A stretch of DNA of 64,000 nt from Clavelina lepadiformis (taxonomy: Eukaryota > Chordata > Ascidiacea > Aplousobranchia > Clavelinidae). The stretch lies in assembly GCF_947623445.1 (NCBI RefSeq), contig NC_135241.1, positions 2,978,501 through 3,042,500 on the forward strand, read 5' to 3'. Below, one piece after another: positions 1 to 64,000 of this stretch; the stretch's first letter is position 1, and every line of letters starts with the position of its first letter. Position numbers and translations under genes: made by a program. The notes under the pieces were generated by a model that saw only the letters and a program-made list of their open reading frames with translations, was not told where the DNA came from and did not search any database.

Positions 1-530
1 CTTACCGTACAAGCGATAGCAGACTAAAAATAGATACATATCAATAATTCGAAAATTTCCAGTATTGTTGCTAGCCCTACAGGAGTTCAGAGGAACACAA
101 AGTACTGTAGTATTGTATTTAGAAATTATATTTACTTTTCTAAGTCTTATATTTTCATCAGTTATCGCTGTGTACATGTACACATATTTTCTTGTTATGC
201 GCTGTTATAAATTACATAAACCCTTTCTTCACATGTTCTGACTAAGCGCATGTTTACACAAAGTAAGGAAATTTGCTGAATACTTGAAAAATATGTGAGA
301 TATGTTGGCTTTTTCCTAGATTTTTTGCTTGTTTGGAAATTTGCTCTGATTTAGTCAAAGACCACTATCATTGTGTAAATGTATCCTAGTATTAACTTTT
401 CCTTATTTTCTACTGGTCATTGACATATCTGCATTACATATGGTACATAGATATCTGATTTACACACCTCAGATATCACCCTTTAATCACAGGGTGGCAA
501 AAAGTTTATGTCAAACTTTTTTAACTCTAG
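1..530 (+). other. Intron upstream of the first visible ARCN1 exon
   Basis: No coding sequence matching the conserved archain N-terminus is present here, and the exon at 531 opens with a clean acceptor (ttaactctag). I read the stretch as intronic. The start codon and promoter are outside the window. Confidence 0.7.
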
Positions 531-3500
531 GCAAACAACATACTTTTGTTGAAACCGAATCGGTTCGGTACGTTTACCAACCACTTGAAAAGATGTACAT
601 GGTTCTGATCACGACCAAAAACAGCAACATCTTAGAAGATCTTGAAACCTTAAGGCTTTTTTCTCGAGTGGTAATTTATTTTATTACAGTATTACGACAA
701 CTTTCTTAAAAGACTACATTTATACTTTAAAAATGTTGAAATTGTAACTTTTATTATACAATACACACGCTTATTAGTATACTCTATCACATATAAAACA
801 ATAAAATTGTTTTAAAGTGTACTTGAGATAATACTATATTTGAATCAGTGTCCAGTGTTTTCCATTTTAAACATTTATTGTGCTAATTATTTGTGGTTAC
901 AGATTCCTGAATACTGTCGTGTGATTGATGAAGCCGATATCCAGGAACACGCATTTGAGCTTATTTTTGCGTTTGATGAAGTGGTGGCACTTGGGTACCG
1001 GGAAAGTGTTAATTTAGCGCAAATTCGAACATTTACCGAAATGGACTCCCATGAAGAAAAGGTTTTCAATGCTGTTAGGGAGGTAATAATGTTGAAAATA
1101 TGTTATATGAATGATTTCAATCTACTGTAAATATAAATGTACGTTAAGAAAAAGACAGTATGCATTTGAACATTCATATTTCTATTGTGCTAAAACTGCT
1201 TAAAGAAAAAGGTGAAAAACTTCAAATAAAACAGATATCATAGAGTTTAATTTTGTGTGCTGCGTAAATGTTTCCAGACACAAGTCCAAGACGCTAAGAT
1301 GAAAATGAGGCAGAGAGCGAAAGAAATCAAACAAAAGCAGAGAGACACGATGCGAGGTGGAAGAATGGGTGGTAAGCTGATAATAAAAACATTCGTTCGA
1401 CTCTTAATTCCTTAAATTATAACTGTATATGCAGTTGATTTTAATTCTTTCTAATTTGTCATAATTTTAGGATCAGCAATGGGTTATGGTAGTAGCAATG
1501 CGAGCAGAATGGGTGAAGTAATTACCCAATCAATAGCACCCGAGCCGACTAAACCCAAGTCCGTACCAAGCAGGTAAGACCCTTCTTACTGTACAAATTG
1601 CGATGAATAAATCATAAGGTCTCTTCTCATTACGCTCTTTGTCTCAAATTTCTTTGAATTCGACTTCAAATTTGCATGAATTCATTACAGGAGCAGTGGT
1701 AAAGCAATGAAACTCGGGGCCAAGTCTAAAGATGTTGATCAGTTTGTTGATAAATTAATATCGGAAGGAGAAAATGTTCGATCTACAGGCAGCCTTAAAT
1801 CAAAGAAGATGGACATTGCTAAAACTAGTGTCCCTGCCGCTTTAACAGAAAGGTAAACGTAAACCAGCCAGTTGAAAAACTGAGGAGAATTTCTAGTGAA
1901 TTATTCATGCGCTGCATTTGCTAACATCAGTAAAAGAGGGAAAAACGCATCCCACATTTATTGATTTCAATTATAAACATTGTCGACACTAATGTTAAAA
2001 TCGTTTTGTGTTATGTAATAAACATAGATGTATTTAAATAAAATGCACACCGTTACATCTATTGTATTTAAAATAGATACTTAAGGTTATTTTAAGACAA
2101 CCCGTTAATTTAAGTTTTAAAATATTTACTGATCACTGCGTTTATAGCGTGCACATCCGTATTGAGGAGAAGCTTAACATCACGGCTGGCCGAGACGGCG
2201 GTCTACAACAAATGATAATGCAGGCAATGTGTTGGCTTAGAATAGCAGACGACCAGTATGGCTGTATCTTCATCAAGGTGGACAACAACGACGACAAAGG
2301 CTGCCAGTTTCAGGTATATTACTTATTTGCCGAATTGCATTTTTCTTGTAAAGTATTGTCCCATTTTAATACTTGATGTACTCTATCTGATAATATGGAT
2401 GAGGGAAAAACATTAAACTTTGGTAAACAAAGCTTTTAAGTTGTGTGTTTGTGAGTTTCATTATAACAACCTCATTCAACGATTCGGCAGCAAGCAATGT
2501 GTTTTTTTATCAGCAAATACAATAGTTTAACAGCCCGTAAATCATATAATAGTAAAGCTTGCCTTGTAAAAGAGTATACCCACAGCAGACAAACACTGCT
2601 ATCACCTGACACAGAGATAGGTGCGAAAGCAGCTAAATATCATCACTTCCGCTTGCTTATTATAACAGACACATCCGAAAGTAGACAAGAAGGCTTTTCT
2701 ATCATCTGGTATAATCGGCTTAAAGGATCCTGACAAACCGTTCCCATTAAAACAGGATGTGGGCATCTTGAAATGGGGATTGAAGGCTACAGACGAAAGT
2801 TTAATGCCCTTAGCAAGTTGGTGCTAATTAATTGTCACGTCGTGAAATCGTATCTCTTTTGCTGTTTGCATTAGTCTTTCGCAACATTGTTTTTTCCGGT
2901 GTTACCGCCACCTAGTTTTAATACGCTACATACAGATGCGTTAGAGTTTAAATCAAAACATCAGTGCTCGCTGTATGTAAAGGAAACATGACTTCACTAT
3001 AGCAGATGTCAAACACGTCAACAAACTATTATGGTTACAGGCATACAAGCATAAATACCTATTTGCTTACGATTGCGTATGTGTCTGCTGTATACATTAT
3101 GTTTGCCATCCATGTAACAACCCGTTGGATTAAGCTACTCTGACATTGTAACACTAGTTGCCTTGACAATATAAAAAATGCGTGTTTGTTATAAACTGTA
3201 ACGACAACACGTTCTTAACGATTCGTTTCACTTAATCAGTAAATTGTTGGCCCAACGACAACGGAGAAGGAGGTTGTGACGTCAACATCGAATATGAACT
3301 TCAACTTGAAGAACTCGAGTTGATTGACGTTTGCATTTCGATCCCGGTGCCATCTGGTGTCGGGGCTCCCAACATTGCCGATCTGGACGGCGACTTCAAA
3401 CATGATTCCAGAAAGAATATTCTAGAATGGTGACGACGGCGTTGGTTTTATCTTTGTGTGGAGATACTTGCGAAGTAATTTATTTTCTTGTTATCTTTGC

Positions 3501-4016
3501 TTATTTTGCATATGCAGGACTTTGCCTGTAATCGACGCGTCCAATAATACTGGGTCGATGGAGTTTAGCATCGCGGGGTCACCAGATGATTTTTTTCCCA
3601 TCAACGTTTCTTTCCATTCCACCAAGAAATCTTTTACGGATATTCAGGTAAGTTACGGTAATAATTCATGTCACGTAACTCATAATGAAAGCATCATAGT
3701 TATGTTATTACTCAGTCCATTTGTTATAATGTTGTTCATGCAACGTATGTATGCATTTTCCTAATTTAATTACACAAAATTAACTTCCTGAATAAGCGAT
3801 TCGTTCCTGTTCGCACCACGTCGCTTTAAATGTAACATTGTGAGCAATATCGTGTCAAACACCGCATACCTAAAGCTTCATGTGTTTATTATGCGCGACT
3901 GCTCACGTCTTTCCTTATTTGTTAAGATCACCGGAGTTGAGATGGCGCAAGGGAGATCCCCGGTTAAATATTCCTCAGAAAGTGCCTTGCTCGTCGAAAA
4001 ATATGAGATCGTTTAG
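531..4016 (+). CDS. ARCN1: Coatomer subunit delta (archain), 5' truncated by window edge
   Basis: This is the delta subunit of the COPI coat, which works in retrograde Golgi-to-ER vesicle transport on the cytosolic face of Golgi membranes. Visible exons are 531-670, 903-1082, 1278-1371, 1471-1573, 1691-1852, 2148-2313, 2669-2816, 3240-3429, 3518-3647 and 3927-4016, all GT/AG with matching phases; the stop is TAG at 4014-4016. About 466 residues are present against 511 in human. The missing N-terminal 40-odd residues lie upstream of base 1. The longin-type N-terminal part is clear ([17 protein letters not shown], then [20 protein letters not shown]). A basic charged linker follows, then the mu-homology domain from about 2148 ([40 protein letters not shown]). 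The C-terminus [10 protein letters not shown] is near-identical to vertebrate archain. I am very sure of the family; exon borders could shift by a few bases. Confidence 0.96.
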
Positions 4017-6947
4017 TCCTTTCACGATCAGAAGTTTTCCCTTTTTGTGAAATATATAGACCTAAACCGATGTCAGTGAAGGCACGGACGTTTAGACTTT
4101 TATCGATGACAACAAAATAAGCAAGAACTCTGTTGCCAAAACCTATGTTTTTTCTACTTAATGTACTGTATATGTAAATAGCTTCCTGTTATTAAGTGCT
4201 AAATACTAAATTAGGTGGAGTTTCGATACGCGTAGGGGTAACACGTTGTAGCGTAGTTTCGCATTTATTTTTTGTTATTCTCATCCGACCTATGACATAA
4301 ATTTCGTATTAAGAAGCGTGCGATGTTTACCGGATGTTAGAGTACATGAAATGCTATTTTTCTCTGTTACCTGACGTATATCGTGCGCTCTAATCAACGT
4401 TTAGTTACAAGGCGCTGTACACTGAACTAACTCACTCTGTATTCCAGCGACTTCTGTTTTCAAGTTCTAGGCCTGATATGTCTTGCATTGGCCCGTGTAG
4501 TGCAATATAGTCCAATTATACCTGCTTTCTTATAAAATCAAGCCTTCAAATTAGTAACAGTTATTGCTGTAGTAACACAGACAAGTTAAAAGAAAATTAG
4601 CTAATAATTTCCGGTTTCTTATTAATCAATTTGAAGCAGCAGCTATTGTGCATTTATCGAATTGTGTTGCTGGCGATTGACAAGTGACAAGATTTAGTGA
4701 TGTTGTCATATATTATAATAAAACATTGGTGCAAGTGTGAATGTGCTAATTTTATAGGCCTAAGTTAGTATTAGTAACAAACATTAGTTCTTTACTGTAA
4801 AATACTGTAAACATTAGTTCTTTACTGGTTATCAGTAGACCTACTTATAGATAAGTTTAGCTCATGCTTTGCGAGTGATACGACATTGGGTGATCAACGA
4901 TTCCTCATTCTAAATGCTGAGTCCCTTTCATTATGACATTTCACAAGCGTAGTGTCTGAGTTAGTTTCAAAGCGTAGTTTCTAATACGTAGCCACATTGC
5001 TTTCTGTTTTCGTCCGGTCTCAAACAAAGATTTTTTATTTTGGGAAAAGTCATTAAATGAGGGTTTTGCTGAATCAAAATAATCTTGTTCCATCTTAGGC
5101 AGCCAAGGTACACACCAAAATCTTAACTGTAAAATTATGTCTTAATTAAGCAGTAAATTTGGAAAAGTATATTTCTTTTAGATAAAATTACACCTACATA
5201 AGTAAGATTTGAATTAAATTTAAGCACTTTAAAAAAAAACATTAACCAAACAACAAAACGCGATCTTTTAAGAATTTGTGCAAAGCGATTTCTTTCTTGT
5301 TATGCGTTTATTCTTGTAGAGCTTACAAAAGAATTTGTTTTTGTCGGTAAACCGTGGTAATTTGCCGGTAATTTTTCAGCAACATTTGCGCCTTTTAATC
5401 AAGAGCGCGGTAGTATGCAGGAAAGTATGTGGCTAAGCAGCAAGTCGATTCACACATGTCTTAAATCGCTTCATTAAATTAATGAGTGATCCACCACTGT
5501 TAGCAAGACCGCGGTACGACACTAACATTTTGAAGCTCTTGTGTACTGCTTTTCTAATATACGGGCATTCTCTAATTTAATTCTGTTTAACTCTAATTTT
5601 ACAAAATTATGTTCTGAAGAAGATAAGATGTCGATTGTTTTGTGGCCTTCACGCGTTTGCGTGCAACTCCGGCACCGTGGCTGTGGATCAGATTCCAATC
5701 CCATACTGGCCATTAGGATGTAGTTTATGCTGAAACGTGAAGATACCGGTATTCCGGGTAATTGTGGGTTGCGTTAAATAAAAGTTTAATTACGTCTAAA
5801 TCGGATCAAAAATAATAAAGAATCGACGATACGTGCAAAGTGACTAGCAGAGTATGTTTTCTTTTCCTGTTCTGCTGTTTCCGATTTATCTGAACAGATA
5901 CGGTATAAGGGTCAAAGTTCCAAGATCTATTACGAAATGAAGAAAATTTTCATCCCATGCATATCATCTGAAATGGAGTATTATATTTCTCAATGCAAGA
6001 GTAAATAGGCTAACAGTTCAGCGGTACATGCTGTGCATGTTAAATATATTATTTTGATATAGGCCTAAATACCGTGCTAGCGGATTACGGTATGTTTAAT
6101 CTGCCTGCCATACCGGTACCTAGTGGAAAGTATGGAGATTCATCAACATCTAACGTGCACACCGGATTTTATCTTCACACAAGTTTATAATAAATTAACA
6201 AAGAAAAGCCAGTTGTTTAAACGCCAATTTATAATAAGTATGATAAGCCAATATAATAAGCCAGTTTGTTGTGTGCTTAAGGTATTCTTTGTCACTTTAA
6301 TCAAACTATATCACTTCATATATTTATTTCGGCTGTTAATATCCGTGTTTTAAATGTTAGGGAACATGTCTTCAACATCTTCCAATAGTTTAGCTATTTC
6401 ATTGTTTGCGTTATTTTGGTTTTAAATTCGTTAAACTTAGCAATTATTTTATGAGTTTGGTGGCCATGCTAACCTACCATCTTATAGCACAATTCTATTA
6501 TTGCTATCTTGCATGTTTTAAGCCCTTGAGCTTTACCAGTTTTTTCTGCTCGTTAATTGTTCGTGAGCATGTGTTGTATTGTGCTGTAACTACAACGGTT
6601 AGCATCTTAACTTTCAATCCGCACAGTTAATGGCGAAAAATAAACAATACAACACAGAAGTAAACAAAGAATTAAGGTTTTAGTGCACGCCATTATGTCA
6701 AAAATTGCGTCTTTACCTGCACGATTTCTCGTCGAAAGTTGTCATACTTTCCAGTTAGGTCTGCCTGTTTCTGTACAGACCATAGTGTCAAGTGTTCCAC
6801 CTGCACAGGCTGCATGTACAAGGTTCATCAACGTGCGTGCCAAGCTTTTTTATCTCCATGATAATTTATTAAATGAACGAAGAAAAACTGGCTGCTTCAA
6901 AGCCAATTTATAATAAATAAACAGAGAATGTAGGTTTCACTTTACAC
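4017..6947. other. Intergenic, ARCN1 3' flank, no gene seen
   Basis: No open frame here resembles an exon. A short direct repeat (aaacattagttctttactg) occurs twice within 50 bp near 4778 and 4808. Around 5641-5725 there is a GC-richer patch with a weak B-box-like string (agattccaatccc), possibly a decayed tRNA-derived SINE. From about 6660 the sequence is a copy of the repeat that also flanks the MITE at 6948. Confidence 0.5.
6675..6765 (+). repeat. Interspersed repeat copy (empty-site counterpart of the MITE locus)
   Basis: This stretch (aggttttagtgcacgcc ... attgcgtctttacc ... actttccagttag) aligns base for base, with divergence, to the sequence on both sides of the MITE at 6948-7276 (aggtttcactttacac, then catcatgcc ... 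tttgcgtctttaaa ... ccttccagccag). It is an older repeat present at least twice here. A third fragment (taaggttttagtgcaagc) lies near 23610. The family is not recognised. Confidence 0.6.
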
Positions 6948-7276
6948 CGGCGGTTCCCAAACTTTTCTAAAAATTTTGCCTGGCGGACCCTTCGCAATTA
7001 TTTTGATATTTCGCAGCCCTATAAAAATCAAAGAATGCTATAGGAAAAATGCAAAAACCACACCAATGAAAGAAAAAGCAAAAACTTTCAAATACGGTAG
7101 CGTTTAATGGGATGGGTGCACTTGTTTTGCTGCAATGAAGTCATCAATGTTTGGTTTTGGAGAAAGAGAAAGCTTTATTATCGAATCACAATCATTAAAA
7201 AAATTCTCATTGCGGACCCTCTGAAGCTGCTGTACAGACCCCAGTTTGTCCGCAGACCCCAGTTTGGGAACCGCAG
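6948..7276. mobile_element. Non-autonomous hAT-type MITE, 329 bp
   Basis: The ends are inverted: left cggcggttcccaaact, right (reverse complement) ctgcggttcccaaact. It is bounded by a perfect 8-bp direct repeat, ctttacac, at 6940-6947 and 7277-7284. An 8-bp target duplication plus a GGTTCCCAAACT-type terminus is characteristic of hAT DNA transposons. There is no transposase frame inside, so it must have moved in trans. The flanks are a dated repeat whose uninterrupted copy lies at 6675-6765, which supports insertion. Confidence 0.85.
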
Positions 7277-7284
7277 CTTTACAC

Positions 7285-8428
7285 CATCATGCCAAATTTG
7301 CGTCTTTAAACACAAGAGTTCTTGTTGAAAGCTACTGTACCTTCCAGCCAGGCGTACAGACAACGAAGATCTAGCCTAGGCCTACTCTAAATGAAGTAAA
7401 CTTTCATCACTGGCATATCATTTCAATTGGAGTGCTAGAAAATATAAGTAAATATCGTAATATTTCTGATGTAAATTGATATGTGAGTACAAGAGTTGTA
7501 CCGATGTTACTGATGCTGATGAATTGGCGCTTTTCTGGTCTGCATAGTTGTGCAAGAGCACCCTCGCGTGCGATTGTAATTATATTCAGTAGCGCACTTA
7601 AGATGCGTTGATACAGTAATAAACACAATAATGTGTGCTTAGCTGCAATTTGTATGCATTTTTCCATGATTTTTAGTAATTTTTGAGCAGACAGGTTGCA
7701 CAAGCTAAGGTTGCACAATGCACATACAGATAACACTTGCTCAATTAAAAACACCTCTTATAATTAATCATCCTGAACTAAAAAAATTTAAAAAAAAATT
7801 GTTCAACACACCCACTGAATTCGCCAAAACGAGTCTTGCAACAGCAACTTTTCAACGATCTGATTTCCACTTGAAAACCATGTTGGAACACCAGCAGCCC
7901 CGGTGACGTCACATCTGCTCCACGCACAGTGGTTTTAAAATGTTTTCGCCATGAACTCGTTAACGAAAAAAGATGAGAAATTTCGTTTTCATGTTTACAA
8001 TCAACCAACTTTTTTTTAGAAAATAATTTGAAAATGACTTAATTTTCCATTTCAGTATTAGCAAAATGTATGGAGTGCGAGTCCAGGGCTATTTTTGTGC
8101 GGCACATGAAACAGTGTCGTTTATAATGTGATAAAAACGCACATATACAAAGTAATGATTGAATATGAAGTAGTAACTAAACACATCTTTCACTGTAATT
8201 AGACCGAACAGTTTACTTCAGGGATGCAGGAGCATGTATGGAAAAGAGACTGGTTTAATTTGATATTAGAAGATTTGTTTGCTTTATGTTTTGGTCTTGT
8301 TCTTGGGTTAGCTGTTGGCTGCATGACTGACACTTAAAATTGTAATAAGTCGTTTTTATTAATGGACTAAACAAGTAAAATGAAAAAAATAAATGCAAAC
8401 CACCTTTTAGTAAAATCAGGTAAAAATA
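7285..8428. other. Intergenic between MITE and SINE
   Basis: The first 90 bases are the right half of the repeat split by the MITE. The rest is AT-rich, with scattered short frames that show no codon structure and no flanking splice signals. No gene is seen. Confidence 0.5.
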
Positions 8429-8750
8429 TGCTCGGTAGCCGAGTGGTTCAAGCACTGACATCATCAGGTTGTGTTCTGTGTTCAATATCCAGTGGTGCTA
8501 CCATTGTAAATGTACCTAATTCAGTTAGCAATGCCCTTGGGCAATTTGTAAATGATGCTTGCTGCTGTTCAGCAGACCCGATGGACTGTTCTAAATTTGG
8601 GCAATACTATGTAAAAAACCTAAAACACAAAATGTGGGACAATTGGAACTTGCACAAACGATAGCTCAGTAACCAGGACTGGAGCGATGAGCAATCATTG
8701 CTAGGTGTAAGTCGCGCAAAGACTTCCTCAGTCCGAGGTTAAAGAATATC
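8429..8750 (+). mobile_element. tRNA-derived SINE, copy 1
   Basis: The 5' head carries a pol III A-box-like string (tagccgagtgg, 8436-8446) and, about 43 bases on, a degraded B box (tgttcaatatcc, 8479-8490). The body ends in a block, gatgagcaatcattgc ... gtaagtcgcgcaaagact ... cctcagtccgaggtt, which recurs almost unchanged in inverse orientation at 48218-48300. Two copies 40 kb apart sharing head, body and tail define a SINE family. The 94-codon frame running through it is incidental. Confidence 0.75.
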
Positions 8751-9011
8751 TTAGCAAAATAGGTACATTAAATATAACAATGTTGCATTTCTGACAATGC
8801 CACTTAGAAACAAGAAGCTACCTTGTTTGAGGTATTTTTTTTCTTAATTCTTTTCTAATTAGGAAGTGTTTTGTTGCTGTTTTTAGTACATTTGCAGATC
8901 TTTTACCATATAATAATTTTTAGAATAAAACATTATTAACATTATATATCTTCTAACTGTAATTTTTACGTTAGTAGAATACATGTTAAAATAATTTTAT
9001 TTAAGGATTAT

Positions 9012-10310
9012 ATGAAACACAAAAGGTTGCTGTATTTTTCCATTAAACGGTTCAAGTCAACGGTTTCCAACATGTCAACTGAGTGTATTAAAGAAAAATC
9101 TCAAGAGAAAACCTTAACCTTCACACACAATGAGCAAGTGACCCATATTGGAATACCATGTTGCATCATGCATACACAAACTGGTTGTATTCCCCATTTA
9201 ACGGAAGAGACCTTGGGCTACTTGGATAAGAAGCTCATTCAAAATATATATCAAGTTCCTTCGCCGTCAGTTATAGATTACCAGGACATTTTGGAGGCAG
9301 CCAACACGAACACATTGGAGTGTCTTTGCATGCCAAACACTAGTGTTTTATATGCAACTGTCCAAGACTTTTCTTGTCTGCCGCCAAGTGGTTACAATAC
9401 AAACAAAACAGTCGCTGTCTGGGGTGCAGGTGGAAAAATTAGTGTAACACCACAAAGTTACATGAAATTAATAGAAGTGCTAAAACCAGACATTTTTCAA
9501 GTATTAGCGGATGGTGATGTTTTGAAGGCTGAATCTCGAAAAAGGATCATTAAATCTGTGAACCGATCTGTGCAGTACTTGGATGAATGCATAAAATATC
9601 ATCAGCAGAGCAAACCTTTGGAAAATTCAAAAATGATATGCATGATTGAAGGCGGTACTAATCTTGATGAACGAAAACGTTGCATGAAATTGATGCTGGA
9701 AAAATTGAAAGGTCATGAAGATTGCGTTTGGGGATTTGGCATTGATGCACTACCAAGAGAAAAACATATCAGTGAAGAAACCAAAACAGTTATAAAATTG
9801 CTCAATGATGAACTACCTGCAGGCAAACCGTTGTTGGTTCATGGATTTGGTCATCCATTGAACATAATCGATCTAGTTGAAGATGGTGTTAGTGTTTTTG
9901 ATAGCACCTATGTTACTGAACTTTCTGAAAGCAATCATGCACTTGTCTATGGCATTCCCAGCATTGATTCAAGTTTATCTTTGCAAAATGGTGACGCTAA
10001 AACAAATTGTTCAATTGTTGATGTTGATGTTCGAAAGTTTGTAGAAACAATAGACATTTCTGATTCCTGCTTTTCACGTTCATTTGCGCCATTGGTAGAA
10101 AATTGTCCATGTTATACGTGTGTTAATCATACCAGGGCATACATACAGCACTTAACTGTTGTAAATGAAATGTTAGCTCCAGTTTTGTTGATGCTACATA
10201 ATCTTCATCACCATTTAACTTTTTTCTCTGCTGTACGAAATGAACTTAATGCTTGTTCCAATTTGAAAAGCTTTAAGCAAAAATTGATTGCCTTAAATTC
10301 CATGCATTAA
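9012..10310 (+). CDS. QTRT2: Queuine tRNA-ribosyltransferase accessory subunit 2
   Basis: This is the non-catalytic partner of QTRT1. The heterodimer exchanges guanine-34 for queuine in tRNAs with GUN anticodons and sits on the outer mitochondrial surface. The gene is one uninterrupted 432-codon exon. It matches vertebrate QTRT2 in HTQTGCIPHLT, GYNTNKTVAVW, ALPREK, FAPLVENCPCYTC and NHTRAYIQHL. The zinc site C365-x-C367-x2-C370-x25-H396 is complete. Start: Met1 at 9012 is used, but Met21 (9072) is closer to the family start and could be the true one. A good acceptor-like tract (ttatttaag, ending about 9005) lies just upstream, possibly for a spliced leader. No AATAAA is seen before the next gene; see the operon finding. 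Confidence 0.95.
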   Translation: MKHKRLLYFSIKRFKSTVSNMSTECIKEKSQEKTLTFTHNEQVTHIGIPCCIMHTQTGCIPHLTEETLGYLDKKLIQNIYQVPSPSVIDYQDILEAANTNTLECLCMPNTSVLYATVQDFSCLPPSGYNTNKTVAVWGAGGKISVTPQSYMKLIEVLKPDIFQVLADGDVLKAESRKRIIKSVNRSVQYLDECIKYHQQSKPLENSKMICMIEGGTNLDERKRCMKLMLEKLKGHEDCVWGFGIDALPREKHISEETKTVIKLLNDELPAGKPLLVHGFGHPLNIIDLVEDGVSVFDSTYVTELSESNHALVYGIPSIDSSLSLQNGDAKTNCSIVDVDVRKFVETIDISDSCFSRSFAPLVENCPCYTCVNHTRAYIQHLTVVNEMLAPVLLMLHNLHHHLTFFSAVRNELNACSNLKSFKQKLIALNSMH

Positions 10311-10460
10311 ATTATAGTGCAATTTCTCCATGTTGTACTGGTATTGAATGAATCCTTTTGGTGTAATTGACTCTATTTGTCTTTGCAAAGAAACCTAGAA
10401 TCAATGTGGTTCTAACATTTTGCTATGGTTGCTGAGGCTTCTTTGATGAAACAACAATCA

Positions 10461-10473
10461 TATCATTTTGCAG
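10461..10473 (+). promoter_or_regulatory. Acceptor-like tract upstream of PNN start, candidate trans-splice site
   Basis: tatcattttgcag sits 18 bp before the PNN ATG (10492) and 151 bp after the QTRT2 stop, with no donor-bearing upstream exon visible between the genes. In ascidians such an AG is commonly used for spliced-leader addition. It could equally be the acceptor of a 5' UTR intron. Confidence 0.5.
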
Positions 10474-10491
10474 CATTAAAAAAGTAAAATA

Positions 10492-13400
10492 ATGGCACTT
10501 GCTGTAAGTGCATTGAAGCAACAAATTGAGAAGGCAAAGGAGAGTCTTAAGTCAGTTGATGACAACATTAAGAAGGTGACTGGCCGAGACCCAAATGAAG
10601 CAAGGTAAGTTACGCAATAATTATTATTGTTGACAATTAAAAGCATTGAAATAAAAGAAATTGAAAGAAGAACAAAAATGCAGAAAATAGCACTATTGAG
10701 TTAAGAATTGCATTTGTTTTTATAACAACTAATTTTACTTCAATTTTTTTAGGCCACTTCCCGACAGGGGCAGGGGTAGAGGAGGTTCCAACTTGGGAAG
10801 GTATTGTACATCATACTTAGTCATTATTCTATATTTATAAACAATAATCTTCTGTAGCTTAAATTTCAAACTTACTCCCCAAGTTTCTGTTGGTAATAAT
10901 GTATGGTTTTGAATGAATTTCATCCTATGCAGTAAATTAGCCTTACTTAGAATATTTGTGTGCTGCCCTTTTATTACACCCTATGATTTCTGAAACAGGC
11001 GTCACTATGAAGACCCCAAAGAAATAAAGGAAGAAGAACCAGCGGCAAAGCGGACAGGAGGAATATTTCGCAGGTTTCTACTATTTTGAGCAGATGTCCG
11101 CGGTTAGCACAAGTACCACAATAACCAGGTTGTTTATTTTTTCAGGGTTGGTTCTGCACCCAGCGGTGACCAAGGACGAAGAGTCCTCATCTCACGGCGC
11201 CATTCTCAAAAGCAACAACAGGAAAGTGAAAACGAAGATGATGAAGATGACGTCGTGAAAGTGAGCTACCTTCTTGTCCTGTTGAACTTCATCTAGTCAT
11301 GTTTTCTGCTTGCATCTATATAATTTACTTCTGACAAAGTTCTGTAAATTATTCCTTATGTTTCCCATTTTTATCAGCCCAAAGTGCAATCGTCTGTCAT
11401 TTCAACTGCAAAATCAGTTACGAAAAGTGAAGTGATTTCGGCTCAGAACGTTGATGAAAAAGGGAAAGCTCGGTATGACAAGGCCTTAATGTGTCATTGC
11501 ACAATTTAACTTTGTTTTATTGGAAAGAAATGCAAATGATGTATAATGTAGCTGTACAAAAATTTAACTTACTTGTAGAAATCGAAGGATGTTTGGAATG
11601 CTCCTGGGTACCCTTGCAAGGTTTCAATCAGACGAAAGCAAAGCAGATCATTTTGTAAGTCCTGTTTGATTCTGATTTTCCGATGAATTTACATGAAACA
11701 CAAGATAGCACAAAGAATATTTTGATACTTGCATGGCACCAAGCAGTTGGTCTGAAGATGTGTAATTCGTTGTACGAACGGTACAATATAGAATACATGC
11801 AACCATAACCGACTATAAAGCAGCCAACACCATAATACATTATTAACATTAAGATAATAATAACAACATCAATACAGGCTAAGCAGGAACAGAGAAGAAC
11901 GGAAATTGAGCAGCGACTGGAAGAAGCGTCGGCGGAGGAACGAAAGAAGGCGGCTGCAGAACGGAGGGGACTTTACACGGAGCGTCGAAGCCAGCAGAGG
12001 AAAATCTTGCTATTGGAGCAGAAAGTTGCTCTAGCAGGAGAGGTGTGGAATATACTATTGAGTGCTTTCATTGGCATTGAATAGGGATGCACAATACAGA
12101 ATATTGTCCGAGAATACTTTGAAAATTAAAAAGTTGAAACCTGAACATTGCTTTTCCTTACCTTTTGTTACGGTAGCTCATTTAAGAGGACAGTTGTCAA
12201 ATGGATATAATGTGGATCAGTGCATGACGACTAACGCATGCAGAGCTTGGCTTTGCAATTTAAAATCGGAATTTATTTATGAAAGGAAACTGATCCCTAG
12301 GATTCCAAAAAATGTATGAAAATTGAAATCCTTGACATTTGCTTCTGTAGGATTCGTTATCTTAAAATTTGCATCCCAGATATTGACATTTTTATTGACC
12401 TTTCTCAGCCTCAATTTTATTTTTATTTTTTTCTATTCAATGTACGGTAAACTATTTTGAGTTTTGATAATTAAACTGATTTTAATGATAATCTTATTTA
12501 GTTTGAGGATTGGGAAAAAGAGTGGAAACAAAAGGCAAAATTCTTGATCACAAAAACTCACCCACCGGTGTTCTTCCTGCCGAAGGATACAACAGGTCGC
12601 ACCATAAGAGCATTAAAAGAAACTGAGAAGACAATTGAAGGTAATTTGGTGGCACCTGAATGATCTGCGTCCTACTGTAATCCAAAAAGTTTGTCTTACA
12701 GGAACTCGTAGTGCGCTGCTGCATGGAAATACCAAAACAACTTTATATAATTTTTCTTATAATTTCAGAGAAAATTGAAGAGAGCAGAATTTCAATGGAA
12801 AAGACATTGGCGGACATTGATCATGAAATAGAGTTATTAGATAAGGAAATCAAGGGGGGCAATGTAGAATCCACTAATGGGGGCCATACAAACGCCGATA
12901 TCAAAATACGCGGCAGAATGGGTGATAAAAATATAGATGAGGCCGTCGATGACCTCACAGAGGAACCGAACGTCGATATACAAGTTGAGTCCGACGCAGA
13001 GGAAAATAATAAAATGGGTGACGTTTCGGAGAGTGATGAGGGAAACGAAGGTAAGGATAATTCACGCGGGGCCGAACCAAGGGGGGAAGGTGATGTAGTA
13101 AAACACGAAGGTTTACAAGTGGAAATCGATGTTGGTAAGTCGGGTGATGCGGGCAACGATATTGTTATAAAGCAGGAAGCAGAAGCATTAGAAAATGCCA
13201 CTGGCCACCCTAATGATGACACTGATGCTCAAGAAAGTAAGAAGGAACCATCGGGTGATACAGGGACGCCTGATGCAAATGAGGTGGAGGTGAAAGAAGA
13301 GAGAAATGAAAGTGATGAAGAGGAACCTTCCTCGAAACGATCGGGAGATCCTGAATCTGATGATGACCGGAGCAAGAGTAACTTCGATAGCGGCAGTGAA

Positions 13401-14579
13401 CGCGAAGCTCCTGGCAAGCTCGAAGCAATGGATGTAAGTGGTCAAAGTTCAGATAGCGGGGAAAGTGCAGACGAACGTGCAAAATCGCATGAACACACTT
13501 CTGATTCGAATGATGATGTTTCGCAAAATGATTGTCAAACAAAAACCTCATCTGCAGAAGAGGGAAGCCCAGGAAAAGCTCCAAAATCGGCGGAAGGCTC
13601 TAGCAGTGATGCGGAATCTGATGAAAATAGAAGCTCTCATGAAGACGAAATCCAATCAGAATCAGCTAAAGAACAAAACACAGAGTCCATTGAGTATGTT
13701 GTGCCTAGTCCTTCGAAAAAGTCTGCTTCCGAAAAGCCAAAGGATCACAGAATTGAGTCATCTTCATTTCCTGCCAAAGCTAGCAATCTAGATAAGAGTG
13801 ATTCTGCTGATGAAGAGCAAAGTCATGCAGTGTACAGAAAAACATCTTCTGGAAGAAAAAAGTCCAGTAGTTCTAAACAGTCTGGATCTGATGATTCCGG
13901 ACAAGAAAGTCATGATGAAGAACGTAAACAACCTGCCAAGGAAAAGCTTTCAAAGGATGAGGATGGTAGAAGATCCAGAAAGAGATCTCCAGGTGCCAAC
14001 TCTCACAGTAGACAACGCAGTGATTCAAGAAGAGGCGGGGAGAAATCGAGGCAACATCGTAGTCGCAGTCCTGCCAAAGGAAAGGAATCTCGTAGAAGAA
14101 CTTCATACCGCAGTTCGACACCAAAGAGAACATCTTCAAGAAGAAGTCCCAGTCCAAAAAGAGCCAGATCAAGAAGGAGTCCAAGTCCCAGAAGGCATTC
14201 CTCCAGAAGAAGTCGTAGTCCATATGCTTCTCGTTCAGAACGTGACAGAAAGCAGGAAAAGGAACGACTTCAGAAGCGTCGTAAAGCTTCCAAATCATCC
14301 TCTTCATCGGAAACTTCATCTTCTGAAGAGGAATCACCAGTAAAAGTGCAGAAAAGGAAAAAAATAGACTCTCAGAAGTTGTCTGGAAGGCGAGCAGAAA
14401 GCCATGACCAGCGTCGTCGTCGTCAACTGTCGTCCCAGTCAGAATCCAGCTCTTCATCAGATAGTGACAGCTCTTCATCATCATCGGATGCTCCAAGTCC
14501 TCCGAGAAGCAAAAAAAGTCGAAGAAAGTCTCCTGATAGCCACACCCATAGCACAAGTGGTTCACGTAGAAGGCGTTGA
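10492..14579 (+). CDS. PNN: Pinin, splicing and desmosome-associated SR-like protein
   Basis: Pinin is a nuclear-speckle protein that binds the exon junction/ASAP-type complex and modulates alternative splicing. Exons: 10492-10604, 10753-10800, 10999-11073, 11146-11260, 11378-11472, 11579-11654, 11878-12042, 12502-12640 and 12769-14579, all in consistent phase, giving 878 aa (human 717). The N-terminal pinin/SDK domain is clear: LKQQIEKAKESLKSVDDNIK, then VTGRDPNEAR. The conserved core is NRRMFGMLLGTLARFQ, then EIEQRLEEASAEERK and LLLEQKVALAG. The final 1.8-kb exon encodes an acidic low-complexity stretch followed by an Arg-Ser domain (SRRSPSPKRARSRRSPSP) and a poly-Ser tract, ending SGSRRRR. 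The long acidic region is lineage-specific. A likely poly(A) signal AATAAA is at 14978-14983. Confidence 0.95.
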
Positions 14580-15774
14580 TATTTATCGACACGAGAAGAC
14601 GCACACCATAATCATCCCACGATGTCATTGCTAAGGCACAAACTCTGATGCAGAGGTTCCTTCCACAAAATTTATGATTATCCATGCTGTCAATTAAGGT
14701 TTAATTTTACGCAAAGGCAGTGTAATCATTGATGAGCCCGGGCATTTTCTGATGCTTGCTGCATTTTGTGTTCTTGTTTAATTGTAATCCTCGAGCATTT
14801 TTTTTAATTTTATGAAAGTCTTATTATGGCCATGGTAGCTGAAAAACGCTCTCGATTACTTTTTAATGTGTCGTATAATATCAATGCTCATCATTTAGTA
14901 CTGGTTGCATTGCATGAATGTGTAGTTGTACATTGAGATATTCATAGGGTTATGTTACCCATGCCTGATGTTGATGTAATAAATTTGGCATCGGAGTTAA
15001 ACTAAGTCAAACTTTCCAAGATTTATCAGTCGTAGCTTATGAGATACCTGTACTATGTCAAAAAGTTTAAGTAAAAAACAATCAAATAGAATCCATTTTG
15101 AGAATTATTGACATTCTACTACAGAATTTCGTGGAAATCTTTTTCTGGGATGCTTTGAAAGTCGTTTGTTTTTGTTCAGGTTCCTTATGTGTAGGTGAAT
15201 AGTTCTTTAACTTGTTTAGGGTGCTGAATCCGATAAGTATGATACCTGTATAAGCGTTCAACAAACACTTCAATATAATTAAGAAACATATATACTGCAC
15301 ATCATACACACACGATGTGTGTAGTGACTTACGCCCACAAACGCAGTCTAAGAACCCCTGGTATAGGTTGTTTGAGAAATTCTGATAAACATTTGGTGGA
15401 ATATTTTATTGGAACTGGTCGTGATGATGAAATGATTACACAGAAAGTGAACAACTTGAAATCAAACCATGCATATTTCATGATGAACAGACATTCTGTC
15501 AAAATTTTGAAAGCATCAAGAAGTCAGCAATACAGTTGCAATAAGCAGAAAAACAAAGTGCAAATTCATTAACAAATACTGCAGTAAAATGACAATTGCA
15601 CAAATCACAAATGTAGTTCAGTAACACAGCCCAATATGATTACACTGGACATAATCAGCCAAATTTCAGTGTACATGCTTCCTTTGCTTGGACTGATCAT
15701 TGTAAGTAACTGTGTAAAAAATCTCTCTTGAGAATAAAATAGTTGCGTTAAACAAAAAAAGAAACTGATGTATG
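14580..15774. other. PNN 3' UTR and convergent intergenic gap
   Basis: This holds the PNN 3' flank with AATAAA at 14978. About 0.7 kb of AT-rich sequence then leads to the convergent ACTMAP stop. An 85-codon frame at 15315-15572 has no recognisable similarity and no splice context; I do not call it a gene. Confidence 0.5.
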
Positions 15775-17305
15775 TTAAAAATGCAAAACCATGTATTTAT
15801 TGCACAATGTATCTTCAAGGTTGTAGGGGCAGTGAAGCCAATTCCAGTCTCTTTTTGGGTCATACTCCTTCAAGTTAGAATTACTGGTTGACAAACTGTT
15901 CAAAGACCACAGCCTATACCTTGCTGACTTTCCTTGTTTTCCATACAAGTAGATTAAAGATGTGTTGATATTTTCTCCATCTTGCAGGGCAAGTTTATCA
16001 GCCAAATTTTCTTGAAACCACTGGCTATCAATAATTTTGACTAAATTGGGCAATTTTTTATGAAATTGTAAGTGGTTATCATCAAAAGTCTTCTTTTTAC
16101 TCCCAATAACTGCACCTGCAAATATATATCTTGAGAAAACATCTTTTATGGTGATAACGTGAGCGCAACAATCACAGATTACCTGTAATAATTGCCCAAT
16201 GGGCTCTGTGGCCACGCTGTAAACAGGGCTCAAAATTTCTATCGTTGTCGTAAGGTACAATGAGTGGATGGCCACAAAGAAGGTTAGTCAGGATTGTGTG
16301 GGCGTTGTGCTTCATTTCGGTATCATAGATTGTAACTTCACAGCGGTATAAATTTCTCGCCAACACTGCCATGTCATACACTGCAAGACATGCAACATTT
16401 TACTTAAAAATATGCACACGCAGTTTGGTAGTTTAATACTTCAGTATGGTGACACTTTTTCAGAAGTAACCTGAAAACATTTCCCCCTGCTTCGTAAATC
16501 CAAGTTTAATTGCTGCTTGCAAAATGTCATTGTTAGTATACTGTGGTACTGAAGACCTACACTTTTCCAGCATATGTCCAGCCATGCTTAATGCAACCAG
16601 ACCACACCTTAAAACAAAAGGTTCAGAGGTAGCAAAATTGCTATGAAGCATGTTTTATGATATGATGAAATTCAACATGTTTCACAATATGCTTAGAATG
16701 CAAATGCAGTAATTTAGCAGTTTTTATGAAGCATGCGCATTCAAAATGCACTGACACTGTTTAAACATCGTTTGCAAAAACTGATGCATATTCTACTTCA
16801 ATACATTGTGGTAAACCAGATTGGAAAGTGTGTGGGGATAAAAATTAACTGCATGTTCAATGGCTATTGTTTCATCTCGATTGCGTGTGGGATTTCTCAC
16901 GCAAAATCGCAAACCTTCCAATCTGGGTAGTATACAGATCTATTACAAAGAATGCATTATATACATTGGTCTTCTGTATCCTTGCAAAACGGAAGGGACC
17001 GGTGTATTGAAGGTGTACCAATGTAATGGGCTGCGGATATAAGATTGCCTGTGACAAAAAGATAACATAACATACAGTACTACTGGTCATACTGAAACTA
17101 AACATTTTAAACCAAATTTTTGCTAAAATTTGACAAGCTCTAACAGATATTACCGTCTATCAACATCTTCTATTAATTTCAAACATAACTGCCTTTCTTC
17201 ATCAGGAGATTTTTCTTTGGAGTTTTCTACCAGTCCAGCAGATTTGAATGCAAATGCAGGATATCGTGGCACATTTGTATGTTGAGCATAAACATCATTT
17301 TGCAT
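15775..17305 (-). CDS. ACTMAP: Actin maturation protease (C19orf54 family)
   Basis: ACTMAP is a cytosolic cysteine aminopeptidase that removes the acetylated N-terminal residue(s) of nascent actin. Minus-strand exons: 17305-17154, 17048-16965, 16607-16471, 16380-16183 and 16115-15775. The phases close exactly to 303 aa. Family landmarks, in order: PLHWYTFNTPVPSVLQ (human DLRWILFCADLPSLIQ), the nucleophile block MCGLVALSMAG with Cys80, KQGEMFSVYDMAVLARNLY, GHPLIVPYDNDRNFEPC, the catalytic-His block GHRAHWAII (His185), and the C-terminal KQGKSARYRLWS. The Cys and His are both present, so it should be active. It is shorter than human because it lacks the proline-rich N-terminus. It sits tail to tail with PNN and head to head with the NAP1-like gene, 509 bp between start codons. 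Confidence 0.93.
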
Positions 17306-17814
17306 TGCACTGCTTCACGCTAATTTCACAATACCCTATCATTTGCCGCTAACCTTCACATATTAGTTCGCAATTCAAGTACTACATTCAATACGTTATA
17401 TCTGTCACTACCGATAGAAGTATTGTGATTGGCAGTAAGCTTAGTACTGTTCTGTACCATGACAGTATTTTACAAAATACTACCGAAACCGACAAGTATA
17501 TTTCCTCAGTGTATTTTAGATAGTTTAGACTTTCATTACCGTATATTATTGCAAAAGGACAATCTACAATTATAACTATTTACAATTACATTGACGAATT
17601 TATTTCACAAAAAAGTGTTGAAAATGTTCCATGGTTACTCTAGGTGCCATACTGGTAGGTACCATAGTAGGCTATTTACTGCTGGAGTACTGCAGTGAAA
17701 GGCTAACAAGAAAAAATACGATGCCCTTCTGTTTTCTAAAAATTGCAATTGTTTTGCAAAAATGACGTATAGTTTATTTACAAACAGGAGTTTTGCTTTG
17801 ATTTAAGGAACGAA
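17306..17814. promoter_or_regulatory. Shared intergenic promoter region of ACTMAP and NAP1-like gene
   Basis: This is 509 bp between two divergent start codons, with no other gene. It probably holds both promoters and 5' UTRs. No TATA box or CpG cluster stands out. Confidence 0.5.
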
Positions 17815-20800
17815 ATGGCACCACGCAGGCCCAAGAAAATATTCGAAAAGCCGAAAGTGAACGCACCCAAGAAACGCAAAGCAAAATTAACAAAATCGAA
17901 ACCAAAAAAGGTGAATCTATTACAGTTACACGTTGGTGATATAGCAGTGAGCTTCTGTGTGATTATAATGGCGAGTTTCTAGCAATATGTTGTAACTACT
18001 TTGGTCAAAGTAAGTTTTTTGTTAATATAGCATTGTTTGTAACTTCAGTTTATCAACTCAATATGGAAAAATCCGGAATTTATTTCACAACTACGCAGCA
18101 AATTAGATGTACTAGTAAAGCAACGACAAAAAGAAGAAGCCTCGACGGTGGACGAAATTCAGGTTTACTTCAATTTTCTACAAGATTACTTCACTTGTAG
18201 GCTACAAGATAAAGTAGATTAGATAAGTTCTGTAGCATGATTAATTTTTGCTCAGTTCAGTCATTGGTCGCCTATTTAGTTGTTTGGATCATTTCTAGAC
18301 CTCGGATGATTCTTTATTTGTTCCGAGCACTTCTTACGACGACTCAACTGAAATTGATGACAGTATGCCATCTCTGCCGAGCTTGTGTTGTGAGAAGGAA
18401 GAAAGCGAAATCACACTTCTTCACTCTTCTGAGGTTAAAAAAATTGGTGTCACGGCTTCAAAGTTATCTCAATTTAACGATATATCTGTTTATACGGCAA
18501 TAAGATGTAGGTCTAAACATTAGACAATAAGTTTAGCTTTTTCTTTAGGTTGAGCAATTTACTCATCGTCATAAAGCTCTTGCAACAATCCATAATCAGT
18601 TAGTGGGGCTGGAAGTTAAATTCCAAAAAGAGATCTTCGACTTGGAGAGAATGTACATAGAAAACTACTATCAACCTCTTCTCCTTCTTCGGCACACAAT
18701 ACTCAATTTAAACTCTAAGTAATTGTTTTCTTGGAAGCAAATCAGTCGTTTTAAAGTTTCCTTGCAAGCAAGCTGCTAAACTATAGGCTGAAAGTTGTGC
18801 GATGTGAATCGGCATTTCTTTGCTCTTTCAGACGTAGTTGCAAAACAAGAGATGAAAAGGAAGTGCTGGAGGCATGTAGATCAGTCTTTTCGACAGAAAT
18901 GAACAAGCTAATAGAACTAAAAGTTCACATGCGGAGCCTTCTTTCAGCAGGTAAGATAAATCTGTTGTTTGATGCCAATTAGGCTATATTTATGTCAGTT
19001 TCACTTTGCCGCCTAATCGTTATTGGTACCATTATATTACTGAGAGGAATATGAATCATTTTTAATTTTTTTGAAGATTTAAGACAGACTGAAAAACCAA
19101 TCGAAGATTTTTGGCTCAAAGTGCTTCTTCATTCGCCGCCTCTCGTTCGTGACTTGATCCAACCAATTGAAGTCGATGCTCTGCGTTATCTGGATGATAT
19201 ATCAACTCATTGCATTGCTCGTCCCTCTGGGTTTTCTTCCACTTCTGATGAACTGGACCAACACTGTACGTTAAACAACAAGTGCATTTGTAAAGTCACT
19301 CTGACACCACCGTAGCGTATATGCCTTAACGTTTATATCTTAGAGCGCGATACAAACGGCGTGGTTTGGAAAGTTTCCTTCCCGATAAAATTTCTCAAAG
19401 ATGATTCAATACCACTGTTTTTATTTAGAGTAGGTGAAGAGACAAGAGGATTTGAAATTCGTTTTGAATTTCGACTCAATCCTTACTTTGCGAACAAAAC
19501 CCTTTTCAAACGTTACGTAATAGAGCTACTTCCCGAAGACGAAGATTATGTGTCGATGGTAACTAACGCAAACAAGAAGAAGCCACCTGACGCATTTACA
19601 GACGCTGATCTTTCCCTAGATGAGCAAGGTTTAGAAAAAGTTATCCAAGCACATAAAGGATATATGTGACACGGTCGTTGACAATACTGCGTTTACATAG
19701 GTAGCCAAATGGACAACACCAAATGTGAAAGTAATGGGCAAGGGTTCGATGTGGGAATCGCGAAGCTTTTGAATTACAAAGGACCCCAAGTGGTAGCCAT
19801 CGAAGGTTGCGGACAGATCTATTGGAAAACCAACGGTAGGTTTCAATGATATGTAAGAATAAAAAAGCTGATGCTGATTATCTTCTAGCATACACCTGAT
19901 GAAGCAAGCTTATAATGTTTGCGAAAGCTCGTGTGGCAGAATTAAAATTATAAGTTAACTCTATAAAGTGCCACCTTATATTCTGTTTTCATATGTTAGA
20001 ATTAAAATAAGATTTTCTAATCATAGCTGTTTTTTTACCTTAGTCATATGTATATTTACATTGGCTTCTTTGGCGTCATTGCTCGCATACGGTAAATAAT
20101 GTAACTTTTGTGCATTACTGTAGCATGCATGACGTCATCGGCTTCAGCAGATATCCGGTTGTCTTCCACAACACCTAATACATTTTTCTGCTTCTTGCAA
20201 ACTAGTTGGGTTGCCGAACCGTTTGAACGCCACGAAAACATTGAAAAGTAAGTAATACAACTAGCAATGACGGTTTTTGTTGTCACTCAAAACAGACTTT
20301 GACTTGAAGTGTAAAAAGAAAATTAAAAGTTTCTTGAAATCTTCTAAAAAATTTTTCCTATTTTGCAAACATTTTAATTGTTTATAAGTTGCAATAATTT
20401 TTTTTCTAATTTCCAGCGATTACCGGATAGGCACATACATTCGTGACGTAATAATACCACGGGCGTACGCAATTTACTTTCAACCACCAGACAATCATAT
20501 AAGCCAGCCAAGCAAGACAGGTAGATCTCATGAGGTAGAAATTGTTTTTAGATTAACCAGGTTTTCAGCGTTGTCTCTTAAAATTAATGCAGAGTTTGTG
20601 GCCGAAAATCAACCTGAGGATTTTCTCAGAGCAACGGTGCCGGAGAAACAAACATCTCGCTCTGCATCCTGTGCTGATGAAGAGGAAATTTGTGAGACTA
20701 AAATCCCTGTTCAAGAGATTCCACCGGATGAAATCCAAGCCAGAAAATCATCGTCTCCTAGGAAAAGATTTTCGCTTCCACGACCACAGGATCTCATGCG

Positions 20801-23333
20801 AGATTATAACGATTCCAATAACGAAGTACCATTGGCAGATTCAACCACACAGCACGCAAATGATTTCGTGCAAACAGAGGATCGGCTGATTAGAAATAGA
20901 CCTTCGCACAGAATTCAAGAGAATCCAATATCATCACGGAAATTACTAAACAAGATGACTATGCAGAATGCAAACGACTTCGCCCAAATTGATGATCGAC
21001 AGATTACAAATCGATCTTCAGTACCGATGTTTGAAGAACTGAACGAAAACGAGCCTGGTTTTAACCCAGAAGCCGTAATGTCCAATGTCTTTCTCAAAAA
21101 TGATGCAGACGTTGACATTGATGACGACGTAAATGTAGCTGTGGACGTAGATGATGACGTAGATAATAATGTTGATGTTGACGTTGATGATGAAGTAATC
21201 TGCGATAACATTGACGTGGACGATGAAGTCATTTGCCATAACGTAGATGTTGATGACGAAATCCCGTTTTTAAACTCAGCTCTAGAACAAGGAATCAGAC
21301 CTCATGGCGTTAATGGCCAAAGAGGCTCATTGCAATTCGGGACTGACCCTTTCAGTCAAAAACCACAATCGAAATTTTCGCATCCCTTTAACCGTGACCT
21401 AATTCGACAATACGGCAAGGTAGACAATGACGTCATCCTCCCAGAAAATGCTCCTTCTATCCAGACTTGCAACAACCGATTCTGTAACACCGATAAAAGC
21501 GCGATAACTTCTGCAACGCAGTACCCATTCATCCAGAACCTCTTTCAGAAAAATGCGTCGACTTCTCACAACTTCTGTGACCCAAGCCTCACAAAAGCAG
21601 CCGGGTCTTATCCAAGTGAGGACTCCAATGTTTGTCAATCTGTGGCCGATTCTCGAAAGCGGATGGCCGATATTGTCAATAAAGTGAACAGCTTGTTAAA
21701 GGAAGGTAATGTCTTGAAAGTCGCTCTACAACGCAATAAGTACGACACTTCATTGAGCCCTAAAACGGTTTTGATTTATTTGCTTAATACGTTTGTTTAC
21801 ATGTCTTCAGTCACCGGCGTGATAATTGAGATTGTTTTAAAGAATGTTTAAAACATCTGCCAAAGCTTCTACACAATACCTTAGTGTGACAAGCAAGATT
21901 ATTTTACCTAAAGTGTTCATAATTTTGCGAATTCCAGGGTATCACGGAAAACCGTCTTTTCATCGTGCTGCAAATCCTCCAAAAGTTTTGAACAGCTCAG
22001 TGAATCGTATGTTTGACAGCGTCATTGAAGATGCTATTCATCTAAACAGAGTAAAGATGTATGAAGATGGAAGCGACCTGCCTACCTCGGTGGGGGCCCC
22101 ATCCCATCTCGGCGACGTGGCAGACGATGAAAACTGCTGGTAGGCGAATGTCTGTTTCAGGTTTCACTTCCGCATTTTGCATTTTATCTCTTCTGACTGG
22201 TCTTCTTTGGAACCCTTTGTGATTTTGTTTGTGCAGGTCGGATTGCGGCAGACCAAGTATAAACAGAGCCTTTGCCCGTATTAAATACGACATGAAGAAC
22301 AAAACTGGAAACGAGTAAATCTTAACTTATATTTTAATTCCATGATTGGGCATTTTGTAGTTTTTAAAAACTTGTCCGGTGACAGGACTAACTTAGTCTA
22401 CGACATTTTCAGAGAATCAAACACCACTGTCACCCAAGAGCAGTTGCCCAGCAGTTCTCATTCTTCCCAAACGAAATGCCAAAAAGAAAGAGTGAAATTT
22501 CGCAAGGTTTCTCCATACCCAAGCGACGGAGAAGTGGATGACAGTGACATATTGAGCACCTCGCAGCACACACCGATTGATACAGAAGGTACGGATCCTT
22601 CTGAATCGAATGCAAAATAGTTATGATAACTGCAACTTATTTTTATTGAGATATTAACATCGTGTACCATAACAACAGTGTCTTGAACATTACAAAACTT
22701 CATGCAACGATTTCTAAGGATAGACTTCAGACGGATTTCTGACTCCGGAGTTTGTTTTAGAACTAAATATTAGCCTTCTAAGTCCTTGTTATAATGACGT
22801 AGACGGCCATGCTGTCAATGTTTCCACCCCCTCTTCGACGTCAGTCAGTGACAACGAATCTTCGAACACGCTTAAATGCTTCAACTACAAAGTTAAGACA
22901 AAGAGATCTTACGACAACTTCCTAAAATCGACGACAAGTAGCGAAAATAACGACACTAGTGGCGCTCCGTTCTGTTCAAGTGGAGGTAGGCCTAGTTAGT
23001 AGTGTTTAAAAAATAATAAAAAAAATCTGTGAGTAAATTGTGACAATTAAGTTTTAGATAGTTTATATAAAATAATTACCGTTGCGGAAAGATTCTTAAG
23101 ACTTATTTTAAAGTTTTGTGGCTGGATTAGTCTTCCAAATTTGACTAGAGACAGTTTGTAAATAATATATACATGTAGTGCTATATCAAGCAGTTTAATA
23201 ATTTTTTACAGTTCCAAAACGGGAGTCAACATCGAAAAACACGATAAAACAAACGGAACCGGAAATTGATGATTACGACAGTGAGGCACCACCACCTGTC
23301 GATGAGAATGTTGCTAGTTGCAAGCAACAGTGA
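17815..23333 (+). CDS. Extended, divergent nucleosome assembly protein 1 (NAP1) family member
   Basis: This is a histone-chaperone-family gene. Proposed exons: 17815-17910, 18049-18162, 18299-18433, 18549-18718, 18832-18950, 19077-19265, 19346-19628, 19701-19835, 20124-20247, 20417-21705, 21938-22139, 22237-22314, 22386-22588, 22761-22985 and 23212-23333. They give about 1160 residues against about 390 for NAP1L1. The N-terminus is Lys/Arg rich (PKKRKAK, NLS-like). The NAP core follows in order: VKFQKEIFDLERMYIENYYQ, DFWLKVLL, FEIRFEFRLNPYFANKTL, GCGQIYWKTN, NTFFCFL and YRIGTYIRDVIIPRAYAIYF. After the core comes a roughly 720-residue extension with internal repeats and an acidic DVDDEV region. 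The last four residues are CKQQ, the same prenylation-type C-terminus as vertebrate NAP1L1. From exon 7 on the phases agree. Two earlier junctions are insecure: the donor of exon 3 (chosen at 18433) and the exon 6/7 junction, where the simple join would create TAG. Expression-ready status is therefore not proven. Confidence 0.82.
21107..21265 (+). repeat. Degenerate in-frame tandem repeat coding for Asp/Val-rich units
   Basis: Within the long NAP1-like exon, repeated gatgttgatgatgaa-like units encode about 53 residues made mainly of DVD, DDV and DDE blocks. The last three units are a clean 10-residue period: VDVDDEVICD, NIDVDDEVIC, then HNVDVDDEIP. The antisense strand is open through the same stretch because of the repeat, not because of a second gene. 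Confidence 0.8.
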
Positions 23334-23725
23334 TGTCATAAAGAAAATGTTTTACCTTTATCAATAGACCTTCATATAAATATTTTAATTTAACTACGCT
23401 TCAAGTGGTCAGTTGTTTATGCAATATCCAACGCAAGGAGCGCTATTTCTATCAATAACCAGTTACGCAGCGTCTTTTTGTCTCCGCTAGACAGGTCTGT
23501 AGCCGCAGGCGGATGAGATACGTGTTTTCTGTTATAACCGCTGAGAATAATTGGGCTTCATGTAAGCAGTATTTACATAGGAAACAGCGAATATAGGCTA
23601 CTTCGGTTTAAGGTTTTAGTGCAAGCAAAAGTGTTCCTCTGTTATCAGTGTATAGTCAAATTCATTGATACTTGTTCTAAATTAAGACTTAACATTCACT
23701 AGGCTTGTGACCAGCCATTGTAATA

Positions 23726-24332
23726 ATGAATGGTATTGAATGGTTTTGTTCATCGTATGTCTTTCTACCACTTATTTTCCTGGATCGGGCCAGTGCTGAA
23801 ACATTGGGTAAGCTGTATATTTTATCTTGTCTGTCTTGGCTCCACCCACTTGTTGTAGAAATTTACTTATACAGGAACCTTAACCTATTGGTAATTGGGG
23901 TTAAGTATATTATGAAAGTGGGTCGTTATATCTTGTACCTTTCCAGTCTCACCTCGCAACGAACCTAACTGGGTCCTCCTCATGGTCGTGTTCATCGTCT
24001 CGTCTGCTGTAGCGGCTGTCGTAGGCATTGTAGTTTTAGTGAAGAGCCCAGAAATACCAGAACCACCCGAGTTTCGTGAACCGTCGTTCGACCGCAGCCC
24101 CAGCATGGCTACAAGCGTCTTACCACAGTCTAACAATCTGGTAGTGACGTCGTACAAGCAGTACCCGCTCGAATACGAACCGAATAGCTACCCGATGGAA
24201 GCGATTCAAAGCAGACGTTCAGACAATCCAACGATGGGAAGCCTGCAGCAATTTTCGGTGCAAGAACAACAACACACTTTGCAATCGCAACCGAGCTATC
24301 AGCCCATCACTGTCATGACACAGAGAATGTAA
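23726..24332 (+). CDS. Small single-pass membrane protein, unrecognised
   Basis: Two exons, 23726-23807 and 23947-24332, join in phase to 155 aa. Residues 1 to about 24 look like a signal peptide (hydrophobic run YVFLPLIFL, then small residues RASA). After a very short lumenal or extracellular stub, residues 37-59 form one transmembrane helix (VLLMVVFIVSSAVAAVVGIV). The remaining 95 residues are a Pro/Tyr/Gln-rich cytoplasmic tail (PEIPEPPEF, YKQYPLEYEP) ending VMTQRM. The arrangement is that of a small type I adaptor-like protein, but I do not recognise a family and assign no function. It follows the NAP1-like gene by 392 bp on the same strand. The clean exon join with residue-type continuity makes a real gene likely. 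Confidence 0.72.
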
Positions 24333-25019
24333 AAAGAACCTCCAGTATTTGCTGGCAGATTATGTGATGGAGATTCACGACTAAAGAGACTTAAATTTTA
24401 TTTCACATTTTCTCTTTTGCGTTTTTGAAATGAAAACCTTACGGCAATTATATTTGTGGTCGCACACACGATCATATCTCCTTTCGTGGAAAAGTTACAT
24501 TTTGCGTGGAGTCATAACTAGCATGTTTCTTTTTATGCAAGCATATAGCATCATACATAACTAGGATATTCTTATTGTTCATGTGATGTGTAACTACTTG
24601 TTACTGCAGTATGTGTTGTTTCTAAATTTGCTAGATTAATCTAACAATTGTAAATCTTCCTCTGTAGAATTTTACTGTCGTTATAAGAAGCACACTATTA
24701 TACTTGAGATAAAGAGTATTTTGAGTAGGCCACGATTTGAATGGAACGAAATAATTTCGAGTGGGATAAAACAAGCCATGATTGTTGTCTTCAGATATTG
24801 CACGGCCAATGTGGAAACAAACGTAAAGAAATTTTCTCGGTCGCAATGCCATTACAAGCAAATAGGTTTTTGCGCGACAGGATCATATGCACTTGACACG
24901 GATCTTGTGTTATCGAATAGCCTTGGGCGTAATGCAGCTCGTCTTGAATGCCAGCCTAATTCCCGGTCATGTAGATTGCAGCATAGTGATAGATAGATAG
25001 TGATAGACATAGTTGGCTG
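24333..25019. other. Convergent intergenic gap with short GATA microsatellite
   Basis: This lies between two convergent genes. A short gatagatagatag tract is near 24989-25003. Nothing else is supported. Confidence 0.5.
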
Positions 25020-27262
25020 TCATCTTGAAAATTTGCTGTTAATTGAACGAGTTAAAGTTTGAAGAAAAATGTTCGATTTATTGCCGCAATGAAGGTGATT
25101 TTCCACCGCTGGATTTCGTAAGTTGTTCTCCATTTCTTTCAGCAAATATTTTTTAATATCTTCCTCGAAGTTGTACTGAAAATATGTAAAAAAAGTTGCA
25201 GTTGAAAGACAAACCAAAATTAAAACAAAAAGTTTGTAAAGCAACATCTACACAAGCTAACCTGTCGCATAGCATCATTAGCAGCTTTAAACGCTGGCGC
25301 GTAATTATTGTAGTATGTATTGGCATTTCCGTGCACCACGAAAGCACCTTCCTTTTCTGCAGAATCGCAAAATCTTTCCCGATAACCGTCAAAGCAAAAT
25401 TTGTGATGGTAGTTGTATTTGCACGGAAGGTAATACAGACGTTCTACAACGACAAGTGTGAATAAATGATAAAGTACTTGACGAGGATGAGCATTGGAAT
25501 CGAAGACAAATAACCCATGACCTATATCAACCAAAAGATACCTATAGACTGGCGTGTAATCGTCAAAAGTAATAACCATGGCGTTTAATACACGTTAATA
25601 CTCTTAACTCGCGTTCGATGCCATAATTGAAACCACACCTGGGTTATAGTGGAACACGGTGTTAATAAGATTCTGGTCTCCGTACATGTCTTTGATCCCC
25701 AGTCTATAAAGAGGGATTAGCAGGTCTTTATTCCAAGGAGACAGCTTCTTGGATAAGCTTTCATCGGTCTTAAAAATGACTTGCCTCATTCGAGTGAGAT
25801 TCATCAGGAATACCTGAACAAAATGACTGTTTTGTAAACGGATTCACGTTACCGGTAATAGACGTTTGAAGAAAGCACTTGCTAAATGTGATCAAAGAGT
25901 ATTCGATCGTTTAAAAAGCAGTATATATCTTACGCCAGAGTTCACTTGCGTAAACTTTCCGCCTGGCATTTCAATGAAATTTGGGTTGTTTGGGTTGACT
26001 TTAAAATCCCAGCCAACGCGTGGTGCTAGCGCCCCCACTTGGAGTTCATTGAAGAGGTAAAAATGCTGCCAAATTTCCTCCACCGCTCCAAGAAAGATGA
26101 CGTCAGTGTCAACGTAGAGAACAGAATCGACGTCAGCCATGACAGTCTAAACGCAGTCGCAAGGTTTGGGTTAAGTAATTATTCAGTAACGAGCCATCAT
26201 CATAAACAGAATTTGAAACCATAAAAATGTCGGTGTAGGCTTTAGCTGGAGGGGTAGTCTATCACCAGGTACTTTTAAAAAGATCTTTTCGAAAAGGAAG
26301 CCGGTACAGAGATGTAGTGCATTAGTTTGATATTGACTTCAAAGTATACTTCAACAGATGAACAATATCTTAGGCATCTCGTCACAACATGCATATCATA
26401 ACGGACACGTTACGATGATTAATCTTACCGGTAAGAAGAGTCTGAATGATGCGCACGGACCCCACCAATTCATCATTTCTTCCAGCAACTCGCCCTCTAG
26501 CGGATATTGCAGAGAACGAACCGTCATCTTGAATTTGTTTTGAACCGACTTGGGCCAGGACGACACCTGCGAAGGAAAACAGTTGATGAAATAAAATTCC
26601 TGGATTAAAAACAGGTTTAACTATTTAAACTGTTTTGTGTCAAATAATCCTGCGTGTACCTCTTCTTCGAATTTATTTTGGAGGTTTGTCGTGAAAACGT
26701 GAATGTGCAGAAGAGATTCGGTGAACAATACGGCGCTCTTCATCATGGTAAGCGCTTCCGGAAGGATGTTTTCTGATTTTCCAGCGCACGCGACCACCAC
26801 CAAGTGTACAGTCGTGTTTGACGGCATATTTTTTTGATCATTAACATTTCTCGCTAAAGAAATTTTTTGTGCAGGAAGTAGCTGAAGAGGCGCCATTCTG
26901 CAATAAAGTGGTTTTGTTATATTTTTGTTTCATTGTTGACGTTTTATTCAAGGCATACATTTAACTTGCAATTTCTTGGACGGAGAAGAAAAAGAAAAGC
27001 GAAAACCATAAATAATTTCTTTACTACTCCCATATCATATTTGTTTTCACACACACAGCTCTAGTTATTTTTACACGACTTCAGGGTTTCATATGTCATT
27101 CGTGGTTCTCTTGTTTTACTGCAGTTCAATCGCAAATAACATTGCTTACCTCACAGAGCGATCTTGCCGCAGGTTGATGGACTGATAGATGAAAAGAAAA
27201 AGCAAAAGTGTTATGAACAGTCCCACAAGCGATCTCAGAAAACGAAACCTTCTGAAAGGCAT
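25020..27262 (-). CDS. GXYLT: Glucoside xylosyltransferase-type GT8 enzyme
   Basis: GXYLT1/2 add xylose to O-glucose on EGF repeats of Notch and similar proteins in the ER/Golgi. Minus-strand exons: 27262-27150, 26897-26660, 26566-26429, 26146-25934, 25813-25639, 25443-25262 and 25175-25020; all phases close to 404 aa (human GXYLT1 440). It is a type II membrane protein: basic MPFRRFRFLRS, then an anchor FITLLLFLFIY. The GT8 landmarks are HLVVVACAGKSE, WGPCASFRLFLP, the metal-binding YVDTDVIFL (DTD, residues 176-178), VNSGVFLMNLTRMR, GDQNLINTVF, LPCKYNYHHKFC and FVVHGN. All active-site elements are intact. One gene here corresponds to two vertebrate paralogues, so I cannot say GXYLT1 or GXYLT2. 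A wrong but tempting start is Met at 26896; the true first exon is the separate anchor exon. Confidence 0.93.
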
Positions 27263-28271
27263 TCTGCATGTTGCCTGAATAGGAACGCAGCTGCACAAGA
27301 TGCTACATTTCCCATACATTCAATGAACTATACTTGTCACTGCTTCTTTGGGTATTGTTTTAAATTTGTTTAACTGACACCAAATGTAAAAGTTAAGCAT
27401 TGGTTGCGATTAAACATCTGGCCAATGATTTTATTAGGTTTTTGAAGCTGCCTGTTTATTTACACCATTTTACTGTATTTCAGCACTTCATTTATGAACG
27501 TTCTTGTATCTCTAAAGTTTCATACATTAAACATCGTTTTCGGTATATTGCTGATTGTAAGACTTAACGGTTTTATAAAACAATAGCCCTATCCCGTTCT
27601 TATAAGTCGCCATGCCAAAAGTATATTTATCATCAAATCGACCTGGATATGACAACTTTCATATCTAACTCCTAGTCAAACTCTTTTTTTATTGAGTCTG
27701 GAAAGAACTGCAACGTTTTTCAATTGATACAGGCTACTGAGCACAAAAGCCCCAGGCAAAATAGTCTATCATTACGGCTAGCCAAATCCGTTCTTTTCGC
27801 GAAAGCGTAATAGAAAAACTGAGGGATGACGAGCACATCGCCGCATTTGAGAAAATAGAATTAAATGAGAAAGAATTTTGCGTCTGAAACGTGTTCAATG
27901 GGCTAAAGTGAAAGAAAGCTGAAAGTTTTTAGGCTCACTTGGTATGCTGCAGTGTATCCAAGTAAAGGATCACTTTTGCTTACAAAGTGAATGCAAGTCA
28001 AATAACAAGGCAATGGCTAATTCAAAACTCAGTTTTTACTTGATTTTACACATAGGCTTATAAGCCTGCACTCTCCGTAAACATGATGAAGAATTGTCCA
28101 GTGGATTATAATAGGCCTAAGCGTCGAGCTTCGTTTGCTGTTAGAAATTTTGACTTGATTGCAGTATTACAAACAAGAAATAGAATAAACTTACTGTGAA
28201 TGAGATTTTGCCTATTTGTAGGAAAAGTATTTCTGTATCATTCTCTTGATTTCAGGCTATGATTTGCTCTT
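27263..28271. promoter_or_regulatory. Intergenic region between divergent GXYLT and UST genes
   Basis: About 1 kb separates two divergently transcribed Golgi-enzyme genes. No other coding sequence or repeat is evident. It presumably carries both promoters. Confidence 0.45.
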
Positions 28272-29838
28272 ATGGCCTTACGTAGGTTATTTCGTCGCAA
28301 GTTTAACGTGACCGTCCTAATTTGTATTTTTTGTTTTGTCGCGTTTGTAACCATATTTCCACTCCAAAACCGCAAACAAGCAAAACGACTCTCAAGCGAT
28401 TCCAAACATGAAAACATCCCTCGACAAGACCTAGAACTTTTAAAAGATAAGGTGAATATAATATTAGCAAAAAACTTAACCCTTTGTCTGATCATGGTGT
28501 TTTTTGTAGTTGTAGTTGATGCAAAAATCAAAAAAACCATCGCAGAATGGAGCAATGCATGCTATAGTAATAGCAACACTGATATTACTACTCGCATTAA
28601 AAGCGTAAGAACAACGCAACGCCTCTGTTCCACAGGACGAGCGGTTCGTGGTGTACAATAGAGTGCCAAAGTGCGGAAGTATGTCGATGACGACAGTATG
28701 TTATCGGGCTGGTGGCGTCAATGGATTTAAAGTTGCCAGTCCTTACGAAAATGGGGAAAAACAGGCTAAAACGGAAGAAGAACAGGAAGAGTTTATAAAC
28801 TTCTTGCATCAGCAGCCTCCGGGATATTTATACATACGTCATCAATATTTTATTGATTTTACAAGGTATAAAAACCACAATCATGTGAACCATAGCCTAT
28901 TTCGTAGGACAGTTTTTTGAACTTAAAATGCAACTGGAATAAGGGAATGATTTGTTATTGTCTATCTCTCAACATTTTCTTAATGTTTTTATTTAGATTC
29001 AACTCAAAACAGCCAATCTATATTAACATGATTCGAGACCCAATTGCCAGATTTGAGTCATTTTATTATTTTTCTCGCTTCGGCAATGAGCGTGGCGGTG
29101 GAGCGGGAAGAATGAGTGACGTGAGAAGACAAGAGGTTATTACTACTTCATATAAACTGATTGTCAGCTTTGCAGATTTAAAATTAACTAATGATATTTT
29201 TTATAGGGTATAGACGAGTGTATACAAAACAATCGGCAGGAATGTAGCAAACCTTACTGGCAAATGGTGCCCTATTTCTGCGGACAAGATCCTGGATGCA
29301 TGTAAATTTATTTGTTTAGCTTAGACATGACTTAATCTAAACTGTTGTGCTATAATTAGCTATGTTGTAATTTATGCATCGGCATATAGGAGCCGTTCGC
29401 AATGGGCAGTGGATAAAGCTAAGGAGAACATCAAAAAACATTACGTCTTTGTGGGAATTTTAGAAGATCTTGACACAAGCTTGCGGTTACTTGAAGCGAT
29501 CTTGCCGAAGTACTTTAAAAATGCTTTAAACATTTACCACAATCCGGTGAGAATATTTCCAGTACCTTAACTATTTTACATGTTTCTTAAAATGCATGAG
29601 ATATTTTCTTCGTATTGAGATACTTTCTTCTACAAGCTTCTATCAGACACGATTAATTGGTTTACCATATTTTCAGGAAAACGAGAGACTGAAGTTCGAA
29701 ACACATACGAAAAACAAAAAGAAAACGTCAGAGGCCGCCAAGGAATTTTTAAAAACTCAAACCAGTATTAAACTGGAATACGATTTATACTTATTTGTTC
29801 AAAATGAACTAAATTATTTGAGGGCCATTTACTTGTGA
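28272..29838 (+). CDS. UST: Uronyl 2-O-sulfotransferase-like Golgi enzyme
   Basis: UST transfers sulfate from PAPS to the 2-position of uronic acids in chondroitin/dermatan sulfate. Exons: 28272-28451, 28636-28865, 28997-29135, 29207-29301, 29390-29546 and 29677-29838; phases close to 320 aa (human 406). It is a type II protein with a basic N-terminus MALRRLFRRK and anchor VTVLICIFCFVAFVTIF. The 5' phosphosulfate loop is RVPKCGSMSMTT (Lys72; other family members have RVGKCGS). The 3' phosphate block is YINMIRDPIARFESFYYFSR. Further matches are ECSKPYWQMVPYFCGQDPGC and YVFVGILEDLD. Several cysteines of the family are kept. The stem is short and the C-terminus ends at RAIYL. Poly(A) signal AATAAA is at 29903-29908. 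HS2ST is the alternative, but YFCGQ and the ECS block favour UST. Confidence 0.9.
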
Positions 29839-32331
29839 TGCCATATATACTGTATATGCTGTTTAATTTTAATTTTTTATTCCAACTCAAAGATACTACT
29901 CAAATAAAATCATGATGTTAAAGCCTGTTTATCTTTAAGGTCAATGTTGTACGTGCCATGTGGCATATTTATTTTCTATAACTATTTTGCTTTATTCTAG
30001 TCCCTTCGAAAAACATCGTTCATGTATGATTTCTTTGTTGTTCACGTTTGAGGGAATCTCCCAAGCTCGCTTTAATAAAATCAGATTTTAAGTGATAATC
30101 CCGCCTTGTGCCTTTGTTTTTGGCCCAGACTGATATTTAGAGCCTTTCCGTCAACGATCTACGGTAGCACGGCGGACTTTGGCCGTGTTAATTTCTTCGA
30201 TAATTAATTATCGACGTACATACATAGTTTTTAAGTTGGCATATTTTTTAAATAAACGGTTTTGATACAATAAGCCTAATCCCGACTGCCGATTATGACC
30301 GTTTTCAGCAAGATCCTGGGTGCGCCAAACAACCAAAAATGACCAGTGCGGTGCGTAAAAATGCTCAGACGCAATGGAAGTGCGCAATTACACAGTTTGA
30401 CTTATTCAGTCATGAAATCAATTGAAAATTGAGTGCACAGAAATTCTGTCCAAGTTATTAAGTGCAAAATAACGCACCTTGGGTCAGTGCGGTACTGAAC
30501 CTCATGAAAAGCAGTATTGAGTTCGCCTATGCAAAACTCTGTAGTCTGGGGCCTAGTCATGTTGATGTAAACTATTTTGATTGCTGGTGTAAATCTTCCG
30601 CGGACGAAGTTTGCCGATTCTACTCTGGTTCTTGGCCTTGTGCTTAAAGGCAAGCCTTTACTGTGCTTATTGCTGTTGAGTGCGGGCAGTGTCTGTTGTT
30701 TAGCGGCAAAAGTTGAAGTCTAGTGCAGAATTGCACAATCAAACGACACCACAATTTGGTTATTAGGAATTTGTCATACTGATACATAGCCTAGGCCTAG
30801 ACTGTAGCCTAATGCCCCGACTGGCGACTGAAAAGTATGGCAGTTTTTGAAGAGAAGTCGTGCGTACAAACACGGAAATTTTAGGCTAATGGCGTGCACC
30901 GAAGCTTCTGCCCCGATTTTCTGGTGCAAAATTGCCCTTTATGTAAGTATTACGTTGGCGTGGCGTGCTTGACTCTAAAAACAGGCATTGATTTCAGAAA
31001 AAAGATGAGCCAGAAAAAAGAGATATTGATATCTGATCTTATTTTATGCTTTTAGTCAGGTGAAAAGGATGATCGGAAAAAGTTTTTGCTTGTTTTAGAA
31101 AATGGTTCAGAGGTCGTACTTTGCTCGCTAAAAACAAGCCCACAGGTTTTGCGTTTAACCTAGCTAGACCTAGTAGTAGTAGTTTAACCTAGTAGACTTC
31201 AATAATGCATCTCAATTTGTACCTTCCTGCGCCTCGAATATCTTGTCCAAAAGTGTTTTTTTTCTTGTCTGGCCGTTCTCAATGTTAAACATGGAATTTT
31301 GTGTTAATTTTGTTTATATTTACTTGCCATTTTATCATGCAGCTTTTCCACACTAACTGCATTACTGGCTTTATTAATCTGCCAGTTTTGAGTACTTTTG
31401 ACACAAAATTGTAACTTTATTTGTGCTTTATTTTATATGTATATATGCCTTTCTGCTTACTGAAATTTTAACCTTGTAGTAAAACAAATTTGAAACATGT
31501 TAAAATTGGCTAAAACATCAATAACCTCATTTCATTAATTAATGTGTAAGTTTACTTCCTACAAGATTGCTTGATACTTAATAACGCTATCTTGGAAACA
31601 CAACTTGGAAATGATGATTTAAGCAAGTTAATGAGGAAGTGTCAAAAAACATGTTCGGCTTGCCTGAATTTTCTTTTTTTTATTTTGTATTTTGAATTTC
31701 AGGTAAGACATTTGGTAGCAAAATAATTCCAACACTAATTTACAAAATGTCAAAAACTGAGAAAAACATGGAAAATCTTATTTTAATGTTTAAGTGGTCG
31801 ATAAAATGCGTATAAACCATAACAACCATTGGTCGTTTTTACTCATGTTTAATATAACTAACAATAATAAATACTCTCAATGCCGGTATAAAAGCCATAA
31901 TCTCAATTCTCGATTCTAGCCAAATCATATACTGCTAAATTTGCAATGTGTGCAGAATATATTACCAGTGAGTGGCTGCATTTTTACCATTCAATGAAAA
32001 GAAATTGGCGATGGGTGCACACATTCGGTGCACACAATTTTACAAGCTTTGTAATTCCAGCCTGATCTATCGCCAGCCTTATTTACTTTGACTGTTATTA
32101 TCACACTTATCCGTTGCATCATTGCTTGAGCTTTTTTCTTAGCTAATGCCTTATTTCAAACAGTACAATCTACAGATTGGTGAAATAGAATAATAATGAA
32201 ATAAAAATAGTGTGTTCTTTTAAATTAACTTTGCAGTTAACATTAACTTAACCTTAATTTAACTTTACTTTATGAAGGCAATAATTTAATAATCTACCAA
32301 TATACAAAATAGTTGTTATTTTCACTCGAAT
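29839..32331. other. Intergenic, UST to NUP133
   Basis: About 2.5 kb without a supported gene. Short open frames at 30402-30653 on both strands overlap each other and lack splice context. The last 300 bp carry the NUP133 promoter or 5' UTR by position only. Confidence 0.5.
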
Positions 32332-35300
32332 ATGTTTACTCCAAGTCGAAAACGCAGTTCAAACTTGCCTTCTAACAGAAGGTCAGCTGCATCTTTAACT
32401 CCGCGGGCAGTTTCGTCACTGAGAAACACTTCAAGAACCTCTCTCCTTCGAAAATCTCTGGTCTCCAGGTATGAGTTGATGTACTGGTTGTTTTTAAAGA
32501 ATACTTTTTTGTAAAAATGTTAGCATTAAGTATTAGCACAATGTTATTAATTTATGAGTTGGTATTTAGGAATTCTCCTGCTGGAAACACAACACTGTTT
32601 TCTTCGCCAACAATAACAACTGCCTTTACTTCAACACATCACACTTTGCAAGCTTATGAATCTTCTTTGCCTGTCCTTGTCACTGAAGCAATTACACTTG
32701 CAGAAGGTTTTTGTAGTTATTTTATCAGTAGCATAAGCTGGACTGCACATTACCAAACAAGAAACAATGTTTTGAATATGATATATCTTGCTTGTATAGT
32801 AACTGTCAGCAGATAACTTAGAAATGCAGTGTTTTGTATTTGTGTTTTTGGTGCTTTTAGAGCACTTTTTTTTCAGTTGATAAATGTTTCAAATAACGTG
32901 GTTTTATTCTATTCAGATATTTCAGAAATTTCCGTAAAGATAAATGCCCATGGATGGTGCTGGTTGGTTTGCGAATTAAAGCTTTTTGTTTGGACGAATA
33001 AACAAACATCGTCCAAAGTAAGTTCTGCTCATAAATAAAAAAACGGCATTTTGAGATTTGGATTGTTTTTCCATATTTTTATTTGATGTTTTTCCTTTTT
33101 TTTTCAAAGTGAAGCCAAATATCTATCCTAAATTTTATCCCACAAGGAAGTTTTTTCCTGTGTTGGTTACATTTCAAAATATATCTTTTGTGCGTTGTGT
33201 TGTAGATTCCAATCTGTAAAGAAATTCCATTACGTCCGGTTGCCAAGAGCGATGATTATGACGCTGACCTTGTGTCAGTTGACCATGATGATCGTAGCGG
33301 TAATTTAATGGTCACTTCTGTGTCATTGAATGGGAAAGTCACTCACTGGGCCAATATTCTTGTAACCGATAGACCAAATGCAGAAACTGAAGTTGTCTTA
33401 CCCACACAAATCGACCAATGTTTTAATATTACCTACGTTCAGGTACGGCTTGAATTGTAATGTACCTCCACGTATTAACACAAATCTGTAATTCTACTAC
33501 TTGATGTAAAATGTGTTAAAATTGTTTTGCGACAGAGAATGTTAATTTTGTATTTTAAATTTAATTTTTTAGCAACATGGGTTCATACTGAGTACAATAC
33601 ATGGTACATTTTTTCATCTTTATCCATTGCAAGTAAGCATGTTTTAAGAGAATACAGCTTTGTTCAGTAAAAAAAAACCGTAACATAAATGTACGTACGG
33701 TTAATTGCAACACATCAAAAATGTCATTTCACTTTTTCTTCCAGAGTGTGATTTCATGGAAGCAATTGCAAACCTCGAAAGGCACAATTGCTGGGATTAG
33801 TCGTCGTGTTTCATCATTTTTCTTTTCATCAGCTGCTCAAACTGACAACGTGAGCATTTTTTTTATTATTTTTTGAAAAAATTAAGATCAATCATATCAA
33901 TTAGCATATACATTATGGCATTGATATACATTATGGCATTGATATACATTATGGCATGATATTGTCTAATTATTAAGAACTGGTAAACTATTTCTAGATA
34001 TTTTTGTTGTATTTAGGTTCTTCAGGTGTTCTGTGTAGGAGCAAAAGTTCAAGGGGAATATGAAGTAATTGTATTGTCGCAAACTTTGCTGCAACGGTGG
34101 AAAGTGGTTTTCAGCAATGGTAAGGAGACGTTGGGTCCTTTGCAAATGACAGCAGAAATTGATTTGGTTCAGATACTGCTTCCTCGATTGAGCAATATCA
34201 TCTGGGTAATATGTTGTTAACGTTTTTATTTTTATTATACAACAGTATTTGTATCAAGGATGAGTTTAGCTGGAAACAATTTTGCATGTATGTACTATGA
34301 ACAAAAAAATTAAAATTTTCTGCACGTTTTTCACGACATATAAGTAAATAAATAAATGAAATAAATACAACTAAATAAATAAATAAACCAACCTAACAAT
34401 TGAATGACCCAAGATAAATATCTAGTCTGCTCTGTCGACAGCATGACAACAAACCCTCAGCTAAAATGTGGCCTGTAGATGCCAGACAGGCAACAAAGCA
34501 TGGAGCGGTTGCTGTGTTGGTTGCCATAACTGAGTCAGTGGACTCATCATCATTGCCAATGCACTATGCCGTGTGTGTTATTCCAAACCTGAACAACCTA
34601 AATGAGATTAATGTGATTCTTTTGCAACACACTCGTCTTTACTCAGTAAGATTTTGTGCTTAGAAATATTTTTCGAGGTATTTTTGGTTTATCTTTGTAG
34701 CTTAATGGTATAGTTTTTGTGGTTAGCTTAAGATCAGCTGAAAACTATAGTGAAACACTATGAAACATTACATAACCAGTACTGTTGTCTTGTTGCAGAA
34801 AAACTCGGAGAGTGAACTATTGTCATATGAATTGGTTGTTGATAATCCAATAGCACGTTCCCTTCAGCATTTTGCAATTTGGTGCTCTGACAAAATTATT
34901 TTGCGAAGTGTTGCTTCCGGAAGTGATGACATCGTGGAAGACAACGTGCCATTCAACTCACCAGGTGACTTAAAAGAAAAAACATGAAAACCATGAAAGA
35001 TAGAGGTATTGGGGTAAAAGGTCAGAGGCAGCCAATTGCTTTTGTTTGCTTCACAGGAGACAGAATACTTGGGGCAGGGCAATGCGATGGCCAATGCATA
35101 TTTCTGAGTGCTTTAAATGACCTCATCACGTCAAGCTGCAGCTTTGACAGCCACCTTCCATCTTTCCTGGAGGAGTCAATTCTAAACACTTCAAACCTAG
35201 TGATGCAGGTAGGACCTTCGACGTAAAGTGACTGTCACTCTGTCAAACTTTACATAGTGATGTGGTTATTAGGAATGTGCTAAATTGAAAAAGACTTGGA

Positions 35301-38300
35301 ATCGTGAGAATACGAATAATGGAGTTTGATAAATGACAGACATTGATTTAGATTTTGTGTATATGACTTCATAACAACACTCGTAAACATTTTACCATCT
35401 CTCTTGATTTTCTTTGCTTTTCACAAAGTAAAAGATTCAGGTTTGGGAGAATAACAAAAATGGTTAACATTCATGATATTCGGACTCATGGTCGTAATGC
35501 ACACCCCTAGTGGTTATGAATACTGCACGGTTGTAATTACATGGTCAGATAACCTAATATAATAATATCTTCGTCTTCATCAGTCTCCACCGCAGCCGAG
35601 TCGGAGCATGTCAAGCATCCCTGGGACTCCAGTGATGACACAAGCAAAGATGGAGCAGCTTGAATCCAGTGAAAACTGTGCACAGCGTTTACAAGCTGCC
35701 TTTTTATATTACTGCAGACTTAATTTGGTAAACAAGTTTCAATCTAATATCTGTATGCAGTGTCCATGTGTGTAAGTTTGTTCAAATTTGTGATGAGGTC
35801 AACTAAGAGATATATTCAACTTCAGGAGCAAGCACAATCTCTCGTTTCTGAAGCATTTTCAACGGAGGATGCAATGAAGTTACTCGATAGTGCAGTGGAG
35901 TGTGTCAGCTGCAATCTTATCGATGATTACCCAGCGCAAGACCCCCGATGGGCAGAATCAGTTCCAAGAGGTTTAGGAAGCTTTTTAGTGCCTTTATATG
36001 ATCGATCTGCTTGGGGTAATTATTTGATGATTTTGACTTTTTGAATATTATCCTACTTCTTCAGATGTTGCTGTGGATCACTCTGCCTCAACTGGTTCAA
36101 TGATTCTTCTACATCAATTAGAAGACAAGCAGAAAGCGCACTCCTTATTTCTTAAGTTTCTTGCTGAGGTAAGTGTCCGTTAAATTTTGAACCCCAGCTA
36201 GTTACTATGTGCCATTTTCTGTACACTCCATGGCTCATGTCACACACACAGTAGCTAGGATTTTTGATGTCTATTGTTCGTAACTTCACAGGTTAACATC
36301 TGGAGCCGACTCAGTTTCATTCGCTCTGGCCGTGATAAGACTGTTACCCGATGGAAACTGAGTGAACACGCAGAGAAGCTTCAGGCTGCCATTAGTTTAG
36401 TGCAGAAACATCCTTCACATCAAGGTAAATGTCAGTCTAACCACCAACTTGCAACACCTGACAACTTGTTTTTCTTCTACCTAATTCAATGCATGTTGAA
36501 GTCTTATCATTTCTTACTTTGAAGATGTGTTTTTTATTTTATTCTAATTCTTTTAATTTTCAAATTGTTTCTTCTTTAGTGATAGTTGATGCATCGATTC
36601 GTAGAGCCCTTGATGCTAGAGGGAAGTTGGCAAGCATCACTGGGCTAACGCAAAGGGATTTCTTCTACAGAGAGGTAGGCTAAAATGACAAGATAATTTA
36701 ACCCAAGTTTTGGATAACAGCATTTTCTTTTGAATGCAAATGCATGTCTTGCTCATCCAGACGTTCTGTTAAAGATTAAAATTTTTCGCGTAAGGTGTCC
36801 AAGGTCGATGAGATATTTGAATACTTGCTTGAAGAGGAGGAAAAGTTGCTCATGAAGAGTTCTCTTTCTTCCAGAGAAAAGGCGACCATTATTTCTGGAG
36901 TTAACTCAGTGTTTGAGGTAAACATGACTGTTGTTGCATTCTCTTAGTTATTTTTGTATCAGGTGGATAACTTCATGTCAAGGATACACGACATAGTTTG
37001 TGTTTGTTTCAATAATGCGCTTATCTTTATGTTTGTGTTCATGGTTCAGAGTATGCTGGGTAGCGCACGTCATTGTCGTAAAGCTCACGCGTTGGAAGAT
37101 GCTGATAGAAGGGTAGAGCGCATTCCTTGGACAGTAAAGAGTGGGCATATTAATATCCGGAACACCGTGATACAACAGGTACCAGTACCAAATTTTCATG
37201 CAGATTTTGTTTTAATACCTTGTTTTAAATGTTTACATTTTTTGCACTTAATCTCTTTTAGTTGGCACTTTTGTCATCACCTAATTGAAACCCTGGGCCC
37301 TGCCTTATGGTTGTGTTACACAGTACAGCATTTCAGATTAGAAAACATTAAGATTTCTAACTAAAGTGTTGTGAAAACTAACCTTTCTCAATTGTGATGA
37401 AACACTTTGCAGCATAAACGCATTGTTGAAAGAGGGATACTGGAAGCCGAGGACAGTCAACAGAAGGCAATACTTTATCAGTCTTTGGTTAACTTGGCAG
37501 ACCTTATTTTAGATGGTTATCAGGAACAACTTATGTCACTTTCTTTTGATGAAAGCAAATCCTCACGCAAGGCTGAGGTCAAAGAATTATATGAAATGCA
37601 CAGGCTTGAACTTATCGGACCCATATGTAAGTGTTACGCTGTTTTGGTTACGAAAATTTACGGAAAAATTGTTCTCCATGTGTTCTATGGTGACGCATTA
37701 GTTGAGAAATATAACCTGTTGCCTGTATCTCAAGTAAAGTGATTATAACAGGTCATTTATATGATTTTTATATAACAAGAAAAATTACATTTCAGTGGCG
37801 ATCGGTCAAAAGGAAAAAGCTGCGTTTCTTGCCGAAAAATATCATGACTTTGACATCTTGGTAACTTTGTGTGATGAATCGCATGATCATGAAAGAATGA
37901 AACCTTACATGAGAAGATTTGCTGCTCAAGTAAGTTGAAAGTTTCTGTTTCATATCTTATACAGCTGGGAAATTTCGTCAGGTGTCAGTGCTAATTCTAA
38001 GGTCAGCGCGATGATAATCTGCAGTAGTAGCAACGCAAGCTAAACAAAGCAGATATAATTACAGATAAATTATGCAATGCCTTCACTATTTAGGGGTTTG
38101 CAAAATTTCTTTTTAACTGGTATTTGGAGCGTAAAGAATATCGCAAACTCCTGTCATGCTGTGATGATGATATGACCAACCAGCAAGAGTTGAAAGTATT
38201 TCTAAAACATCACCCCAAGCTTGCTTGGATGCATCAAGTTAAGTCAGGTATGTTGCTGCTATTTTTATGGTATCTCGTAACACTCAAGTCTTATTCATTT

Positions 38301-39564
38301 TAATTTTTTTGTTTTCTTGCCATGTACACATTTTTGGTTGGTTTGATGTGGTTGTCTTTTAAACTGGAGCCTTTTTTATTGCAACAGGAGATTATCTTGA
38401 AGCTTGTGATACCTTGAAACATATCGCTGATCACGAGAAAGACTCAGCAATGAACAAGAAAAATTACTTAAGTCTTGGAAAACTTGCTGCAGTATTTTCA
38501 GATAATGACAAAGAGACAATTCGAAGAAAGACTGAAGGTATGACATGTTTAGAAAATTTACATTTAAAAGTTACATCAGAGTTATTAATTTGCGTGCCAG
38601 TTGTAGCAAGTTTGTTCATATTACTTAGTTGTACCGTGACTGCAATCCAATACCGATATGTCAAATTTAGTTTCACGTTTTTTTGCGCTCACCAGTTGTT
38701 TAGAGTAATGAAACATAATATTTTTTATCCAGTGATAGATCATGAACAAATGCTTTTGAAATATCAGGAGACACTTCCGTCATCTGTGTATGAAACGCTG
38801 ACTGCATCTCCTGATTGCGCACCAGTTTACTCACCAACAAAATTAATTGAAGTCAGAAAATCACTTTTTCCTGTTAAGTTGCTTAGACTTTTACTTATCC
38901 AAAACAAAACACTGAATATTGTTTTGATATACCTCGTCGGTTTTATTGTACTTGCTGGCATTTCAAATTGATTGCATTTCCTTTTAATTTCTAGCTTTAT
39001 ATCGGTGATCTAAACCAGCATGCAAATGAGGTCGATTTCAAGAAAGCTTTTGAACTGCTTGATTACATTACAGGAGACTCTTCAGAAAATACCAGAATGG
39101 TATTCAAATGTTCAGTTGATTGTTTAATTTGTTTGAGTAAATCAGAAAAAATGGTGGTAGATGTTCTTATTTTTATATTTTGTCTATAGACAGAATTAGA
39201 TGAGTGGAAATTGCATATTTGGTGTCGGGCAATTTTGAAGGATAATTGGCAAGATGTGGATACTTCTTCCGACCCCTTTGAATCTTGCAGTCACACTGTT
39301 CTCTTTAAAACACTTAAATTAGCGTATGACACAGGTGAATGTGTATTTTGTTACATTGTCTGATCTTTATATTTTGATTGAAACTTGTCTTATATTCATT
39401 TACTGTATTTTGTTTAAGACACATTACCAGATATAATGCCTGAAGTGAATTCATTACTTGGCCGTAGTGAATTAGAAGAACTAGGAAAAGACCCCAAGTT
39501 TGAATTTTTAATGAGAGCAAGCTTTGAACGTGTTCAACGAATGATGGTTCCTTCAACAGCCTGA
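32332..39564 (+). CDS. NUP133: Nuclear pore complex protein Nup133
   Basis: Nup133 is the stem subunit of the Nup107-160 Y-complex of the nuclear pore; it also acts at kinetochores. I find 25 exons: 32332-32468, 32570-32706, 32917-33017, 33206-33442, 33573-33632, 33745-33849, 34017-34205, 34442-34645, 34799-34964, 35057-35208, 35584-35727, 35826-35970, 36065-36168, 36292-36424, 36580-36674, 36795-36917, 37050-37178, 37413-37626, 37796-37929, 38094-38247, 38388-38537, 38733-38851, 38995-39099, 39190-39334 and 39419-39564. They sum to 1175 aa (human 1156). The N-terminus is Ser/Arg rich, followed by the beta-propeller (GWCWLVCELKLFVW) and the alpha-helical stack (DDYPAQDPRWAESVP, ILLHQLEDK, KAAFLAEKYHDFDILV, LGKLAAVFS, EVDFKKAFELLDYI). 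Exon 12 could alternatively run to the donor at TGGG/gtaatt (about 36014); both are phase 1. Confidence 0.95.
33905..33957 (+). repeat. Three-copy 18-bp minisatellite in NUP133 intron 6
   Basis: The unit gatatacattatggcatt is repeated three times head to tail between exons 6 and 7. The first copy begins with c in place of g and the last lacks a base. It is small and probably neutral. Confidence 0.85.
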
Positions 39565-40296
39565 GAAGTGCCCTACAGTATAAAGAGATATAGTTCTTGC
39601 TTGTTGTCAATCAATCATTTTTTATCTTTCACGCTGCCAATTTTGAATACAAAAAGGTTATAAAGTTTCGAATAATAATTCAAACTTCTACTTTTTATGT
39701 CGGTCGTGTAACAAAGTTTTAAACATTTAATTTTCGGTAGTTTTCCATTTTTGTTAAATCTATTTTTGAAATATTCCAAGTAACAGCAGAGTACTTTTAT
39801 GTGATGAAAGATAAACTGTGGCAGGGTAGACAGAATCTTGCGCAAAGGGATGATTTCAGTCTTATCTAAAAGCGAATACACACTTTTGTCGATGTTTTGA
39901 TAGTTTACATTAAAAGGTACAAGATAGGGAGACATGGACTGGCTTTCAAATATCACGAAATAGCAATGGCTACCACAATTACAGTTAAGAATTTATTTTC
40001 ATAATGCTGACTGTAGTTTTGGATAATCATTACAATTAGATCATCCGCCTTTAGAGCGTTGGTCGAATGAAAGAGATTTAAACACGTGTTTAAATCTCTT
40101 TGGTCGAATCCAATAAAATTTAAACATTACATGATCATTAGCGACATCGGTGGCTAATTTTAGTTGTCATAGTTCTGGGTAGTTAGGGAAGCTCAGGGGA
40201 TTACCCCATATCAATACAGGCATTTACAGTCAAGGCTAGGCTGTGTTGCTTGATCAAGCCTAAAATAACATGGTAGATGGTAGAACGCATTTAAAA
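39565..40296. other. NUP133 to LRRC43 spacer with palindrome
   Basis: This 732-bp gap joins two genes on the same strand. It holds the perfect palindrome listed separately and an AATAAA at 40113-40118 that could end NUP133 transcripts. No third gene is seen. Confidence 0.5.
40070..40101. repeat. 32-bp perfect palindrome centred on CACGTG
   Basis: The left arm aaagagatttaaacac is exactly reverse-complemented by gtgtttaaatctcttt with no spacer, so the centre is the E-box CACGTG. A 10-bp direct repeat, ttggtcgaat, lies at 40059-40068 and again at 40100-40109, the second copy sharing the palindrome's last two bases. It lies 195 bp upstream of the LRRC43 ATG. Confidence 0.9.
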
Positions 40297-43200
40297 ATGT
40301 CGAGTCCTTGCAGTTTGGCCACGCAACAAGCGTGTTATAATGTTTTTCAAGATTTGTTGAGAACGCTTTGTCTTCAAGAGTTTCCATGTGGGTTTGGTAC
40401 TTGGGTAAGTAGGCCTACATGCCTTTGTGAAACGTAATAAACTGTCAGAGTAACTGTCAAACCGTTGCACTCATGGTTGCTTCTTTAATGGCCTACTTTA
40501 AAACGTAATTGTAATGCAACGACTAGTTTGCGTTACTTAACCTCTGTATATGTTCGACAACGTTGCATTTAGTGCCACCATAACAGACTCTGCTGCTGTC
40601 ATATAAAACTAATTTTTACAGCGTAACCCCAAGGACAAATTTGCTGAAGGGCAATACTCTATCACCACAAAAGGTAAAAACAACTAAGTAGGCACAATCA
40701 AGGTTCATATGTGCAGTGAACTATACAAGCTATTCAATCTTTCAAAGGGTACTCAACAATTAAATGCTTTTAAAAGCTAACTGATATGCTTGATTGTATT
40801 ACATTCATTAAATTTAACTATCAATAAATCACACTTATGCTTCTTTTAAGTTTTAAACTTTAAATACCTTACTGTACGCTCATTGCATGTGTAATTCAGA
40901 TTATGGAATTCAGTATGAAAAAATGGATGTGCTTCAGGAGTACTTAAATTCCGGGACTTGGGATGTTGATACTTCATGGAGCAAGGAAGCCGCACAATTA
41001 AGGAGTTTAGCAGTCTCTGAACCCTGGAAGATTAATGACGATGCAAAAGGCACAAAATTTATTCATCATTTCTTCAAAAGTTTACGAATCATCGACAAAC
41101 AGGTAATGTTCAAGGCACTTAATCTTGTACCCATGACCTCAGCTATAATGAAGTTGTTTAAAAACGTTTTTGACCGCTCTAGTTTTACAAGGAGATAAAT
41201 CAATCATTTTTTGTCAATATTTTTGTTTCAGAAAACCAACAATTCACATTTACCATGCAGTTATGATTATAATTATATGATTATACTAAAGCACGAAAAC
41301 TAATAACAAAAAATTTATATGTGATTGGAAGAGCTGACTATAAATTAAAATGTGATTATTTTCCTGCTGATATCTATAATAATCAGCTTTTCAAGCTGGA
41401 AATAAAAGTTTTACTGTGACTTGACCTGCTTTAGTTGTTACAATTCCAACTGCATGGTATTTGAAACCCACTTTAACTCTTCCTAAATTATAATTTGCAT
41501 ATAATAAAAAAGTTAAACAAAAATAAAGTTTCTCTTATTGAAGAAGCTCTAGTTTCAGTAATAATATTTGCCCTATCATACGTTCGTGTATGCAGATTTG
41601 TCTATTGATTCAAAATTTTGTATTTTGCTTTTCTGCTGAATTTAGATAACAGATCTTGACAGCAATATGGTACTGTTAAAAAATCTTGAAAATCTCACTT
41701 TAAGTGTGAACTTGATAGCAGAAATTCCTTCAGAGAACCTTCCCCAAAAATTAAAGGTGAGGAGCGTTTAACGTCAAGACAAAAATCAACATTTGGAGAA
41801 AGTAAAAAATAGTACGGCATGGTGATATACTTAGCTATTAGTTGAGACGAATTGGCGGACTGGTTGATAATACAAAAGTCACAGAGAACTTATCATGAAA
41901 AATGTAAAGGTCTTGGAACTGTGCACAAACCGTCTTCAGAGCATAGTATCATTGTGTAAGAGACCACCACCTTTGCTGCATCTTGGCCTCTCACATAATC
42001 TGCTCTTTAATACAGATGAATACAAATTTTTTACAGTAGAATATTGGTGAGTTTTATTTATTTTTTTGTGCTATCATGTGTATGGCTAACGTTTTATTTC
42101 AAATACTCATTTATTTTAAATACTGATCACTTGCAAGCAAAATCATTTTTTCCTGACTCGAGTCACACAGCTATTTGAGATGGGTCAGAAACAGTTGACT
42201 GGGTTATAACTCTTTCTTGGTTCTCAGGCCAACATTAATGTCTTTGGACTTGAGTTACAACAATTTAACTGAACTGGTTGAATTGGTGGATAGACTTGCT
42301 TCCTTACCAAACCTCAGAAATCTTATTCTACAGGGAAATCCACTTTCAGTATGCAATCTTATCTTGATTATTTGAATATGCATTCAGTGACGCTTAATTA
42401 TTATTGAAGTGAAGTTAATAAATGTGTTATTGTTTGTGCACTTATCTTGACTAATACTTTAAATCGTCAATATTTGTAACTTTTTAGTTAATTCCTGGCT
42501 ACCGTGGCCATACAATTGATGCCCTGCGAGGACTTACAATTTTGGATGACGTTCAAATATCTGCTGATGAAAAACATCATTTCAAAGGGTTGGGTAAAAA
42601 GAAAGAATTAATTCTTGATGAAGCTTGCTTAACTGTAACAATTGAATCACTTAGTGGGATCCCAATGCCAGACGAACTCAAGGTAATAGCACAGTTACAA
42701 ACTCCATATTTGCACTTTTTTATTATTCTTCTAACTTTTGTAGTGTTTTTTAAACCTGCAGTAGTTTATAAAACTGCCGATTTTTTTGTCAAATTCAAGC
42801 GTTTTATTTTTCAGGATGAAGAAAGGGACGAGTTTCCTGTGGTAACAACAGAATACATTGTTCAATATGACATGCTGAAGGATGTTGTTCAACAAACTGA
42901 CGATATAGCAAGTAGGTTGAGTGTTTTTTGTTTTACTTAATGTTTGCTGTCCGAAGAGTACTTCAATGCTTGCCACTGACAGGAAACCAAAACTTACTGA
43001 TTCAATCTAAATTTTACTATTCGAATTACGTTCGGGTTTTCCCAATCTGTTAAAGATCAGATAATCAAATTATTTAAAAACTACAATATATTAACAGACG
43101 CTACTATTGAAGACATTGTCAATAAGGAGTTTCAGCCGTGTATCATATCAAAAAGTAGATCAGGACTAACAGAGCCATCAGAAATTATTGTACATGAATC

Positions 43201-44271
43201 AGAAGCAAAACCCTGGACAGAAATAGCAATTAATATAGATATGAAGTGAGATTGAAGCTTGTGTTAACCACCCGATACTACACTTAATAAATCAAGGGCA
43301 ACCATTAGAAATTATTTTCAGTGTTTTTACTTTTCTTCAGAAAAGCCCACTTTGTTGATGACCTTGTTACTTTCCGTGATTTTATCAAGAAGGGAATTAA
43401 TTTTAAAATAATTTCTAAGCAAACTTTATCTTGGCCGGTTACTCCAACCGATGAATTGAATGCAGCCACTCCTGAAAGTCCTATGAAGAAATCTAACAAA
43501 GATGGAAGCGAGACACCAAGTAAAAAAGGAAAGGATGCAAAAGGAAAAGAAAAGGTAATGTTAGACATTTTTGAGAAAACCATATCAGGAAAAAACCATA
43601 AACCATATTGATGTTAACACCATATAATAGAATCCATTGGAACTATACGAAAATATTGCTGCTTGTAGAAAATAAAAAGTGCCAAGGACAAAGGGAAGAA
43701 GAAAGTGAAGGAGCCTGGAGGTGAAGTGAGAAGTGACCCACCAACATTTACAGAAGTGGGAACATATCTGGTGCCTCTGGAGCAGTTTTTGGAAGGTGAC
43801 AGAAAGGTTTCTGAACAATGTTACTGTGGAGGAGGGCCATTGCCAAGTCCAGAAGAATTGGAGAAACAGAAGTTAGATCCACAGGTACAACAAACAGAGT
43901 TTGGCAGCCAATTTCTAAATTTCTCAGAAAATGCCATACAAAGCCAGCTTACAAGACATGTGTCAATAATAGATTCCATTATGGTTACAAAGCCGGATGC
44001 TTTAGTATCATGACTTTAATTTTTTCTATCTTCTTAGGAGGAGATGAAAAAACCAGACACAAAACCATCAAGAGGTAAGTCAGGAAAACGTAAAACTCCT
44101 TCCGCTGATAAGAAAAAATCGAAAACTTCAGCTGGAAAGAAGGGCAACAAGAAGCATGAAGTGGAAGAGCCAGAAGAAAAGGAAGAACCAACAGAGCCTC
44201 CACCAATACTACTTCAAGTTGGAGTTGAATTGAAACGCTGGGATACGGCTGCAGACAGTTTAAAGCTTTGA
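40297..44271 (+). CDS. LRRC43: Leucine-rich repeat-containing protein 43
   Basis: LRRC43 is a poorly studied LRR protein whose orthologues are linked to motile cilia and sperm. Exons: 40297-40404, 40622-40673, 40900-41102, 41646-41756, 41910-42046, 42228-42348, 42488-42682, 42815-42911, 43098-43245, 43341-43554, 43669-43884 and 44038-44271; phases close to 611 aa (human about 656). Landmarks are LCLQEFPCGFGTW at the N-terminus, HHFFKSLRIIDKQ, LRR units (LKVLELCTNRLQSI, LLHLGLSHNLLF, LMSLDLSYNNLTEL, LRNLILQGNPLS), then LIPGYRGHTIDALRGLTILD and DEKHHFKGL. A C-terminal region follows with KPWTEIAIN, LSWPVTP, a Lys-rich low-complexity stretch and PPILLQVGVELKRWDTAADS. The last exon contains a strong donor-like gaggtaagt at 44072-44080 but reads through to the conserved C-terminus. 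Confidence 0.94.
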
Positions 44272-44574
44272 GTCCTGACATCTGCTATATAAACTTGTAA
44301 TGCTTGAGTCACTCTCTGTGCATAGCTAATTGCACACAGTGTTTTCATCTTTAAATTTTATTTGCTAATAATACAATAATGCAAGGATTGTTTACAAGGT
44401 TTATAGCACATTTTGAGAATACACCATTTCCTACAATTAGAAAACATTTTGTAGATGAGCATTGGGTAAACCAAGCAGTAAGACAAACAATACACATAAG
44501 CAAATTGGCACATGATTTGGGGAATGGCAATAGTAACGTTAAGTTTTACAAGATAAATAATGACAACCTTTTAT

Positions 44575-46276
44575 TTACGCTCTGCAAGTTTCGACAATCG
44601 CTTCTACGCTTTCGTCAAGATTATTAAATCCATCTAAAACATAGTCGGCGTCTTCCAGATCTTTGCTAGAATATATTCCGGTTGTCACAGCAACACATGG
44701 GACGCCATTGTCATGTGCACAGGATATATCCTTGGGACTATCACCAATGACAACCATGTCATTTGGCTCAATATCAGGCACTCCTAAATGTTTGCAATAT
44801 CTTTCTTTTGCTATCTCCACCAGCTTGCTTCGAACGCCATGATCTGACCCAAAAGCTCCCATTATACCAAAATTTTCCACATGGAATAAATCCAAATTGA
44901 CACCAGCAGATTTTAGCTTCAGCACAGCAGTTGATTGGAGATTTCCTAGTAAAAAAAAACTTAAACAATTATATCTATTTGCTGCAAAATTAGAAATCTT
45001 TCGTGATGATATATATGTAGTTGTAGTAATAAACCACAAAGTTTACCTGTTAGCAAAGCAACTCTAACATCATTTCGTTTGGATAATTTCTCTAGTAGCT
45101 CCTTGACATTTGGCAAAACAGCCCACTGGTAACTGCAAACAAATCGTAGTCACTTAATCATTTAAAAGTTCAATGTTTACAGGTGCAACATAATAAATTT
45201 ATACAGCAAAAATCCATATTTTGAGAAAAAAACTGCTACATTGAATTTACATTCTAACCTGCCTTCAGCCACACCCTTTTCTACTATCTGTGGAAGTATC
45301 GTGAAAGCTTTCTCTATTCTCTCATCATAATCCTTCCATTCATATTTCATAACTCCATTTGCTTGCAACAGATCTGCTGTTATACTTGGATCAGTACCAC
45401 CTGAAAATTCATATCACGTATTTTTTGCCATTGACTGCGGGTAGCATAAAGCATTTAACTGCTAACCTTGTTAAAGCACACCAAAAATGAAACAGACTCA
45501 CAAAAAATTAATATATGAAGGAAAAGCTGCAAAGCTTAGCAGGCTAAAATGTACATGAGGTAAATTACAGTGGTGCAATAACGAGGTAAGGTTAAGATGG
45601 CCATTAAACCAAGAAAATGCCAGATTTCTATAAAACTAATGAAAAAATGTAAATGCAAAACAAAACTCTGGTCTTATAAAGTTTAGCATGAAACGGTTGT
45701 GCAAATAAAAAAATTGTGATAACCAATTTTAACATTCCGTCTGCTGCGTATATGAGTGTAGAGGAGGTGTTCTTCACAGTTGGGTACAGATTTACATAAT
45801 AATATGAGAACTATTCTGATGGTTTTGCATAAACAACAATGGAATGGAATTAATTTGTAGTCTTGTGGGAAGAAGTCTCGATACAAAAAGGATCAATAGC
45901 ACATTAACAAAATAGTGAGCTAATTTAAAATCCCCGCACACTTTGCAAACTTTTTCATCTTGGCAGCAACCCATTGCAGCTGCAATAGTGTATTATTGCA
46001 ATAGATTTTGATGATGTTTGTTTTTAATTACAGTATACGTATGATGACGTGATTTTCGATAAAATATTTGGTTATAATAAATGTGATGTTTGCAGTACCT
46101 GAAAATACAACACCATTTCGTTCAATTGGTTTTTCAAACGCAGATGAGAGTGCCGTGGTCAAGGACGCTCCACCCTGTGTTTTGGCATGACGAGAAGTAG
46201 CGAGAGTGCCGTCTATATCAAACAGGAGAAGACGTGGTACCTTCCTTGCCATTTCACGCACAAACTGCAATTTCAT
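44575..46276 (-). CDS. HAD-superfamily phosphatase, bacterial phosphoglycolate phosphatase-like
   Basis: This is a Mg-dependent aspartyl-phosphate hydrolase of the HAD superfamily; the substrate is not evident. Minus-strand exons: 46276-46099, 45400-45259, 45132-45047 and 44945-44575; phases close to 258 aa. All four HAD motifs are present: I LLLFDIDGTLATS, II VALLTGN, III a Lys after the cap-return (VRSKLVEIAKER), and IV VIGDSPKDISCA. A helical C1 cap lies between motifs I and II. The phrases GTDPSIT, LLTGN and FGAFGSD-like IMGAFGSDHGVRSK resemble bacterial HAD proteins more than animal PGP or HDHD proteins. Met9 (46252) is an alternative start. The gene is tail to tail with LRRC43 (303 bp between stops). 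AATAAA overlaps the stop codon (44575-44570 on minus). Confidence 0.88.
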
Positions 46277-46600
46277 GTTACAAACAACATTCGGATAACT
46301 AACACGTTAGCTTGAAACTCAAACTGTTGAAGTTGATATATTTGGTCGAGGGAGGGTAACATTATTTTACGGAAAGTGAGGATTGGTACCGGAGTTTTTA
46401 TCCTTCGATTGCGGAAAAACTTGTCTCCACTTCAACTTGTTAATAATTCTGAGCTCAAGTTAGTAGGCTTGTCTGAGTGTAATGTACATTTATCGTTTAA
46501 AGAAAGATTTACTTTTTATTTTTTGTTGTCTCGCCCAGGTTAGCTTGGCTATATTCATCAGAAATACTGAATGAAAACTAGAATAGTTATTAATCAATGC
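46277..46600. promoter_or_regulatory. 5' flank of the HAD gene
   Basis: Upstream of the HAD start codon there is no recognisable coding sequence before the repeat cluster begins. The promoter is inferred by position only. Confidence 0.35.
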
Positions 46601-46621
46601 TTGACCAGGAGCATTGCAATG

Positions 46622-46692
46622 GGAATGTCCCGTGGTTGAATATCGAATCTGGATTGCATAATGGCAAGATCGACGCTCTACCATCACACAAC
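46622..46692 (-). mobile_element. tRNA-like SINE head (pol III A and B boxes)
   Basis: On the minus strand tggtagagcgtcg (A box, 46683-46671) is followed by ccagattcgatattc (B-box-like, 46651-46637), the spacing and order of a tRNA gene. The fold lacks a clean acceptor stem by eye, so I read it as a tRNA-derived SINE head rather than a functional tRNA. Confidence 0.5.
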
Positions 46693-46921
46693 TGTAAAAA
46701 AGGAATATCCTGTTTTAATCTCTAGTAAGGATAGATATACCGATAATGCATGAAAACGTATAGGATAAATTGAGAAATTAATCACCTTCTAAACAAAGAA
46801 TGGTCATCAATTCAAACAGGTTTTATTTTTATTTTAAAAACAGAAGGCAATAGAAACATTTGCTTATGCTTATAAATACTAACAGTATTTTATTTCTGTG
46901 ACAAACAAGCTCACTATTTAG

Positions 46922-47343
46922 TAGGGATGTGCCGTGAGGAAGATTATTCGGGTTCATGCGAACCCGAATATTATGAAGGTCGACACGAACGAATCCCGAA
47001 TCTATTCGTATTAGAACCAAACAATAAAATTTCATCCAAAAGTTGTCAACTCTTGCTTGTAACATGATGTAATCGAATAACAAATCGTTTTCTTTCGAAA
47101 AAAAGTGTTTAAAAAACGATTGAAAAAGCAAATTCGTTTGGAAAACGACCTTCATTGTAAGTACCGTTGACTCTAGTTTAGCTTTGTTGGGAAACTAGAT
47201 CATCATTTTAAACAAAACTCAGTAAATTTATAAGTAATATTGTATTCGGGTTCGCCATTGTTGGTATTCGTGTTCGCCCGAATCTTCCATAAAGGATATT
47301 CGGCGAATCTATTCGGGTTTGGGTTCGTATCGGCCCATCCCTA
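46922..47343. mobile_element. Non-autonomous hAT-type MITE, 422 bp
   Basis: A perfect 8-bp target duplication, ctatttag, lies at 46914-46921 and 47344-47351. The ends are inverted: left tagggatgtgccg, right reverse complement tagggatgggccg. Inside, the sub-terminal string attcgggttcg recurs in both orientations near each end, as expected of multiple transposase sites in hAT elements. No transposase frame is present. The termini differ from the MITE at 6948, so this is a separate family. Confidence 0.88.
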
Positions 47344-47547
47344 CTATTTAGCAATAACAGTATACTTGAGATGTGGCCAGTCGACGCAAAATATGTCCCA
47401 GAAAAAAGTCAGATAATGAAGAAAATTGCCAAAAAACTTGCTGACTAAGCTATGGCTTAGCTAAGATTTGACTGTCGGTGGAACCAAAGACGCCACTCAG
47501 CCACGCTTAACATACCTAAAATTTTAAGCCTGCTTGGTCGCGAATCA

Positions 47548-47610
47548 CATAACTGAGCGGAGAGAGCAACGAGCTTCCCAGCTGAGCTTCGAGGTTCGAT
47601 TCCTGGTCAA
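47548..47610 (+). mobile_element. tRNA-like SINE head with perfect B box
   Basis: aactgagcggagagagcaac resembles an A-box region, and 38-40 bases later there is an exact ggttcgattcc B box (47593-47603). I cannot draw a full cloverleaf with paired acceptor ends, so a tRNA-derived SINE is preferred to a tRNA gene. Confidence 0.5.
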
Positions 47611-47827
47611 ACTAAAGAAAGTTATATCGGTTCGGCTTCTACAATCTACATGCCCATTATTTTGAAAGTCGGAGAGACTGTCTGCTGAGGCATGTCATCA
47701 AATGTATCGGCTGATTCGATCACTTGTGCTGATTAGCATCAATCATACCAAGAGTTGCAGTCACCGTACTATCAACATAGCTGGTTTCTCGGTGCAGATT
47801 CTATCTTAGATTACCGGCATGTTAATA

Positions 47828-48083
47828 ATCACGTGAACAGATCAAGGGAAATCACCCAATATCGAAGCAAACTGCAAAACTAGAGAAATTCCTTTGGGGA
47901 ATTTAGATTGATCAAGTGACAATGAGAAGAGAAATCACCCAATATAGTAATATACAAGCAAACTGCAAAAATAGGTAAATTCCCTTTTGGAACTTGGATT
48001 GATCACGTGACCACGGGAATGGAAATCCCTAGTATCCAAGCAAACCCCAAAAATAAAGAAATTCCCATGGGGAATTTTAATTG
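47828..48083 (+). repeat. Imperfect tandem repeat, three units of 82-91 bp
   Basis: The units are 47828-47910, 47911-48001 and 48002-48083, with the start of a fourth after 48084. Each runs atca(c/a)gtga ... gaaatcaccca ... aagcaaactgcaaaa ... aaattcc ... gattg. Divergence of roughly 15-25 percent between units, judged by eye, indicates an old array. Confidence 0.8.
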
Positions 48084-48217
48084 ATCAAAGGACAGTATTA
48101 ATTACTTCTCTTGGGAAATAACCTTTTATTATAATCACCTGATAAGAATATCAAGACGCGTGAAGAAATATTTCATAAGAAGTAAACTGGGCAAAATTCC
48201 GTACAGCTTTGGTATGG

Positions 48218-48542
48218 TATTCTTTAACCTCGGACTGAGGAAGTCTTTGCGCGACTTACACCCAGTGATGATTGCTCATCGCTCGGGCCGCGGTTACTGA
48301 GCTAGTCTTTGTGTAAATTCCAATTATCACACAATTATTATTTTATTTATTTTTCTTTTTCTATGGTTTGGAATTTGGAGCTATTGGACCAAGTCCACTG
48401 GACAGAAGCAAGTGTCGTTAATGCCTTGCCCAAGGGTGGGGACATGCCAACGACATGGCGCCACTAGGTATCGTACACGGAACATGAGTCGTATTTGTAC
48501 CGAGGCCGGCGATCGAACTACTCAGCTGCCTAGCCGACAGCT
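48218..48542 (-). mobile_element. tRNA-derived SINE, copy 2 (inverse orientation)
   Basis: Read on the minus strand it begins with a tRNA-like head (cggctaggcagctgagtagt, then ttcgatcgcc). It passes through a body shared with copy 1 (cccttgggcaaggcatta against cccttgggcaatttgta). It ends in the block gatgagcaatcatcac, gtaagtcgcgcaaagact, cctcagtccgaggttaaaga, almost identical to copy 1. The tail is better conserved than the head. Confidence 0.78.
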
Positions 48543-51500
48543 TATAAAAAGTAAGGAAGGCTTCCACAAGAGTCAAACGGCAAATCTTTCCCAGTAACAC
48601 TCGCTACTAAGTGATCAACCGTCTGCGCATCAGGAGCAACGCTTTGAAGCGGTAGCAAACAACAATAATGTTTGGTGACCAAACCTGCAGCGAAGTTAGA
48701 CGTAAACTGATATCATCCAAACCATAGTACATTGATATCCGAGAAGTTGCGTATGTTTTACATATATTCCTATGATCTTACTGCTTGTGAAATTTATTCC
48801 TTTATCTAAAATCATCAATCATGAGAGGCTGATATGGCACGATTCAACAATTGGCAAAAAATTTTAATTTTGGCCAATTGTTAATTCTGCCTTTATATTC
48901 GCATAGCTCTGAAGGCTTCACAGTGAGTAATTAGATCAGATCAGCAATCAGATGATGAATATGCGGTATTATAGACGAAAGGTGAGAATCAGCTAAACTA
49001 AAAACAAATCATAACCAAACAAATAATATCAAACTTGGAGCAAAAAGATTTCCGATTAGTTTAGCACCTGCTGCGTGGCTCAGCAAGCCCCATTATACAT
49101 CTAGACCATGCTGGACAGCGACGCCAATAGTAAGAAAGACTGGCAAAGATGGGAGAAAATTTAGGTTGGAAATCGGATTGCAATGTATCGACTGAAAACA
49201 GAAAACAACGAAGTCAAGTTACAAGAGCCAGAAAAAAGTGGCATAAAAAGGCAGCAGACTTTTCAATCCAACTTGATAAAAATGGAACACCTTGCTTGTG
49301 AAATCCATTTATACTCGAGTGAGTATCAGCAATTGTTTGCTATAAAATACGTTTATATTTAGGCAAAATACTCCATATCCTGACACGTGACCAGCAAAAC
49401 AACAGAACAATAACACGTCCCATTAATTATTAGAAAAGGTTCATCATTATTGTACTTATCACTATATGAAGTTTTAGATATTGTAATAAGTAAAAACGGC
49501 TGCAATTTCAGTCTTGTCAACGTAAACTCTCCATGCTTATTTCCAATTACAGCCCACTTACAGCCTTATCCTCATCATCTACATTCTGCAGTATATTGTT
49601 TCTACAGTATAGATAGTACATTCTACAGTACAATATATATATGTGTTTAGCATTGCCCGAGGCTCCAGTAATCTTACCAACCCTGAAAACCTGTTCTTGC
49701 TTGTAAGTTACATCACCTCAATACCAGCACAGGTTGAATTTTGAAAATGTTGCACGAAGACAAGTCAGATCCGAATAATAATAGCAACGTTCGAAAGGTT
49801 AAAACGTTAGTGCGATCTTTTGTTATAACTTATCTCTTCCTGATTCCTTTACATTTCAAACAGGCCAGTATGCGAGAGAGTTTTTCAAACTGTAACGTCA
49901 CAGGCGGGCGCCAAAGAATAACTTCAATTGATTTGAAGGGTTGCGCTATATACAGAATAGAATAATTACACTGCATCAGTTTCTAAAGACTTGTATAGTT
50001 ACGCCTATAGTAAAGCAAACAAATGACGTCAGCATTATTTTCAAAAACTCTACAAATCAACAACTAAGTATAGAAATAAGTATCACTTATCAAAAAGAAA
50101 TGTAAAAACATTTAAGCCGGTATTTAACATAAAAGGCAATCCGACTTCAGTCAATAGCAGACAGATTAAGGTATCTTTCACCAGCCCTTTTGTAGTTAAC
50201 AATCAAGCGAATATGATGGAAACAAATGAAAATCGCTATCCCGAACATTGTCATGAATAGATACGCCGTGACCCTATAAACTGACAAGGAGATTTTTCAC
50301 CCTATACTGCCGCCGAACTATGTTTTGGTAAAGGGGTGTTCTTTTGTAGCACAAGACAGATCATTGTGAAGCAAGCCATTTACTCAACGGTCGGCCGGTG
50401 TCAATCAAATCTACTCAAATGTGATTGAAAGGATGGAGGGCGTTGATCGTGGTGCAAATACGCAGACAGCAGGGCTCAATCGGAAATAGTTGCCCCAAAG
50501 ATATGGCAACACTTGCTCCGGCAAGTGAAAACAAATGCAGACAGAGAAAAAAGAACGAAAATTGTAAGTGCACTTTACACATGAATGTGCTAACGACAGC
50601 GAAGTGTTGACGAGCATAGTGACTAATCCGACAAATCTTGCGCAATCTATTGCAGACCTCACGTATCGTTGCAGGCCGCGAATGTACAGCCACTCTAGTG
50701 ACGTCGTTCATCTTGAATGGTAGCGCGGAAATTGATCCCAAAATATTTTTTTTGCAAATACAGTCCGATCTTTGACGAAACTGGATTTTTTCCTTTTAAG
50801 ATTGGTAAAATAAGATTTTTCAGCTGTCATAACTGTCATAAATCGAGGCGACAAGTAATGGAATTTTTCTCTTTGAAACGGAAGACGTCCGCTGTTTACT
50901 TGCCTTATCGCTTCTTCATGGGAAGTGACTTTCAAGCGCCAGTGTGGCAGCGTCGAGCAGAATTGAAACGAATGTCAACGCCGGCAAAATGCTCGCAAGT
51001 TCAAATGTAAATCCATTAATCGTTGCCATGCTCAAGTCGCTAGCGAATACAACATTCCGATCGACGCCTGACTGACAGATAGATGCAAGCCGCAAACCGT
51101 TTTTTCCGGGGAGGTTCTGTTCACCTATATTAGAGAATACAACGGCTCTTTAAAATAGGTTAAAGATAAGAACATTTGTAATGATAGTGTAAAATAAACG
51201 CCAAAGGCTAATGCCTACGTGACAATGTAAGAGATGAAAATACGTAAAAGATATTTTTTTATCGGTCGATGCCGTTTACTTTCATAATGTCAACGGAACC
51301 GGCCGGAAATCACCTATATTTGTCCCGAGGTCCGCTGATAAAAACGCATGAAATTAAAATTGTTTTGAACCATGTAACAAATAATTTAAAAATAAAAATA
51401 AATAAAATAAATTTATCAAAAAAACCAAAGCGTGAAAACAGTTAACCCACGTTCCGAAACAGATCGCTAAGAATTGCAATATCTGAGAACCAAATAGTTA

Positions 51501-51873
51501 GGGCTAACATGCAATCGCCGTGTGTGGCGAAGACGATCCAATTACAGAGGGCAGGTAGGTGGGGTTAAATTGAACGCATTGTGATGCAATAGTTGGGGTA
51601 TTTCAAGTGTAGCAGATTGTGTGCACGGCCAACAAAGAGCAGTGGCTTTAGACATCAAAAATAGACTTAATCTAAGACTTCCAACCAAAAGGTGGATTAA
51701 TTACCAATGTCATTCGAGCAGTTTGCGAAGCACCAAAAGGGATCTGAAAATCTATTAGACCTGTTCGTTTACGAATCTCAGCAAATTCCAAGCTAGCACA
51801 TTGAAATCATATTATTCAGTATAACCTCATCCTTATGTTGTCTTCACGCACCTTTTCGGACGGGTTGCCGATT

Positions 51874-52257
51874 TTAAAATAGTGTTGTTTGACGTGCAAC
51901 ACGACGGACGGGCACGACGTCGGTTCCCTTCGGAAACCTGATCTGGTTACATTCCAGGTCTTCATTGACCTTTCGCATGCGGTCGTGGAGGGCAACGAAG
52001 CCGGATGCGAGTTTGCAAAGAAAGATCAAGTTCAACCCGTTAATGAGATCGGCGGTCAAACCCTCCGCGTATGCACAAGGGGAGATAGCATTTCGCACCT
52101 TGCGAAGTTTGGCGATAAACCGGTTGAATAAGCGAAGCGGAATCTTCGCATTATGCACACCGGCGCAAAATCTTACATAACACGCGCAGAATATTACGTA
52201 AAAAGTAATCGGCGCACAGGTATTTTTTGCAACCACCGAAAGATTATCCCCGAGCAT
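51874..52257 (-). other. GC-rich open frame, unidentified, coding status doubtful
   Basis: A 127-codon minus-strand frame lies in a CpG- and GC-richer island within AT-rich DNA; the plus strand is also open for 80 codons here. The middle (FNRFIAKLRKVRNAISPCAY) looks like ordinary protein composition, but I recognise no family. An isolated exon, a transposon remnant and a conserved non-coding element are all possible. Confidence 0.3.
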
Positions 52258-53553
52258 TTAAAACCGAAATTGTAAGGGTACGAACTTGATCAGCGGAGTC
52301 ATATAAATGGGTATAGTCTAGTTACTCTAGTCTATTCAGACAATTTCATTAAGACAGCTAAACACCCGGCGATGCAGCCAATAAACGCCGTAAATGTAAC
52401 AACAGTCGCGTATGCGTATATGGTTGAATAAATGTACACATGTAATCCCAAACAAAAACCTCTTAATTAAGGGTTTCAGTGACCCATAAAGGCTCAGGTA
52501 AAACCAATTGTCTTGTTAAAACAGAAACCGCAAATAGGAGACCTCTGGCCGGATTAGCGGCGCGAACAAACAAGAATGTTTTTACTGGGAAGGCTACGGT
52601 CGTAAAATGTCACTAAGTCATATTGTCTGTGAAATAGTGGCAACAAATTTCCCTCTATACACAATGGTAAAAGTTTTTGGGATTGTATTTATAACAAAAC
52701 CAATCCATGCCATTGCCGAATGGGTATTACTCACGATTACTGGCTTACGAATGTGATGTGTTTATTATTGTAAGGTGTTTTTAACTCAAAGGCTTTGTGA
52801 GAGTACTAATACTAATCTATTAATAAGATGAAAGACAGCATATAGACAATGGGATAACAAACAGCCTTCCTTATAACCCTGCCATTGTAGGAAGCAACTT
52901 TCAATCCAATTCGAAAATTAAGGCTTTAAACTTCAATGTCGTGCAAGACATGAACGCGAATTAAGTAAAACGCGAACCAGGCTGAAACAAAAATAGTTTA
53001 CGCTCTCACAAAAACACGCTGTGATGAGCTTAAGTGGGTTTGCGGAACAAAAAAACAACCAACTTACCGTTTAGTTGCTGTTTCCGATAGAGCATATTTA
53101 GCCTCGCGTTACCTTTGGGCCTTCAAAACACGTGGATAAGTGGTATCATCATTTTATCGGAATGAGTAATTGGATTGTTTTCGTGCTGCACAGAACGCCA
53201 CGATTTCGTAAATAACAAGTTATGACCTTGTTATGAGCAAAATGCATCGCAATTCGAACCGATATGGCTTCTCATCGAAATGTCAACCATCCGGGAAGTT
53301 TTTTGAACTTGAGATGTCTCGTTATTCCGTCATCAACATCACAACATCAAGTTCGCGCCTTTTTGGAGTGTCGATTGTGACATTTCGGCCTTTCGATAAG
53401 GGAGACTGAATACAGAAAGATATTTTTCTAAGGGGGTTACAGCGATGTTAAGTGGCTTATTCCCGATAATCTCGCAATGCATACAGGGCAGGTCAAGTAT
53501 TTTTATTGCCTAGCCGGCGAAAAGCGTCGGTGTTGACACAATCACAACCGAGA

Positions 53554-53595
53554 AGGTGTGAAACCGCGACATCAAATTTCCTTTTCTTCACACCT
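53554..53595. promoter_or_regulatory. Inverted pair of T-box half-sites
   Basis: aggtgtgaaa (53554-53563) and ttcacacct (53587-53595) are oppositely oriented matches to the Brachyury/T-box half-site, 23 bp apart. Downstream the GC-rich string gctaattgcctcc carries a homeodomain core. They lie about 1.9 kb upstream of the orphan exon at 55456. Confidence 0.4.
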
Positions 53596-55455
53596 GCGGC
53601 GGGAACACAGCGCAGCCGCGCTAATTGCCTCCAGGCTGGGCGCTTTCTTATGAAATTGAATTAAAATAGCGGGTGGGTACCGTGGAATAAAATTGTATTT
53701 GCACTACCGGCAAATTATAAAATTTATGCTCAATGAACGTGTTTGTTGATGATTAATACAAACTTTTAAAACTGCCGGGAAACAACATAATATAAATTAA
53801 TCCACTTATACCTACACCTGTCCCCACTCGCCCCAATCTCAACGCTGGAATAATCCAAAGCATATAAAGTATAAAATATCCCGACAACTAAACTTTGGCA
53901 ACTTTTTCAAAACCCAAATTACCAAAATTATCTAAAAATGCCAAAATTATTTACCTATGTTAATTTTTGAGATGCAATCTCGTTTGTAGTGGGATTATTT
54001 CAGTATGAGAGGGGTCAATACCCAATTATTTCTATGCCTACATTAACACGTTTGCACGTCACGCACTAATTTATCTTTTTTGACACATTGCTCGAAGAAA
54101 TCAAAATTGAGAAAAGTTCTCAAACACTCTCGTTACATTTTCCGAGATGTAACGCAGGAAAAAAACTAATTGTTATAACCAATTTAACAATTTTGATCGA
54201 CGATATCAAAATATTTTACAAAAAGACAAATAAATGAAATCTCGTATTCGCGTGCTTTGCAACTGTCACAATCTTCATAGAGTTAACGACGTACTCATAT
54301 AACTGATCAAACCCGCTAATTGAAAGTTTCTAATGTAGTTAGAAATGCAAATTTTTGCTGATCATTATAAAACATACTCAATTTGCTGTTAATAAAATGT
54401 GACTTATGTTATGATATTTATTTATTTTATTCATTTCAAAGACTTCGGTAATTGTTGTAAGTGCAAACGCCGCCTCTGAGCCGCATTGAGCAAATAAAAC
54501 GCGTGCGCTCAACCTAAGATGTCAATTACTGACATCCTTTATGATGCAAAGCAATCTGGAGGCCCTCAAAGTACAATCAATACAATAAAACAATGCAAAT
54601 TCCACTAACGAAATTAGGCTTTACGTTATAAGATGCGGTTAACGCCAGACTAACAAGTTCCGCTTTAAGTCGGCTAATATTACAGACCGATATCGAATTA
54701 AAATGAGCAACCACTTCGCCTTCTGCTTCCTTTGATCGGCGTGCCTGAAACTTTGACAGACAAGCTCAAAATCAAGACCCTTACAGTGATGAAAAAAGGT
54801 GCGGAAGCTGCCGCCAATGAAACATATACTGTCGGTTGATAGGTCTGTTTATTGTTGTCGGATGGTAGATCTCTAACATATACGTTTCGCGCAATTTCAA
54901 GCGCAGCAATTTGCTTAAAATTTGAAACTCTTTTCTTTTCAGTGAGCTGAACATCTACCAACATAGTCAAACCAACAAAGTGAAATATTCACAGAATCAT
55001 GTTCAATGATAAACGTTTTGTAATACAAAATATTAGTAAAGTCGGGATGTAAAAAATCTTGGAACATTATTCTCAAGTCGCAATGCTGGATAACAATGCT
55101 CGCCTTTAACGGCAAACCTCTGTCGTTTCTCCAGCAAATGTACGTGTAATAATATTGCTTTTGGCGTCTAGCAGGTGACATTGACCTTTGCGTGACATTG
55201 TCCCGGGAAGGTCGCAAATAGCTGACAAATTATCGAACGTGCAGGCGACATTGATGTAAAATTATTTCAATTTTCTCAATTAAAATTGGGTAACTTTTCA
55301 TCGTAAGACACCGCCAAAATGGTATCGATTGCAGAAACGCAATCAGGCTTCTTTTACGTTTATAGCAGCCTGGGGCGATAAGTCATCCCAATCCTTTGTC
55401 TCTCGTGCATTAACGGTGGATTATCGAGCTTCAATTTGACTGGATAAATGACGAG

Positions 55456-55577
55456 ATGGTTGATTCTTTTGTAAATAATTCAGTGCTTTCACTGGGTGAC
55501 AAACGACATTCAATGGATAATGGTGGAAAAGATTTTGCAGATGTTGGGAGATTTCTATCAGATTCGGAGTTCAAACG
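55456..55577 (+). CDS. Possible orphan first coding exon of a gene extending past the right edge
   Basis: ATG at 55456 opens a 122-bp frame (40 codons plus two bases) that ends at a donor, aaacg/gtagct. The peptide (MVDSFVNNSVLSLGDKRH, then GGKDFADVGRFLSDSEFKR) has natural composition, resembling the N-termini of developmental transcription factors. I recognise no family and find no downstream exon before 64000. If real, intron 1 exceeds 8.4 kb, unlike the other genes here. Confidence 0.35.
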
Positions 55578-58500
55578 GTAGCTATGTCCGACTTGATGGA
55601 AAACCTTTAAACTAGTAACAGAAGTTGTTATAATACTTTACCCATATATTTGTACGCGAGCTTCGTTGTTGCCTTTTTCATATAGCTCGGGGTTCGAAGC
55701 GGAATAACCCGTTTTTGCTCCCATACGTTGTGTTTTTCACGAAATATCACACCATATCACATATAAACTATAAACAACTGGAGACAATTGGTGGCAGTTA
55801 CGGAAATGATAAGCCACGTAAGTATATGAACCCGTATGAACATTAAGCCTCGGTATACGTGCAGTGAAGTGCTTCATACCCGGTCGATCTTCAGGGTCAA
55901 AACGGTTCGGCGGAAAAAGTCCGGATGATCAGCGGAACGAGGTTGTCAATTTAAAATAAAGATGAAATCTTCAAAAATACAAGTTAGAAGAAAATGCCTC
56001 CATATGCAAGATTCATACAACGAATACAACTCGACGGATGTGATGATTCATAATTCGGTTATGGCCCGCAACTTATAACGTGGTACCATGTGTCGTCAAT
56101 TATGAAATTTACACGCAAGGCCGTAAATATATGACTTGTTTACAATAAAAGTGGATTTTTTGAAAATCTTTGTCGAAAAGGAAAAAATATTAAAAAACCT
56201 TAAACTCACCAAGAAAAAACAAAGTTTAACAAACGTCATGAACCTACATGACAGAGGTTAGATGTATATATAAGGGCCAATTAAGCAGTGTACGCGCGTC
56301 CTGCATAAATGTTGCAAGTTTCTTGGAAAATGCACGAAGCTGAGTTTTTGACATTTGCATTCGTGAACATGAAGGAATCTTATAACCGTATTCCGTGGTA
56401 GAGCCTAATAGCCGGCAGGAATTTATAAGTCGACATGTGCAGAGAAATCAACTGTGTGACGTTGACGAAGAGCGTACGTGGTGCAGATACTGCATAGAAC
56501 GGACTAATATTTCTTAAATTGCTGCATAATGTGACAGATTAGAGGCTTTTCGTGGTTTGCAATTTTGTAAAAAATGCACGAGGAAACGCTCCTCAAAAAA
56601 CCTATCGTTTGCAATCATTTATCTGAAACACTGCAAAGAAAAAATATGCAGCTCAAAAAACTGCACGAACGCTTAATAGCATTTGCGCAATAGCTGTAAG
56701 CGATTAACTGATTTGATTTGCGCAAGATTAATTGCACATTGCGCAAGCAACGACATACGTTCGGTTGCAGACGAACAATGAATGTATTCACCATACATAG
56801 CTGCATACCGGTGCAAAGAACGAGGCCACGTATTATCAGATGTGAATTCCAGGAGACAGCTATTTTTAAAACGTTCTTCAAAATAGGAAAGAAGACAAAA
56901 TAGCGAACAAATGTGTATATAAAAACCGTCGAAATCCACTATCAAACATGGCCTGACCCTGTCACCTTAATATGCAAGCTATTGCAGATATAATCTCGTG
57001 GCAGCAGAACCAATCGCTTGCACGGATTATACAAACAAAAGTAAAATAAATTTGCGTTGATATTTTCGACTGAAACCACACCCAACAACATCCATTTTGG
57101 CGAAATATATGTTTCCCGCTTTTTAAGTTGTACTACAATTATTTTTGCAAAGATATTTTGATAAACTGTAATTTTATTTTGGTAATAAATATTTAATCAA
57201 AATTCTGTTTTCTGAAATTTTTCGAAGCGTATATAAAAGAATTTGAAATTTTTACGTTAACTTTTTGATTAGCAATTGGAGTTATATAATTAAAGCAAAC
57301 CTGACTCTAACATATATTGTTAGTTTTATGTTTGCATTTTTTCATTTTCTTTTTTTACATTATTTGTATCATTTCTTATCCTTTTATTTCAGGATGTCTT
57401 GAATGTCTTCACCAAGTTATTTTCAAGCAATTATTAACTATAAATTTTCAATCAAATTGTATTCGAAATTATACTACGCACGTGGTAAATCAGCTTGCAA
57501 GGCGATTGATCTAATCCAGGAGCCAGTGGTTTACAACCATAACGTCAGATCAATATTTCCTAAAGCAATCACTTTTCAAACTAAAATGCGTATTTTAAAT
57601 TTTGTCTTATAACTAAAAACTCGCGCATGAAACGTCAAAAGTTGTAAGAGGTAAGTTTGGCCGAACATTGTACAGAAAGCGCAAAAAGATATTCCGGCTG
57701 TCTGTGGTATTCAAAAGTAGCACTCTACTGTTAAAGTAGCTTTGTTACGTTTTATCAAACTGAGATGAGATGTTCTGAAAATATTACACATTAAGATATG
57801 GAAATAGCAATTTAGTGAATACCATATAGAACACTTTGAAACGATCACTTTAGTTCAGATAAAACTGGACACACAGGATGTTTGCGGTCAAGCATTTTAA
57901 CTATGATTTCATATATATTTTTAGTCCGTATTTTCTAGGGTTTTCAATCTTTACATTTGGCATGCAGCTGTTTGTAGAAATAGATCACATGTCTCTTATA
58001 CGCTTTCAAAATTTAAACTGTTATAATATAATATAATATATAATAAAATCACAACTTTTATTAAAATGATCACATTACTCCTGTTATAAAGCTTGATAAA
58101 CCTTTAAGAAAATGTCAGCTTCAATATTTTTGCTATACTTTATCACAAACAGAAAGATATGGAACATTTTAATAAAAACTATCTTATTCTTTAAATTCTG
58201 CTTAAGGTTTATTTGAAATAGTTTTACATTTATCTGAAATGCTGACAGTAAAAGTTGCTTGGATATAAAAACAAGAATAAGCACAGAATGAGACCCTAAA
58301 CTCATCAACAGGTAACTAGATTTAGCAAAAAGTTAATGTGACAAAAGCTGAAAAAGTTTATGAAGTTCAAAAATAACTAATGGTTAAAAATGATTCCATA
58401 CATGACACTGGTGAGAAGTGAAATTTAGAAAATTATTTTCAAATGTATAATAAATTTTACTAAACTGTGCTTGAAGCCAAACAATACTATTAAGTATTTT

Positions 58501-61500
58501 TTTTTATATTTGTATTGTTTAATTCTTACAAATACCAAAACAAAATCTTACATTTATATCTATATGGTTGCTTGTACGAAGAATAACTTTTAAAATATAA
58601 AATTAAACTTTATTAACTTATTACATGAAAAAATTTTTTTTTTTTGTAAATCAATGTACTAATTACTTTTATTAACATTAAATAGAGTAATTAAATTTAA
58701 TTGCAGTATATTGTTAATGAAAAAACTGTTTGAACAAATGCTTTTCAAACACATATTAGTTAGAAAATATTGCAAAATCTTTTATATCAAATAACTATGG
58801 AGAAAATATTTAGATAAATGAATGAAACCGAATTTAAGAAAATTAGTTATTTAAATCATTAGATGTTTATATTTACATAAACGTCTTCTTGCTTCATTCA
58901 ATGCAGCTTACAAAATCTCAGATTGTCTCTGCCTATATCACGTTTCACTGAAATTGTGAGAAATGTTTTATACAAGTTGCAAAGCAGAAAAATCATTATA
59001 TCATATCATTGCGTAATTGCGGACTTTTGCTACAATATCGCAGATATAAAAAGTCAGGTGCCCGTGGAACCGTTTGAAATTACGATGTTTCGTAACGTTT
59101 TAAGAAGCTAGAAATTAGAAACGTTTATAACTTCACCATTTGAAAAACTAAAGCCGGTGGCCACAATAAAAAAATTCAAAATGGCCATGTTGTTACCGAT
59201 CTTTTTGAAAGTTGTTTAGACAAATCGCGTATCACGCGACCAGCTCGTTTTCCTTCGAGGCAAATAACTTCAAGACAGGGATAAACTGCTGGACAGTACC
59301 TACCAGCAGCCTTGACTTTTCAAACACAATGCAAGCTACTGTGCGCGCAGGCCAAGAATTATTTGAGAACATTTTTCTTATACGAATAGAATCGGGTGAC
59401 GACATGTATTAATTAAATCAAGTTCACGTTGAAGACTTAAAGGTAAAGCTTATGATTAAATTAAGCTCTAAAGCAACTTAAAATTGAGCCCAGGAAAAAA
59501 TGATAAATTACAAATTGACAACAGCCAGCTAATGGTTCTATAAAAGTAGGAAATTATAAATAATTCACTCCAAACCAAAACAGCGTAATGAAATCATGTA
59601 CTTTTAAAATTAGCTATAAATGTGTGACTTGTTGATAAAAATTTTGGGCCACCACAAATTACATGAAGTTGGTTAATTTTTTGACAAAAATGAAAAAGTA
59701 AAACCCTCAAATATTTTTCATTTTCATTTAAGACAAAAGTACGAAATCAAGCTGGCAAAATAGGCAGTACATATGCTGTATAGCTTTTTTCTATATGTTT
59801 GGTTATGACTTATGACTGTAAGCCCCTAACTCAAGTTTTTTACACCAACAAGCAAATGGTGAAAGTCAACTAAAAAAAATTAATTAAAAGATTTTTTGCC
59901 AAAAGTGAATGATATTTATATTGATATTTTGTGCAAATATTGATATTGATCTTGAAGCTTAACTTGGACAATCACAACATGTGTCTACTCAATTAGAAAG
60001 TTGTTTTTGTCGAATTCTTGGTTTGTACAAAAGTATCAGTTTGAACCAAAAGGTTGTTTCTTAAAATCTTTATGTTTATAGCAAAATGGTATGTAATGAT
60101 CCGTCAGATGACCTGCTAGTAGATTAAAACATCATCGTGGAACACTTTTGAAACGGTCATTATTGCATAAGGGCGAATAAAAACCAAAATAAAGTCGACT
60201 TTATACGTTAGATCAAACGTCCGCCCAGTATTTACTTAAATAAGTTAACAAATTTTTCAAACTTACAACCAACTTAAACGTTTTAAACTTTTAACTGCAA
60301 TGAGGATTTTAGTTTCGGATTAATTATGACATATTAAAATTTTACTAAAATATGCCAATAGCTAATAGCTATAGTAGGCTATTTGGTCACTACTTTTACC
60401 GTTATTTTGCGTTCGAACAGTTTTGTAATCATTACGCTATTGTGGTATGCTACCGGCCTCACTTGGTTGTGGTTTTGCTATATACCAGCAAAAGGTAGTA
60501 CGAAATTACACAGCAAAAGTATTTTTTCACTAGTTCGCCAATCTTTAAATGTTTATTGTAACCTATGCTGTCACTTAACTCGCCTTCTAGAAACTTTTAG
60601 GTCAAAATAAACTAAAAATTTACACTAGGGGATATGATAAACTGACCACTGATCAACACTACAGCTCACTGAGAGAATATGCATTTTATGAATGAGAATA
60701 TACATTTCTTTTGTTCTCATAAAATCTGTATTTTGCAAATGTTATCATTAATTCACTCTAGTACAGATTTTACAACTTTACCCAAAACAAAGTGATAAAA
60801 TACAAGTCAAACACAGATTAAAAGAACGGTTTTTAAAGATATCAAAACAACAATCTTCATAATATGAAGAATTTCACAAGGATATTACGCCGGCCATTTG
60901 CCAAGTTATATCAAATACAAGATAGACTACTTTACATTTACTATAAACAGCACCTATACCTTTTTTGTATAAATAATAGAACTTTTTTCACATTGTAATT
61001 TAACACAATAACATACATTGTCATATAGTGTTCAATACATTATTACAATCTTTTAGATTTTTTCATCGAAACTAATTTAGCAACTGACATCATCCAAACG
61101 AAAACTAACAGCACAATAAATGATAATGTTTTGACAGATAACACTAAGGATTATAGCAAAATATGTGGGGAAAGCTTTTATTGTATAACTTAAAGCAACA
61201 AAAGTGCTTTTCAAGACAAATAATGAAATAAAATAATAAGCACATTGCCCTAAAAACTGAAGATCCCAACTAGAAAAGGACGTATTCTCATAAATGAAAA
61301 ATTCAGTAGCATTTGTTTTGCTATACTACTATAGCCTATACAGGGCTATATCCAGTTGCCTACACCTATTTTTGTGCATTGTTTTGGTATGATACTTGGC
61401 TTCAAAATTCGTACTGAAACTCTAAAAAATGATTTGAAACTTGCTTGCCTATTTCAAGTAGATTCAAGCTGCTGACACCTTTCCAAGTTGAGGAGGAGAA

Positions 61501-64000
61501 TACCAAAGAAACTGAGTTAATCTTTTGCAAAATATTTCCCACGTTTTTAAAAAAGACATGAAGACAAAAATCAGTAAGTTACGTTACTATAATAAAGACT
61601 CCTATAAACTTAGCATCTTCAATCGACGACAGCGTTACTCTTAAAATGAAAATACGGCACAAAAGATGATGTTTTCAAAAAATTTTGTCACTCCCTTCAA
61701 TTCAATTGGCATCGCCCATTCACAGTTCTGCATGAGTGAAAGTCAATAATTTAGGTCTATTAGTCAATTTTAGGCCATTACCAAAAGACAACATTACCAA
61801 ATCGCTACAATGGCAGACACAATGTTTATGTGAACAATATAAAAAACGATATTTGGAAGTTTTTTAAATTTGTTTTATAAGCAAACTTGACAGCCGCCAT
61901 TTTGCCCAAAGCTCGAATACTGATTGAAAGACCGCATAGTGTCTAAAACGTGGCAGACAAGCTTATGTTCTTAAATGACTATAATTAATTTAGTTTTATT
62001 ACATTTATTACAACGAAAAGTTTGTCCTTATTATGTGTAAGACTTGCGATTTTTGTTTTTCCTTGTGACCAAAAATTGCAATAATATGTGTAACAACCAT
62101 TTTTTCGGCCAGTTCATGTCCAATGTTATTTGGTAAGCGCGCTGTCATTGTCACGCAATTGTATTAGTTTCAAGAGCAAAGCGAAATGTTTGAAAGATTC
62201 TTTTTGTTTGCTGAAGCGTTATTTGCAGAATAGGAAGGTGAACGACGCTTGTGAGTAGATCAGAGGAAAAAACTTTGCGTGTTGAGCGAAGCGACTCAGC
62301 CGTGTAGTAAGAATAAGAACTATTTAACGTTCTGTGCTAAAGCATTCCGTGTTGAAAACTTAGTCAAGTGGATTTTTGCGTTTTGTTGGTAGCATAGTAC
62401 ACGAATTCCCAGTAAATTTTAAAATATTTAACATCGATTAGCAACCACCGCAGATAGGAGATAATAAAAATGGTGGCCACATAAGGCTAAGGTTAAAGTT
62501 CTTTATATACCACCTCATAGCGAGTTAGTATAATGATTAGTTTTAAGGAATCGGTTTTCGCAACAATTTCTTTAATGCGCAGTCTTACGAAGCTGGTAAC
62601 GAAATGCAAGGAAGAAAGTTTTGCGGTCGCGCTGCTGTTAAGTTCAAGTTGCCTAACTGTCTCTTTGCTACACCTTCTCTGTGATTACGTCATTCTTATA
62701 CGCATGCATAGACACCACATACAATGGCTACTGACGGCCAACGAAATGAAAATTAACCACATATTTGATAGATTTGGTTTGTTAGCATACAATCACGTGA
62801 TTGCTCTTGAAATTGGTGGCAAATTGCATCTAAACGTCACAGTTCATTGTTATTGTGCAGAAATGTTTAAATTCTCTGCAGCGTTCATTAAGTTCTTATA
62901 AATAAAAAACAGAAGGAAACAAGAAAAACTAATAACGTATACCTTCTGTATGGCATAGGTAATTCTAAGGTGACGCAATGGTATAAGTTCAAGCAATTCC
63001 GGTTTCAACTTCACTTAGCAGGTTTTGGAAGGGCTATACTGCTCGAGCTATAGCTTCGTGGGTTTCGCCCGCGGTTGGTAGATGAGTTTGTACTTTCGAC
63101 GACCTTAATCTGCGAAATCCGAATCGGCGACATGCGCTTTGAAACAAACTTTGACAGTTTAACTTAAGCTGAAGTTTCACGCGAGAATCCCACTTCGTAA
63201 ATTTTCTTGACTGTCAACGCGCACTACGTTATAGACATTTGCATTGGAGTAAATCTGTGTCATAAAGGCAGATGTGATAAGTTAATCTGAAACACGTAGT
63301 CGGATTTTTAAACAAGTATCATAAGGCAGCTTACTGCATGAGGCCCCACACACGCCAAAGGTCAATTTTGAACAAACATGTATGTCGCACGCAATATGAC
63401 GTTATTAACCATTAACTTCCTTGACGTTGCCAGTCCTGGGTAACTTTGACTAAGTCCAACGACATATAGCATTGCCATACAGTAAGTCTGAGGATGATAA
63501 GCATCTAAATTTTTAGAAAACATAGAGACGTTTTTCCACAAGTATAGCCTCTAGCCAAGGCCGCGATTAAAGCCGCAACAGAAACGTTACGTAACCAGAA
63601 GTTACATAAGCACGGGTTTATATAATTATTTCTTATATATAAAATGATGCAAGAATGACGACTTACACTTGAAACAGCAAGTACATCAGAGCTTCGCACC
63701 TGAATCCGATAATTACTTTGGTGTTCTGGTTGATTAAGTGGACGCACTTTGTCAAAAGAAGTCATGAAAGTGATGGAGCAACAGGCAAAAACAAAAGAGC
63801 CAACTGAGTTGTAATCATATTGCGGAGTTATCCTACTGGATGAAATTAAATCTAAAATGTGTTTTATGCTTTTATATCTGGTGATTTCCTATAGGTCCAG
63901 TTCAGACAGTCCCTGGGTAGATCGCCACTAAAATGTGTTTCACCGCTACATGGCGCTTTTTAAAAAATAGCTGGCGACTTGGCACACCGGCAGATGAAAA
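55578..64000. other. Long AT-rich non-coding stretch to window end
   Basis: About 8.4 kb of AT-rich sequence with no supported exon. A TATA-like tatataaggg at 56266-56275 has no convincing downstream frame. A short tandem ataat run is at 58022-58045. The 122-codon frame at 62533-62901 lacks recognisable features. Confidence 0.5.

Follow-up and report, generated by a model that had tools for sequence, protein, structure and literature searches.

A divergent gene of the NAP1 family lies on the plus strand at positions 17815-23333 (C2:2996315-3001833) of the window, the 64,000-nucleotide stretch of Clavelina lepadiformis DNA analysed here (NC_135241.1, positions 2,978,501 to 3,042,500). The gene is modelled in 15 exons and 1,139 codons (Table 1); the frame is open from the ATG at 17815 to the TGA at 23333, and the splice phases are consistent across all modelled exons. 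Together with a Pfam NAP match, this open frame bears out the sequence-only reading of the locus as an oversized NAP1-family gene. Judged by its sequence, it appears to be a strongly diverged second copy of the NAP1 type, about three times the usual length, in which the usual last four residues have been kept. The locus looks like a real gene that encodes an unusual form of a known kind of protein.

The case for coding is built on the open frames, the splice phases, the substitutions between internal repeats and the homologous C-terminal end. Codon usage is weak throughout. The true frame is top of six in 5 of the 9 core exons and in 4 of the 6 extension exons, and several exons, including core ones, are not separable from noncoding sequence by a score that was trained on 1,676 codons, partly from unverified ORFs of the window, and compared with control stretches that are only presumed to be noncoding. 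Leave-one-out splice scores are low at the acceptors 19701 (-0.9), 22413 (1.0) and 22731 (1.5) and at the donors 18718 (1.4) and 22314 (2.3). An Rfam scan of 15000-26000 gave no match, and no tandem copy of the gene was found elsewhere in the window at E <= 1.

Table 1. Exons and internal features of the NAP1-family gene, in window positions.
Feature	Position	Strand	Description
Exon 1	17815..17910	+	Basic N-terminal tail (MAPRRPKKIFEKPKVNAPKKRKAKLTKSKPKK); open frame, donor AAG/gtgaat
Exon 2	18049..18162	+	NAP N-terminal helix (NPEFISQLRSKLDVLV); aligned by MAFFT to NPQVLAALQHRLDSIV of canonical NAP1, outside the BLASTP match
Exon 3	18299..18433	+	Acidic/serine-rich linker; open; codon score top of six frames
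Exon 4	18549..18718	+	Long dimerisation helix (KALATIHNQLVGLEVKFQKEIFDLERMY..YQPL); Pfam NAP match begins at residue 122; weak donor TAA/gtaatt
Exon 5	18832..18950	+	Accessory/linker helix region; phase-consistent splice sites
Exon 6	19077..19281	+	EDFWLKVL...ALRYLDDI; 3' end uncertain by junction enumeration (19281, 19230, 19269, 19265 or others)
Exon 7	19429..19628	+	GFEIRFEFRLNPYFANKTL beta-subdomain; 5' end 19429 or 19431; acceptor ctgtttttatttag
Exon 8	19701..19835	+	...YKGPQVVAIEGCGQIYWKTN; aligned to FEGPEIINCTGCKIDW; low acceptor score
Exon 9	20124..20247	+	TPNTFFCFL...; alignment and splice sites
Exon 10	20417..21705	+	Last core helix (DYRIGTYIRDVIIPRAYAIYF, to 20480), then about 408 extension codons in the same frame
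Alternative donor	20520..20521 (last exon base 20520)	+	CAG/gtagat; phase 1, fits exons 11, 14 and 15
21-residue repeat, copy 1	20844..20906	+	TTQHANDFVQTEDRLIRNRPS; score 64, reached by 0 of 200 shuffles
21-residue repeat, copy 2	20958..21020	+	TMQNANDFAQIDDRQITNRSS; internal repeat comparison
Acidic tract	21108..21254	+	25 acidic and 0 basic residues in 661-720
33-bp (11-residue) tandem repeat	21178..21260	+	2.5 copies, within the acidic tract; TRF score 103
Exon 11	21938..22139	+	Phase 1 in, 2 out; true frame top of six
Exon 12	22237..22314	+	Phase-consistent; codon score uninformative
Exon 13	22413..22588	+	Phase-consistent; true frame top of six; low acceptor score
Exon 14	22731..22985	+	84 open codons; low acceptor score; codon score uninformative
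Exon 15	23212..23333	+	Final exon ...EIDDYDSEAPPPVDENVASCKQQ*, farnesylation-type end

NAP core

A profile search against Pfam NAP, which had earlier been suggested as a check, found PF00956 at E 2.5e-27 (96.2 bits against a curated cut-off of 28.6), and no other Pfam-A family matched the predicted protein at E <= 1. With the alignment to canonical NAP1, this match upholds the earlier statement that the NAP-core landmarks stand in the right order. The core is also as divergent as had been claimed, with 24% identity to the ordinary NAP1 of the same genome over residues 122-454. Six PDB sequences matched at E <= 0.001, all of them named nucleosome assembly proteins or NAP1. In BLASTP the core scored 56.6 bits to the NAP1 of its own genome, as against 32.0 to the SET gene and 30.8 to a SET-like gene, the SET models used being partial. 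Sequence similarity would thus place the core in the NAP1 subfamily, nearer NAP1 than SET. The alignment shows no counterpart of the basic beta5-beta6 NLS hairpin (KKKQKHKGRGTVRTV), and a search of intron 8 in three frames for an exon encoding it found none; the hairpin is typical of the NAP1 subfamily and is not taken here as defining it.

The junction of exons 6 and 7 can be drawn in several ways. The obvious intron, from donor 19265 to acceptor 19344, was rejected, since it yields an in-frame TAG. Another 63 GT/GC-AG pairs in the scanned range preserve the frame, the best-scoring of which uses acceptor 19429, and an acceptor at 19429 or 19431 fits better than 19344. The exon 7 acceptor lies about seven residues from the canonical NAP1 intron that precedes GFTLEF, and the junction 19281/19429 is in a different phase from that intron. 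Donor 19281 is weak (3.7, versus 4.6-9.5 for the 13 other donors), and 19281/19429 is one of several possible junctions. At exon 9, a second acceptor was spotted by eye that may set the 5' end a few codons downstream.

C-terminal extension

Counting the end of the core at ...RAYAIYF, the extension comprises about 685 codons in exons 10-15; the six exons counted in the sequence-only reading stand, and the length was given there as about 720 residues. The first 408 or so of these codons share an exon with the last core helix, so that their fusion to the core requires no splice. Exon 10 has 429 codons without a stop, whereas the other five frames have 51, 24, 22, 15 and 15 stops, and it lies within a 487-codon stop-to-stop frame (20388-21851). 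Beyond exon 10 the case for the extension hinges on five phase-matched introns and on the CKQQ end. The open length of exon 14 is also seen in 1.5% of control segments that long. Low complexity, earlier ascribed to the whole extension, is mainly a property of the acidic tract with its 11-residue repeat; the extension also includes a separate 21-residue duplication. The extension matched nothing else in the genome and is single-copy. A 47-residue similarity between core and extension was weak (E 0.29) and was dropped.

The acidic tract occupies residues 664-712, about 210 residues beyond the core, and is a putative displaced counterpart of the NAP1 C-terminal acidic domain. Differences between copies of the 11-residue repeat are distributed 5/0/10 over the three codon positions. 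When both repeats are pooled, third codon positions account for 20 of 33 base differences (binomial p 0.001), the pattern of sequence that is translated and under constraint; both repeats are short, and since the 11-residue copies overlap in the comparison, these differences are to some extent dependent on one another. AlphaFold with single-sequence input gave exon 10 a mean pLDDT of 37.6, which fits disorder without proving it.

CKQQ end

The predicted protein terminates in ...DENVASCKQQ*, with the last codons TGC AAG CAA CAG TGA. An end in CKQQ or CKQS, of the prenylation type, is characteristic of the NAP1 subfamily. Downstream of the core, about 0.0008 occurrences of CKQQ would be expected by chance. 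The ordinary NAP1 of the same genome is ordered as core, acidic tract and ...KETPKECKQQ (exon ends set by eye). Retention of the end with growth between it and the core is therefore the simplest reading. The low chance expectation and the shared ending support the earlier claim that a prenylation-type CKQQ tail was kept, and the layout of the genome's own NAP1, with the same end, supports the claim that a large segment was inserted between core and CKQQ in one gene.

It was considered whether the CKQQ end is a piece of a dispersed repeat. The genome has 18 occurrences of TGCAAGCAACAGTGA and the control none; 15 of these loci have common flanks and form one repeat family, whereas L015, L024 and the window locus (L019) stand alone. 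At E <= 1e-5 the window locus had no match among the other 17, and the sole genome match of window positions 23200-23420 is the segment itself; origin from a dispersed repeat was rejected.

Farnesylation of human Nap1L1 at CKQQ is termed well documented (PMC10320760), and NAP1L1 is listed among farnesylated proteins in HeLa cells, with a low predicted score for its CKQQ (PMC7902609). In a humanised CaaX-protease test, no mating was obtained with a reporter made of a-factor-CKQQ (PMC11152559). Given this low score and the lack of mating, later CaaX processing is not to be assumed. Farnesylation of the window protein is a prediction from the motif, by analogy with CKQQ as a documented substrate elsewhere.

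Alternative gene structures

The donor at 20520 is the top-scoring one in exon 10 (9.4, followed by 21419 at 9.2) and, joined to 23212, gives 507 residues ending in CKQQ; an isoform of this length could be produced from it. It is unlikely that the main product is such an ordinary-sized NAP, spliced from 20520 to exon 15 (507 residues, CKQQ) or to exon 11 (744 residues), with the long form minor or intron-retained. The site does exceed every used donor in leave-one-out scoring (<= 8.4), it is in phase with three downstream exons, and both products are open. However, the 395 codons of exon 10 past 20520 are open where an intron should contain stops, and the repeats found there diverge mostly at third codon positions. 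Moreover, 21419 in the same exon scores about as high, so such sites also arise without a clear role.

Exons 11-14 are not tied to NAP proteins by any sequence match, and AATAAA occurs at 21678 and 23015, as might be expected if the NAP gene ended in exon 10 or soon after and a neighbouring gene supplied exons 11-15. Such a pair of genes is improbable, because the final exon has the NAP1-typical CKQQ in the correct phase with the low chance expectation given above, all five extension introns keep phase, and AATAAA is frequent (85 on the plus strand, or 1.33 per kb of the window). Decay into a pseudogene, in which the TAG produced by the 19265/19344 junction is a true lesion, has this TAG and the 24% identity of the core to NAP1 in its favour but is very improbable: among the other frame-keeping junctions one has a strong acceptor near the canonical NAP1 intron position, the 1,139-codon model has no further stop, and the repeats show third-position-biased divergence.

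Proposed mechanism

The preferred reading, to which we give a probability of about 70%, is that of a divergent NAP1-subfamily paralogue with a NAP core, a long in-frame acidic-repeat extension, the CKQQ end of the genome's own NAP1, and the following mechanism. The core would dimerise and bind H2A-H2B via the earmuff domain. The acidic C-terminal domain of NAP1 is reported to participate in histone binding (PMC9128123), and here the acidic tract, on a long tether, would serve as the histone-shielding C-terminal domain. In ScNAP1 the NLS sits in the hairpin (PMC9128123); the basic tail of exon 1 is a candidate NLS and may substitute for the lost hairpin in nuclear entry. The CKQQ cysteine would be farnesylated as for NAP1L1. 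Local duplications between core and tail probably account for part of the growth of the extension, which the in-frame alternative donor 20520 may serve to shorten.

A more specific version is tentative and rather doubtful: a lineage-specific chaperone whose NAP core and kept farnesylated end lie on either side of a new tether of about 685 residues, built in part from repeats; in this version the acidic histone-shielding domain has been rebuilt midway from the 11-residue repeat, and isoform choice at 20520 toggles the tether. If confirmed, the gene would offer a natural means of testing whether the conserved NAP1 farnesyl end works far from the chaperone core and how a short repeat can rebuild an acidic chaperone tail, and would add a strongly diverged histone chaperone for tunicates.

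Relation to known NAP proteins

Judged by title, none of the papers found on nucleosome assembly proteins in ascidians and tunicates deals with such a gene, which leaves uncontradicted the earlier remark that no protein of this layout is known to have been described. Canonical NAP1 (NAP1L1/NAP1L4 type; the Clavelina copy is at C2:14.70 Mb) has the common NAP domain order, an acidic C-terminal tract and CKQQ. In contrast, the window protein is about three times longer, lacks the KKKQKHKGRG hairpin in a core only 24% identical, adds a basic N-terminal tail, and has its acidic tract displaced and partly made of the 11-residue repeat. TSPYL2 (TSPX/CDA1) has SET/TSPY-type affinity, unlike the window core, which is nearer NAP1 than SET by BLASTP. 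Like the window protein, the 693-residue TSPYL2 carries a long acidic extension C-terminal to its NAP domain; this extension is described as having its own regulatory role in a review whose main text does not contain the term 'farnesyl' (PMC13023821). Drosophila CG5017 is described as a NAP-family chaperone acting in testis (PMC6337364), the type of role first proposed for the window gene.

The gene and its family

The gene at 17815-23333 (+) is a real, divergent NAP1-like gene that carries an unusually long single-copy C-terminal extension with signs of constraint and that retains a CKQQ end. Taken as a whole, this is the best explanation, with a probability of about 0.7; low-scoring splice sites reduce confidence in it. 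At E ≤ 1 in Pfam-A, the sole family found in the gene product is NAP (E 2.5e-27), which bears out the membership proposed by the sequence-only reading, and the six distinct PDB sequences that match at E ≤ 0.001 are all nucleosome assembly proteins. In pairwise scores against partial models assembled by eye, the core reaches 56.6 bits (24% identity) with the ordinary NAP1 of the same genome, versus 32.0 bits with SET and 30.8 bits with a SET-like gene. Searched with Pfam NAP, the complete genome (209,060,895 bases, 95 contigs) gave eight exon matches over four loci. NAP1 (C2:14.70 Mb) accounts for five, and SET (C8), the SET-like gene (C5), and the present gene have one apiece; the first three names were assigned by reading exon peptides. 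The SET/TSPY-like gene on C5 (G000:C5:17897500-17906500, minus strand, ~2787-5609) has acidic open frames 3' of its NAP part, e.g., DDEDEVINVSSDG and YVDDDGAEYISSDDG, and thus may be a second NAP-superfamily gene here with a long acidic C-terminal extension.

The own NAP1 has the KKKQKHKGRG hairpin, whereas alignment found none in the model of the divergent gene and a search of intron 8 found none there either. The counterpart of this hairpin in yeast Nap1 carries an NLS, according to a passage of PMC9128123. The N-terminal tail is strongly basic (21 K+R vs 3 D+E in residues 1-60) and could stand in for the lost NLS hairpin. The acidic tract adjoins the core in NAP1 but lies ~210 residues past it here. 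Histone binding, tissue of use, and function ascribed to the product are putative.

Gene model

Rebuilt from splice sites and phases, the gene has 15 exons from an ATG at 17815 to a TGA at 23333, 1,139 codons in total, with every phase consistent. The exon 6/7 intron aside, 8 of 13 introns score >2.5 at both ends in leave-one-out scoring, and the other five have a single weak site in each. The start of exon 9 may shift by a few codons, a second acceptor having been spotted by eye.

Weak splice sites of the divergent NAP1-like gene
Site	Position	Strand	Leave-one-out score	Remark
Donor	18718	+	1.4	
Acceptor	19701	+	-0.9	
Donor	22314	+	2.3	shares intron with acceptor 22413
Acceptor	22413	+	1.0	shares intron with donor 22314
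Acceptor	22731	+	1.5	

Where the intron between exons 6 and 7 lies is uncertain. Pairing donor 19265 with acceptor 19344 was rejected because it creates a TAG; 63 other donor/acceptor combinations within the range scanned preserve the frame, the top-scoring of them with acceptor 19429. Acceptor 19429/19431 is favoured because the own NAP1 has an intron directly before GFTLEF, ~7 residues or less from this position, although its phase differs. Most of the remaining intron positions do not coincide between the two genes, as judged by inspection.

The C-terminal extension

The NAP core ends at 20480 (...RAYAIYF), and exon 10 runs on for ~408 codons without a stop, while its five other frames contain 51, 24, 22, 15, and 15 stops. 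Taking the lowest stop rate among those five frames, the chance of its staying open is ~5e-7; with the mean rate it is ~1.5e-11. Because the same exon is open throughout, the fusion of this part to the core requires no inference about splicing. Exons 11-15 contribute ~277 codons more, in line with the large extra segment over six exons proposed earlier. Codon usage is weakly informative, with the true frame top of six in 4/6 extension exons (10, 11, 13, 15) and 5/9 core exons (1, 2, 3, 7, and, barely, 8).

Evidence for coding also comes, independently, from internal repeats. Residues 576-596 and 614-634 form a 21-residue duplication with a score of 64, a value reached by 0/200 shuffles of residues 455-660 (maximum 44) and 0/60 shuffles of the extension minus the acidic tract (maximum 57); within that tract lies a 33-bp repeat of 2.5 copies. 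Pooled over both repeats, the copies differ at 33 bases, 8, 5, and 20 of them at codon positions 1, 2, and 3 (binomial p 0.0012 for 20/33; separately 10/15, p 0.009, and 10/18, p 0.04), these p-values being somewhat generous as the shorter repeat's copies overlap in the comparison. The predominance of third-position differences indicates that the reading frame is correct and has been constrained since the duplications.

When the 685-residue extension was searched in its own genome, seven candidates were scored and the six matches at E ≤ 0.1 were all in this gene. No Pfam-A domain was found in it. For exon 10, AlphaFold run on the single sequence gave a model (mean pLDDT 37.6; 396/429 residues <50) that is weakly compatible with disorder of that part.

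Short isoforms and the CKQQ end

The most serious rival to the triple-length form is that short isoforms spliced from donor 20520 (CAG|gtagat) are the main product. This donor scores 9.4, and its phase fits exons 11, 14, and 15; joined to exon 15 it gives 507 residues, an ordinary-size NAP with the CKQQ end, and joined to exon 11 it gives 744. However, high donor scores by themselves prove little, given that donor 21419 is nearly equal at 9.2 and that 44/1,630 GT sites at 30000-60000 score ≥7.

In the long form, the CKQQ end lies beyond the extension, as had been claimed: the final codons are Cys-Lys-Gln-Gln-stop, matching the own NAP1 (...KETPKECKQQ). The pattern TGYAARCARCARTRR (TGG also admitted) occurs 120 times in the genome vs 53 in a backwards-read control, and from the genome-wide count ~0.0008 are expected by chance on the + strand between 20481 and 23333. 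One exact version of this pattern, the 15-mer TGCAAGCAACAGTGA, occurs 18 times vs 0 in the control, an over-representation due to a single dispersed repeat family that holds 15/18 places (L013, L014, L016-L018, L020-L023, L025-L030). Borrowing of the CKQQ end from this repeat is ruled out, since the flanks at the gene's own end are common to 0/17 others.

Farnesylation of the human Nap1L1 CKQQ is called well documented in a passage of PMC10320760 and appears also in part of PMC7902609, though with a low predicted score; PMC1175975 notes conservation of the motif across the NAP1 proteins of vertebrates, fungi, and plants. Retention is thus expected for the family, and the unusual point is the distance of the CKQQ end from the core. 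The cysteine here would presumably be farnesylated.

Neighbouring frames

Directly downstream, a 138-codon frame (23916-24332, +) has a transmembrane-like stretch and no Pfam family at E ≤ 0.01. Acidic, serine, and SR/RS-type residues abound in the frame at 12681-14579 (+; 632 codons), which has no Pfam family in its first 306 residues, the part tested. A long open frame at 8940-10310 (+) matches Pfam TGT (queuine tRNA-ribosyltransferase; E 3.6e-57), and one at 44578-45042 (-) matches Hydrolase_like (HAD type; E 1.2e-11).
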